From Blastomussa wellsi (taxonomy: Eukaryota; Cnidaria; Anthozoa; Scleractinia; Plerogyridae), in the NCBI GenBank assembly GCA_947652115.1, contig OX393565.1, forward strand, positions 24,799,003 through 24,863,002: a DNA stretch of 64,000 bases. The letters are read 5' to 3'. This document shows, piece after piece, positions 1-64,000 of this stretch; position 1 is the first letter of the stretch, and every line of letters begins with the position of its first letter. Under the pieces are notes generated by a model that searched no databases, was not told the DNA's origin, and was given only the letters and a program-made list of their open reading frames with translations. Both the position numbers and the translations under genes were made by a program.

Positions 1-86
1 TGGAAACAATAGAGAGCAATCCTAAACAAAGCCTCTAGCCCTGATAACCCTGAAGTCTGTTGTCAAGGAAAACGAATGAAAAATAG

Positions 87-166
87 TATAATTTGGTTTT
101 ATCAACTGGGTTGATAATGTCAATTGGCCACCGTAAAGAGATTCAAGAGCTGACGTTTCGAGCGAC

Positions 167-211
<45 letters not shown>

Positions 212-216
212 CTATT
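87..216. mobile_element. Short retroposon-like repeat, copy 1, with 14-bp target duplication
   Basis: Starts tataatttggttttatcaac and ends at the cagtttctttagaaacttac block. Flanked by direct repeat CGAATGAAAAATAG at 73-86 and 217-230. Other copies lie at 25157-25283, 37204-37310 and 58643-58968. Confidence 0.75.
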
Positions 217-570
217 CGAATGAAAAATAGGTTTATATGAGGTGCTGGACTACCGAATGTTTCCACTCCATGTGCGGCGCTTAAGCGATGACGGCGCGTA
301 TTCGGGGCGGCGCTTATTCGAGTAAATTTCGAGTCGACATTTACGTCTGATTTAAAGCGAGTCCTGTTGTAAAACTGTTTACACGTAGGACGCACGTTCA
401 TCGTCTTGCAAATCAAACTCACTTGCCAGTGAAATGTTTTACACATGGACTTGTTTTGAATCAGACGGCAAAGGCGACTCAGTATCTGGTTTTCTATCTG
501 TACGTTTGGACGTTCTTTCACACGTGGCTCACGCGATGTGAAATATACAGAAACACGAAACCAAACTCAC

Positions 571-3500
571 TCCGTCAGTTCTGGTGACTTGGGGAATTGA
601 AGATGACGATGCCGCCTCGATATTGTCTTCGTATTCCACTCTAAGACTTGTTCCAGGACTTGGGACGTTCTTCACCTTTGATTATAAATAAATAAATAAA
701 TAAATAAACAAACGAACGAACGGTCTCTCCGGTCTTGTTTTCGTGGTAACCTTATGATATGCTTTTTTATTTTTTTTACAGCGTACTCGTCACTTACCAT
801 AGACACAAGCTGAGGAAGCGTTTTTCGCCTTGTAAATGGATCTGCCTTTTGTTCCTCGTTCATCATTTCTTCCTGTTTTTACAAAAGAGCAAAAATATAG
901 TCAGTCTGCTGAAGCACACCAGAATGCATCAACTAAAGATGAACTTACTGCAGAAAAGGATTAGAAGGTAGCCGGTCGTTTCGCCTACACTGGATACTTG
1001 TTTGAAAAGTTTTAATTAACTCAAAAGATGAGAGCTCCTACATGAATATACCTCGTTCTTTAATCGTTTAAGGTAGGCGAAATGGCTTGTAGGCGAATCG
1101 ACTTGTAGGCGAAACGACCGACATCCGAATAGAATGAAGAATTTATGACCTGGACCAACAACATGAAGTAATTGAGCTTGCGGATTTTGTCAGAAGCAAA
1201 GAGCACGAGAAGAATAGCACGAGTAATGCGCAGGCGTTCTCGAGCGTTTTCTTGCTTGTCACGCCGCTACAGGCCATTACTCATGCAGCTGTTACAGAGG
1301 CCAGTAAGAACTGGCGTTACAATTTCAGATGTGTTTGTGACTAAAGTCCAGGATACACTGAGCGACAAGTCACAACCAGCGACAGGTCTTTGCGGTAAGC
1401 CGTAAAGGCAGGTCTCTGCGGTATGCCGTAACGGCAGGTCTCTGTGACAAGTCACTCCATGTGTGCTGCTGCTACTGCGACGAGACATGGGGACAAGTAG
1501 CTGCTGCAAAAATAGGGAGCTTGAGCAATGACGACGGCGACGACTGACTTTAGTCACGAGGATTGACTGCAACTGTAATCCTCTTAGCGGATTGTTCAGA
1601 TTAAATAGACCGTTTCTTTTTGGTTTAGCTTGCAGTTTGTGCACTGCAATTTTAGACGATACAATTTAGGTACCCAATCTGAGGATCACGTCAGGAATGA
1701 TGCCAAAAGGGACCAAAAATGATACCCTATTTGAGGACCAAGAACCTGACAAACCATACCCTATCCCACGGCACATACGTACTGTATATAGCACATACAT
1801 TATTACTGAGATGGAAAAAAAGTAAAAGATAAATATATCTTACAGCTGCAGCTTTCTCTGCTTCTACAATATTCCTCTTTCTGTTCCGCTCATTGATGTA
1901 ACTGTAATTAAACAAAAAAACTTAGCATTTGCAAGAGTGATCATTTTGATCTGAATCAGTCTGACAAGAAAATTCTCTTGATTTATTATCAAATTCTCCA
2001 AATTAATACCATTAAATGAAAAGCTTCCAGTAATGAGAATCTATGTGCTGGTCATAAGACAGACCTTGCACTTCACAAAATTGTACCTGATGGCACTGAG
2101 ATTCTTTGATCGCACTTTATCAAGGTGCTGAGCTTTCTCTTCCAAATCCTCCAGCTCGTTGCGAAGTTTTTGTGCTTCTTCTACATTCCCGGTTTGTTCT
2201 GCTATTTCCTGTTATGGGAAGCAAATAACCGGTAGCCAAGATCAAATCGAACAAGTTACCGTACTAAGAAGCTGCCTTAAAGAGCCGAAGCAGTTAGTTA
2301 GAAGTTAGAATTTATGCCCATTTACGCAGCAAATTTACATGATTCCTTTGGTAACTCACTGAACGGAAAACGAAATTTGCATTTTCACAACATAAAACCA
2401 AACTCATATCCTAAATAACGATAATTATTTAGAGAGGAAGCCAGGAAAGAAGGAGGTAGGAAAACTGGAGAACCCAAAGAAAAACCTTCGGAGCGAGGAG
2501 AGAACCGACAACAAACTCAACCCACATGACACCGGGACGGATTCGAACTCGGGCCACATTGCTGGGAGGCGAGCGCTCTCACCACTGCGCCACCCTCTCT
2601 CCCTCTGGCTTGCTAACATTGCTCTCTCATCATTACACTACCATGTTCATCCAAGGTAACTTTCTAAATTGCTATTACTAAATAGTATTGCCCAAAACAA
2701 CAAATAAAAGCTTTACAGCAAGCTAACTGGAGTGAAAGTGAACAAATAAGAATTTGGTGAGTGTGTGAAGTGAACATGTAATTATAAACAATTATTGGAT
2801 GAGGTTTTTGTAATATCCGGAATAATCAAGGTTGAGGTACATAAGTGTTATCAGCCGAAGCCGAAGGCACTAACCGAGAACTTGATTATTCCGGATAAAA
2901 ACGATCCATCCTTTTTTCGCACTTCCACATAAAAAGATTTCAACACTTGCGCTAATTCTTTTTTTTTTGTGGCTCATGAACGTTTTTGTCTTTAAGATAT
3001 TCGTAGAACAGTTCCTTCGCCACTTTTGTCGATCTTTTAGTATTTTCTGAATCTTTATCTTCAAGCAATTTCTCAATTTCTTGCTGGGTCGATGAAGCGA
3101 ATTGACAATCCATGTTCTTTCTTCGCTGTCTGTGAATAAGACATTGCTCTTGGAAATCATGCATTACGCGCGCAACCTACAGATTATTCACTAATCTGCT
3201 AGCAGATTAGTGAATAATCTGTAGGTTGCGCTGTTTCCCAGAATTAACTGTAGGCTCTTAGCCAATGAGAACACAGCTGGTGACTACAATGCATAATAAC
3301 TGGTATTATTATTATTACCCATTATTCCATTGCGACGTTTTACACAAGTGCAACACTTTATCATCTTGTTTATACAAACCTTTGATCGTATTAAATTATT
3401 CTTCTTCTGAGCATAATTGAATGGTGTTTTCCTAAACTTCTGCTTCTCTGCGACAATCTGCATGATTGTAAAGGAAAGGAAACGATTACAGAGCCAGGAG

Positions 3501-6500
3501 AGGGAATCAGGACGCGCCCATAAGGGTGACTGGCAATTAACACTGCTGTACTAATATGTATGTGCCACAAACTGTCAAACCAGAGCTTCTCTATTTTAAC
3601 CTACCTTGTCAATATCATCCTCATTGTACATGTAATGTCGTGCTTCATTAAACTGACTCGCTTTATTATCTACTTCATCAAGTGTTGGTAGAGGAATGTC
3701 ATGAGATTCACACTGCAAGACAATAAAATCAACAATAAAATTATTAGTAGATTCTCCTCACAATCAGACCTCTGGTCCATTCAAAACCAAGCATATGATG
3801 GCAAACACGAACTACTGTAGCAGAAATTAATAATCACCAGAAGTACTTTCTGAATTCTCCCAACCAGCAGTACAAGAGAGATACAGAAGAAGTGGGGAGA
3901 GTTTGTATATTGATTATGGGGGTAAAAGTGTTCCCCCATCCATACCTCCTCTTTCCATCTGATAAACTCTGTCTCTGTAAATCTCTGGTTTGATACAAAC
4001 TCTAATCTAAACACTCTTTCTTGGTTACCATGTCTAAAATAAAAGGAACAGAGAATAATTATAAGTACACATAATTTATTATATCCAGCGACAGATTCAG
4101 GCATTGAGTTAAGGTGGAGCCCCACTCATCCACTCCCTGAGATAACGAGGGGCCTGCTGTTGAAAAAAAACGAAAATAACATTTGGCCATAAGTGGGGAC
4201 CCCGGGCTTCCTCCCCTAAATCTGCCACTGATGCCAAAACAAGCAAACAATGGTGTATAATAATAATAATGATAATGTGTAGGATGTATGGACAGAAAGG
4301 AGAAAGTGCAAACCATCTAACAAGTGCAGCAAGTTGGCGCAACGTGAATACAAGAGGCACCACCACAATGTTGCGCTGTTTGTGCATTGGCAACTGAAAG
4401 TTCTGTGGGATTTCAATGTACAGTGTGACAGCATGGTTGAAGCTTGAAGACTAGACATTGTCTTCGTTGAGGCCAAGATCATTGATATCACCATTCCAGG
4501 AAGTGTGCGAGTAAAAGAGAAAGAACTGGAGAAAATAGAAGTACCAACTTTTTAGGGAAGAAATAGGAAAGTTGTGGAAGCTGAAGAAAGTGACTGTAGT
4601 GCCAGTTGTGCTCGGAGCATTAGGAGCTGTATCTGATGTTATGCTTGGCAAACACATGGAAAAGTTTGGCACTACCATCAGACTTGAAGCGATTCAGAAA
4701 ACTGCTCTTTTGGGAACGGCTAGACTTCTAAGAAACATTTTTTCCCTTTAGGGAATCAGGAGAGGACTCCCTTGGGACCTTTGGGAACTAGTTGTTACTC
4801 GCTCTCAAGGGAAGTAATTGACCAAGTTAGGAGCATCTTCAAGGCCTGTGATGCTGTACAATAATAATATCAATTACAATAATCAACATTTATATTTTAT
4901 AAAGTGTAACTAACTTCAGTTATGACAAATAAATACATGTACAGAAACAAAAGTAAAAAGACAAAAAGAGCTAATAATAATAATAATTATAATAAAAATA
5001 ATTTTTTTTGAAATAACAAAATTTATTCAAAATCCACTCTCAAGATTTCAGATACTAATTAAAATTAATAATAATAATAATAACTATTCTTGTTATTACA
5101 GTATCTCACTTTGTCAACTATTTATTGCATAATTTCATTTTATTTCTCATTGTACTACAACTGACGATGAATGAAGTTTCATCCGAAACATGTTTTGCCT
5201 TCATTAAAAAATGAACTTCAAAAGTATTGTATGGTTTCTCAAAGCAATAATAATAATAATAATAATAATAATTTAAAAATAATAATGATATTATTATTAA
5301 TATTACATGTAACTTGGTAAAAAGGCAAAACTGTATAAAGGGTTTCTATAGGATACAAAGGATAAAGTACACAACCAGGTAAATTATGTTAAGGTTTAAA
5401 TTTGCATGTATTTTTGGGTTGAAAAATTTGAAACCAATCTGATTTTTTTCCCTCGTTTTGGAATTATAACACCGTCATTAGACATTTTTGTTACATGTCC
5501 AGTGTAAGCTGCTGTTGCTGATAACTTGGCATAATTCATGAAAATGCTGTACGTTTAGTTTTGGTTTGAAATTTTTTGCACACAAAACTGGGGACAAAAG
5601 GGGCAGTTACATGTATTAAAGAAAGGAATCAGAGAAAATGTTACATGTTTTAAAATTTACATTATTTTTATTTTCAAACAACTGCTTTTATTAAGTTTGA
5701 CAACCTCCTGCTAATAATAAGTTATAAAATAATTATAACCAAGACTTACTTTAACTTCAGTCCCTTATTTGTTTTTGTGCTTCCCAAGGTGTACACTTTT
5801 GCTGTCTCCACCACATCTCTTATCTCAGCGACCTAACAAACAGCAGGATCAATAAGCACTGAGGACCAACTGCAATGCTGTTGAATTGTCCAACTTTTCC
5901 AAGTTGAATTTCCAACTTGCCCTTCAGGCAAGCTAAAGCCAGGAAGTACTAGCCCGGAGGTCATTTCCACTAGCCCGAATTGTGATGAATGAATGAATTA
6001 ATTAAATAAATTTGTGAAAACTTTTACTTGCCCATCGGGCAAGTGAAGGGAAAAATCCACTAGCCCAATGGCAAAATCCACTAACTTCCATGTACGCTGC
6101 AGATGTTACTCTACTCAAACCACCTGCCTATTGTAATTAATTTTGAGTTTTACTAAAACCCCAGCTGGCAATAAGACATGGCATCTAAGTATTGGTAAAT
6201 TTAACAAAGCAAAATGACTCAAATTTATCGGAATGATAATTGATTGCTTATATTCATCTGTCAACTCAACATCAAAGATACTTTGATTATAATTATTTGC
6301 GCATGTAAAATAACAGCATGTGTGCCTCAAAGTAGTAGTTTCCTTTCATACATATACTGTACTTCATGTGGTGTCACCAAAAAGCCTTCTTAGTTATTGT
6401 GCTTCGTGTGTTGTACATGAAAAGCCATCCCAGATACATGTATTTAAAATAAATACAAGTACAAACAATAATTCGAATATCATTTATTTGATTCTAAGGC

Positions 6501-9500
6501 TCAAATGTACAGATTTTTATTGTTCTTTTATGCTCTAATTATTTGTTGAAACACCTACTGTAAAAGCGGTTTTCCTCCTCTGAAATCCACAAATAGAAAG
6601 TTAAAAGGTAAAAAAAATCTATAATTTGTCGCATGATAGCTTCTCTTTGCTGGCCTAAAAAATGCAGCATAAATTTCGGCCCATGTTTTTTCCACACCAT
6701 CACAGTATGCACCTTGATGTCCACCCAGGGGGTTGGGGGGGGGGGGGGGTTATCGATGACTCATTAATATTTATTTGAATGCCGCGGAGGTGTAAGAAAT
6801 GCGCCAATAATTATGAGTACAGTTTAAGATGGAAATAAATACAACATACAGTAAGTTTGACATTTAACTGTAAATTTCACACACATTATTCTGTCATTAT
6901 AATAGTATTGCCGTACACAGTGCACGTACCTAAGTTAATAATTGTTTTTTTGCCATTAAGTAGAAATGAGGTATGTAGTATAGATCACTTTCCAGTAAAA
7001 GTATAATAATAGTAAATATAGTTAAAGTATAATTATTATAGTTAAAGTAGGCAAGCATATCAAAATACAATGTACATTCTGTACAAGTGTAATACTCACC
7101 CTATAAACAGGTCGTGCAGCATGGCTTCCAATACCAACACGGACATAACACCCAGCTACTATCTTGGGAAAGAATGGCATATGTACCCATCTGCAAAACA
7201 ACAAGTAATGTGATTCCAATTATACTGTATCTATATAATCCATACAGGTACAAGTAAATTATAAAAAATAATTAACTTTGGTTGAATGATACTGAAAATA
7301 ACAGTTCTTATTTTCATTACAATATTAATATGCATGCATGGAAATGCTGTTAATAGCAAGCAAGCTTTTATGGCTAAGGTACTGTAATAAGATTTACAAA
7401 AAAGTTCTTATCAAAATTACACTGTAACCTGCTGTTAGCAAAACAATTTTTCCAATGCAATGCTTCGAACATGTACATGTATATACAGGAAATGTAAATT
7501 CTTTCAAACCTTTCAAGTTTATGTCGTGATATTCTTATCCTTTCCAGATCATCAACTGATGACACTTTTTGTGGCTCATCGTCACCTTGCCTGGAAATTA
7601 AAAACAAAATAACTTACAGATTTGAATTGAATTGTACCTGTATCACCAGCTTCCTCCACCTACATGTACATGTACAGCAAAAACAAATAAACTCAATATA
7701 TAATAATACACATGACCTTACGAAGTACAGTACCAAGTCAATTCATATGTTTGTCCACAGAAAAGGTAATTAAAAATTGTACCAGTACTGTATCATTGTA
7801 GTGTGTAAGATACTCAATATTTAAACTCATCACCAACAGATGAGTGCTTCACTTTGAACAAAGGAGACCTGTAAAATTACTGAGCCCCTTCAAAGCCTTG
7901 GGGTGCCCCAGATTCATACACGAGACTGCTGGCCAGCACTGTCTAGAGTTTAACCTCGCCAAACCTATTCAGTTCAACAAATCATATTTTCTCGCTTCAG
8001 TACCAGCAATGTGTTATTGATCAATACGTAATGTATTGTAAGTTATTTCAATAAAAAATAATAATAATAATAATAACAACATTAACACCAATAATAATAA
8101 TAATAATTACAAATGTACTTACTCTTCATCAGAGTCTCGGAATGACCCCTCTCCTGAACTTGATTTGCTTTCATCCTGTTCTTCATCATCTTCATCGTCT
8201 GTAAATACATCACTAGCTTTCAACTGTGGCTCTTTTTGTTCTGCCAGCGATTCGGCAACTTTTCTCTCCTTCTTTTCTGATCTCTTTGCTTTTAAATCAT
8301 CCAGTGCCTTGGCTTTCTTTTCCTCAATATGTCTCTTTCGCTCCTTTTTCCTCAGAGCTATACCCTCTTTCTCAAGATTTGCTTTTTCCTTCTCACGCTT
8401 CTTTTTCTTTTCTTTTCTCTTAGCAAGCCGCAGTTTCCGTTCAATTTCAAACCTTGTCTTAAGAGCTTCTCTTTTCTCAACACGATTGAAGATTTCCTGT
8501 TCACGCTCTTTTTCTGTCATTTTTTCTAGTCTTTCCCTATCTGCCTCATCACCCATCAAGTTGTCATCCCAACCATCATGGTACTGTTCGTCTTCTTCAT
8601 CCTCTGATGATGATGACGAAGATGACGATTCTGTTTGACATAAGAAACAATGCTACAGTACATGCTACATGCAAGGCACATTACTCGCAACCCTCAATGC
8701 TGGTCTCTCCAGAATAATTAATTTTATCAAGGATCTTGCTACAATGACGTCCTAAGGGATCATCAAGGATTTCCAAACATCTCAAGTAACAGATGTTGAC
8801 AAAATTTTCCCAGCAAAGATACATGTACACTGTACAAGATAAATGTGCAGCAAGTTAAACAGTAGGCGAAGTCTGTGTAGGCCCAGGGCATACCCAGTTT
8901 CTGTAACATGAAATGACCAGGAGTATGGCCAATACCCATTTATACACCTGGTTGAAGGGAACCAAGTGATGTGAGAGTGAAGTGTCTTGCCCAAGAACAC
9001 AACACAGTGCCCTCACCAGGGCTCAAATCTGGACCACCAATCCACAGTCCAGAACACAGGGCCACTGCACCTCCTAGGTTCACTAAATAAGATGCTTGAT
9101 TAATCATGAATTTATACAATGTACAGCTCTCACCACTAGACGATGTTTCACCACTTTCCTCTGATGAAGAACCAGATGATGAAGCCTTCTTAGTACCCTT
9201 TTTCTTTTCTTTAGCTTTTGCAGCTTTACCTTTGCTATTTTCTGAATCCATCGTCCACTGTAACAAGAAAACAATCACTTGGAATACAAGATCACATGAA
9301 TACAATGCATCTCTCACTTGCAAAAAGCTCTTCATTCCACACTTCGACAATATATCCACACTTGAAGGTCTAAACTAGGTGAATTTAAATGCACCATGGT
9401 ACCTTTGTAAAATACAAGTAATTTACATCTCTGCTGTTAAGGTGGATGGTACCAGTTTTCAGGTTTTTGACTGTGTCAACTTTGGAAGAAAAGAGCAAAA

Positions 9501-11507
9501 TATCAATCCAAGGTCATAAAGAAATGTTCGTATGATTCAATTCCATATTTTGTTCTTGACCAAAAATAACAAGTATTTCGTCATCAGCTGTCAGAAATGA
9601 TAAGAAATGATAAGATCTTTGCAATGGCCGACAGGATCGATCGCAGCGTCAAACGGGAATTTTAACTTTGTAACTCGGGCATTGAGTTCCAAAAAAAAAT
9701 TTTGACGCATTTCAAATTGCCCAAGAACCGACACTCAAAGAACAACTTTCCTGTTGATCCAATCTCTGATAAACAGAACAAAAGCAACCTTGCATGTATT
9801 AACCCACGCGCCGCCATATTTGTTTTGTATTTTCAGCTATGAATCGCGGACTATCTCGCGCGTGGCGCGCACGCTCGTCACCAGACTTCCCACGTACGAA
9901 AAACTGGTACGATCCACCTTAAATCTACAATTCACATAATAAATTGTGTATTTAACATCACACCAACGTTAAAAGTGCTATTCATAAAAGTGTAGGCATA
10001 TATAGAAGGTATGTAGGTATGGAGTCAGCCACATACACGAAATGCTCTTTGGCAGACAGTTTACAATCCAAGTCCAACATCATTTTACAAAAAATTAATG
10101 TATTCTTGCCTTTCTACCACACACCTTTCAGTTACCCCTGTACACTGTAGCAGTGATACATGTATGTGTATCCCCGTGATTTGTGTATCCCCGTGCACAT
10201 ACACGTATCACTAGTGATATGTACATGTGTATCTCCCAGAGGGGAGGGGGGTGGGCGATGCACATCACTGGCCGCCATATTTGAAGGGATACACATACAA
10301 CATGTATATGTATAACTAGTGATATGTGTATGGGGATACACATATCACTGCTACTCCCCCACTCTCTTGACCCCCCTTCTCAACCGACACAAACAGAAAA
10401 GTACCTTGCTGTTGTTCTCGTGCACAATTTTTCTGGCATACATGTACATCCACATAAAGGAAGGAGTGAGGTAAAATACTGACATTCAACAGATAGCCCT
10501 TGGTTAAGTTTAAACTTTAACCAAGAAATATATACATGTAAATGAAATCTCAATGGCTGTACTAAAACATTTCCAGTAGCATCTCTCATGTAACTCCAGA
10601 ATCTGGGCAGAAGAAAGGACAGGCAATATACCGTGCCAGTGAAGATGCTCAAGCGGTGCTTATGCACCTATCAAAGTTAAGCCCGAGGGGGGGGGGGGGG
10701 GGGTCGGGCTGCCCACGGGACTTTGACTGTGAGGTTTGTCCCCAGGGTGGGGATTTTGATTGGAAATTTTGACAAGGCCACCATTTTTAATGGTGGAGAA
10801 GTGGAAGATTTTGATACTTTTGACCAATTATGTTGTCTCGGGGATGGGGAATTTGACTTCTGTTTTCAGAAAATGTCAAAATCCCCACCCCATGCCCGAC
10901 CCCCCCCCCCCCCTCCGTCGGGCTTAACATTGATAGGTGCATTTCATTTACATCTAGCTGTAACTTGCAAATTATAATTTGTTTGGCCTCAGATCCCCCT
11001 CCTCCCCCACACATTTGATCTTAATAGCACGCACCTCTATTGTTTTAGGGCTAGGGTTCATTGCTATTGTTTTTTGTTTATCATGTTTTCCCGCAAATAC
11101 TGTGGGAACTTCTAAAGAGCTGCGTACCGCCCTTAGATCACTCAGAGTACATTAATTGACGCTTTTAAATTGGAAATTTAAAGCAATGGTTGTTTTTTTT
11201 TACTGCAGTGTTTACCTCATCGTCACTCCCCTCTGACGAGTCCAAGTCGCTGTCTGAGCCTCCTGATCGCTGCGGCTTGGAATTATCTTGGGCCTGTCTA
11301 GAGCGCTTGGCGAGTGACTTGAGTTCCTGTAAACAACAACAACTTTAACAGTCAAGTATCAATCTCACGCTCATTACCCTTGACATCTAAAACATTCCCG
11401 GTTACCTCTTCTAAGTCTTGTTCACTCTCGTCGTCGTCGCTACTCGATTCGACTGCTACCCGTTTTCTTTTACGCTTCGAATCACCGCTTTCCTTAGTTT
11501 TTCCCAT
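571..11507 (-). CDS. RTF1: RTF1 homologue, Paf1 complex subunit (3' end off the left edge)
   Basis: RTF1 is a nuclear Paf1-complex subunit that couples RNA polymerase II elongation to histone H2B ubiquitination; its Plus3 domain binds phosphorylated SPT5. Exons in transcript order: 11507-11406, 11326-11216, 9257-9134, 8630-8123, 7590-7510, 7190-7100, 5832-5750, 4033-3946, 3712-3605, 3457-3380, 2208-2087, 1901-1844, 872-798, 675-571. All have GT-AG borders and matching phases, giving about 577 residues; the human protein is about 710, so roughly 100 are missing. The start [16 protein letters not shown] leads into acidic serine-rich and basic low-complexity regions. The block [20 protein letters not shown], the Plus3 core ([20 protein letters not shown], then [20 protein letters not shown] and [20 protein letters not shown]) and the C-terminal [18 protein letters not shown] and DPFTRRK blocks match RTF1 family sequence. 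The last two exons are less certain. The gene is divergent from ZFYVE1. Confidence 0.93.
683..720. repeat. (TAAA)n/(CGAA)n microsatellite
   Basis: ataaataaataaataaa followed by acgaacgaacg, just upstream (on the minus strand) of the last placed RTF1 exon. Confidence 0.9.
2435..2600 (-). mobile_element. tRNA-derived SINE
   Basis: The minus-strand head reads GGTGGCGCAGTGGTGAGAGC (A-box region) and CCCGAGTTCGAATCC (B-box), then a unique body with TTTTTCTTTGGGTTCTCC. Internal Pol III promoter elements are visible. Lies in an RTF1 intron. Confidence 0.75.
2905..3165 (-). pseudogene. Fragment resembling a Crypton / DUF3504-type tyrosine recombinase N-terminus
   Basis: The minus frame reads [20 protein letters not shown] then [20 protein letters not shown] and, after a slip at a poly-T run near 2960-2970, a second frame with [11 protein letters not shown]. 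This pattern (E-I-x-x-L-L-E-x-K-D-S-x-N-T-K, FYVEVRK.DG) recalls the N-terminal region of Crypton-derived DUF3504 proteins, which are abundant in cnidarians. It lies in an RTF1 intron, next to the perfect palindrome at 3170-3231. Confidence 0.5.
3170..3231. repeat. 62-bp perfect palindrome without spacer
   Basis: Bases 3170-3200 are the exact reverse complement of 3201-3231, centred on AGCAGATTAG at 3201. It can form a cruciform. It lies in an intron of the RTF1 homologue. Confidence 0.97.
5161..5191 (+). ncRNA. Hammerhead-like motif
   Basis: ctgacgatgaatgaagtttc followed by atccgaaac. CUGANGA and GAAAC boxes enclose a short hairpin (GATGAA/TTCATC), but that pairing uses the last two core bases, so activity is doubtful. 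Confidence 0.3.
5896..6092. repeat. Dispersed 'acttgccc' repeat, copy 1
   Basis: Shares caacttgcccttcaggcaag, actagcccggaggtcatttc and cttgcccatcgggcaa with 15527-15722. Both contain small inverted motifs (acttgccc...gggcaagt). Intronic in RTF1. Confidence 0.75.
8930..9085 (-). mobile_element. Degenerate tRNA-like SINE
   Basis: Shares cttgcccaagaacacaac and the degraded B-box ccagggctcaaatctgg with the element at 27596-27752. Lies in an RTF1 intron. Confidence 0.5.
9437..9922. mobile_element. MITE with about 23-bp terminal inverted repeats
   Basis: Left end TTAAGGTGGATGGTACCAG, right end CTGGTACGATCCACCTTAA; one mismatch. TTAA at the tips suggests a TTAA or TA target. Intronic in RTF1. Confidence 0.7.
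10128..10350. repeat. Imperfect repeat of gtgatatgtgtat units
   Basis: Repeated short motifs (tgatacatgtatgtgtatcc, cactagtgatatg, gggatacacata) in both orientations. Not coding. Intronic in RTF1. Confidence 0.6.
10662..10942. mobile_element. MITE with G-run / C-run terminal inverted repeats
   Basis: ATGCACCTATCAAAGTTAAG at the left is matched by the inverted right end (cttaacattgataggtgcat); poly-G and poly-C runs of about 14-18 sit inside each end. Intronic in RTF1. Confidence 0.75.
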
Positions 11508-11711
11508 CTTGGCGCTCGCTCGACATTCATGGACAAGAAGACCAGGTTACAAAGTTAACACGCGCCTAAATGCACTATGGGGCTGAAAATGAAGGCGTGG
11601 CCACCAAGTCTGTTGTCGTTCCCAGTAGTTTCGAGTCAGCACTTTTTTTCAAGGCAAAAACTTTTCTTCCATTTTCGATGTCTCCATGTCTCCATGAAAG
11701 TTCCTCACAAA
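11508..11711. promoter_or_regulatory. Shared divergent promoter region between RTF1 and ZFYVE1 homologues
   Basis: Only 204 bp separate the RTF1 start codon (minus, 11507) from the chosen ZFYVE1 start codon (plus, 11712). The stretch holds both 5' UTRs and presumably a bidirectional core promoter. No TATA box is obvious. Upstream in-frame ATGs for ZFYVE1 at 11577 and 11694 also fall here, so the promoter may be even shorter. Confidence 0.6.
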
Positions 11712-14700
11712 ATGGCCGCTGTATTACCCGATGGCGTAGATCAAACTATTCTTCAAAGCAATGCTTCGACTAAATCGTCCTCGCGGAAGAGCAAATTCAA
11801 GGTATGGAGTTGGCAGAATGTTGCCATTTTAAGCTTTGCTAAATTGAGTCTTAATATTTTTTAGCGTAGCAGCTGGTATATGCGATTTGTGCATTGAAGA
11901 AACTGCTGGTAAGGATCGTTTACTTCTCTAAAAGACGCTATTTTGTGAAAATACTTGTTTAACGTTTTGATTGCAACTGTTGCGTAGGAAAGTAAACCGT
12001 CGAATTCAGAGAAATCTTCAGCATCTGCGTCACAAGACATTACAAGAGAGCTAAGAAGCTTCTTGCTACTTGACGAGAAGGAAAATCTCCAGGTAAACCC
12101 GTAATTTACGTAAACAGCAATCAACAATAAACTTACACAATAACATAGCATAATCAAACAAAAAAAACAGAACTTGCTTACACAGTAAAATAGCATAATC
12201 AAACAGAACTTGCAAGAGATTTACAGGGACAGATTTAAGTGAAGCAGAGTTAATAAACATAAACATAAACTTTATTTGAGTGTCAGGGTATTTAGCTAAG
12301 AGCTAATTGTGGACACTATAAATTAATATAATGGATATAATATAAGATTAAATAAAGTATATATAAAAATATTAAAAAAATATTCTTAAGATATCATTAA
12401 TGTATAAAATTGCTGCAGACAAACAGTAGAATTAAATAAAGTATATATAGAGATATTAAAAATATATTCTTAAAATATAGTTGATGTATAAAATTACTAC
12501 AGACAAACAGTAGGACAAGCAGGGAAAGAACAAAGACAAAAACAGATGGACAGACAAGACAGACAATTAGATAGCCAGACAAACAACCAGACAGTATAGG
12601 ACAAATATATAAGTACAGTAGCAGTAAAATATAGATGCAAATTTCAGAATGTTAAGAGTCTCGCAGACTAAAATAGTAAAATTGAGGATACAGGGGAGCA
12701 CACCCCCAATTTACCAGGCAGTCACACAGCAAAAGCCACTGCACATACCCACCACTCTAAGATGAGCATGCGCAGCAGCCACACGTGCCGTCCAGCAAGC
12801 CAAGCACATTGAGAGCACGCACCCCTATCCTGAATGCCTGAAGACTGGTCTTACTGCGTAGTTCCTGGCTTATCTTGCCCCATATGTGTGGGCCAAAATA
12901 TCTAATACTGTGCTTGCCATACTTAACAGTATTATATCTTGGAACAGGAAAGTCACTTCGTAAGTTATAATGCTTATCTTGCTGAAAAAACATATTACAT
13001 ACATGCTCTGGAGCTAATGAATTTTTAACCTTATACATTAAAATTAGTATATCTTGTAACCGTCTGTTCTCAAGACTAGAGAGTCTTCCCTTCTCTAAGA
13101 GTTCCTCGTACGTAACATTCCTATCATTATATACAGCACGTAGTGCACGTTCTTGCACTCTTTCTAATTTTCTTGCATCCGATGCTTTGCAAAAATGCCA
13201 TACTGTGTGACAATATGTTAAGTTGGGTAAAATTGCTGATTTATACAACTGTAACTTGGCTTCTCTGGGAATCATATTTCTAAGACGCACTAGAACACCG
13301 ACTTTCCTACTTGCCATTTTGCATATATTACTTATATGAGTACTAAAACTAAGTTCGTCATCTAATGTTATTCCCTGTAGCTTCAAGTCTGGTGATGATT
13401 TAATAACCTGTTCATCAATCTTGACATTGATAGATGGACTGTCCTTATTTTTGTTCTTTCTGCCTAATAACATTGAATTGTACTTGCCGTAATTTCCCTT
13501 CAGAAAGTTATCGTTGTACCATTTTGATATAGTGTGCCCCCCATTGGTTAAACGTTGTTCAACGCAGTCGACTGTATATCCGTTTACATACAGCTGATGA
13601 TCATCAGCGTACATTGACAAGCTTGCATTGTCTACTATATAGGTCATGTCGTTTTGAAAAATGTTCCACAGTAAGGGTCCGAAAGATGACCCTTGAGGGC
13701 ATCCTCTAACAGCGTCCTTCCAATTGCTAGTGACTCCATTTAGTTTGACTCTGTTTTGTCGCTTGGAAAAATATGATCTCATTAAGCTGAGTGATTCCTC
13801 TGAAAAGCCATACGCCTTTAGTTTATTTATCATGAGTGATGGGTGTAGGGAATCAAATGCTTTACTCATGTCTGTTGAGAGTATCCCAATAAATTGCTCC
13901 GAATCCACAGCCAACTTCCAATCTTCAGTTAGTCTGAGCAAAGTAGTTTCACAACTATGTTTTTTCCTGTACGCAGATACAGTATGCAGGGATCGAGCTT
14001 GGAATCAAAATGATTGTTCACTTGTATGCTCATCACAGACTCAAAGACCTTATCTACTGTACTTAGCAATGTTATTGGACGATAGTTTCTTTCATCCATC
14101 CGATCATCTTTTTTGTGGACTGGGTTCCACTCTCCTTTCTTCCATGCATCAGTGAATTGTGCAGAGTACTGTGTATGGGATTTCCACATACCACACATGA
14201 AGTAATTTCACTAATTATCTGGCTTTAAGATGAAGTATTAGCCTCATTTCTTTCAAGCCAAGGATGTCGTCATCACAGTGTAGTCGTAGTTATTAATGCC
14301 GTGCATTTAATAAATGAATTCCAGATACACTGTACTTTAACATGTGGATCACTTTTCCATGCAATTCGTTCCCATGTAGATCCCACTGTTTTGCACCTCC
14401 CATCTGCTGTGAATGCAGTAAACTATCTATTTTAAAATCCAATAATGTTTACATCTTCTTTGTTAGGTGCATACGATAGACGAGTTTATAACAAAGCTTT
14501 CATGTCATGGCGACACAAGCATGAAAGTTGTTTCCATATTTGGAAATACAGGTGATGGAAAGTCACACACACTAAACCACACATTCTTTGATGGTGAAGA
14601 AGTGTTTGCAACTTCGTCGTGTCAGCTTTCCTGTACAGTAGGTGTATGGGCAGCCTATGATGACATCAATCATGCAGTTGTCTTGGATACAGAGGGGTTG

Positions 14701-17700
14701 TTGGGCATGTCTGGAAACCAGAATCAGCGAACAAGACTCTTGCTAAAGGTCTTAGCAATATCTGACATTATCATCTACAGAACAAGAGCTGAAAGACTTC
14801 ATACGGACATGTTCACCTTCCTCGGGGATGCCTCAGATGCATATCTAAAGCATTTTACAAAGGAGCTTAAAGATGCCACTGAAAGATGTCACATGGATGT
14901 GCCTCTGTGTAGTTTGGGGCCAGCCGTGATCATTTTTCATGAGACACAGCATACTCAATTGTTGGGACTATCGCAGAATGAAACCAACCCATCAGGTATG
15001 AAAACTAAGTGTAGTTGAGAATTTGTTATCTTTATTTTAACTCCCTCTATAGAAAAAAAGAAATGTCTGCAATATATTTTTGATTCTCAATAATTTACAT
15101 GTATTTACACTAGACCAGCATGCTTATTGTTACACTGTCCTGTAACTGGCAGTGAAGTTGAATAAAAATTGTGATAATAATTATAATAGATTAATAAATT
15201 ATCATAATAATTATTTGCTTGTGTTGCTTTTTTCATTACCTGTGTTTGGGAAATAAGGAAGTCAGTTGGAATAAATCAGAACAACAGGCTTTTGATTTTG
15301 AGTACAATGAGCCTTCCTAGATGGGAGTTTCCAATTGAAAAAAATCGAAGATATGGCAATTACAGTGTAATCAGTGCTGCCAAAAAGTTATCTATCGAAT
15401 ACGACATGTAAAGTTAAATATTGAACTCATCTGTCAATTTTTGACATCTCTTGGTGATACCAACAATACAAAATGGCAGAATTACCCATAATGCAATGAA
15501 CTGTACTTACTACCAGGGTATAAGGAAGTTCAATTCTCCAACTTGCCCTTCAGGCAAGCTGTAGCCAGGATGCACTAGCCCGGAGGTCATTTCCACTAGC
15601 CCGGAAAACATTCTCAGAAGTGCGATGAATAAATTAATTAATTCATGAAAACTTTCACTTGCCCATCGGGCAAATGAAGTATAAAATCGACTAGCCCAAT
15701 GGCAAAATCCACTAGCCCGGGTACTACAGAGAGCAAGTCTACAATAATGTACAGTCTGGCTGCATGCAAAAACCACACAGACCGGAAAACCCCATCACCT
15801 CTTGTTCATTCGTTACTTTGAATTCTCAAAATATGAAAAACAACGGTAGTCTACTCTTAAACCTGATAGTAAAACAGATTTTGGCGATCTGTTGGTAGTC
15901 TGGCCAAGATTTGAGGTGTACTAGCAATTTGTTTACTATACTAGCATAATTACAGTAAATATAATTAATAATTATAGCTACAATTGCTGTAGACCACCTC
16001 TGGCCCATTTTGAATGTATTTTTTTTCCTTAACAAAGTAAATGTGAAAAGTCCTGACGAGATTCTAAAGGAGAGGTTTGCAGATGTCGGCCGAGTTCCTC
16101 ATGCATTCAGCTCAATCAAATACTTGGGCACAAAAACTGAGGCACCACCAACTGACTTCACTGAGCTGAAACAGGCTGTAAAGGACTGTTTGGCTAACAG
16201 CTCTGTTCGTTCCTCACGCTCACCTGCTGTAATATACAAAGCCCTGATGGTTTGTAGTTTATACATGTGAATGACTTTAGTAATATAAAGATTATGGAGT
16301 AATCACAGTAAAGATTATCGAGTGTGTTCGACAAAATGCGAGTAGTGAAAGCCAGGGTACATATACTTGAAGGCAGGACAAATTACAGGTATTTGTCAAT
16401 GCCTTGCCAATGCCAGACCACAAATCATGGCCATTTGCAGAAGCAAATGACTCGGTGAGTTAGTGTTTTGACCACAAATCATGGCCGCTTGTAGTCCCCT
16501 TGCGTGACAGCCCAAAAATCGGCTGAAGGAGACTACATGTAGACCCTTTGCCGAGCTACACAACTCGGTAAGTTAATTTTCTGACCACAAATCATGGCCA
16601 TATTTTGGTGAGCAACACATCTCAGTGTGAAGCCACACATCTTGGTATGGTTTCTTGACGACTTCAAAGAGAAATGGGTAAACGACACATGCACTGTCGA
16701 CCTGCAGCTTCATGTTTGCTCCAAAAGGCTACATACCTGCACCTGTACATCGTTCCTGCAGACATTGATAAATCTTAGCTGCAAGGCTTTTTAAAACCAT
16801 GAAATAACTTTCCTGATAACTATCCGTTGATCAGCACACAAAATCCACTCACAAAACAGATCAACATGAAATGCTATGGCATACGTACATGTACGTGTAT
16901 AACATGTGGAGATGACGTCATTCGCCCCTAAAGAAATTTTTAGGGGGGGGGAGTCCAAAATTATCACCCAAAAATCTCCCTTCCGTCTGCATTAGGGAGC
17001 GTTGACTGCATCAAATGCAATTATGACTACATGCACAGTAGTAAATTCGTAGTCCTGCAAACTTACAGAGTACCACCCCATATACATGTCCACCTGGAAG
17101 TGAAATTTAGCAAAGGCTGAACTTCAGGTGTATTTACTAGGAGCAAGGCTGACATCTCACATTACAGTAAAGCAATAGGAGTGGAGAAAGCTTGTTGATT
17201 TCCAATGTACCACTTGGTGTCTAAAGGATTGCACACCATGCAGGCCTATGATGTTAACCGTCATTGTTTTTTGCACAGTTTTTAAGTTATGTAACTTTTT
17301 TTGTTTATTTTCACTTTTCTTAATAGCTCCTGAATGAAAAGTTTAGTGGCGGGATTGAAAGGACAATACCAAACACTTTCCCAGATGCATATTTCACCTG
17401 CCAGGCAATCTGCCTCTCTTGCAAGTAAGCTTGACTGGCCTTGTATCACTGCAGTATAATTTTAGGAAGAGATTTATAATTATGTGGACTTCTTTGTAAC
17501 CGTTATTTGGGTTGTCAAGCAATGGTTATCCCCACTTATAATGGCTGCTTAAACATTACTCACATTGTTTTTATTCATTTTGACCACAGCAACATTTAAA
17601 CCTATTGGCAAAAAGTGGCAGCTAATAATTGCTAAAAAGCTGCTTTGAAATCTCTTCAAACCTTCAATAAACCATAATCTTAACCATAATCGTTTAATTC

Positions 17701-20700
17701 CTATTTTTTTCTGGAGATGACTTGAGAATTTGGAAAAAAAGGCAAATGTTTTCAACTTTCAGTCCACTTCCATCCTCGCCATCTGTAACAACAGACGGGG
17801 GGTAGTCTTCAGTGACAAAACCAAACCATTATTTTTGGTTCTCCTTTGAGTTATTGTGTAGCTTTTTAAAGTGTTGCTAAAATGGCATGACAATGGCCCT
17901 TTATTGTTTAAAATTCCATTGTTTGTGTTAACAATGAAATTGTTTTCAACTTAAGACTTTGGCTAAGTCAATCTCAGATGGACTTACATGCTGGCATTCA
18001 TTTCAGTATCACTATAAGACCCAAATTTTGACTGGCATACATTCAGTATTAATCGGTGAGGTTTGGTACTGGCAACTGGTGCAGGATTATGTGAGCGATT
18101 AAACATATGATCGATCGGCCTGATGTATATTCTAAGCAGCTATGCTGTGTTCTATTGAAAATCCTTGAATCTGATTGGTTCTCCCACTGTTTTCTATTCG
18201 CCGATAGAAAACAATCGCGCGCGGGTTGCTCTTCGGAGACAATATTTTTCTTAAGTTTTGGCTTACAATTACATAAAATGGTAAATTTTGCAATGTAATC
18301 CTTTTGCGCCTTGTTGACTATTTACGCACTGGAACTTGGGTATCCATGTTCTATTTAAGCAATAGACCACAAGTTTCTATGGTTTATAAGCTGATAAACC
18401 ACGCGGGATGTTGGCAGAACACGAGAAGAATTTGTAAATCACGAGCCGCAGGCGAGTGATTTACGAATTCTTCGAGTGTTCTTCCAACATCCCAAGTGGT
18501 TTATCAGTCTTTTAACCATAGAAACTTGTGGTCTATTGCTTTTATATAATAATTCAGAAGACGCGCGATTTTTCCATGCGTTTACTGGCACAATAAACCA
18601 TAGCTGATTGACCAATCAGAGCGCGCGCATTGATTTGGTTATTATATAATCGCTCATAGAAAACTCGGGCTCATAGTCTAATTGTTAAATATAGGGTACT
18701 ATAGCACAAAAGACATGAACTAAACTGTAAAAAGTATCATGATAAATTCTTAATCTAAGAATATTCATAAGAATATTTTCAGCCTAAAATCGTCAGAAAA
18801 ATAAGAATATTCAGCCTGGGCCGGATAAACAATATTCTTATAAAAAACAGACGGAGTGGTAGGTACAAAGTATAATTTATAGTTTTCTTTACTCTGAAGA
18901 TAATTTTGTTCAGCTGTTTTGCAAAATGAGATTTTCAAGCTTTTTCTGGTTAGTTGGGCCTTTTCTGAAAACTGACATGTGTGGTTACAGTGTACGCTGC
19001 CAGAAGAGCATGAATCACGAAACTGATGAATCAGCCGAACATCAAAGTGACAGCAGCTGTCATTATCAAGCGAAGTATGATAACAGGATATTCACTTGTA
19101 GGGTAAGCGACAATGTTTATTTTTCTTTGCTACAGTTAAGTTTTCTTTCGTGCAAGGAAAAAAGCCTGGAGAAATTGTTAAAAAAATACTTTAAAAAATT
19201 TTCGTTAAAAGTGCAATTACAGTGCGACGCGCCTTAGTGTGGCCACCCGACAAACTTTTTTGATAAGTTAGCCAATCGGAGAGCGCAAATTTGTTTGAGT
19301 TGCCCCACCTCCTTGTTAAAAGCGCGACAAGTTTCGTGACAACCGCTTTGAACATTGCCAGGAGGCGGGGCAGCTAAAACAAATTCGCGCTCTCTGATTG
19401 GCTAATTGTGACTTGTCAAAAATGTTTGTTGGGTGGCCACACTAAGGCTCGTCCCGCTGTAACTGTTTTATTTTATTTTATTTTGTGTAACCCAAAGCAT
19501 TGAAGAGAAGTCATTTCAGGACCAGTCGCAATAATTATTGATAACTTCCACATGTAACAACCAATCGATCGTGTAGTTTGATCGTCCGGGTGAGATTAGT
19601 CCTGAGAAGGACTGTTGTCGGTGACAATGACTAACGATGTCTCGACAACCTGAGCGGAAGTCATCATCAGAGTCGTGTGAAGACTTGTTTGTCAGTCGAA
19701 TGTTGTAAGTCTGGTTCGTGAAAACTGCTTGGTCAGTTTAGCCATGATGTTATTGGCTGTAAGACTCAAGTAGTGATTCAGTAGTTGATGCCATCGGTCG
19801 TGATTGGTCGGTTTCGATCCGTAGGTAAGTTAGGTCGTTCTATTCGGTCTGTTCGTTATGTCCATCTCGTGAATCAGTCGTTTTGTACGGTGCCGGTAGT
19901 TAGTTGTTGACATCTGTTGAGAGGATTCAGTCTGTTCTAAGTTAGTAATCCAGCTTTCCAAAGTCAGTCGTTGAAAATAGTTTGACCTACAGTTACCCCC
20001 GGGTTCAAAACATTTACTATAAGCAGCCAATCTCGTCTAACTCAACTCAACTCAGACTTCGTCTGAAATCTCGGACGCTTCACTTCTGATGGCAAAAGTC
20101 CGAAGTGGCTGTAAGGGCAATGCATGCTACGCTTTTGGTGGAAAGAAAAACAATTATTTTCGGGAACCGTCCAAAAATATTCGCCTCAGACTTATTGAAA
20201 GTCGCTGAGATTTTACCACGACTCTGTGCCGGTTAATATTTCCCGATGTCCACTTTGTCTTCGGTGGAAAAATTAAATTATGTGCTGTCTCTCTTTGTGA
20301 ACTAGGCCTGTTACGAGAGAGGAAAGCAGATTATAGTCGTCCCTAAAATGTGTTCGTCCGGTGATTCTTCTTGGCTTGGGTTTGCTAAATACGCCTGGTC
20401 TGGGTAAGTAGACAGTCAAGTGGATATTTTTACAGCCATCATAATCTGTAGAACGGTGACGGCTTACTCGAGACAAGAGTCTTTCCAGGAGTTCAAATGA
20501 CTGGGACGTACACAAAAATCTCAACTTTATTTCCAACCTTTTGTTACTTTTAAGAGGGAAAGAGTGCACACGTGCAGGTGGTATTGAGTGTCGCAAAACC
20601 AAAAACAACGTAATTACGTTGATCAATCACAAAGAGGAGGGTGAATAGGGGTACGCGAATCCGCCAATCCGTGCTATTGTTTTGGCCAAATCCGTCAATC

Positions 20701-23700
20701 CGCCACTATTTTCGTTCAAATCCGCGTCCACATTCCTTAAAAACTTTCTGTGCAACAGTTTCACTGAAAGGACGGTAGATGTTGTTTTGATGGCAATTTT
20801 TCAAGTGGTTTCGTTTCATTGCTTCTTTTTGCGGCAGTCCTATTGTAAAGCGATGGTTTGGGTCTCGTCCAAACAGAAAATGGACAAAACGAGAACGCTG
20901 AGACGAGGACTGAAGATACGCCAAGGACACGATCCGAGCTTCATGGCATACAGAGTCCGGAATCCGAGTTCAAATTATCAGCTAATCCGTGATCCACTGC
21001 ATTTTCGAAATCCGCGAATCCGCTTAATTTTTCGATGAAATCCGCAATCCGTGTGCTTTTTAAGGCTAAACCCGTTGATCCGCGAACCTATTCACCCCCC
21101 TCCACAAAGAACGGAGACAATGCAGTGATCCAATCAAAACTCGAAGTTATTATGCATAGCCGACACAAAGCGCGGGAAAACATGCGCGCGCGAGTCATGA
21201 TTGGCTTTGGTTTACGAGATTTTTAGATATTTTTAGACCAATCACTGAGCGTAGTGATTCAAAAACAACGCAATTCTCCAATTACTTTCGACACTCAACC
21301 GGTCTTAAACGTTTATTAGGCCCCTTACACAAGCACTACTTTGGACGCACCTTTTTGCTACCACTTGTTATACAATTTATATTCGTAAAATCGTAAACGC
21401 TATGATGTTTTTTCAGGTACGTTTTGGAATGCGGTAAATGTGGTGTTATTTATCGTAGCCGCCAGTACTGGTTTGGGAACGATGACCCGGTTAACACGGT
21501 CGTCAGGACCGAGCTTCGTCACGTGTGGCCTGGGGTAAGTTATGGTGGCATGCTCGATGCGCTCCATTTGGTGCGAAAATATTTGTGAACTACCCTGCGA
21601 AATCGCGAGTGATATTGGCAGGGTAATTTTTTAATTATTCAACAAATTGCCAACGTTAGTGCATTTTACAGCTTTAGCTGTGATCGTGCAGCGTTTGTAT
21701 GACCGGACGAATTTTGCGGAACTATACTTGAACTTATCAATAATCCTGCAGAATCGCGAAGAATATCGCCTGATACGTAGGCGACTAGGCCTGCGGATAT
21801 TTGTCCTCTTATATTATATGTTTCGAGACGCGAACAGTTAGCTTCAAGGAATAGATAATGTGCAAGGACAAATATGTTTAAAATGTTCAGTTATATTCTA
21901 AGGAACACTTTACTCCGGGTGAAAACAAAACGTGCGAAAATAAATTTAAAACCTGGGGAATATCGCTTGGGATATATTTAACAATTATATCCTGCGAAAT
22001 CGCGCGGAATATCGCCTGATACTTAGCCGACGAGGCCGCAGGTCGAGTTGGCTAAAATCAGACGATATTCCACAAAATTGAGCAGGATAATTGTTTTATT
22101 ATTCAGCAAATTGTCAACGAAGAGCATTATACAGCTTGAAAATTGCGAGACTTCGAACAAATTATCCTTACTTGACGCATACCGCAGAAGATATGTCAGC
22201 TGCAGTTGACGGATATTGAGAGCATAATGACCGTATATGGGCAACGTGACAATTTGTGGAATAATAATCTCGGATATTTCCCAGTTTTACCAGCATCACG
22301 TGACGTGTTTAGGCCAATCGCGCGGGCAAACAAAAAATATTTGATGGCTTATAACTCAGGATATCTGTCAAGTACAGATGGCGGATAACAATCGCTTCAT
22401 GACCATATGTGCAACGTGACAATTTGTTAAATAATAAAACTGGATATCTGTTATGTGTGAATGACAGATAGCATGGACTTCATGGCCATATATGGGCATT
22501 GGGACAATTTGTTGGATAATTGAATGGTTATCTTTGAGAGCGAAACCTCAAGGACAGCAGAGATCTCCGAGGGCAGCTTAGGACAAAGATCCTTTCATTG
22601 TTGGAAAGCCAGATAAGGGTTATTAGGAACATGCAGTTCTGTTCATGTTTGCTGCAGTTTGCGTTTAGGAAAGCAAGGATGAAAAAGGAAAATAGAAACC
22701 ATGACTGCCAGATATTCTGCATCAAACGACATGTTCAGATTAAATCGTGCGCAATTGAAAACATTTTGTGAATTATGCCAGTCAGTGACCATGCGGGTAT
22801 ACATCTCTTATTACATAGTCAAGCTTATTCCAGGAAAGCGGCGGAAAGCGAGTGGATTCCTAACCCTCTACGTCGTATAATTTCGTTTTGGATTTTTCAC
22901 TCGCCGTTTTTCGTGTTACTCCCCAGGTAACCAAACGCCTGAAACAGGGTATGTATAGACAGTTCAACGTGGTTCAATATTATATGTCGTTATTTCAGGA
23001 CAACTTAGCTCCGCTGGACGGAGGTAATGCGGCTCGCCGCCTTTTGGACAATGTCAGTTACGTCACTGAAGCAGTGAGCAGTTTGAGCAGTCCTTCGAGT
23101 AGAGCGCTGTCAAACTGGATCACAGACCAAGTAGCCCCGGATTACTGGGTCCCCAACTCAGAAGTAACGGTTAGTTAGCGCTTTGCTTTGTAGTTTGTAT
23201 AGCGTTGCCGATTCTACAATATAATGTTGCGTTCGAAGAGAACTATGAATTCAACGTCACTTAGAATTCAACGTTACCGAAGTTCGGCCTTGTTTTCAAC
23301 AAGAGGGTCAGAAATAGAAGAAATGAAGAAACCTAAGCCATGTATTATACTGTCATAAAATACCGACGGGCATTTGAGAACACTTGTCTTCTACATTGTA
23401 GATTGTATACGTTGCGAGTAAAAACAACAAAACACGCACGATCGACAAATTGAACCGATCTAATTTCGTTTCTTCTACTTTCTTGTAAAATGCTTCCTCG
23501 ACAATTTCTGCAGTTTGACTCGACTTGAATGACTTGAGTGACTTGAATTTTGTCGGGAACTTCTTCACAGAACTTCTCCTCCATCGCTAGCGAATTTTCA
23601 TTAGAGTAAAGCTGACGAAAAACAATATGCTTTTTCTGTGTTTATACTCGGATTAAACATATATACTCTGGACTGATAAAACATGTTTTATCAGAGTATA

Positions 23701-24663
23701 AAACACAGAACCAATCAGAATTCGTTCTATATTATAAACAAAATTAAACTCGCCGGTACCCATAATAATATTCTTCAGGGTAGAGAGAGGCCCTTCATGA
23801 TAGTTTGCAGCGAGATTAAAATTGTTCTTCCTTTACGAATTATTTCTCTCAGGCGTGCCAGGAATGTCGTCGCCTTTTTGCTGATGGGGAGACTAAGCAC
23901 CATTGTCGTGCTTGCGGAGGCGGGGTCTGTGGTGCATGTTCAACCAATAAGAAACCTGTACCAGAGCGAGGCTGGGGTGAGGCGCCTGTGCGAGTGTGTG
24001 ACCGCTGTTTTGGAAAATCATCAACACTTGAGCTCCAGCCGCAACCAACTTGTGATTTAAGGTAGGGTTTATTTTGGCAAGTGGCGGAAAACGGACTCTC
24101 GCCTTTTCACACAGTTCCCCCTCTCACTCCTCGGTTGGATTGTGCTCTTGTTTTTGCAAAAGCAAGACTGATCATGATAAGGTTATAGACCCAACAGTTG
24201 CAGCGGTTCTGCGTACATCTATGGTCATACCAGTATTTTCTGTCTGCATTGCTTTTTCAGTGATTTGTCAGATGCGCTAGAGGATGAAACGCCCCAAGAC
24301 ATTGTTCACACTGAAGAAGGCTATAATCTGCATTCTGATCAACCGTTTGGCCCCGTAGCTGCTCGAAAGGTCACGGAGGTTGTTCAATCGGCTGTCGGCA
24401 TTTTAAAAACAGCAATAGATTACCCACGGGAATTGATCACTGACGCGGCCAGGCCTGGTTATTGGGTACCAGACTCCGACATTTTAGCCTGTGACTGTTG
24501 CAAGACTGATTTCAAAGGAAATGATACTAAACATCATTGTCGCGCCTGTGGTATGGGCGTCTGTAGTAGCTGTTCGGAAAGTAGGAGACCTGTGCCTTCC
24601 AGAGGATGGGATCACCCGGTCAGAGTATGTGACCGGTGCGCTGCAAAGAAAGGACAGCTTTGA
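11712..24663 (+). CDS. ZFYVE1: ZFYVE1 / DFCP1 homologue (double FYVE zinc finger, GTPase-like domain)
   Basis: DFCP1 binds phosphatidylinositol 3-phosphate through tandem FYVE fingers and marks omegasomes and lipid droplets; its N-terminal P-loop domain binds nucleotide. Exons: 11712-11801, 11988-12092, 14467-14995, 16038-16249, 17327-17424, 18991-19102, 20306-20403, 21417-21534, 22999-23169, 23853-24061, 24261-24663. Phases agree throughout and give about 714 residues (human 777). Visible features: Walker A GNTGDGKS near residue 91; DTEGLLG; LLLKVLAISDIIIYRTRAER; first FYVE finger in exon 10 (CQEC, KHHCRACGGGVCGAC, RVCDRC); second in exon 11 (CDCC, KHHCRACGMGVCSSC, RVCDRC), then stop. The ATG at 11712 (aaaATGgcc) was chosen for context; in-frame ATGs at 11577 and 11694 could extend it. 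The N-terminus has no cysteines and is shorter than in vertebrates. Intron 2 carries an antisense LINE. Confidence 0.95.
12252..14215 (-). mobile_element. 5'-truncated, frameshifted non-LTR retrotransposon (LINE) in ZFYVE1 intron 2
   Basis: The reverse-transcriptase part is read on the minus strand. Motif A (DMSKAFDS), motif B (GCPQGSSFGPLLWNIF) and motif C (YADDHQ) lie in one open frame at 13941-12757. The preceding segment, 14198-13929, holds the YRPITLLS block in a different frame, so at least one frameshift separates them near 13,960-13,985. No endonuclease domain is present, so the copy is 5' truncated. The 3' end at low coordinates finishes in short TTTATG-type repeats at about 12252-12275, typical of LINE tails. 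The motif series suits a jockey/CR1-like clade, but the clade is not resolved. It is antisense to the host gene and probably inactive. Confidence 0.88.
15527..15722. repeat. Dispersed 'acttgccc' repeat, copy 2
   Basis: Second copy of the family at 5896-6092; ends in ccactagcccggg. Lies in intron 3 of the ZFYVE1 homologue. Confidence 0.75.
16405..16625. repeat. Direct repeats of gaccacaaatcatggcc
   Basis: Three copies of gaccacaaatcatggcc alternate with actcggtgagtt-like units. Intronic in the ZFYVE1 homologue. Confidence 0.6.
18357..18541. mobile_element. 185-bp fold-back element
   Basis: Arms start AAGCAATAGACCACAAGTTT and end with its reverse complement; the inner arms pair at ccacgcgggatgttgg and ccaacatcccaagtgg. 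Intronic in the ZFYVE1 homologue. Confidence 0.85.
19220..19459. mobile_element. 240-bp palindromic MITE, copy 1
   Basis: Ends CAGTGCGACGCGCC and inverted, flanked by TTA/TAA, suggesting a TA target as in Tc1/mariner. Carries agttagccaatcggagagcg and its inverse. Same length as the copy at 25624. Confidence 0.85.
20636..21102. mobile_element. hAT-like non-autonomous element with 8-bp target duplication
   Basis: Inverted ends GGAGGGTGAATAGG and GGAGGGGGGTGAATAGG; direct repeat CACAAAGA at 20628-20635 and 21103-21110. The interior is rich in aatccg units. It lies between ZFYVE1 exons 7 and 8. Confidence 0.8.
21590..22480. repeat. Repeat cluster of gaatatcgcctgata / gacaatttgtt units
   Basis: Contains several copies of aatatcgcctgatac, tattcagcaaattgtc and caacgtgacaatttgt in both orientations; the same family recurs at 54420-54675. 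Non-coding, in intron 8 of the ZFYVE1 homologue. Confidence 0.65.
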
Positions 24664-24744
24664 GCGTCGAAGTGGCCAGATTACAGCGTAGTTTGTCAGG
24701 CTGTTTGCTCTGTTTTTGTATATAAATATTAATGTAAGTGAATA

Positions 24745-24750
24745 ATTAAA
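24745..24750 (+). promoter_or_regulatory. ATTAAA polyadenylation signal of the ZFYVE1 homologue
   Basis: ATTAAA, the commonest variant poly(A) signal, lies 82 bp after the stop codon and gives a short 3' UTR. No AATAAA was seen closer. Confidence 0.5.
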
Positions 24751-25156
24751 CACGAATTATTCAATCCAGATAAATGACCCCAAATCGGAGTCGGGTGGAT
24801 TTAGAACACAGCTAAATCAAATCATTATTAACTCCAAATGTTAAAGTAGATATGTCGTGGTGTGTGCAGTTTGAAAACTTTAGCCTAAACGTTTCAAATT
24901 TGTCATTTGCAATCCGTCTCAGTCTTCCCCATCCTTAGCCATCCTTGTTCCGTTTGTGTTAGAATCACCTCTGGTGTTTTTCTTCCTTTTTAAACTATTA
25001 TTTTGAGGTTTCCTTCATTTTAATGGGTATTTGGTTTGACACAAAAATGACTCAAAAATATCCTGACGAAGCCCCTTTAATTTTACCTTCATTCCTTGCG
25101 GCGACAACAAGCAGTGGCATCGATCTCGGTAGCAAGCTGAGCCATCTTTTATATAG

Positions 25157-25283
25157 GGAGTAAATTTCTAAAGAAACTGTAGTGCTGCGTCGATGGGAAG
25201 GGCTAACGCTCGAAACGTCAGCTCTCGAATCTCTTTACTGTGGCCAATTGACATTATCAACCCAGTTGATAAAACCAGATTAT
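25157..25283. mobile_element. Short retroposon-like repeat, copy 2 (opposite orientation), 13-bp target duplication
   Basis: Same family as 87-216, inverted. Flanked by ATCTTTTATATAG at 25144-25156 and 25284-25296. Contains GGGCTAACGCTCGAAACG. Confidence 0.75.
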
Positions 25284-25623
25284 ATCTTTTATATAGACTC
25301 TTATTGAGATGTAATATATTCATTGGATAATGTGTCGCTCCATGAGTCAATAAACCACAAATTAATGAGAAATTAATTCCTTTCTACTGTATAACCCGCA
25401 AGTAAAGTGAGCTGCTTAGGGTTGTCTTCTAACCAGTTACAGCTGTGTTCCGTCTCGTTTTCGTTAAAGGGCCATAGTCAGCCACTCCTTTGTTGTTGTT
25501 TACAAGGGAAAGTTTCAGTGTATTTACTTGGAGCGTGTCGAAACGAAAGATGTCACTGTGAAACTTGCTGACAGTAATTTAATTAAGGTGGCTCACAATA
25601 CTTCCCAGCACATTCAAGCTTTA

Positions 25624-25863
25624 CAGCGCGACGCGCCAAACTGTGGCTACCCAACAAACTTTTTTGACAAGTTAGCCAATCAGAGAGCGCGAATTTGGTT
25701 GAGTTGTCCCGCCTCCTTGTTAAAAGCATGACAGGTTTCGTGAGAACAGCTTTGAAAATTCCTAGGAGGCGGGACAGCTCAAACAAATTCGCGCTCTCTG
25801 ATTGGCTAATTATAACCTGTAAAAAAAGTGTGTTGGGTGGCCACAGTTAGGCGCGTCGCGCTG
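25624..25863. mobile_element. 240-bp palindromic MITE, copy 2
   Basis: Ends CAGCGCGACGCGCC / GGCGCGTCGCGCTG within TTA/TAA. Exactly 240 bp, as in copy 1. Confidence 0.85.
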
Positions 25864-26129
25864 TAATACTTTGTTGGGTCAATACTACCACTCTTCATCA
25901 GTTGATGTTGCAATAATAGTATCAGACAAAAGCCCAATCATTGGTTAACAAGTTGTGACAACTGTCGCGACATTTCTGGTCACCATAGCAACAGTATAAC
26001 CTGTTAAAAATACCCTTAATTGAGCTTTAAGTGCTTTTAATTCAATACGAGCTCGCTGACCCCTATTTTTTTTTTACTGGGTTTTAATCAGTATACTAAA
26101 ATGATGCAAAGTTAACAAAAATTAATAGG

Positions 26130-26195
26130 AGCGGTTTCAGAGACACCTTAAATAAGAAATTAAGGTGGCTCTGAAACAACTCCTAATTCCAAGAA
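26130..26195. repeat. Small inverted repeat
   Basis: aggagcggtttcagagacac and the inverted gtggctctgaaacaactcct. Lies in the intergenic stretch 24751-26674, which otherwise holds repeat copies and no gene that I can see. Confidence 0.6.
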
Positions 26196-26674
26196 AACCG
26201 TTTGAATAAGGCAGCATTTAGCAACGGAGTGAGCCAATTGAGCGAAGTCCTCCCGTTGGGGTTGCGCTCGGCCAAAATGAGGAAATTTGGAACAGCGTGG
26301 ATTGGGACATTGAGTATCGCACGGGCATTAACTTAAAGTAAAAGTTGTTTCGTCGAAATTGCAATTATTATCTTTAAGTTTGTCGTAGTGTAGCTCCTCA
26401 GTAAATCGTAGATCTGCTTGTGCCCTACAATCCAGCCATGGCACCTAACTAAAGATCGTCCAGGCTACTCAAGTCGTTCATTCGAGGAAGTACATACATG
26501 CATACATACTTTGTTAATGACTCCCCCGAAAGGGGATTTTTAGTCACAAATACTAATAATGAATGAAAATGTTAATTAATTATACAGATAATCGATTATT
26601 AAACAAATTAAACATTCATGACGTACGCTTTCCACCTGTACTAAATTAGGCTGATGTCATTAATTAATTAGCTT

Positions 26675-26680
26675 TTTATT
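26675..26680 (-). promoter_or_regulatory. AATAAA polyadenylation signal of the type II membrane protein gene
   Basis: Minus-strand AATAAA lies about 50 bp beyond the TAG stop at 26731. It supports this exon being the last one. Confidence 0.6.
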
Positions 26681-26730
26681 TACTTTAGATTTTGAGTTAT
26701 GCTTTCTTGACCAGATTGTTGCTCATCACA

Positions 26731-29700
26731 CTAAAGATCTTCTACAACAGTGACTTCGATGAACTTGATCCCAACCCTCTCCTCTTTGTCTCCTTTATAA
26801 ACCTCAAGAGTGAGTCCTTTGCTGAGCTTCAGTCGTTTGTTGAAGCCAGCGGTTTTCACCAGGCCTCCGTCATGCGCAGTGTAACACGAGCCCCAGTTTT
26901 CATTTGCATCCAACTTGAGAGTGATGACAAACAGACCGGGATAGAAAGTATCGCTTGCTCTGGGCGAGAAACGGTTAATCCCCCTTTGTCCAGTCAACTT
27001 TGTACCAGAGGACGCCTCCTTTCCAAAACAGGGGGCATAAGAATCGTAATTGTCTTTGTCGAGAGTTTCAAATCCAACAAAGCTTATCCCGTCAGACACG
27101 CCAAAGATTGGATCGCTGTCCTCATTTGTTCCGATATCGACATCAGTGGAAACCACAATTTTAACTGTTAACATGGTGTAATTTTTCAAGACATTAGCAG
27201 GGATGATAGGTACCTTAAGGAGAGCGCCAACATCTTCTGAACTTGCGTTGAACGTGAGTTGTTCAGTGGTGTTCAGACGATGGCTGTTGATGTAGGACGC
27301 ATGCGCCGCAAGCCAAGAAGGAGTCATGGTCTGATGGTAAATCACTTTCTCCTACAAAAACGATTGTTGTGACTCAATAAAAATTAGTGCAATGCTTCAA
27401 ATCTTCCATTAAGGGACAGTGTTAGCACAAATCCGTGTTTCTTGACATTTTGTATACTTTTAAGATATAAAAAGGATGGTAACAAAACTTGTTTGTGTGG
27501 AAAACCTAGGAAGGGATAACTCGTTAAAGTTTTCTAAATCAGCAACATAAGCGACCTACAGGACAAATTACACCATAGACACAGAGAGTATTTCTACTCC
27601 CCTCTGGATGGGATGATAGTCCATCGCAGGGTTACCTTGCCCAAGAACACAACGCAGTGACACAACAAGAACTCAACGCAGTGGCTAGAGGCTCGAACCC
27701 GGACCGTCCGATCCGGAATCCAGCGCGCTAACCGCCGCCTCCCACTGTGGAGAAAAGTAATGCTCTTTTATTAAAAATATTTCGAGAGTTCTTGAAATAT
27801 ATTGCAAATATTCAAATATGAACTCTCATTTATTTGCTCTTGGCCGTTTTTATGTTGCATGCATATGATCTTCGTTGGCTCACAACTCGAGCAGGAGCCG
27901 CCTGTGGACGGACTGTGCAAAGCACTACAGATTGCGCGGATCAAAATTCAAATATGCGCTAGCTTACATGTGTCTTCAATGTTGGCATTATTTTTGTTTA
28001 TCTTTGTTGCTCACGGTTGGCGACTTGTCAGAAATCAGCTGTGATACGTGCTCTAACTAGTCAGCAGCATTATCGTTGGCGGTGCTTTGCAGTTTTCATT
28101 TCAACTGGGTCCTAACTGCTTTTGATAGTTCTTGCTAGGCAGCATTAATTACCATAAACTCTGAAACATTTTTCCATTCGACTTGAAAACCATATTAAGC
28201 CACTTTTCCTTCAAATCATAGGTTAACTAGGTAGATGAACTGCTTTTAATTAGATCGATCTTGAAATATCATGAAACGAATAACTAACCAGCTTGCAAAA
28301 TCTGAGAAAATTCCTTTACCTTTGTCTGGGTACTTCTAAGTTCTACCAGGTCACTGCTTGTCCTGTTCAAGGCGGACTTTAACCCAGTCAAAACAGCATC
28401 ATGGAATTCCAGCTGAAAGGAAGAAAGAAGAACATCTTCGTCCCTTTGACATAGCAGATGTTTACTATAATGAAAAGGCAGCCTTTGGAAAAAAACATTT
28501 CTCAAATTAATAGACCATATTCACAGTTTCACGTTGTACGCGTGATGCGCGTGTCAAATTGCGTTCTTTGCATTCCATACATTCTTAGTGAAACAGAGCA
28601 AATCATGCACCGCGCATGCGTTAAAAATAGCAACGTTGTGATTATGATTGCGGGCTCCTCTGGTCGCTCGCAATTAATAGGACTAAAGGTTATCCAATTT
28701 CTTTCCGTTTGTAATAGCAACGCAAAACGCGTCGATTTGTGACAACGATGAAAAGAAAAAGAAACTCGACCGAAATTTAGACGAGTTCACCCCGCGTACG
28801 TAACAAATCCAAGTGCCCAAAAAAATACTGGGTAGTTCTCCAATGAAAAACGAACAAATAAATAAAATATACAATACATATAAACGTATAATCAATCAAC
28901 AAACCCTTGATGTGAGCGTTATGTTGTCAGTCATCAGCAGCAACTCGTTCCTTGTCATGTTGAGATCATCTCGGAGAGCATTGTACCCAGCTTCTGTCTT
29001 TGCGTATTTGATGGAAATATTAAAACTCAAGAAAAATGAGGAATGCGTCTCCCATTAATTGGACCAAAAACATAGGGAGTGGTCTGTCTTCCGACGCCTT
29101 AACCAGGAGTCAAATTTATGTGGGTACGTATGCAAATTAGGTCATGTGACCTGTGAAGGCAAAAGGTCAACACTTTATATTATGTTCTGAATGCTGTTGT
29201 TAGCTTCATAAGCTAACACAATTAGGTACTTTTAATTATTTCTGTCCCCGGACTTTCTGAAAGAGTTTAAAATGACGGTCTTGAATAAGGATGAACTTTT
29301 TCTGGAGGACTGGGCACTAGTACAAAATACTGTTTAGTCCTGTAGTCTCGTCTGGTTGCAGAAACGTTGAAGGAAAGATGTTTTAAACTGGTGCCATTCT
29401 CTTCAAAGATTTTTTCGAATTTGGAGCCGTAACAAGTCACTTGACCTAATTTGCTTATGCCACTCACATAAATTTCACAGCATTTGTAAAGTTAATAGGC
29501 TGCTGAAGTTTAAGATTGTCCTAAGTAAAGCCTCGGAAGATAGACCACCCCCGAAGTTTTTGGTCCAATTAATGGGAGACCCAAGCCTTAATTATCTTTA
29601 ATTGAATAAGTTACACTCGCAAAAATTTGATTACTGTAAATGTATTTTAATAAAAGTCTTAAACATGGTAAAAACAGGTCAGCAGTTTACATAGGAACAA

Positions 29701-32062
29701 AGAAAAAGGTGTGTTTTAAGTTGTCGTTTAAAAATGTCAACTGAGTTCGAACTTTTTACGGCCATAGGCAAATAAATTCCAAAAAGTACATCGTCAACAG
29801 GACGACTCTTTGGTACGAATGTTCTGGACCAGTCTTTGTGGGGAGCGAGTACTAAATACGTACTGACTGGCCTATTATTGTAGTAATATTGGTGTGCCAA
29901 GAGGATTAAAGTCACTCAAATTCTCTGACTAGGCATCTTCATAAGCGAGGTATTGTGTTTATTTATTCAGCAACCTTGGCACCTTAAGGGAACTTACTTA
30001 TTGGCATTTCCGGACCGTTTATATTTCATTATCCATGTCGGCAACGTCACCGAAGCGCATTCCTTTGCTCTTGCCTTAAGCTTCGTGCAGAAAGCGAGAT
30101 CCAAGATTCAGTCTTCGCGCGGTAAACAAAACGCGTTACACAAAACATTGGGTGAACTAAGAAGACTTCCATACTCACGACGAATGCTAATTTCATGAGT
30201 AAAAAAGAAAAAAGTGCCAACTGAATCTTGATTTTCCTTGGCCCACTCATTGTCCCTGGGTCTCTGATTATCTCATTTGTAATTGTAGGGTATGAAATCA
30301 TTGAATATCTTTAGCTATCACCTTTTAATTTTAATTAGCATCTAATTGCCTATAGCAAGTTAATCCGACAACAAGTTAATACGACACTTGCATTATTATG
30401 ACAAAATTACATTGTTCTTACCAATTTCAGTCGAAGACTTTTGATATTCTCCTCAAGCACCTTTATTTTGGATGAATCTGAAGAAAACCCTATAAGGAAA
30501 AGTTTTAAACTGTCTTAACAATTAGATTACGAGCCCGACAGGAAGAAAAATTGGGTCTTCAATGAACAAATAAAAATTTACAAACTTCAAGTAAAATTAA
30601 AATCTGTGACTGAAGACAGGGGGTAACTTATTTCACTCGGAAAGACTTTTGCGCCGGATGAAAAAAGCTCTGGCTTACGGAGTTGATACCAATCGCCTGA
30701 AATGCCTAACTTAAATTTAAGTGTGAAATATATTTTCTATCCAATAATATGACTATAGAACGTTTTCATGACGTCACGGTGGCCATATTGGTGTAACAAG
30801 CAAGCCCTCCGGGAATTGAACTCTATTTTTATGCAAACACAGTCTTTTGCTTCAGCAATCCAACATGGCCGCTTGTCTCGTGTGCGAAAACACTTTATTT
30901 AATAACTAGATTATGAGCTCAAGATGTGTTGATGATTCGTTGACGTTAAAGAGTCCACACACTCATCGTAAAGAGTAGGGCACGGAGTTGTGGTGTGGTC
31001 TTTGCATGTTGCGATGTCAAGGTTGGGAATTGTTTGGAGAAATTAGGTGATAAAGCTACACTGCAAATCTGAGGGCAAGTAAAGTTACTACTACCAAATA
31101 CCTGATCTACTGATATGGGGTCTGGAGCCGATAAAATATGAGGCCCGGGATGGTCTTAGCCTCCCATGCAGTCGTTTTTAGTTCTGGGACGTGCGATAAA
31201 TTAACATTCCGAAATTCTCCGGATCGATATCACTCTTCGATATTAATATAGTGATAATTGATGAAAATGTTGGCTTTCTGTGGTAGTTTGTCTGTGCCAC
31301 TTGGGGTGAACGGAAATAAAATTATTACTCATGGAAAAGCCGTCAAAAGACGCAAAATCGCAAAACGACTTGATACCACAAAAATTATAAATATATTTAA
31401 AAAAATATGTTTGAATTATTCAGTTTACAACCAAAAATACCTAGACCTGTTTATCACGCCAACTTCTGCTCGTTTCAGATTGCTTTAGGTCAATAACCCA
31501 GATTTAATTTTAAAGAAGATAGTTTTGAAGAAAACTGCCTTTGCCATTAAGCAAATTCTCCAGTGTGGCTCACGTTTTGTAATAAAACAAACAACCAGAA
31601 TTTGTTTGACCGCCGAGAGTACAAGAACTGAAGAGGAATATCCTTGATGTCAGGGGTAGGGAAGGTGCTGAACAGAATTATCCTGCTTCGCCTCCAAGGG
31701 ACTGGGGATGCTACGCTGGGAGATCTACAGGATCTGGGTCGATACAAGAGCACACTTAGGATAATCACTGAGCAGTCCCTTAATTTGAATGGAATACTAC
31801 ACACTCTGCTAAGTTAAATATATTTTATACCTTCGATTTTCCCGAACAACATCAATAATGTCAGCAGAAGAACCGCGAGAGATATTAAGCACATACTGAT
31901 TACCAGCGCCAACAAAGCACGATTTGATCTTTGCACAGTGTTTGCACGACCAGTTCCTTTCGCGGGTGGGTTGCTTTCCAGGTTTTCGTGTTCCAGTCGC
32001 CTGGTCGGCTTTTCATCTTCCATAGTCGGATCTTTGATAGAACTCTCAGCCGATGTGTGCAT
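26731..32062 (-). CDS. Type II membrane protein with coiled-coil stalk and unrecognised C-terminal domain
   Basis: Five exons: 32062-31831, 30477-30422, 28997-28905, 28412-28320, 27351-26731; phases match and give about 364 residues. Exon 1 encodes a charged 50-residue N-terminus, then a membrane segment (ALLALVISMCLISLAVLLLT, about residues 50-72) with no signal peptide, so a type II topology is inferred. Exons 2-4 are short, rich in Leu, Lys and Glu, and look like a coiled-coil stalk; exons 3 and 4 are both exactly 31 codons and resemble each other. The last exon gives about 200 residues with motifs DPIFGVSDGISFVGFETLD and PGLFVITLKLDANENWGSCY. I do not recognise this domain; it looks beta-rich. 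Sequons NMT, NIT, NRT, NTT, NAS and NYT fit an extracellular C-terminus. The exon 3 acceptor is weak, and a further 5' exon is possible because an acceptor-like CAG precedes the ATG. Confidence 0.8.
27596..27752 (-). mobile_element. tRNA-derived SINE
   Basis: Minus strand shows GGCGGTTAGCGCGCTGG (A-box) and GTCCGGGTTCGAGCC (B-box), followed by a body containing the reverse complement of cttgcccaagaacacaac. Lies in the last intron of the type II membrane protein gene. Confidence 0.65.
29047..29580. mobile_element. 534-bp MITE with long terminal inverted repeats
   Basis: Left end GTCTCCCATTAATTGGACCA is exactly inverted at the right end. Inner ends (gtggtctgtcttccg / cggaagatagaccac) pair as well. 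Intronic in the type II membrane protein gene. Confidence 0.9.
29690..29830 (-). pseudogene. LINE reverse-transcriptase C-terminal remnant
   Basis: The minus frame reads IYLPMAVKSSNSVDIFKRQL followed by KTHLF, the usual tail of LINE ORF2 proteins (xLP...S.S...FK..LK..LF). No RT core remains nearby. Confidence 0.6.
30760..30900. repeat. Repeat with gacgtcacggtggccat, copy 1
   Basis: Shares catgacgtcacggtggccat, gggaattgaactctattttt and gcgaaaacactttat with 48808-48980. Confidence 0.7.
30950..31015 (+). mobile_element. SINE 3' fragment
   Basis: Contains actcatcgtaaagagtaggg, cacggagttg and tgtggtgtggtc, matching the 3' body of the SINE at 32262-32560. Confidence 0.6.
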
Positions 32063-32261
32063 CTCGAATCGCCTACCTGTTTGGAATAGATTAGTAACTC
32101 TCCATTAGCATACGACTTTGCTTTGATAAGGCATCGTGTTAGATGTGAATTGACTTCAAACATTTTTAGTTTTGAAAATTTCTGGATGGCAAAAGTGCTT
32201 ATAGTGACTATATTTGGATTATTACTTGCTTAAAGGCAAAAACATTGTAAATGATCAGTCA

Positions 32262-32311
32262 GGGTAGAGCGTCGCACTGCAGTGCGGGAGGTCTTGAGTT
32301 CGAACCTCAGC

Positions 32312-32350
<39 letters not shown>

Positions 32351-32560
32351 CGTGATCCCTTGCAAAGACATCTGCAAATGGTTAGAAATTCTAGTCTTCA
32401 CGGATAAGGACGACAAAACCGTAGGCCCTGTCTCCTGTATCATTCCTACGTTCAGCAGGGGACGTTAAAGAACCCACAGTCGCACTCATCGTAACGAGTA
32501 GGGCACGGAGTTCCCGGTGTTGTGGTGTGGTCATTGCGCACCTTGGAAAGCTTCATATTC
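32262..32560 (+). mobile_element. tRNA-derived SINE, near full length
   Basis: Head GGTAGAGCGTCGCACTGCAG and B-box GAGTTCGAACCTC, then a body with gggacgttaaagaaccca and gtagggcacggag. A 3' fragment of the same family lies at about 30950-31015. Confidence 0.75.
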
Positions 32561-34673
32561 ATGAGCCTCTGGCTCGGGAGAATTGGGCAACTACTCCCCG
32601 CTCTTCGAAGTAAAATATTTGCCTTTTTATCTTATTTGCTGTAATTGAGACTTGCGGAAAATCGAAAAAACTATTCCCTGTAGGAACCAAATTAACCGCA
32701 AAAATTAGTTCGCTCAAAATACAAAGAAAATACAAAATGAATGACTCCTGCCAAACAATTAGTGCCATACGGTAAATGGAAAGATGTTTAAACGTACACT
32801 GAGGTATTCCTCACCTTTGTAAAAATATTTCAAAATAAAGAACTGTGTACTTACAATTACGTCACGATTTGGTTTGAAAATTGTATTATGCCAATTCACT
32901 ATATTTGCGTTGGTTTATTTACTAACTAACTCGCACCATTTTTGCATATGGATTAAATTTACAGCTGTTGCAATTAGCGCTGTCGGATCAAAGCTTCAAG
33001 CTGAAATAATTAAACATTGTACTAATTTCAGGCGTCAGCTTGTTAGGGTATGTCCGAATAGAACATGAATTTCGGGCATCACATTGTCAAAGTACAGCTA
33101 GTACGAGTGGGCCCACGAGGTGATGCCCGCGTTTATTTTGGAGAACCAACAGCGGTTACAGCGCTAAATTGCAAACAGTGTGACAAATTTTTTAACAACC
33201 CCGCGCAATGCATATGGCGTTATCCGACAACGTCATTCATTTTAAGACCAATTTTAAGCTTTTTAATGAAGATTCTGAAGATTATATTTTGCTTTTCATG
33301 TATGATTGTATCACTAGAACTGTTCATTGTAAATAGTTTTGGGCCATGAGTTTTTAATAAAGAGTTCCCCTAAACTATACATTTATGCTTCTGTGCATTT
33401 TCCGCTCGTGAACATTCACCAATGAGCGCGCGAGAATTTTTGCACATATGGTATAAATAATCTAACAAAACGCTTGGTTGCATTATGAAGACGTGACTTG
33501 GGAATTATTAGCTGTTATTGGCCATCTATAATTTTAATATTTTCTTAAAACGCCAAGTTAAACCAAAATGCAAATTGCATGTACGAATACAAGCATTTCT
33601 CTATTTTGCAGATGGAATGGGCAAACCTGTACTTCATACATACAGTTGACACATGGAAATTTCAGCAACAATTGCGAAAAATCTAAATGATGGGGTGGTA
33701 TATGATTATATAGTCATTATATTACCCGGGAAAAAAGATGGCAATTTCCCAACTTCTCGTTGGGTTAGACTTCCCTGCCCGTCTCCTAGCCTGAGTATCA
33801 GCCCTTACCCCTCCCCCAGAGTCTGTACGGGTTGTCGGTGGGCGTTCCCTAACGGTCTGAAGGAAAATTTCACCTTTCTTTAGGTTGCCACGATTGTATA
33901 TAAAGTTCCGCTGGTAGTCTTCACATGCCAAAGCCGGCTCACCGTTTAATTCAGAACTTTCTAAGAAAACTAAACATCTGTTGCTGAAAAAATTGTCTGC
34001 GTTTGACAGCAAAACTCGTAATAAATTTTTAAGTTCTCTCTGTAACATTAGCTTAATGTGCCATTTAGACGGAAAATTGAATGCTAAAAAAAATAGAATG
34101 TTGAGTATCGACCGAGGACGAGGGATTGAATACTCGGGGATATCGATCTACAAATAATGAAACAAGTATTGCGAACTCATGCATCCTTACGATAAATTTA
34201 ACTTATTTTCTTCAAGTATCAAGATTATTTATCTGAAAGTCTTCAATGAGTTTTCGTTAACTGAAGACTGAGCGTGAACATTACTTCTGAGCGCCCCATT
34301 TGATTCTTGTTCCGTTTTGTTCTGGGTTTGTATTGAACAGCTGTTGTCTCAGCCACTGCCAGCACAGGAATATTTTATTTTGCTCAAATATGTTTAACAC
34401 CGTGTATTTCAGGAAAAAATTAGCATTTTCAACACTAGAATGGAGGTAATTTTACGCCAGATGGTTGAACCACACGACGTTCTCTTTTTCGATAAGATGA
34501 AGATATCATTAATTATTGATCACAAAAAGAACAGTTAGTTTGTGGCTTTCAAAACTGATATGTTGGATGGGAAAATTAGCTATTGTTTTCTAGATATAAC
34601 CTTCGGTGTTCGTGCACGTTATGCAAATAAGCCAACTGTTTATTTACTGTGTAGCATATTTTTTTCCTCACAG

Positions 34674-34764
34674 AACATGAGTTTGACGTGTTCAGCTCGC
34701 GGCCCGACTATTCATCGTAAGACCCAAGCATTTGGTTCCAAGAAAACTATAACCTACGCAAAAG
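34674..34764 (+). CDS. Candidate upstream first or 5' exon of the LDLa/TSP1/Ig gene
   Basis: Bounded by a good acceptor (tttttttcctcacag) and a donor (AAAAG|gtattt). An ATG at 34677 reads MSLTCSARGPTIHRK and would splice in frame into the exon at 35602, extending the protein before the signal sequence. It could equally be 5' UTR or chance. Confidence 0.25.
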
Positions 34765-34801
34765 GTATTTGGGGCGGATATTTATATTTTTAGCATCTGA
34801 T

Positions 34802-35072
34802 TCCGAATCTAAGAGTGTAACGTGGACGAATACCATATTTGTTTGTTGAATATATAATCTAAGAGCTCTTTCTATTATCTCAGTCCGACCAGTCGGACCA
34901 ACAGAGATCAACTGTTGTAAAATGGAACGATATTTTCCGATTTAACAGCTTACAATTTTGCATTCCTTTCCTAGCCAGTCCGCATCCGAACATTTGCTGA
35001 AATCAAGTAAGGCAAAATAAGGAACTTTTGCACTCTCAATGAAATCGTCCACGTTGTACTCTTAGATTCGGA
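34802..35072. mobile_element. MITE with about 27-bp terminal inverted repeats
   Basis: TCCGAATCTAAGAGTGTAAC at the left; gttgtactcttagattcgga at the right. Confidence 0.75.
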
Positions 35073-35603
35073 CTTAGATGGTAAAAAATTATAAAATGTA
35101 TGTATGTAAGTATCTAACCAGTTTGTGAAAACGGACGGTAAATTTCGGCTCGACCGGTTCGACCAGTCAAAGTGGACAACCCTTACAGGTGGTCCCGAAT
35201 ATTCCGGTCAGAACAAAACCCAAACGGACTTTTCCATTTGAATTCATACAGGGTTGACCGAATTTTTTGGATAAATCGAAACCACCCTTTGTAATTTTCG
35301 ATTCGAAAGCCGGTATATTTTCCACGGTTGTGGCTAAAAATTATAGATGTTTTTCATTTTCCAAGGCTGTGATAAAAACGAGCTTTCTATCTTGTCGAAC
35401 TATTTACCGCCGAATTCGGTAAACGTTGAAATAAACAACGAATTGATGTTACGGCTCTTTTAGTTACTAGCATTTGTCTACTTTTTTATTTCGGCAAACA
35501 AAAAGATATGTAAGTGTTTTAGATCAGCCTCGCTGGAGAATACCAAAGATAATGAAGCACGTACAATAACATACTTTGTTTTTCTTTTTCCTTCTGAACA
35601 GAA

Positions 35604-35667
35604 ATGAAGAGGCATTGGCTTGTTTTAATGGCGGTTGTACTGTTCACCATTCCATATGCATGTGCAG
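35604..35667 (+). CDS. Signal-peptide exon
   Basis: Encodes 21 residues plus one base: basic KRH, a hydrophobic core, and a small-residue ACA cleavage site at the exon end. The exon probably starts at 35602, right after a strong acceptor, so the ATG would sit two bases into it. It ends in phase 1 with donor GTATCT. Confidence 0.8.
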
Positions 35668-38600
35668 GTATCTTTATAGATCTCTTATTTTTCAACGATC
35701 GAATATTAAAAGCTCATTTTTATGTGCGTGAAATATTGTTGCCATAAATGTCGATTGTTTCCCGTGGCAGAATTTTAACAGTCATCGCTGAGCAAGATAC
35801 TTCAAGGTTTCTTTGGATTCATACCAACAAAACATAGATGGAGAACAATCTTTGTTACAGCGTTTTTGATATATCAGTGTGTTTTGTAAAGATCGTTTTC
35901 ACATGCATGCAGTACCGCAACAACATTCAGCGAATGAAGTCAAGAAAAAGCGATAATTTATTTTCTTACAGTAAATGGATAAAAATTCATTTCTCCTGGC
36001 ATTAGGACTTTGTGTTATTCCAATTAACTGCTGATATTAGTCGAAATGTTTTGCACAAATTTGCAGAGCCCAGTACGAGGTCTCCATACATATGTACCTC
36101 TTTGTCATCATTCTCATTTCCACCAATGACTTACTTTCATTTGGTTATCTGCGTCACTGATTAAATTTTCTGAATGAACAAACATTTACAAACACGCTTT
36201 TCCTACTTCTTTCGTCAAATGAAGTTTTCGAGGGGTTGGTTTCGTTCGGAACTAAAGTAAGAGACACGTCTAATCGTGTGAAAGTATAAGTTTCCTGCAT
36301 TCCTTTCGTTTTAATTATGACGGCTTAAAATGGTGAAAATAAAATACCAACAAGCTGTCAGAAACTGGGATCGGAAATTTCCTATCAAATTTTCAACTAG
36401 TCGAACTGACAAAGCCTTCATGTAGAACTTTAAATATCTAACTTGGTCAGTGAACTGAGCAGAGCACTCAGTTGAAACAGCCAGCATTTCTTGAAACGCC
36501 ATCTTAACCAATGTAATATTTTATCCTCGGCATGTTCATTTTTGTACCATATGTATATTAGTAACTTAATTTTGTATTAACAATTAATGTAACTATGTAC
36601 TTAAAATCAACTAATGTAAGTAAGTAATTATTGTCAGTATTGTATATGTTTGTTGTGTTTTCAATAAAAATAAAAATAAAAAAAAGAGAATAAAAAATCA
36701 GTTTACTGAGAACCTAAAAAAAAAAAGGTTACGTTTCCCACAAGCACGCTATTTATGTATTTTCATTTTTTAAATGATTTTTTTTTCATTTTCATTGTTA
36801 TCAACAATTAGAAACTTGTCAAGCCAACCAGTTTCGCTGTGGAAATGGAAAGTGCGTCTTTGTACACTGGCGTTGCAATGGCTATAATAACTGTGGTGAT
36901 AATTCCGACGAGCAATGCAGTAAGTTGTTTTGTTTATAAGATTGCCCTCTAGTTTAATTGTACGATTCTTACTGGTGTGGCCCTGACGTTGCCCAATTTA
37001 TAATTTCACATTGGAGTCAAACATTCAATACACTTGCCATTTAGACGAGCTGATCACCAAATTATGTTGCTCTCTTTCGCTTTAACAGTTTTAGCTAGTG
37101 TGGCCTGAATAGACCATAGCTTATAGGTCTTATAGGTTAAAAACTTGCACCAAACTAAAAGACGTTAACCTACAAGTGTCTTTAAAATGTATAATTTGGG
37201 TTTATCAACTGGGTTGATAATGTCAATTGGCCACCGCAAAGAGATTCAAGAGCTGACGTTTCGAGCGTTAGCCCTTCGTCGGAGCGAATCGCTCCGACGA
37301 AGAAACCTGGGGTAAATCATCAAATCATACAAAATAAATCTACCACAACAAAATGCTGCTGAATAATTGGAATATAAATAAAAAATGTTCGTATTGTTAA
37401 CTCGTTTCTCTCCTTTTTCATGTGCTTGATTGAACGAAACAGCCGCAGGTTAGTGTCTGTGGTATTAATTTGATGTAGCCAGCAATACGTAACAACTTTT
37501 TATAGCAACAGAGTAAAAACCTTCTCGCAGATATTTTCCGATGCCCAACGCTCAGAGGCAAATAACTGTACTGGGAGACACTGACAAATCACGATATTTT
37601 TCGATAACAAAGCTCGATAATGTTTAAGTTTTAAGTTCTGAGTTTGTTTTGGTATCACGAACAGTGGAATGGTTTTCAATTCTGATTGGCTGGCATCTTC
37701 GCTTTCTTGTTTCTGATTGGTCCACGCGGCGGGCTAAAATATATTTTATCCCACAAAATACGCCACAATGCCCGAAGAAATGATTATAATACTATTTGCC
37801 ATAATATTAGTCAGTTGATAATGCGCGTAAGCAGACCATCACTTCTAGGTAGATATTTAAAGATCAGGTGATTGATCGTGATTGACTCTCAAGCAAAAAA
37901 AGGGATAAAAAGTGCATCGAGTGTTAAAATTACTTCCTTCGCATTCTCATCAGGGAATTGCGAAGATTACGAGTTTTCCTGTACAAATGGAAAATGTATT
38001 AAGGAGTGGTTTCGCTGTTGGAAGGGCGATCAGTGCGGTGATAATTCAGACGAACAGCAGTGTTGTAAGTGCATGTAATTGTTTGATTCCTTTCAGCCTT
38101 TAGTCATAGTGTTTCAGTGTATCATGTAATGCCTACAGTCACTCCGATTTCAGGTTCGTCGATCACTTGCCTTGCAAAGGACTTTAGAATTTTTAATTTG
38201 AGCGAGTTGCTTTTCTTGTGCCCTGGGTTGGTTCTATATTTTGTGAGCTGATTTTCTTTGTTTATGATATGATTTTCTTTTATTCCTTTAAAGTTGTGTT
38301 GATTTTGTTTTGATTTTGTTGAAGGCGTGAGTTTATCTTAAGGCTACACAATACCGATAGGGGTGTCCTTCAGAAAAATATTCCTACCTATGTAATGGGG
38401 CATGTTTTCAAGGAAACTACCACAAACTATATATCCATGGAAATGTCTTGAATTGTAGAATTCGAAAAAAAATATCAAAGGCAAACGCTGATGTAAAAGC
38501 ACTGCATTGTGTTAACTCAGCAAACATCAATCTCTCAAAGTGTGTCAGGGATTTACTGATTCCGATTAGTTACCTTTTATAAACCCGCAAAGTTACAGCA

Positions 38601-41600
38601 TCGTTCGCAACTGCCAAATTAAAGAAAGACACAATTTTGTTCCTCAATACTTAATGAATGTTCTGGCCCGTCAATTCTACATACCGAGTTTTCGCCCTTC
38701 AAAGATTTGTAAACATGTCTCGTCTTTACTGAAATAGCCGTCAACAGAATGTGCCGCCAGCCAATCAGATGACGTTCACAGCGAGCAAAATGATATTTTC
38801 GCGGGAATTCTAGGACAATATTATTGTGTGGCAGTCACGTTCTTCTCGTTCACTTGTGTTTAACGCACGATACTGTATTCAAAGACATGTTTATTCGGTT
38901 TAGGTTCGACGGTGATGTCTTCGAATTGATTTGCGAGAACTGACTTTGCAAAATAAAAGCGGTAAGCGGTCTCCCAGGGGAGCCGACACGCTAAGAGGAC
39001 TATGACACATTATAGTTTTATTACTCTTGGCGGCGAGAGGCGGGCTTCTTTAGCGTTCTTTAATCCTTCAACAGATTTTCTCTTTAAATAGAACACTTTA
39101 CAGATTTTCCAGGCACCATTAAATCAAAAAAATCGTTATATTCAAATTTCGGAGATCGATCGAGAGGGTATGTGCCCAGGGGGGTACTCAAAATAATACA
39201 TGACGGGGGGGTCCGACGGAGCCTCGTACTGCAAACCCAAAAAAATACCCGACCCTGAAATTTTAGACCTAAAAAAATACATGGCACAAAATTTCATACC
39301 CAAAAAAATACACGACTTTAAGACCTCAATTTGGATTTATTCAATCAAACAGAACCTTCTAATGCACAATTTTGCACCTATAAGCTAATGAAATTGATAT
39401 GTCCGTTAGTGTCTCTTCATCCTCCCTTCTGCTCCACATTTACAGATAGGTCCTCATTGTGACACTATCAGCATACATTATCATTGCATTGTAGTCATGA
39501 CGCAAAAATAAAAATTTACATTTTCAAACAGGAACTGTAACGAGTGTTGAAAAATATACCACAATACACTTTTGACAAAATTATAAAGTATTCGAAATGT
39601 TTCCGTTAATTTCTCTCGGTAATCTACATTTAAGAGACTAGTGTACTGTATAAATGATGACTCTCCGAAACCATCCATGGTGCGGAAACGTCATAATATT
39701 GTACTCTTAAACAAAATTGAAATTTACATTTTAAAACAGGAACTGTAACGAGCGTTAAAAATAAACTACAATACTCTTTTGACAAAAAATCTAGAGTACA
39801 AAGTTCTCGAAATGTTTTCCTTAATCTCTCTCGGTAATCTACAGTGGAGGTCACATTCAAGACGAGCAGAATCCGAGCTAAGGAAATTGAGCGCGCTCTA
39901 AAGCAAAAGGGATTACACGTGCAAGTAATGATAAACCGTGGTGATGCACAGCTCCCGGGGAGCAGCTCAAGTGACACGAAAGACTTTGATGGACATCATT
40001 TAAATGAGTCATAGAGAAAAGAGAAATAAACAAGATTGCAAATTACATTGTATTGTCTTCTTTATACTATTAACAAAATATTTCGAATGAATATTTTTCT
40101 GATCTACTGATCGCGACAAAATTTATAACCCAAAAAAATACACAATTTTTTTCAAGACCCCAAACAAATACGTGACAGATTTTTCGACCCAAAAAAATAC
40201 CGAGCATGTAAATTTTAACCCCAAAAAAATACGTCGGACCCCCCCGTCATGAATATTTTGAGTACCCCCCCTGGGGGTATGTGTCGAGTTGAGAAGTAAT
40301 TTTTGACACCCGGCAACAACATAAGTTTGATCCCCAGGTCAGAACGAATTCCGTTTCTGTAAAGCGACTATATACACGCTTTCAACGCCCCGTTCCCAAG
40401 GAGAAATTAAGGTTTAAAATTCCGACGTTCTTGCAGGTTCAAATTTTAAATACAATTTTTCAATAAATATAATTAATTAATAATTAATTTATTATTCTTT
40501 TCCTCTTTATCCACATAAAACTTTAATGGGAAATCAGCCTGGCGTATGTATCTTCTACTTATATATTAATTGATTGTATTGTTAGTTGGCTGATTTTTTG
40601 ACTGACTGACTAATTGACCGACTGAATGAATAACTGACTTACTGATTGACTGACTGACTGACTGACTGATTGACTGACTGACTGACTGACTGATTGACTG
40701 ACTGACTGACTGATTGACTGACTGACTGACTGACTGATTATGACTGACAGCCAAGGCCTTACAAATGAAAGTGTTTGCACAAGTTGAAATTCCTTAAAAT
40801 GTCACTGATATTGTCTCATTTTGCTAAGATATGTTTTGAGATCTTTAAAATACCACCAAAAATCGCCGTTTTCTTTCTATCACGAGTCAATTGTGACATT
40901 CCGTCACTTTAGCTGGGGAGGGGACAAGAATCTTCTGACCGTTGAATTGCCTGTGGACGTAATAATTTATTCCTAATTCCAATCCTATTTCTCCACTGTC
41001 GCAGGAAAAAGTTTTTTATTTCGTGCATGCTGATGATCGGCTGCGTGCGCGGTAGAGTTTAGAAAATTTATTTTTACTGCATTATAATTGAGAGAAAAAA
41101 AACCAGCTAGTGCTACCGTTGTTTATTAATCTTTTAATCGTTTGTCTTTTTTATGTGGTTTATTGGGACAATCAGCAAGTAAGTGCTTAACGTTGTTTTT
41201 TTTACTTATACTCGCGTGCTGGCATTGAACGCAGTGCTGTGGGTCGCCTCTTATCTTTCATTGTAGTATTTGTGAATGTTTAGCCCTACCCTACCCAATC
41301 CCCGTAGCTCCCGATTTTGTATAACGGACCATGCGTGCTGCACGATGTAGTTACTGGCTGGGCTAACTCCGTAGTTAAATCCGAATCATCCCTGGTTAAA
41401 TCCGTGAATACACTACAATCATGCTTTCATCTCAACCTTTTGAACAAAACTAACTCAAGAAGGCAATCTAGGCAATCAGAACTTATTTATCTTCAGTCGT
41501 TCAAACTTGTAGTTGGATACTTATTTTACACCTTTTCATTATTTAGCCAATGCTAAAATATGTTAATTTGGATAAATATAGGTAGCTGTAAATACCGTGT

Positions 41601-44600
41601 ACATTGCAATATAATGGAAATTTTATTCATGATACCAAACTGACATGAATATTAAAAACACATCACGAAAAGGGAAGACGATATTAACCCTATAACATTC
41701 CATATGAAATTAACCCGAAACAATACGAAATACCGGTATCTATTAAAGGCCAGCTACAGGGGAGAATAAGGAGATGTTTATAACCTCACTTCTCACCTGA
41801 CCTCCTCATTTCACCTCACCTCACCTCACCTCACATCATCACACCTCACTACCCACCTCACCTCACCTAACCTCACCTTACCTTACCTTACCTCGTCTCA
41901 CCTCACCTCATCTCACCTTACCTCACCTCAACCCACCCCAAGTCACCTCACCTCACCCCACCACACCTCACTACCCACCTCACCTCACCTCACCTTACCT
42001 CACCTCAACCCACCCACATCACCTCACCTCACCTCACCTAATCACACCTCACTACCCACCTCACCTCACCTCACCACACCTCACCTCACCTTAACTTACC
42101 TTACCTCACCTCACCTTACCTCACCTCAACCCACCCAACGTCACTTCACCTCACCTCACCTCATCTCACCTCACCTCACCTCACCACACCTCACTACCCA
42201 CCTCACTTCGCCTCACCTTGCCTTATCTCACCTCACGTCACCTCACCTTACGTCACCTCAACCCAACCCACGTCACCTCACCACACCTCACCTCATCACA
42301 CCTCACTACCCACCTAACCTCACCTCACCTCACCACATCTCACCTTACCACACCTCACCTCACCACACCTCACCTTACCTCATCTCACCTTACCTCATCT
42401 CACCTTACCTCACCTCACCTTACCTCACCATACCTCACCTCGCCACACCTCACCTCACCACACCTCACCTCACCTCACCTCACCTCACTTCACCTCACCT
42501 CACCTCATCTCACCTCACCTCACCTCACCTCATCTCACCTCACCTCACCTTACCTCACTTCACCACCAACCTCACCTTACCACACCTCAGCTCGCCTCTC
42601 CTCACATCACCTCACCACACCTCATCTCACCTCACCTCACCTCATCTCACCTCACCTCACCTCACCTCATCTCACCTCACCTCACCTTACCTAACTTCAC
42701 CACCAACCTCACCTCAACTCACCTTACCACACCTCAGCTCGCCTCACCTCACATCACCTCACCTCACCTCACCTCATCTTACCTCACCTCACCTCACCTT
42801 ACCTCACCTCACCTCACCCCAATTAACCTCACCTCACCTCAAGACCCTGAGAGATGATAAAAAATCGTTAAACTCACGGCAGAACCGTGAGAGCTGGCAG
42901 GTCTACACCTCACCTCACTTCATCTCACCTTACCTGACCTCACTTCACCTTACCTCACCTCACCTCACCCTACCTCACCTCACCTCACCTTACCTTATCT
43001 CGCCTCACCACACCTCACCTCACCTCACCTCACCTCATCTCACCTCACCTCACCTCACCTCACCTCACCTCACCTCACCTCACCTTACCTCACCTCACCT
43101 CACCTCATCTCACCTCACCTCACCTTACCTCACTTCACCACCAACCTCACCTCAACTCACCTTACCACACCTCAGCTCGCCTCACCTCACATCACCTCAC
43201 CTCACCTCACCTCACCTCACCTCATCTTACCTCACCTCATCTTACCTCACCTCACCTCACCACACCTCTCATCATCTCACCTCACCTCACCTCACCCCAA
43301 TTAACCTCACCTCACCTCAAGACCCTGAGAGATGATAAAAAATCGTTAAACTCACGGCAGAACTGTGAGAGCTGGCAGGTCTGCACCTCACCTCACTTCA
43401 TCTCACCTTACCTGACCTCACTTCACCTTACCTCACCTCACCTCACCCTACCTCACCTCACCTCACCTTACCTTATCTCGCCTCACCTCACCTCACCTCA
43501 CCTCACCTTACCTTGCCTTACCTCACCTCACCTCACCTTACCTCACCTTACCTCACCTCACCTCACCTCACCTTACCTCACCTCTCACCTCACCTCACCT
43601 CACCTCACCTTACCTCACCTCACCTCACCTTACCTCACCTCTCACCTCACCTCACCTCACCACACCTCACCACACCTTACCTTACCTTATTTTACATTAT
43701 CTTACCTTACCTTTTTTTTCTTTTTTCTTAATGTGGCGGCGTCACCAAATACACCAGACTGTAAGAAATTACCTTATATAATTTCTAGTTTAAAATATTT
43801 TAGCTATTCCCTGGTAAAATAAACTAAACTCACAATTTAGATTAATCCCTTGATACAACTAACTATAGATTATTCCTTTAGCTTATATACGATGTGAGAA
43901 ATATTTCAGAAACAGAATGCCTATTGATGTTAATATAATAACAACAAGACAGCCATTGACCCCGAGTATAAACCTTGCTGGCACGAGTATTGCCGATACA
44001 TCATATTGTGAATGTCACGCTATAACGCAATTTTTGTTAAACAGTCTGAGTTACCTTTATGTTCAAATGACTTAAGATAAAAACAGAGTTGATCAAAAAC
44101 TTGTAAGAACAAAGTGACACGAGGCACTAAGCCAAAGGCTTTTATTTTTACCGGATTAATGTTAATGCCCTGCCATTTTTAACGTTTTAGTTATTTCAGG
44201 CTGCTGGTACTATATTTATATTTACTTTCCTTTGTAAGTTAATTGATTTAAATCTCTTGGGTACAATAAATGTTGCTGTTATAAATAAACGTTTAATAAT
44301 TATTATTATTTTATTTTCACTTGCTTTTTCTAATCTCTACGTTTGGCTGAACGGCCCTGATGTCATATATCTAGGCAGTAAGTAAACATTTTGAAATTCA
44401 TTCATTCATAGAATACTCAGCAGTATTTTCCAATCACAGGACTTGTATTACCGGGAGACCTTTCTCAAACAGTACGTGTCGCGGTCTACTACGGGTTGGG
44501 TGGCGGGAAACCTGCGCGAGTGAATTTTAATTACTTTTGATTTGATAAGAAATTAAAGTGGCGGTAGTTTTATAAACCAATCACAAAGCGCAGGACTGTA

Positions 44601-47394
44601 AAACCAATACAAATGATAATTACCTTGACACTCAAGTGAAAACCCCTCGATGAAGTTAAATAACTAACTTAATATTTTTAATTTCAAAAATATTGTAGCC
44701 TTTTTCATATTTTATTGTCTCGAAAAGTAAATGAGTAAACAAGCAAAGTATTATAACGGCATTTAAAAACTCACAAATGGTTGTGGTTTAATTCCTATTA
44801 TTAAATTATCCTTCTCTTTTTATCTTTGTTATGGCCTGGTCTCCTCCTTATTCAGAATGTGAGTATAATACCTTTTATGACTTAGTGTAGAAAGTTGGAG
44901 TTATGAGGAAACTTCGTTAGTCAAAATTACTAATATAGAGCTGGTGAGATATTTGTTTCATTTGCCTTGCTGATTTTGCTTTCTTCTCTCTCTGTTTTTA
45001 TGGGATTTGGCGTTCATATCATATGGGACAATCAGGCGGTAAGTAAATAATTCATTAGGATTTCGAGCACACAACGTAATAGGCCATTTCCGAGTTCTCT
45101 TTTGCCTCAGCGTCAAAACGAGTCTAAGTGCGAAAATGAGTTTTACCTCCATCTTCATTCTCATGTAAAACAAGCTTATCTCCGCATGAATAGCTTCGCA
45201 CTTAGACTCGTTTTGAAAGTGAGGGAAAAGGGAACTCGGAAATGGCCTAAGGAACACCGTCCAGAACAGGAACACCGTCCAGAACACCAGAACACGTACC
45301 GGAACACCCCGGAACACGGAACACCGGAACGCCGGAACAACCCGGAACACCAGAAATACCAATAAATTTCTAAAAAAAAAAAAATGAAATTCTGCTGTTC
45401 CAGGGTGTTCTTGTGTTTCATGTTCCTGGGTGTTCCGGTGTTCCGGGGTTCCGGTATTCCTGGTTCTAGTGCATTCCATTAATTATTGTATAACAAATTA
45501 TTATTTTTTCTCCTTTTCATCACTCGACGACAACAAATCATACAAACCAGCTGGTAAGTAATTATCTATTATTCCTACCGTATTGTAAGGTTTATAATAT
45601 TAATTTCGTTGGCATAAGGGCTTAAGCCGCATCAGGGCTCGCATCCATCACTTACCCACTCACACATTCATTCATTCTTTCTCTCTCTCTCTCTCTCTCC
45701 CTCTCTCCGAGTTCTCTTCCTTTCAATCATTCATTCACTAAGTTAATCAATTAATCATTCATTCATTCATTAATAGATTTTCGATAACCATCCAGTGGCA
45801 AACTTCAGCATACCCCAAATGCAATTAATTAATTAACCATTCAAAAAGCCAAATTAATGTACTATTTAGTGCATCAATTAGGTTTTTTGACGTTTAGCTT
45901 TCCAAATTAATTAGTGATTTTCTTTCTATCTCTTCATGATGGCGACCTGAAACTAACCAGGCTGTAAGTAACTTGCTATTTTTGCATTCTTTTTGAATTA
46001 ATACACATTGCGAGAAAGAAAAGCTAATCTTACTGCGGGTGCTTAATAAGACAGTTAGCTCAACGGACAGATGCTCGGCTGAAATAGTAATAAATTATTG
46101 TGAGGTTATAAATGTCTTGTTCGTTATCCGCTTATCCTATGTCTTGCTAGCTCTTACAAAAATAACTGGCTATACATTGATTTATTTAGTTGATCTCGGT
46201 TGGTGCGACTGTTTGGATTGAGATAATGGAAAGCACCCATTGTAACTATCCGCAACTACACCTGTTTAATAATGGAAATAAAATGACTTGTCGGGGATAT
46301 NNNNNNNNNNNNNNNNNNNNNNNNNNNNNNNNNNNNNNNNNNNNNNNNNNNNNNNNNNNNNNNNNNNNNNNNNNNNNNNNNNNNNNNNNNNNNNNNNNNN
46401 NNNNNNNNNNNNNNNNNNNNNNNNNNNNNNNNNNNNNNNNNNNNNNNNNNNNNNNNNNNNNNNNNNNNNNNNNNNNNNNNNNNNNNNNNNNNNNNNNNNN
46501 TCTTCCTTTCAATCATTCATTCACTAAGTTAATCAATTAATCATTCATTCATTCATTAATAGATTTTCGATAACCATCCAGTGGCAAACTTCAGCATATC
46601 CCAAATGCAATTAATTAATTAACCATTCAAAAAGCCAAATTAATGTCCTATTTAGTGCATCAATTAGGTTTTTTGACGTTTAGCTTTCCAAATTAATTAG
46701 TGATTTTCTTTCTATCTCTTCATGATGGCGACCTGAAACTAACCAGGCTGTAAGTAACTTGCTATTTTTGCATTCTTTTTGAATTAATACACATTGCGAG
46801 AAAGAAAAGCTAATCTTACTGCGGGTGCTTAATAAGACAGTTAGCTCAACGGACAGATGCTCGGCTGAAATAGTAATAAATTATTGTGAGGTTATAAATG
46901 TCTTGTTCGTTATCCGCTTATCCTATGTCTTGCTAGCTCTTACAAAAATAACTGGCTATACATTGATTTATTTAGTTGATCTCGGTTGGTGCGACTGTTT
47001 GGATTGAGATAATGGAAAGCACCCATTGTAACTATCCGCAACTACACCTGTTTAATAATGGAAATAAAATGACTTGTCGGGGATATTGTTTATTTGCACC
47101 ATTGTAGTGTCATTTGCGGCGAAGAGGCGCAAATAAACAATATTCTCTATGTCTTTTTGTTCCCTTATTCAAACAATTTGAAGAAAAAAAACGGATCGTT
47201 TGCAGTTTTCGGCTCTCCACTCTATACTGCCGAGCCAGTGTTTTTAGATTTCTTCACTATGAAGAACTTGCAATTGGTGGTTAATTAAAAACAGTGTTTT
47301 AGTCGTTTTAACGTGGTCGACAGGCCGGCTAGACTGGAGAGAAAAGATGTGTTACTGATTTATACGAATTCGCAGAGACGGGTTCGTTACTTAT

Positions 47395-47462
<68 letters not shown>

Positions 47463-50400
47463 GAAACTGTGTGCTTTTTCGGTCATTTTAACACTGTCTT
47501 TTATTATTTTTCATTTCCTTGGATGGTTTTCTTCTGAATTTAGCTTGTGAGTATTTTAGACTATTTTTTTTTCACATTCATGTTTCTTATCCCCCGAAAT
47601 TATAACATAATAAACACAAAAGTTACTTTAATACTTAGGGTTATAAGAGTGGCACCGAGGGCTGAAAGAAGCTGAAAATGAATCATTTAAATTTGGCGTT
47701 GTTTTATTAATATAAATTCACTAATTTACCTTTATTACATTTTCATTTTTATCATGTGTGGATAAACTGAATGCAATCATCAAGGCTGTAAGTTGCCTGC
47801 TAAGTTTGCTTTGTTTCATTTTGGTTTTTATGTCTTTTTGTTTGTTTGTTTGCTTGATTGATTGCTTTTGGAAAATTATCTTATGCCATGCACGCAAAGT
47901 AATTTGACTGATTGAATTTTTAAGATTTTCTATGGCGATAATGATATCTATGTGTACTGCCAGTGATAATTATTTGTCTTTATTACATGCATCATGAAAT
48001 CTATTGTGCAACCGCCCCAAACTTTTACTAATTCTTTAATTTTTTGTCCTTTTTTTCTCTTGCTTGCTCCTGTCAACGGATATAAATCAGGGAGTAAGTA
48101 GTCCTATTTAAAATACCCAAATCAACCAGTCGGTCATGTCATTCATGTGGTGCGTGATCTGAGTCTCTATAGGGATGATCACCAATCAGTCATGTTGTCT
48201 AAGTTTCTATAGTTCCTTAGTACAACCTAGTTAGATTAAGCACATAAAATCAAAAATCAAAAGAATTCTCCAAGAACGGAGGCAAAATAATTAGGGCCAT
48301 TATTTCCTCTCTACTTTGCTAATATGTCCTTTTTCCTTTTATTCCTGTCCTCTGTGAATTCCTGCTGGACAATATAGACCGTAAGTATATGATAATATGA
48401 TAAGTAATAACATAATAATACGAATATAATATCCCAGTAAATATTAACTACTGACTGACTGACTGACTTGGTTGGTTGGTTGGGTTGGTTGGGTTGGTTT
48501 AGCAATCTATCGAATGCTTGATCGATCGATTGATGCTCTAATAAGTTTCCTTTCAGTCTATTATGTCCCTGCAGAAAGTTCTAAAATGAAACAAAGGCTT
48601 TCCCTCGGGGGAGGTTGCTTAATGCAGCATTTGCAGTAATACAGACTGAAAGTTCTTTTATTTTGTTGATTGTACATGAAAAAAATATAAGCATACGTGC
48701 TAACGTTCTTTATGTTACTTTGAATTTCTTTGCTAGGCACACCAAGCTGTAAGTATTTTTTCTTATCTGCTTATGAAACTATTACATGATTATAATAATA
48801 GAGTGTGTTCGCGTGACGTCACGGCGGCCATTTTGGAGGAGTGCAACAAAGAAATGGTAGCCATGTTGGAGGAGTGAAGGAGTCTTTTGGGAATTAAACT
48901 CTATTTTCATGCAAATTCTTCCTTTTGTTTCAGTAAAACAATATAGATGCTAGTCACGTGAGCGAAAACACTCTATATAATAATTTAAGTAATAAATTGG
49001 GGTGTCTAGAGGAAAGAGAAGCTATTAAAATGGCGAACAAGACATTCGTCGGCATTTTCGTCCCCAGAGGCCGCGCTCCCTTTAGTCATCACCAAGAATC
49101 GCGACCTCTTGCCGCCTCCAAAACTGGGCGTCCGCGAATCACGGACTCATTTTCAAATCTGACAAATCTGATTGACTGAAAACTACAGAACGAGTTCTCT
49201 GTTTATGCTCATAATTTGGGGACGGCCAGAGACCTCGATTCTTGGTGCTGACAAAAAGCTAGGATCCAGGCCTCTGGGGACGAGAATGATACGGCGGTAA
49301 ATGATGTCAAAACTGTAGTTCAGGTTTTGCTTTGTAGGATTATATAAGACTTTCTAGGGTTTGCTAACAGATCACTACACCACATTAAAAATTTCACACA
49401 TTTTTAGTTTTTGCGTTTTGTAAAAAGTATCACAAGAAAGAGTGATTCTTGAAAAATTATTTGGGGAAAAATGTGTTCCCATTGCCATGGGTACAGGGGT
49501 GCCGTCGGAGGTCCGAAACCCTGACCCTGTTTAGGAGCAAGGAAAACGTTGTTTTATATTATAGTGCTAATATCTAGTCCTAAAAATGATCTAATGTTTA
49601 CTGATGACTTGCTAAATATATACTGATGAACATTTCTGATTTTGGACATGCTTAAAACTCAACGAAAGTCATACCCTGTCTAGGACGACTCCTTAAAACC
49701 CATACCCTGTTTAGGCCAGCTGTTTAGGGCAGACTCGCTTGAATTCCATAGCCCGTTCTGAGGACTGAGAGGTCAAAAACCATACCCTACCCAGCGGCAC
49801 GTCCCCGTATAGCCTATATAACTGAGTACCCCCCCCCCCCCCCTGAGAATGCGACCTAATATTCCTATTCGCGTGGAGCCTCCCGTTATACTCCGCTACT
49901 GTGATTATTCCTCCCCCCACCCCCACCCACCCCTTGGAGGGGGGCGTGGTATAGGTTCGTCTGGAATTTCTCGAAATAATGCTGAAACGATGATAGTGTT
50001 TAACTTGATTGTGAATACAAAAGCAAAATAGACACACTAATTCAATAAATGTAAAGTAAATATTGGAAGCATTATACAAAGACATAAATACCTAATACTA
50101 ACAAAGGTTTCTATTTTTCTTTTGGTTTAATTTTCTGTGCTGGAAAATCAGCTGGTAAGTAAAACATTTACTTTATTTAACGAATCGTGAAAAGAAGCCT
50201 AAGCCATGGGCATTTGAGAATACGAGGGAAATGTAGAAAACACGAACCACAGGAGAGTGTTTTCTACATTTCTCGGGTATAATACATGGCTTCTAAAGGC
50301 TTCTTTATTTGCTTTATGATATAGATTTTATACGCCGCGAGTAAAAGCAACAAAATGACAATGAAAAAACTACATGTACCACTATTTTGTATTCTGTACA

Positions 50401-53400
50401 TACAGCTGTTAATATACATTTCAAAATGGCAAAGGTGCATAAATGGCGTCCAAGTTTGAATAACAATATTTGATACATCCTTAGCCTCGTGTGGATGCTT
50501 ATAGACAAAGGATTTTATACGTGAATTTGAGGCTAAGGATGTATCAATTATTGTTATTCAAATTCTGGCGCCATTTATGCAAAGAGTCTAATGTCTGGTC
50601 GTTTGCACTTTTATTCGCTGCTAAGCACCCCCCATCCCTCCCCTTCTCCCCACACACACCCCAGCGAAGCCCCCTATTATTATATGTTACACTGAAGACC
50701 CCTACAAACTACAATCAAATGAAACTAAGAAAGGTTTTGTCCTCTTTTTTTCTGTATATTCGTTACCGGACAAATCAGAGCGTAAGTAAACAATTACTAG
50801 CTGTTTATTTTACAGGTGCTAAGTTTACTTCATACTAATTGTAAAGGGCAGTTTTGGTTACGTGCGATGAAGAGTTTCAAAATTTGTAAATAGTTTTTGA
50901 CAGATGAACAGATGATTCCAGTTCAGTCCTCTTCGAGAAAATAGTTCTTCGGGTTTTCACAGGTGTTTTCTAAGCTATTCTCTTGTCTTTGCATCGTAAA
51001 AAGTTTGCTTCTGAATTAACACTTCTTGTGACTTTCAAGAGAACAAAACGTTCTTTTAAAAACTAAGAATGACATGTTCTCGCAAGCAGTTCTTAACATT
51101 GTTTTTTAAAATTCTTGTGACCAATAGATATCAATCCATAACAATCGTAGCCTCCCATACAGACGTCCTTTGGGCTTCGTCACGCGTTCCTTCCCCACGG
51201 GCGTCTGCTGAAGCGAAAGTCCACTTTCGTTCACAGGCCGTTTAAATCCAATTAAAGAAAACAATCGGTATCGAGTCACCGTATGACAGCTATCCTATCA
51301 CATGCTGTGAATCGTTTTCCAGAGACTGGAAAGTTACCTGTGATTGGTTCGTAGCCGTGAACGGAGGCGGACGTTCGATCCAGCAGACATCCGTGGGGAA
51401 GGAACGCGTGACGAAGTCCAAGGGAAGTCTGCGGCTATAAATATCATTCAATTTATTTTTATTTCAAACATCTTCATCAGTAATTCAATTCTGTGACTAA
51501 ACGAGATCGTTTTTCATCCAATTTCATCGATTTTAATAGATTGTCATTATCGTTAACAGCAATTGATAAAAGGAGTCTTACTTGTCGCGATCAATTCGGC
51601 ATCGATTGGCCAATATAAATTGATATCAATTAACTAATAATTATCAATTGACATCAAGTGACACACAAGTTGAAACGTTTTTCTTTTCTTTGCTTCAAAA
51701 TGTGTTCGTCTTCTTTGTTTCCGATCACGCTTGCGGATACCCAGAGGGTAAGTAGACAAATAATTTCTACTTCCTTTGATCAGTATAGAGTTAAATATGA
51801 TCAGGTTACCGTAAACGCCTCTGTGGTAATTGCATAGCGGGTCGCCGGTAAATTGTAAAGGCACGCGGGTGAATTTTCGCGGGATGTGGGTGAAAAAGTA
51901 ATAATTACAAAGCGTCTGTCAACTCTACTCTTCTGCTACCGAAAGCAGCTGCTTCGACGTGATCGTGTCAAATGGAAGTGGCAGGTATAAGCTAATATCT
52001 CAGGTAGTAAAGCAAATTTTAAATTGAAAGACCTACAACCGTTACCTGTCCGCGACGGTTTCTATTTTCTCCAAGCAGATAAATTCACTCACGGCCTTGT
52101 CCCCAATGGCCACCAGCCTATAAGACCTCAACGTGGCCCTTGGCAAGGTCTCGATTTGCCTCAACTTTCCAAGAAATAGATAAAAAACGTTTCGCTTAAA
52201 AAAATAATGTTTGGCTTATTTACAGCAAATTTACTGGTCGACGTTTGCTGCATCTTTGGAGGGCTTGTTGTCAAAGTTGCACGTCGTTCCCCGCGCGCGG
52301 GCAAATTTTTGTTCTAAAAATATCGTTCCAGTTTTACGAATCTACTGGGTCTTGTTGCATTATAAGACGGAGAATTCTAAATGAAAGACTTTTGACCAGA
52401 AGTACGTTCTCAACTTCAGACAATTTTGGAAAGAAATAGTTTTTAAAAAGTGTAAATGAACCTTGGTCCCTTCTCTAAAATGCTAACCTCACTGTTTACT
52501 TCTATCTTTTCCTGTAACTTGTCGCGCATGGACCAATAAGGTGTGGGTGAGTATTTTGTTTTTGAACATAAGTAAATGCATAGCTTGCAAAATTTCTACT
52601 CGAATTCTATTTCAATTTCGGCGTATCAAGGTGTTTATATCAAGAGAATCTCTGTAGAATTTTAAATAAAACAAATATCATATATTGCTTAACTTTACTG
52701 CTTTCTTGCTTTACGTGAACGTTATAAAATTCGCAATAGGGAGCTTAAGCAAACCACGACGGCAACGTCAACGAGAACGTCGCTAAACAAAAGATTTAAT
52801 GAGCAGTACAATAGCTCGGCACGTGCGTTATAATTCTATGTACATTTCTTTGCCGTCCTCTGCAAAACAACAACGTGAAATGACCAATTTCTCAGTACTT
52901 TGGAGAACGTGAACCTCGCAGCTAAATTTTCGGTTTTCTGTTTGAAAATAAACGCCGTCCTTATATTTTCTACAAGAACTATGTTTGAAAGCGATAAATG
53001 CACCAAATACATCAAGACAATTGCGAAATTCGTGCATAAAATATTAATTCATTTTTAAGCAGGCGTCGTCCTAGCCGTCGCCGTCGTCATTGCTTAAGGT
53101 CCCTACTATCAGGGTGGAGCGCCATATACCAAGTCAATAGCAAGTCCCGAAGTACATCACAAAGAACAACAACAATGGGGCCTAGCCATTAAATTAGCAA
53201 TAGCACAATAGACTTCACACAGTAGAACGACACAATAATGCATCACCCCAATATCAGTAGTGCCAACAAGAATGAAACATACATTAAAATTGGGTACGAT
53301 TTTTTTATGCAAATGCAGGCATAACACTACTGGAACAAAGACCTGAAATAAATTTAAGGCTCTGAACGGGATTCGAACCCACGGCCTCTGCGTTACCGTT

Positions 53401-56400
53401 GCAGTGCTCTACCGGTAACGCAGAGGCCGTGGGTTCTCGTTCAGAGCCTGAAATTTATTTCAGGTCTTTGTTCCAGTAGTGTTATGGCTGCATTCGCATA
53501 AAAAACCATACCTACTTAATTGCTACTGTTGGACATTCATTAATTTGTTGTTCACATTATTTGCATGATGTCGTCATTTGACTATACAACTATCAAAATA
53601 ACCTTAGTTTTCAATTGGTCTTTATTGTGCTAATTAGGGCGATTATTGTTTAAAACCCACTGGGATTACACAATTTAAATAATAAAGGAAAAACGAAATG
53701 AATTCTGGTTGTTGTATTCAGATGACGACATCGTACAAATGAACTACTCGGATCCTCGCTGTTGCGAGATAGAAGTGTCAGATGCGGGGATGACCTAGTA
53801 GTGTAAAATTTGATCTTCGTAAAACAGTGCTCAATACATAGAAGCAGAGCGAAGTATATGTTGTGGGAGAAAAATCAAATAAACTACTAGGTCATCCCCG
53901 CATCTGACACTTCTATCTCGCAACAGCGAGGATCCGAGTAGCTCATTTGTACGATGTCGTCATCTGAATACAACAACCAGAATTCATTTCGTTTTTCCTT
54001 TATTATTTAAATATATATATTGCTTGTACTGGTTCTTCTTTTTTATCTTTTCCATCTGCTGCACGTATTGGACAATTAAGATCGTAAGTATCGTTTACCT
54101 ATATTTTATTTTACTTATTTAACCGACCTTTCTTTATTAAAATTGAAATTAATTTATTTAATACCGACAACGCTTACTTTAAGTTTCCATATTAAGCATT
54201 TGAAATGTTACACAATCGTGCACTGATACTCTTTTTCTTTTAATTCCTTCTTGTCTACCTTGCCTGGAAAAATCAGACAGTAAGTATAGTTATGCTTTCA
54301 TTTATAGAGTGCTAATGTTGTTGTTGCACTTGCCGTCTGTGGTGATAACTATATTCACTCTGTCGATCACCTCAGAAATCGAGAGCGAATAAATTAATTA
54401 TTGTAGCAGAACCCTAACACTTTTTCAATTTTATTATTCAACAAATTGTCACCTTGCCCATATATGGCCATGAAGCGATTGCCGAAATCTCGCAAAGCGT
54501 TACATAACGGCAACTTTTCTAGCCGTAAAATGCGCTTCGCTGACAATTTGTTGAATAATAAAACAATCATCCTGCTCAATCTTGCGGAATATCGTCTGAT
54601 TTTAGCCAACTCGACCTGCGGCCTCGTCGGCTAAGTATCAGGCGATATTCCGCGCCATTTCGTAGGATAATTGCTTAATATCTCTACACATGAACTAGCA
54701 CTGTATTACACGCGCGGAACTGAGTTGTCATTTGAAACTTTCCGCTGTGTGCGCACACTCATCTTTTCATTCAAGAATTTTGACGCTTTAAACTCGTGAT
54801 CATGAGTAGCTTAGCTAATCAGATTACAGCATTTGAATAAGTATACTACTCTTTACTAATTTAAAGTAATCTTTTTTATGCTTTTCCGGGGTTTTGCCAA
54901 TTCAATGTGGAAAATCAGCACGTAAGTTGATATTATTATTTTTATTGTTTTGATGATGTTGTTGGTGTTTGTAAATATACCTATTTTCCTTACAGTGAAT
55001 TTTTGCCTGTTGAGCTAGATCACTAGTGACAGACACGTTTAATTAGCAAGGGAAATAGAATTTTTGTTACTGTTTTGGCTAATCTTCTCCTACAGACTAA
55101 TTAAAGGCCACCTGAAAGTTACTCATGTCAATTTTGTTGCATACCATGTGTTTTATCATTATGAAGAAACGTTTTGATCATTTTCCTTTATTGAAATTAA
55201 ACTAACTAAGCTTTCAATTACTTTTTCTCCTTTTGCTGAACAACCAGCCGGTAAGAAAATTTATCATTTCTTTGTTTTTCGTTTATGTTTTGTTTTTTTA
55301 TCCTTTTTGTTATATGTGTTTTTTATAGATCGAGTAGTAAATATTCTTTATGAAGAAAAGTGTAAATACAATTTATGCGCGTGGTAAACCTTCGTTTCCA
55401 TAGAATTACTTTACTTTTATGCATGGCATTGAAAATCCAGCTATTTCGAGAAAAGTTGGTGAAATAAGCGCACGCAACAACCCCGGACTGGTATTGTAGT
55501 AGAGTTAAGTCCATGGCTCCTTAAATTTGATTCAGCGTTAAATTGAAATCTGAGAAAACGGCACGAGACACATTGAAGGATGTTTGCAAGTGTTAACAAA
55601 AACAGGCTTGACATATAGAGTGAGAGGAACGTACCTTGTTTCCCAGATTACCTTTCGGGATTTTCGCATGCATGCACTTTTCCAACAACCTTTCTTGAAC
55701 GAGCTTTATGTTGTTTACGCATGCGCCCCCGGTGGGACTCCCATATGTAAGAGATCGGATTCCCTTTTTTCCCTTAGCGGTATAAATTAGGGGTTTTGGT
55801 CTCACTTAGGCAGTTCAGACCAGAAAATCAACATTTTTAGCCATACAGATTCGTTAAGGACCGTTAAAAAATAGACTACCGTGAAGAAATAGAAACTTCT
55901 ACATACTGTTCAATCTGCTATGAAAAGTGGCATATTAATTCTAAGTAATTGAGCCAGGGTTCGATTTCAGAAGAGAGTCGTCGTCCTTTCAGTATGGGCA
56001 TTCCCGGGGGGCTATTACGGTTTCTTTTTAATTAATAATCAGTACCTTTTCTGTGACTGTGTGAAAGCAATCAAACTTTTATAACGGTTTTTATTTTATT
56101 GATCGATTTCTGTAATGTTTTATAATATTTCCTATCGCGTTTCAATACAGCTTTACAAGCAGCCAAAAACTAAATTACGTTACTCAGTCATTTGTCTTGG
56201 TTTAATTTAATTTTCATGCCATCTCAAATCCCTGAATGATGCAGCTGGTAAGTAAATTGTTACGAACTTGATTTATGTATAAAAATGTAGAGATAAAGGA
56301 TAAAGGTGGGAAAAGTCTCAGGTGCACCCAACGAGTCTGTTCCACAATTTATCTGTTCTCCAGCGCAAATGTTGCTGGCTGGAAAATTGTGGTAAAATGG

Positions 56401-58920
56401 TTCAGTATATGTTTTCCCATACTACTTTTGCGCCGGCTGATTGAAACTCGGTAGGGCGACTGAATAAACTGCTCGACGAAGGCTTGAATCTCGTTGAGAA
56501 GAGTGGATTTCAACGGTCTTCAAGGCCATTTCCTCGCGTTTGTTGTTTGCTCTAATTGCTGGCTGGAAAAAATTATGGTTCATGTGCTAGCAAAAAGGAA
56601 CAGATAAATTTTTCCCACCAACTCTCATTAACTCTTGTCAATCGTTGTTTTAGGGGTGCTCCTGAAGTCTGTATTCGCGCCTAATGGCCCATCCAGCGGA
56701 GCTTATCCCTGTTTTCCTGCAGGTTTCATGAAGCGACTAGGAGTATTTTTACACCCCCTGGCTTGGATGGGATGCCAGTTTATTGCAGGCTTAACCCCAG
56801 CATTAAAATCCCCAGTACACATTTATACCCCTTGGTACAGACAGGCAGTTTAAGAGAAAAGCATCTTCCGAAAAGCAGCCAACGGCCAACGCGTGGCCCC
56901 GGTCATGGCCCGGTGATGTGGAGGCCAGCGGTTTTCTAACCATTTGACCGTCACACCGCCCTATTAATTTGAACCAACTAAACCTTTTGTTACGGCAGCG
57001 AAGTACTAAGGCTACGTTTACACGGCACAGAATCATAACCGATCCGGACCTGCACGGCTTCTGTTTACATGGAACCATTTGGAACCGATCCGGTTGTATA
57101 CGCGGGATCGTACTGGAACCGGTCTGGTGCGGATCCGAGCCCAGACCTACAAATCAACAGGTCATGTTTTGGATCCGTTTGTATCCGTTCTGTATCGGTT
57201 CCAAAACGATTTAAATATTTTCTGACCAGATCAATTTGGATCCGTTTGGAACCGGTCCCGTGTAAACATAGCCTAAAATATTAGGTTGCGTTTACACGGA
57301 ACCGGGCCGCAACCATTCCGAACCGAACAGGACCGAATCGGCTTCTGCTTACATGTTTCCATTCGGGACAGATCCGGGTGTTTACAAGGGATCATTAATA
57401 TGGAATAGATTTGGTACGGAAAAACTGGACCAGCAAATCAGCAGCTCCAGTTCTGAATCCGTTTGGATTCGTTCCGGAAAGGTTGCAGATAGGTCCCCTA
57501 CAAAGGATCCATCCGGTCCTAAAATTAATCGGACGGGATCAATTTGGATCCGTTATTTTTGAACCGGTCCAGTGTAAACACAGCCTTAGAAATGGAATTC
57601 GTTGTTCAATATTTAATTGGCCAGTACTGAGATTTTGCCCCGTGAGTAGCAATTAGCGTAGTAACCCGAAAACATGCACTTCTGGTAATCCACGGTCATA
57701 AATCTAATTAGTTCCTTTTCTTGATCTCTCTCTTTTTTGGTTTCCAGATACGAATGAAGGTAAAGAGCACTCCATCTGTTAATTTAAACAACCTTCAAGT
57801 TCGTTTTAATATTATTTTCTTTTGTCTTTAGTTTTTAAACATAATCAGAATATCATGATACGAAAGATAAGTTTTTCAGTTCAGTTTGTGACAGAACTAG
57901 AGTCTGCTAATAAGTGCTATAATTTGGATTGATTGACTACCTTACTTGTATCAAAATTCGTGTCGGACTCATTTTCGCTCGGCTTTAAAGTGCCCATGAA
58001 ATGAAAAAACGAGCTATTGAAAAACAGCTTATTTGAAATGCCTTTAAAAATGAAGGAGAATGGCGTTTTCCTTTTTGTGATATCCCTTCTCATTCCAGAG
58101 ATATTCAAGATTTTCGAATTATGCTCATTAAGTACTGATGACGTCATATGGTGTGATAATGCATATAGGTGTAAGAATACAAAATATAGCATATCTCTGC
58201 ATGTAATGATGCAATGAAATTGAAACTTGGTGAGCATGTTTAAGTCTAAGAAATACATCAGATGGTGCATACTTTGGTGTTGCTATGGCGACATATATGG
58301 TCCAAGTATCCTGTATTTGATCTTGAGCAAACATCGCCCACTTCCTTAAGGTTAATTGGGAGAGCGAGTGCAATATGGGCATTGTGCACGCTTTAAATTA
58401 GATCAGTCATTTTCCCGAAACAGTCACAAACGAGTAATATTTGATTTAAAGAGGAAAGAGACTGGAACCAAGATTGTTGCCATAGCAACATCAAAATACA
58501 GAGATATGCCCTATTTTGTGTTTTTACACCCATATTATCACACCTTATGACGTCATCAGTACCTAATTTGCATAATACAAAAATCTTGAATATCTCTTTT
58601 CATCATTTTTTAAGGCCTTTCATATAAGCTTATTTTTCAATATAATTTGGTTTTATCAACTGGGTTGATAATGTCAATTGGCCACCGTAAAGAGATTCAA
58701 GTGCTGACGTTTCGAGCGTTAGCCCTTCGTCGGAGCGAATCAAGGAATTGTGCGTCGTGTGTCTTTATATACAGAAAGATGGAGCTTCGCTATTGGCTGG
58801 TGCCTGGTAACGTGAAAACTTGGGAATAAATTAGTTGAATGAAAAGCGTTCGTTGATACCGTGAGGATTAAGAGTGCCGATTATCAACCCAGTTGATAAA
58901 ACCAAATTATATTGTTATAC

Positions 58921-58965
<45 letters not shown>

Positions 58966-61900
58966 CTACTTATTTTTCAATAGCTCGTTTTTTCAATTCA
59001 TAGGCACTTTAAATTCACGCAATTTAATTTCGCGCACATATGTCAATTGTGTATGCATGCGTTAATAAATCAACTGATTTGCATAACTAACAAAGAGTGC
59101 TGATATTACACGACAAAGCTTTTCGCACTGATTATAATTGGCGCATTACTAAAATTCTCGCACTCATCGCTGGGAGAATTTTAATACAAGTAAGGTATTT
59201 AATTGTAAAACACATAATTTTATTTGTATTCATGCCATGTCAATCATGAAATATTCTTTAAAATATAAACAATATATATTCCCAAACAATTAACTGTATT
59301 ATCTCCGAACAAGAACTAATACTGCGGTTTATAATTTGGCTGGTCCTGTGAGCGGTCAAGATGAAGCAAATCGCATGCTGTGATTGGCTACCGAGCGGTC
59401 AAGATGGAGCCATCTCGTTTCTTTCATCTCGTTCATTTGCTTTGTTTGGCGTCCTTCGGGTCATATAATAAATCCTTTACTTCGACTCGGTTCATAAACA
59501 CGCAAAAGAAGAACAAGGCCAATTTCCAGCCATCTTGACCGAACAAGCTTGGCCAATAACCCATAATTATATAGACCCTTTGCATAAATGACGGCCACAT
59601 TTGAATAACAATACTTGATAGTATTGTTCAGCTTCAAATACATGTAAAAATCCTTTGTCTATAAACATCCACACGAGGCTAAGGGTGTATCAAGTATTGT
59701 TATTCAAATCTGGGCACCATTTATGCAAAGGTCAATAGTTGTGCGTATCGCACTAGTCAGTAACAAAGGACTGTCAATAGTCCTTGTATAAAAGTCTATA
59801 GGCAGCTATAAGTCTGTAGATAAAAAGGGGTGCCTAAATTATTGAAAAGAAAAGTAATTTTTGAGAATATAGACATGAGAGACATTCGTCAATTTAGACA
59901 TGTGTTATTTTACAAAGTGGTCATCTGATACTCATTTTGTTTGTTGCTTTTTTTTTCCATGTTTTTTGACGGATTAGTGGGTGAGTACTGTTTTAATTAA
60001 TGAAACGTTTCCAGGACTCGCACAAACATTGTAGGCGGAGTTGCGCAGTACAGACTGGAAATCATGTTTTAAAGTAACATAGTTCAAAATGTATTTGTTG
60101 TATAACAAGAATTAAGCAAATCGGCTGAATTCGAAATGAGCTCGAGTATTGTATGTTCAGCACATTCACTAACTCCCTGCGCGTGATAGTATATAATACC
60201 TTATTCCAAAATGATTACCATCTTAATATTCTTTTGTTAGACCTTCTTGCCTCGTTTCTAAGCTCGAAAATCAAAAGAATACTTGATCTTGAACGAGGCA
60301 ACAAGGGCCAATTTGATTGAGACAAAAGATAAAAACAGTTTGCTTACCAAGATTAGGTCATGGAAGCCTTAATTAATATTTCTATGGTGTTATTAAAATA
60401 AAAATTGTAAAAGGTTGAAAACTTTGTTTACTCTTGCTTCGTTTCTTCTTTTTTCTCCATGTGGCATCCTCCATGAATAATCAGATTGTAAGTAATCAAG
60501 AAGCCTCGTCATTTCTTTTTCATGTTTTTTGAATAAATTATCCAGTGCTAGCACAAAAAATAATATGAAATAAGTAAAAATAATAAAAATAACATTGCAA
60601 CCTTTTTATCTACATGTAACCTTCAATATTTGACCATGAAACTCCTCAGTTTAAAAGAAACCTTTGAATGCAGGGAACCATGCACACAACGCAAAGGAAT
60701 AGTCAGCAGTTCTTGTTGCCGGATCTCTTTGCAGAAATGCTCGTACCAGACGTCACTGTAACGTGTAGAAAAAAACAATTTAAACTGCATGGCTGGCACT
60801 AAGGCAAAGGGCACTTTTAATGGGCCAATATTTCGACTAGCACGTCTAGTCTTCTCCAGGGCCGTTTTTTTCGTTTCATCTTCAGTACTTGTACTGAAGT
60901 TAGAGACCTATCAGACCTATTTTATTCTTAGTATTAAATTTATATAAATAGTTGAACAGTAAGTTTCAGCCCTAAAGGCACTATTTTGTTTTGCCTATTG
61001 TCTTCTTTACAAAAAAGACAATGTGCACGGAATGGGGTTACACGAAAAATCTTACCAACAACTTTTTCAATAGACCTTTTTACCGATACGGCGGCCATTT
61101 TGAATTCTGTTGTTTCAAGTGGCTATTATGGGATGCAAATGCATATTAATTTGCCCCCTGGGCATCCCATAATAGCTACTTGAAACAATATAGTTCAAAA
61201 TGGCCGCCGTATCGGTAAAAGGTCTGTTGCACTCCACTTTTGCTCGCTGCTTAGCCTTTCGAAAGTCGCAGTCCTCGCTGACTTATCGCTAATGATGTGA
61301 CGTAATTTGTAAGGTTGCATGGCTTGGTCGTCCTGGACTAACTGTAGTAAAACTTGTGGAGCAGGTCGCCAGCAGCGTGAAAGGATCGGTAAGAAACTGA
61401 ACGCTCCCTTACAATTCTTGTTATTTTATTAATTTTTCAATTTTGACTGTTTTCACGGTGGCTACAAACCTTTGCATTTCTATTTCTGTTGTTCTAACAG
61501 GGATTGGACAGTCTATATGCTGAAAATTTTAACCCAAAAAAACCCACAATTATAATTTCACGCAAATATAAACTTCCCCTTATATAAAGGTGAGCGACAC
61601 CTGTTTGCTGCGAAGCCTTAGCGTAATAGCAGCACTATTTGTGATTGTTCGTATGGGACCTGGGCGCTTTATATTCGAGCACATAACTCGACCGAAACTC
61701 GATCATATTTTTTTCGGTGGCGATAATTTTGAGTAGATGCAGTACATATATACGGAGGTGTACGGGGGATAATTTACTCAATGTTTTGGACTTTTCCCCA
61801 GAATTCAACTGTTCGCGAACTCAGGAATCAAGGAGTTGCCAACTTTCTCCTTGTCCAAGTAAGTGAATTCATTTAATACACAGATTGAAATAATTGTTGG

Positions 61901-63838
61901 TAAGAGGTCCGGTGGAATTAGCCTGCGTTGCAGCCGGACGTGTCACATAATCCTCGGTATCGGCGGTTTTGTCCGTCTGCGACGCAGGCTAGGTGGAATA
62001 CGCTTAGTGAATTCGTATAAAGCTGGCTAAGGAGGTGAGCACCAGGCTTTGAGCCAAGCCGTAGTGTATGTATAGGTGTCGGGCCCAAAACAGGATAATA
62101 CAGTCAACTCTCTCTAAGACGGACACCATCGGGACCGGCCTCAGCTGTCCGTCTTAGAGAGGTGTCTGGCTTATAGAGTCGGCGTGACATGACCCCAGGA
62201 ATTTCCAGCTAAGAGAGCAAGAAAATAACTGTTTTAGATTACAATACAATTCGATTGTCACCTCCAAGTTATTTTTTTAATGGCCGGGACAATAACTGAT
62301 TTAATTTTAATTAGTACTGTATGTATTTCGCCGGACAAGAAAAGAGCTGTCAGTTGATCGTCTGGTGTTATGGTGCCTAATACCAAATATGTAAGTTTAC
62401 GTAGGTCGACCTATCTCTTGGTGGAGACGTATCACCGCCATTGTGGACGACGTCGTACGTGCATAGCACGCGCCCGCGAGACGTGCCTTTAAAAACAGAC
62501 CCAAAACAGGATAAAATTCCTTATGAAGTTTCTACATACACAGAATGCCCACTACCAAAGTAAGAGAAATGGAGTAGCTTTGTGGGCAAAATAACAAAGC
62601 TGAGTTTTAAGGGAGCTGATTTGTTAGTACTGGTATTAATAGGGAGCTTAAGAAACCACGATGGCGAAGTCGTGGGCAATGTCGATTAAAATCGATTATT
62701 TTACCCACAAATCTCGCGGTACCCTAAAGTCATTTACTTTGTTTATCACTGTCAAAGCTATCACCAAACTGAATCTATGAATTCGAAATAAAAATTTAAA
62801 AGTTAGCCGTCGTGTTGTTGCTTTTCAGAGGACGGCAAAGGACGTAGACAGCCATTGTTCTCCTCATTAAACCTTTTGTTTTATGACGTTGCCGTTGCCG
62901 TCGTGGTTTTCTTAAGCTCCCTAAATATAATGGTGAATGCAGTATGTCAATGCACTCCTAAACGAAACGACCCCTAATTTCGGACTAACAAATTTCGCGT
63001 CCCCTGTATTCAAAACCACCCTCGTACCGGGCGCCTTCTTTCCCCTTGACCAACAGCCGATCAGGAAACGAGCGACCCTGTAAAGATCCAATTTGAAGTC
63101 AGAAAATATCGTACTCCCGGTTGAACTGCGCATGCGTAGCTTTGAAAAGCTTGACCCGACTCAATCTCATCCCCAGGGCCCGCTTTTTTTTGGTCAGCAA
63201 CAAGAACGTGGACACTGACCAGGACCGATTTTTGGAGCATGCGCATGGTGAAAGTCAATGAAATGCGGACTTCCGGGATCAGTCCTGGCCAGAGTCCGCG
63301 TTCTTAGTGTTGACCAAGAAAAGCAGGCTCTGGGGACGACATTGGACCCGACGGACATGGAATTTTACTTCCAGTCATTTTCTTAGTCTTCTAAACCAAT
63401 CAAAAGAGATCCTGTAACGGAATTTTCGCGAGTCGCTCGTTTCGTTAAGCCTGTGCATTAAGGAACAAATACTCGAGGAGCGAGATTGATTCAAAACAAA
63501 AATGAATTGGATATGACAACTTTTTATGGAGAAATTAAAATTTAAAGAGAACATTTTTTCAAAAGCCTCTCCTCAGATCTTTGAGTTCCCAAGAGACCAA
63601 TCTGCTCTCAAAGGCAGCACCGTCAATTTTACCTGCAAAGCCAAAGGTATTCCAAATCCGAAAGTGTCGTGGAAATTTAATAATGGCAACCTTTCCTCGA
63701 CTGTCATTCAACACGACATCCAGAACGGGTTATCACTACTGTTGACAAATATCAAAAAAGACTTGGAAGGAAAGTATCAGTGTGTAGCAGAAAACCAAAT
63801 AAGTGTAACATCTTCCACGGCAATTCTGACTGTGCTAG
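35604..63838 (+). CDS. Modular extracellular protein: signal peptide, LDLa x2, micro-exon linker, TSP1, Ig (3' end off the right edge)
   Basis: Domain exons: 35604-35667 (signal peptide [20 protein letters not shown]), 36812-36919 (LDLa), 37954-38064 (LDLa), 61314-61388 plus 61802-61858 (TSP1 in two parts), 63566-63838 (I-set Ig). Every intron between them is phase 1, the classic phase of shuffled extracellular modules. Between 38064 and 61314 lie 25 micro-exon candidates of 3, 6 or 12 nt, listed separately. The gene continues beyond the window, so a membrane anchor cannot be judged. A perfect acceptor directly before the first ATG (ttccttctgaacag) implies an upstream exon; 34674-34764 is a candidate that would join in frame. 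The role is unknown; the domains suggest cell-surface or matrix adhesion or recognition. The domain exons are secure; that they form one transcript is inferred from strand, order and phase. Confidence 0.85.
36812..36919 (+). CDS. LDL-receptor class A repeat 1
   Basis: One whole LDLa module of about 36 residues with six cysteines in the usual order: [13 protein letters not shown], then HWRC, NNC and the GDNSDEQC calcium-loop signature. The first loop acidic residue is Asn here (CNGYNNC), so calcium binding may be altered. Phase 1-1 exon. Confidence 0.95.
37204..37310. mobile_element. Short retroposon-like repeat, fragment
   Basis: Carries the ataattt...atcaactgggttgataatg start and the ctgacgtttcgagcgttagc core. 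Ends in a small hairpin (cttcgtcggagcg / cgctccgacgaag). Lies in the intron between the two LDLa exons. Confidence 0.65.
37954..38064 (+). CDS. LDL-receptor class A repeat 2
   Basis: Second LDLa module, phase 1-1: [30 protein letters not shown]. It ends with a single T after the last Cys codon and donor GTAAGT, the upstream border of the micro-exon array. Confidence 0.95.
39175..40275. mobile_element. 1.1-kb hAT-like non-autonomous element with 8-bp target duplication
   Basis: Inverted ends CCCAGGGGGGTACTCAAAAT and CCCAGGGGGGGTACTCAAAA; direct repeat GGTATGTG at 39167-39174 and 40276-40283. Subterminal regions repeat ccaaaaaaatac. No transposase frame. Lies between LDLa 2 and the first micro-exon. 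Confidence 0.85.
40590..40745. repeat. (TGAC)n microsatellite
   Basis: Tandem gactgactgactgattgact units, about 155 bp. Confidence 0.95.
41176..41178 (+). CDS. 3-nt micro-exon CAA
   Basis: Acceptor gggacaatcag, exon CAA, donor GTAAGTG. A T-rich tract (tttgtcttttttatg) precedes it. First clear site after LDLa 2, 3.1 kb downstream. Confidence 0.65.
41795..43715. repeat. (CCTCA)n pentanucleotide array, about 1.9 kb
   Basis: Nearly pure CCTCA with CCTTA, CCACA and CATCA variants. Two unique-sequence islands (aagaccctgagagatgataa at 42841 and 43319) recur with a period of 478 bp, so the array also has a higher-order repeat. Confidence 0.97.
43758..43760 (+). CDS. 3-nt micro-exon ACT
   Basis: Acceptor aaatacaccag, exon ACT, donor GTAAGA, behind a very strong pyrimidine tract right after the CCTCA array. 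Confidence 0.6.
44375..44377 (+). CDS. 3-nt micro-exon GCA
   Basis: Acceptor catatatctag, exon GCA, donor GTAAGTAAA; pyrimidine tract about 40 nt upstream. Confidence 0.6.
44856..44858 (+). CDS. 3-nt micro-exon AAT
   Basis: Acceptor ctccttattcag, exon AAT, donor GTGAGTATA. Confidence 0.6.
45036..45038 (+). CDS. 3-nt micro-exon GCG
   Basis: Acceptor gggacaatcag, identical over 11 nt to the one at 41175; donor GTAAGTAAA. A long CT tract (tttcttctctctctg) lies upstream. Confidence 0.7.
45080..45249. mobile_element. 170-bp fold-back MITE
   Basis: TAGGCCATTTCCGAGTTCTC inverted at the right end; inner arms aaaacgagtctaagtgcgaa / ttcgcacttagactcgtttt pair exactly. Confidence 0.9.
45250..45475. 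repeat. GGAACACC-type tandem repeat in inverted halves
   Basis: gaacaccgtccagaacacc units up to about 45360, then ttccgggtgttcc-type units in the opposite orientation after a poly-A spacer. Confidence 0.85.
45551..45553 (+). CDS. 3-nt micro-exon CTG
   Basis: Acceptor catacaaaccag, donor GTAAGTAAT; tract ttttttctccttttc lies about 32 nt before the AG. Confidence 0.65.
45961..45963 (+). CDS. 3-nt micro-exon GCT (left copy of the 786-bp duplication)
   Basis: Acceptor gaaactaaccag, donor GTAAGTAAC. An identical copy sits at 46747 on the other side of the assembly gap. Confidence 0.65.
46301..46500. other. Assembly gap (200 N)
   Basis: Run of 200 N. A round length usually means unknown gap size. 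Confidence 0.99.
46747..46749 (+). CDS. 3-nt micro-exon GCT (right copy, possibly an assembly duplicate)
   Basis: Same acceptor and donor as the site at 45961, exactly 786 bp downstream. It may be the other haplotype rather than a separate exon. Confidence 0.45.
47397..47460. repeat. (AT)n microsatellite, 64 bp
   Basis: Uninterrupted TA/AT dinucleotides. Confidence 0.98.
47544..47546 (+). CDS. 3-nt micro-exon CTT
   Basis: Acceptor tctgaatttag, donor GTGAGTATT; upstream tract tttattatttttcatttcctt. Confidence 0.55.
47785..47787 (+). CDS. 3-nt micro-exon GCT
   Basis: Acceptor gcaatcatcaag, donor GTAAGTTG. The AAG acceptor is weaker than the CAG of most other sites. Confidence 0.55.
48091..48093 (+). 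CDS. 3-nt micro-exon GGA
   Basis: Acceptor gatataaatcag, donor GTAAGTAG; strong tract cctttttttctcttgcttgc upstream. Confidence 0.65.
48378..48380 (+). CDS. 3-nt micro-exon ACC
   Basis: Acceptor tggacaatatag, donor GTAAGTAT; long tract cctttttccttttattcctg upstream. Confidence 0.65.
48737..48748 (+). CDS. 12-nt micro-exon GCACACCAAGCT
   Basis: Acceptor tttctttgctag, donor GTAAGTATT. An inner AAG would leave only CT (2 nt) and break the frame, so the 12-nt reading is preferred. In phase 1 it adds Thr-Pro-Ser plus a split codon. Confidence 0.5.
48808..48980. repeat. Repeat with gacgtcacggcggccat, copy 2
   Basis: gtgacgtcacggcggccatt, gggaattaaactctattttc, gagcgaaaacactctatata. Inside the micro-exon region. 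Confidence 0.7.
49500..49850. repeat. Repeat of 'ataccctgtctagg' units
   Basis: Several degenerate units (cataccctgtctaggacgac, cataccctgtttaggccagc, ccataccctacccagcggca) ending in a C run of about 15. A related stretch lies at 1680-1790. Non-coding, within the micro-exon region. Confidence 0.65.
50152..50154 (+). CDS. 3-nt micro-exon CTG
   Basis: Acceptor gctggaaaatcag, donor GTAAGTAAA; tract ctatttttcttttgg upstream. Confidence 0.65.
50194..50303. mobile_element. 110-bp fold-back element
   Basis: gaagcctaagccatgg at the left, ccatg-type ends with aaggcttc at the right; inner arms gaaatgtagaaaacac / gtgttttctacatttc are exact. Confidence 0.8.
50455..50576. mobile_element. Fold-back element, copy 1 of the ttgaataacaata family
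   Basis: ttgaataacaatatttgata and gatacatccttagcctc, inverted at the right end. Second copy at 59584-59731. Confidence 0.8.
50779..50781 (+). CDS. 3-nt micro-exon AGC
   Basis: Acceptor ccggacaaatcag, donor GTAAGTAAA; tract cctctttttttctg upstream. Confidence 0.65.
51148..51437. mobile_element. 290-bp inverted-repeat MITE
   Basis: cttcgtcacgcgttccttcc left and ggaaggaacgcgtgacgaag right are exact inverses; the wider ends pair imperfectly. Confidence 0.85.
51745..51747 (+). CDS. 3-nt micro-exon AGG
   Basis: Acceptor cggatacccag, donor GTAAGTAG. A second AG inside would shorten the exon to 1 nt, so CAG is taken as the acceptor. Confidence 0.6.
52541..52546 (+). CDS. 6-nt micro-exon GTGTGG
   Basis: Acceptor gaccaataag, donor GTGAGTATT, tract cttctatcttttcctg upstream. 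This is the only 6-nt member; the border is less certain because GTG repeats offer other donors. Confidence 0.45.
52738..53104. mobile_element. MITE AGGGAGCTTAAGC, copy 1
   Basis: Ends AGGGAGCTTAAGC / GCTTAAGGTCCCT with inner acgacggcaacg and cgtcgccgtcgtc. Second copy at 62641-62922. Confidence 0.8.
53292..53512. mobile_element. 221-bp fold-back element containing a tRNA-like B-box on both arms
   Basis: Outer arms aacactactggaacaaagac / gtctttgttccagtagtgtt pair. The inner part holds gggattcgaacccacggcct, the inverse of a tRNA B-box, and cagaggccgtgggttctcg on the other arm. Confidence 0.85.
53673..54012. mobile_element. 340-bp fold-back element with about 130-bp near-perfect arms
   Basis: 53673-53802 is the near-exact inverse of 53883-54012; the loop is 80 bp. 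Lies between micro-exons GTGTGG and ATC; the right arm ends about 70 bp before the latter. Confidence 0.92.
54081..54083 (+). CDS. 3-nt micro-exon ATC
   Basis: Acceptor ttggacaattaag, donor GTAAGTATC; tract ttcttcttttttatcttttcc ends about 27 nt before the AG. Confidence 0.65.
54277..54279 (+). CDS. 3-nt micro-exon ACA
   Basis: Acceptor ctggaaaaatcag, donor GTAAGTATA; strong tract immediately upstream. Only 196 bp after the previous site. Confidence 0.65.
54420..54675. repeat. Second cluster of the gacaatttgttgaata repeat family
   Basis: attattcaacaaattgtcac and its inverse gacaatttgttgaataata, then atatcgtctgattttagcca as at 22030-22075. Lies between micro-exons ACA and CAC. Confidence 0.7.
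54919..54921 (+). CDS. 3-nt micro-exon CAC
   Basis: Acceptor tgtggaaaatcag, donor GTAAGTTG. The acceptor shares ggaaaatcag with the site at 50152. Confidence 0.65.
55248..55250 (+). CDS. 3-nt micro-exon CCG
   Basis: Acceptor ctgaacaaccag, donor GTAAGAAAA; tract ctttttctccttttgc upstream. Confidence 0.6.
56245..56247 (+). CDS. 3-nt micro-exon CTG
   Basis: Acceptor tgaatgatgcag, donor GTAAGTAAA. The pyrimidine tract is poorer than at most other sites. Confidence 0.55.
56760..56965 (-). mobile_element. Degenerate tRNA-like SINE
   Basis: Contains tggatgggatgccag near one end and a degraded tRNA-like head (GGCGGTGTGACGGTCAAATG) on the minus strand, resembling 27596-27752. Confidence 0.4.
57010..57273. 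mobile_element. MITE 'ggctacgtttacacgg', copy 1
   Basis: GGCTACGTTTACACGG / CCGTGTAAACATAGCC termini with interior gatccggttc-like repeats. Copy 2 follows 10 bp later. Confidence 0.85.
57284..57585. mobile_element. MITE 'ggttgcgtttacacgg', copy 2
   Basis: GGTTGCGTTTACACGG start; GTGTAAACACAGCC end; same interior style as copy 1. Confidence 0.85.
57748..57759 (+). CDS. 12-nt micro-exon ATACGAATGAAG
   Basis: Excellent acceptor (tctctcttttttggtttccag) but a weaker donor, GTAAAG. In phase 1 it adds Thr-Asn-Glu plus split codons. Confidence 0.5.
57984..59013. mobile_element. MITE with terminal inverted repeats, interrupted by a nested insertion
   Basis: Left end TTTAAAGTGCCCATGAAATG and right end reading GGCACTTTAAA are inverted. 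Inner arms also pair: the gttgctatggcgac and gttgccatagcaac regions, and both gatgacgtcat ends. Removing the nested insert restores the right arm. Confidence 0.75.
58643..58968. mobile_element. Short retroposon-like repeat, 326-bp copy nested in another element
   Basis: Flanked by CTTATTTTTCAATA at 58629-58642 and 58969-58982. It is inserted into the inverted-repeat element spanning 57984-59013. It carries the atcaactgggttgat motif near both ends in opposite orientation. Confidence 0.8.
59584..59731. mobile_element. Fold-back element, copy 2 of the ttgaataacaata family
   Basis: tttgaataacaatacttgat left; atcaagtattgttattcaaa right; shares cacacgaggctaag and the outer gcataaatg with copy 1. 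Confidence 0.8.
59978..59980 (+). CDS. 3-nt micro-exon TGG
   Basis: Acceptor ttgacggattag, donor GTGAGTACT; tract gctttttttttccatg upstream. Confidence 0.6.
60485..60487 (+). CDS. 3-nt micro-exon ATT
   Basis: Acceptor catgaataatcag, donor GTAAGTAAT; tract cgtttcttcttttttctcc about 26 nt upstream. Last site before the TSP1 exon. Confidence 0.65.
61072..61225. mobile_element. 154-bp fold-back MITE
   Basis: agacctttttaccgatacgg left; ccgtatcggtaaaaggtct right; inner tagctacttgaaac pairs with gtttcaagtggcta. Ends about 90 bp before the TSP1 exon. Confidence 0.88.
61314..61388 (+). CDS. Thrombospondin type 1 repeat, first half
   Basis: Reads [20 protein letters not shown] in phase 1: the WxxW tryptophan motif, CSKTCGAG core and basic strand of a TSP1 repeat. 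An in-frame TAA at 61310-61312 forces the exon to start at the AAG acceptor at 61313. Donor GTAAGA, phase 1. Confidence 0.9.
61802..61858 (+). CDS. Thrombospondin type 1 repeat, second half
   Basis: After acceptor ttttccccag the frame reads [19 protein letters not shown], the C-terminal cysteines of the TSP1 fold. Together with the previous exon it completes a somewhat short repeat. Ends in phase 1 at GTAAGT. Confidence 0.9.
62641..62922. mobile_element. MITE AGGGAGCTTAAG, copy 2
   Basis: Ends AGGGAGCTTAAGAAACCACG and its inverse (cgtggttttcttaagctccct). Intronic between TSP1 and Ig exons. Confidence 0.85.
63566..63838 (+). CDS. I-set immunoglobulin domain exon
   Basis: A 91-residue Ig module in one phase 1-1 exon: [20 protein letters not shown], then [16 protein letters not shown] with the first Cys and core Trp, and [12 protein letters not shown] with the second Cys. 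Acceptor aacattttttcaaaag, donor GTAAGT. The gene continues to the right. Confidence 0.93.
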
Positions 63839-64000
63839 GTAAGTACAAAACAGAACAACAGCAATATATACTGAGCGTTTGGCATTCGCCTTGGTCCTTT
63901 AATTATATATGAGGGAATCATTCCTTCACAAATTCATTAATAATGCATCTAGGTAAAACAACTACGCGAATTCCGAGCGAGAAAATTCTCTTAACGCCCG

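Follow-up and report, generated by a model that had tools for sequence, protein, structure and literature searches.

Exons of one to three nucleotides are spliced in both animals and plants. The parts of the reports consulted describe isolated tiny exons of this class in bee elavl2 (PMC8553928), fly hth (PMC7392893), and plant APC11 and VPS55 (PMC4674806, PMC8831610), with the GTRAGT donor conserved at the 1-nt exon of plant VPS55. In the excerpted account of human MPC1, a 4-bp microexon described as an ‘exon island’ is constitutive, as shown by minigenes, and its pyrimidine region lies farther upstream, “probably to overcome spatial limitations” (PMC9929638). Serial tiny exons are represented by the micro-exon genes of Schistosoma, which encode secreted parasite proteins and whose exons, according to the sections consulted, measure 6–81 bp in the text (3–81 in the abstract) and are mostly 15 bp long (PMC10526429). 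Isolated exons of 1–4 nt are known; literature searches gave no run of single-codon exons, in agreement with the preliminary description of the coral locus considered here, which knew of no such array.

This locus lies in a 64-kb stretch of Blastomussa wellsi DNA (the window), within a gene that is likely to encode a multidomain receptor tyrosine kinase, probably at the cell surface. All features discussed are on the plus strand. An exon scan and Pfam Ldl_recept_a identified two LDLa exons of phase 1-1 (36812..36919 and 37954..38064), with LDLa above the Pfam cut-off on the joined protein; the second matches Oculina P0002 at 80% in protein comparison, and its GTAAGT donor opens the array. Downstream, a TSP1-like exon with a weak acceptor (61314..61388, phase 1-1), for which Pfam TSP1 models score just under their cut-offs, is followed by a second (61802..61858) and by an Ig (I-set) exon above the Pfam cut-off (63566..63838; 70% to Oculina P0006 in protein comparison). 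Kinase exons further downstream are mostly 60–95% identical to P0006, which in NCBIfam has generic kinase matches only, all below cut-off. The phase-1 domain exons that had been claimed on both sides of the array are present, as LDLa (ending at 38064) and TSP1-like (starting at 61314), while the likening to schistosome secreted proteins does not suit a gene with LDLa, Ig, and kinase exons. The Oculina orthologue is annotated as two models split at the array position, ACROYT_G042110 and G042112, on contigs that are both 38,349,888 long. ACROYT_G042110 comprises LDLa followed by an apparent read-through of the donor, and G042112 begins at a Met within the first TSP1-like exon.

Between these domains, 24 tiny exons are predicted; 21 are 3 nt long, two 6 nt, and one 12 nt. 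Each is framed by an in-frame acceptor and donor, does not exceed 30 nt, which is within micro-exon size, and has phase 1 and a length that is a multiple of three. The series opens with a 6-nt exon, CCTGGC (40538..40543; donor GTATGT, acceptor GGGAAATC followed by AG). The motif scan then gave CAA (41176..41178), ACT (43758..43760), GCA (44375..44377), AAT (44856..44858), GCG (45036..45038), CTG (45551..45553), GCT (45961..45963), CTT (47544..47546), a second GCT (47785..47787), GGA (48091..48093), and ACC (48378..48380). A 12-nt exon, GCACACCAAGCT (48737..48748), with its pyrimidine tract closer to the AG, precedes three further products of the motif scan, CTG (50152..50154), AGC (50779..50781), and AGG (51745..51747), and a 6-nt exon from the splice-signal scan, GTGTGG (52541..52546). 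ATC (54081..54083), ACA (54277..54279), and CAC (54919..54921) come again from the motif scan; CCG (55248..55250) has a closer tract and fails the displaced-tract filter described below. The remaining motif-scan exons are CTG (56245..56247), TGG (59978..59980), and ATT (60485..60487), the last forming a Cys codon with the GT of the following exon. A possible additional 12-nt exon, ATACGAATGAAG (57748..57759), is in frame and has a weak donor, GTAAAG. Intron lengths are 177–2579 nt if it is counted and up to 3.7 kb if it is not.

The array had been described as about 22 single-codon micro-exons, each behind a pyrimidine tract. Its plus-strand reality stands; its count falls to 21, since two of the 23 array matches were dropped. 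The match at 44939 has no tract (35% pyrimidine), and that at 46747 sits in a copy of 45716–46300 (585 bp, 99.7% identical) across a 200-N gap, and is therefore very likely the same exon as 45961, entered a second time by the assembly. A tract at the displaced position was found for 20 of the 21 units, the exception being 55248. Two 6-nt exons (40538, 52541) and the 12-nt exon at 48737, and perhaps that at 57748, had been omitted or left unnamed.

Chance origin of these signals is rejected by motif counts, a Markov null, genome density, a spacing control, and genome-wide clustering. The motif AG-NNN-GTRAGW occurs 24 times on the plus strand of the window, 23 of them within 41174–60483, and five times on the minus strand. 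A first-order Markov null (200 runs) yielded a mean of 0.6 (maximum 3), or 0.13 (maximum 1) with the tract filter. From the 24,852 genome-wide occurrences of AGNNNGTRAGT in 367.8 Mb, 0.79 would be predicted in the array, compared with 19 distinct sites found (P ~4e-20). Spacings of 0–45 between acceptor and donor were also counted. Without a filter, 23 of 62 pairs on the plus strand of the array are at spacing 3. The corresponding numbers are one of 69 on the plus strand of 1–38064, five of 402 on the whole minus strand of the window, and three of 293 on the minus strand of the array stretch, where 27 lie at spacing 0 and the excess of pairs is ascribed to a CTCAC satellite read backwards. With the displaced-tract filter (at least 65% pyrimidine at -48..-22), which the spacing-3 sites at 55248 and 44939 fail, 34 pairs remain in the plus-strand array, 21 at spacing 3 (duplicate included) and 13 at all other spacings together; eight remain on the plus strand of 1–38064 and nine on the whole minus strand of the window, none at spacing 3. 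Comparable density on the minus strand or in other sequence, proposed as a refuting check, was thus not observed. Under the same filter, 294 kb around the locus (part N; spacings 0–30) holds 22 spacing-3 sites on the plus strand, 21 of them from the array, duplicate included, and none on the minus strand. A stricter motif has 63 matches in 368 Mb, nine in the array (duplicate included), with no comparable cluster elsewhere among the matches listed genome-wide. Signals, 3-nt spacing, motif clustering, common phase, and flanking domain exons can all be read directly in the DNA, and the micro-exon signals on the coding strand are confirmed as a real, non-random array.

The layout of the units recalls the MPC1 exon as it appears in the excerpted report: a tiny exon, long introns, a tract displaced upstream, a consensus donor, and a conserved stretch between tract and AG, although MPC1 has a single 4-nt exon proven by minigenes and the array has 21–24 in series, predicted (PMC9929638). 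Besides the displaced tract, GTRAGT is the donor in 19 of the 21 3-nt units, and 19 of 21 have A at -6. Tracts end a median of 29 nt upstream of the 3-nt exons (range 10–49), but for the 12-nt exons at 48737 and, possibly, 57748 the distances are 15 and 3 nt. In five ordinary exons of the gene the tract is 2, 5, and 18 nt away in three and 38 and 54 nt away in two with weak tracts; a displaced tract is not exclusive to micro-exons. Only three AG dinucleotides occur in 21 × 45 nt before the acceptors, against 1.99 expected per 45 nt. With 18 of 21 units lacking any AG in that interval, longer exons with an acceptor farther upstream are unlikely. AATC is present in 12 of 23 short units (2.0 expected), and TGC in nine of 23 (4.8 expected, P 0.04); the interval from tract to AG contains AATC and TGG/GGA elements that look regulatory. 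Left-one-out acceptor scores are uneven, from -2.6 to 22.1, with seven of 21 under 8. The triplets vary from unit to unit, and over 250 nt on each side the flanks resemble one another only in splice signals, low-complexity matches, and self-overlaps, which argues against recent duplication in tandem and against an origin from mobile elements or introners.

A profile search of the genome for the eMIC domain with PF15230, presumably the eMIC model, gave no match, and none was obtained in 14 controls either. Neural microexons dependent on eMIC/SRRM share with the array a long AG exclusion zone and a long tract; the excerpted report places UGC close to the acceptor of such microexons and gives those of the fly a weak donor, whereas the array has strong donors and slight UGC enrichment (PMC8797185). 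The closest serial counterpart in the sources consulted, the Schistosoma micro-exon genes, likewise strings many tiny, mostly multiple-of-three exons between long introns and strains automatic annotation. Those series comprise some 10–20 very short, mostly symmetric exons, and the array has 24 units with introns of 177 nt to 3.7 kb; unlike the mostly 15-bp exons of secreted proteins, 21 of its 24 units are of 3 nt, in a putative receptor kinase (PMC10526429). The elavl2, hth, and APC11/VPS55 exons, in turn, are isolated in the parts of the reports consulted, and the array is a series of 21.

Joined in order and in the phase of the flanking exons, the units read SWPNCKCAGSCWNRTPSSEQGVDHTPAVDC, without a stop. 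Full inclusion amounts to 30 codons, with the duplicate at 46747 and the exon at 57748 excluded; the earlier reading of an intact frame without stops holds, with 30 codons in place of 31. The exon letters are 58.6% GC (51/87) vs 39% in the window. The phase-1 reading has neither a stop nor any of FILMY, a combination found in 0.5% of shuffled orders, with the FILMY set picked only after the peptide had been inspected. Absence of a stop by itself occurs in 30% of shuffled orders and is weak support; four Cys, seen in 10%, are not unusual. The resemblance of the ordered concatenation to one coherent extracellular peptide is suggestive only. None of the 40 proteins returned as candidate homologues contained the linker; seven of them were inspected at full length. 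P0025 and P0026 were rejected as homologues spanning it: both are SRCR-Ig proteins whose Pfam matches include no LDLa, and P0026 also has a kinase; PF00530 is taken here to be SRCR. Short exact matches to linker words (EQGVDH) were seen in Robo-type proteins, as expected because shared words selected the candidates.

On these observations, inclusion of every unit is favored over combinatorial variants: the predicted exons would probably be spliced in genomic order into a single cysteine-rich linker of ~30 residues through tract-displaced intron recognition. Each short exon would be recognized via its introns alone, with the strong GTRAGT donor serving as a U1 site, the shift of the tract by ~29 nt allowing U2AF and U1 to avoid collision over three bases, and AATC between tract and AG in about half of the units. 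The units would likely be joined successively, one by one; splicing itself, full inclusion, and joining order are predictions from the signals. The series may stem from a frame-neutral AG-NNN-GTAAGT cassette that was duplicated many times over, because every unit has phase 1 and a multiple-of-three length, a pattern not expected from random intron gain.

The preliminary description gave the lead to the idea of variation one residue at a time, and alternative inclusion yielding many receptor linkers that differ residue by residue is a less likely reading. The whole series is frame-neutral, and the regulatory-looking AATC and TGG/GGA elements occupy a position where, in the extracts consulted, purine-rich elements accompany alternative splicing in mammals, which would favor regulated skipping (PMC4320613). 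Very short exons also occur in the ectodomain of the receptor PTPRD, where meA and meB tune ligand choice; unlike the array, that case comprises a pair of mini-exons, which lie in Ig domains and undergo alternative inclusion according to the excerpted report (PMC12598525). Skipping GCA (44375) or CTG (50152) alone, however, creates a stop, 35% of random half-subsets contain one, and the full in-order peptide is unusually clean in appearance. These features, and the shared layout with a reportedly constitutive human exon, displace residue-by-residue variation from the lead. It is unlikely that each of the 24 units acts as an independent switch, by which the ectodomain linker would be edited residue by residue; if true, one coral gene could offer a vast linker set, e.g., for self recognition or symbiont sensing. 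Readings without a coding role fare worse. Recursive splicing, in which the three bases are incidental to clearing a 23-kb intron, is highly improbable: acceptor-donor pairs are spread over a long intron in steps of 177–2579 nt (3.7 kb without 57748), but ratchet points, as the sections consulted define them, are juxtaposed AG and GT (PMC8605326), and spacing 0 occurs zero times on the plus strand of the array, where spacing 3 predominates and the exon letters are GC-rich and readable in frame. Decayed or never-used signals, from a repeated element with a splice-like motif, are very unlikely as well. The loose motif is no commoner genome-wide than its reversed control (24,852 vs 27,501), and one identical 16-mer accounts for 25 of the 54 stricter matches outside the array, but the triplets are varied, the flanks unrelated, and tract, AG exclusion, and donor all retained.

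The division of the Oculina orthologue at the array would point to coding sequence missed by annotation. If the units are spliced as ordered full inclusion predicts, the splicing machinery would have to locate 20-odd successive 3-nt exons that carry next to no information of their own, and the array would constitute a natural test both of exon definition by nothing but intron signals and of the way in which exons can be added one codon at a time.

The stretch between LDLa exon 2, which ends at 38064, and TSP1-like exon a, which starts at 61314, carries a plus-strand array of candidate 3-nt exons that is real as sequence. A search of the window for AG-NNN-GTRAGW gives 24 plus-strand and five minus-strand matches, and 23 of the 24 on the plus strand fall within 41174–60483. 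Two were excluded from the unit count: 44939, which lacks a pyrimidine tract, and 46747, which lies within a copy of 45716–46300 beyond a 200-N gap. The preliminary description, which counted 22 sites, was thus right about the array, with the number of distinct 3-nt units reduced to 21. The two segments flanking the gap, 45716–46300 and 46502–47086 (585 bp, 99.7% identical), may be unmerged contig ends or an allelic duplicate.

Genome-wide, AGNNNGTRAGT occurs 24,852 times in 367.8 Mb, which predicts 0.79 per 23-kb stretch, as against 19 distinct occurrences here (P ~4e-20). Because this loose motif is not commoner than its reversed control (24,852 vs. 27,501), its clustering at the array is what stands out. 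The genome-wide count is inflated by a repeat, AGGGGGTAAGTTTCTAAAGAAACTG/AGGGGGTAAGT; AGGGGGTAAGTTTCTAAAGAAACTG appears twice among the minus-strand motif matches of the window (211 and 58965), and AGGGGGTAAGT recurs often among the listed genomic matches, on C1 as a succession of ~59-bp steps. The stricter motif AAYCAGNNNGTRAGTA has 63 matches genome-wide, against 53 for its reversed control; nine of the 63 lie within the array, duplicate included, and all nine are on its strand. One identical, repeat-like 16-mer accounts for 25 of the 54 non-array matches, and no comparable second AAYCAGNNNGTRAGTA cluster was found genome-wide, the closest being four copies of this 16-mer in ~97 kb of C12. 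For the patterns tried, the cluster is the sole one of its kind seen in the genome.

The best internal control is acceptor–donor spacing, counted from 0 to 45. Unfiltered, the plus strand of the array holds 62 pairs, 23 at spacing 3, and the minus strand of the same stretch holds 293, three at spacing 3; we ascribe most of the latter pairs to a CTCAC satellite read backwards. A tandem CTCAC array of ~378 units occupies 41792–43687, in the intron between the CAA and ACT units. Requiring at least 65% pyrimidine at −48 to −22 left 34 plus-strand pairs in the array. Of these, 21 have a spacing of exactly 3, the duplicate among them. Plus-strand positions 1–38064 hold eight such pairs and the whole minus strand nine, none with spacing 3. 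Minus-strand density of spacing-3 pairs, proposed earlier as a check, is therefore low by both measures, and the tract said to precede each site is present at most of them, with 55248 failing the filter in addition to 44939. In the 294-kb neighbourhood (partly N; spacings 0–30), spacing 3 occurs 22 times on the plus strand, 21 of these in the array, and never on the minus strand. An extra displaced-tract 3-nt site, ATC followed by GTAAGTAACA, lies outside the array, 71,296 bases upstream of the window; it may be a lone micro-exon from a different gene or a chance match.

The donor is GTRAGT in 19 of the 21 3-nt units (GTAAGTA in 13) and the last exon base is G in only seven, so recognition seems weighted toward the intron side. 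For the 3-nt exons, the pyrimidine tract ends a median of 29 nt upstream (range 10–49); for the two 12-nt exons the gaps are 15 and 3 nt. Distances for five ordinary exons of the gene are 2, 5, and 18 nt, with 38 and 54 nt for two that have weak tracts, so a displaced tract is typical of the short exons, yet ordinary ones can have it too. Only three AG dinucleotides occur in 21 × 45 nt upstream, where ~2 are expected per 45 nt, and a long AG exclusion zone is likewise described for eMIC exons (PMC8797185). Between tract and AG, the 23 short units are enriched in AATC (12 units vs. 2.0 expected), TGG (14 vs. 4.2), and GGA (14 vs. 3.7). In left-one-out scoring, the acceptors span −2.6 to 22.1 and 7/21 fall under 8, so one unit in three fits the others poorly. 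The trained model places 15 acceptors scoring at least 16 in the array vs. three on both strands of the rest of the 294-kb neighbourhood. A position-weight model built from the 3-nt units also picked up 6-nt exons on the plus strand, at 40538 and 52541. Two 12-nt segments on that strand, an exon at 48737 and a weaker candidate at 57748, fit the phase of the series.

Joined in order in the phase set by LDLa exon 2, the 24 units (57748 left out) would encode SWPNCKCAGSCWNRTPSSEQGVDHTPAVDC between LDLa and TSP1. This predicted linker is free of stops, as had been claimed for full inclusion, lacks F, I, L, M, and Y, and contains four Cys. It also carries the glycosylation sequon NRT. The two alternative phases give six and eight FILMY residues, and one contains a stop. 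Among shuffled unit orders, 30% had no stop, 3% no FILMY, 0.5% neither of the two, and 10% at least four Cys, a result that is suggestive only, because the FILMY set was picked after the peptide was seen. Array exons are 58.6% GC, vs. 39% for the window and 42–53% for flanking exons. Single skips of GCA (44375) or CTG (50152) introduce a stop, and the other 22 do not. The linker is absent from all 40 candidate homologue proteins retrieved.

The array lies in a receptor kinase gene with phase 1 exon borders. On the joined reading, LDLa and Ig models exceed Pfam cut-offs; TSP1 models (E 1e-5 to 4e-4) fall just under them (TSP1_CCN, 25.6 vs. 27; TSP_1, 21.0 vs. 21.6), hence the name TSP1-like. 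Kinase exons follow beyond the window in the same orientation, mostly with 60–95% identity to the Oculina patagonica model P0006 and one weak match at 37%, the downstream view being interrupted by an N stretch where a second Ig domain, a membrane span, and the front of the kinase would lie. Pfam lists Ig and kinase domains in P0006, whose order we read as TSP1-Ig-Ig-membrane-kinase; its closest solved structures are an EGFR chain, then FGFR1, MuSK, FGFR2, and KIT, and FGFR1 or FGFR2 make up most of the 60 relatives listed. P0006 starts at a Met inside TSP1-like exon a (74% identity over 133 residues), and the LDLa lies in a separate Oculina model, P0002, which seems to read through the donor after LDLa. 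The names G042110 (P0002) and G042112 (P0006), together with contigs of equal length (38,349,888), suggest neighbours, and the split between them points to an annotation break at the position that corresponds to the array here. A paralogous receptor kinase locus on the minus strand (G000:C23:4287236-4296910; Ig 51%, most kinase parts 65–73% to P0006) is probably of the SRCR-Ig-kinase type of Desmophyllum P0026. Cys-rich frames at 23853–24635 resemble two FYVE-type zinc fingers and would belong to another gene.

Schistosome micro-exon genes are described as containing 10–20 tiny exons, mostly of 15 bp, and encoding secreted proteins (PMC10526429), and isolated 3-nt or 1-nt exons are reported (PMC8553928; PMC4674806; PMC8831610; PMC8042270). 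An array of single-codon exons, of which the preliminary description knew no account, was likewise not found in searches of open-licence PMC papers. The layout of the units is similar to that described for the human MPC1 4-bp exon, which is constitutive, is defined sufficiently by 67 bp upstream through a 6-bp donor, and has a pyrimidine region farther upstream, probably for space according to the authors (PMC9929638). This likeness leads us to propose that the units would be recognised through intron signals, joined in order, and all included, although purine-rich elements between tract and AG are tied to alternative splicing in mammals (PMC4320613). The units are very probably spliced, and full inclusion is somewhat favoured as the main product. 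No likeness was found between flanks of different units, apart from low-complexity matches and self-overlap. The uniform phase and length of the units suggest that the array grew by duplication of a frame-neutral cassette, and this duplication would be old, because the unit flanks have diverged.
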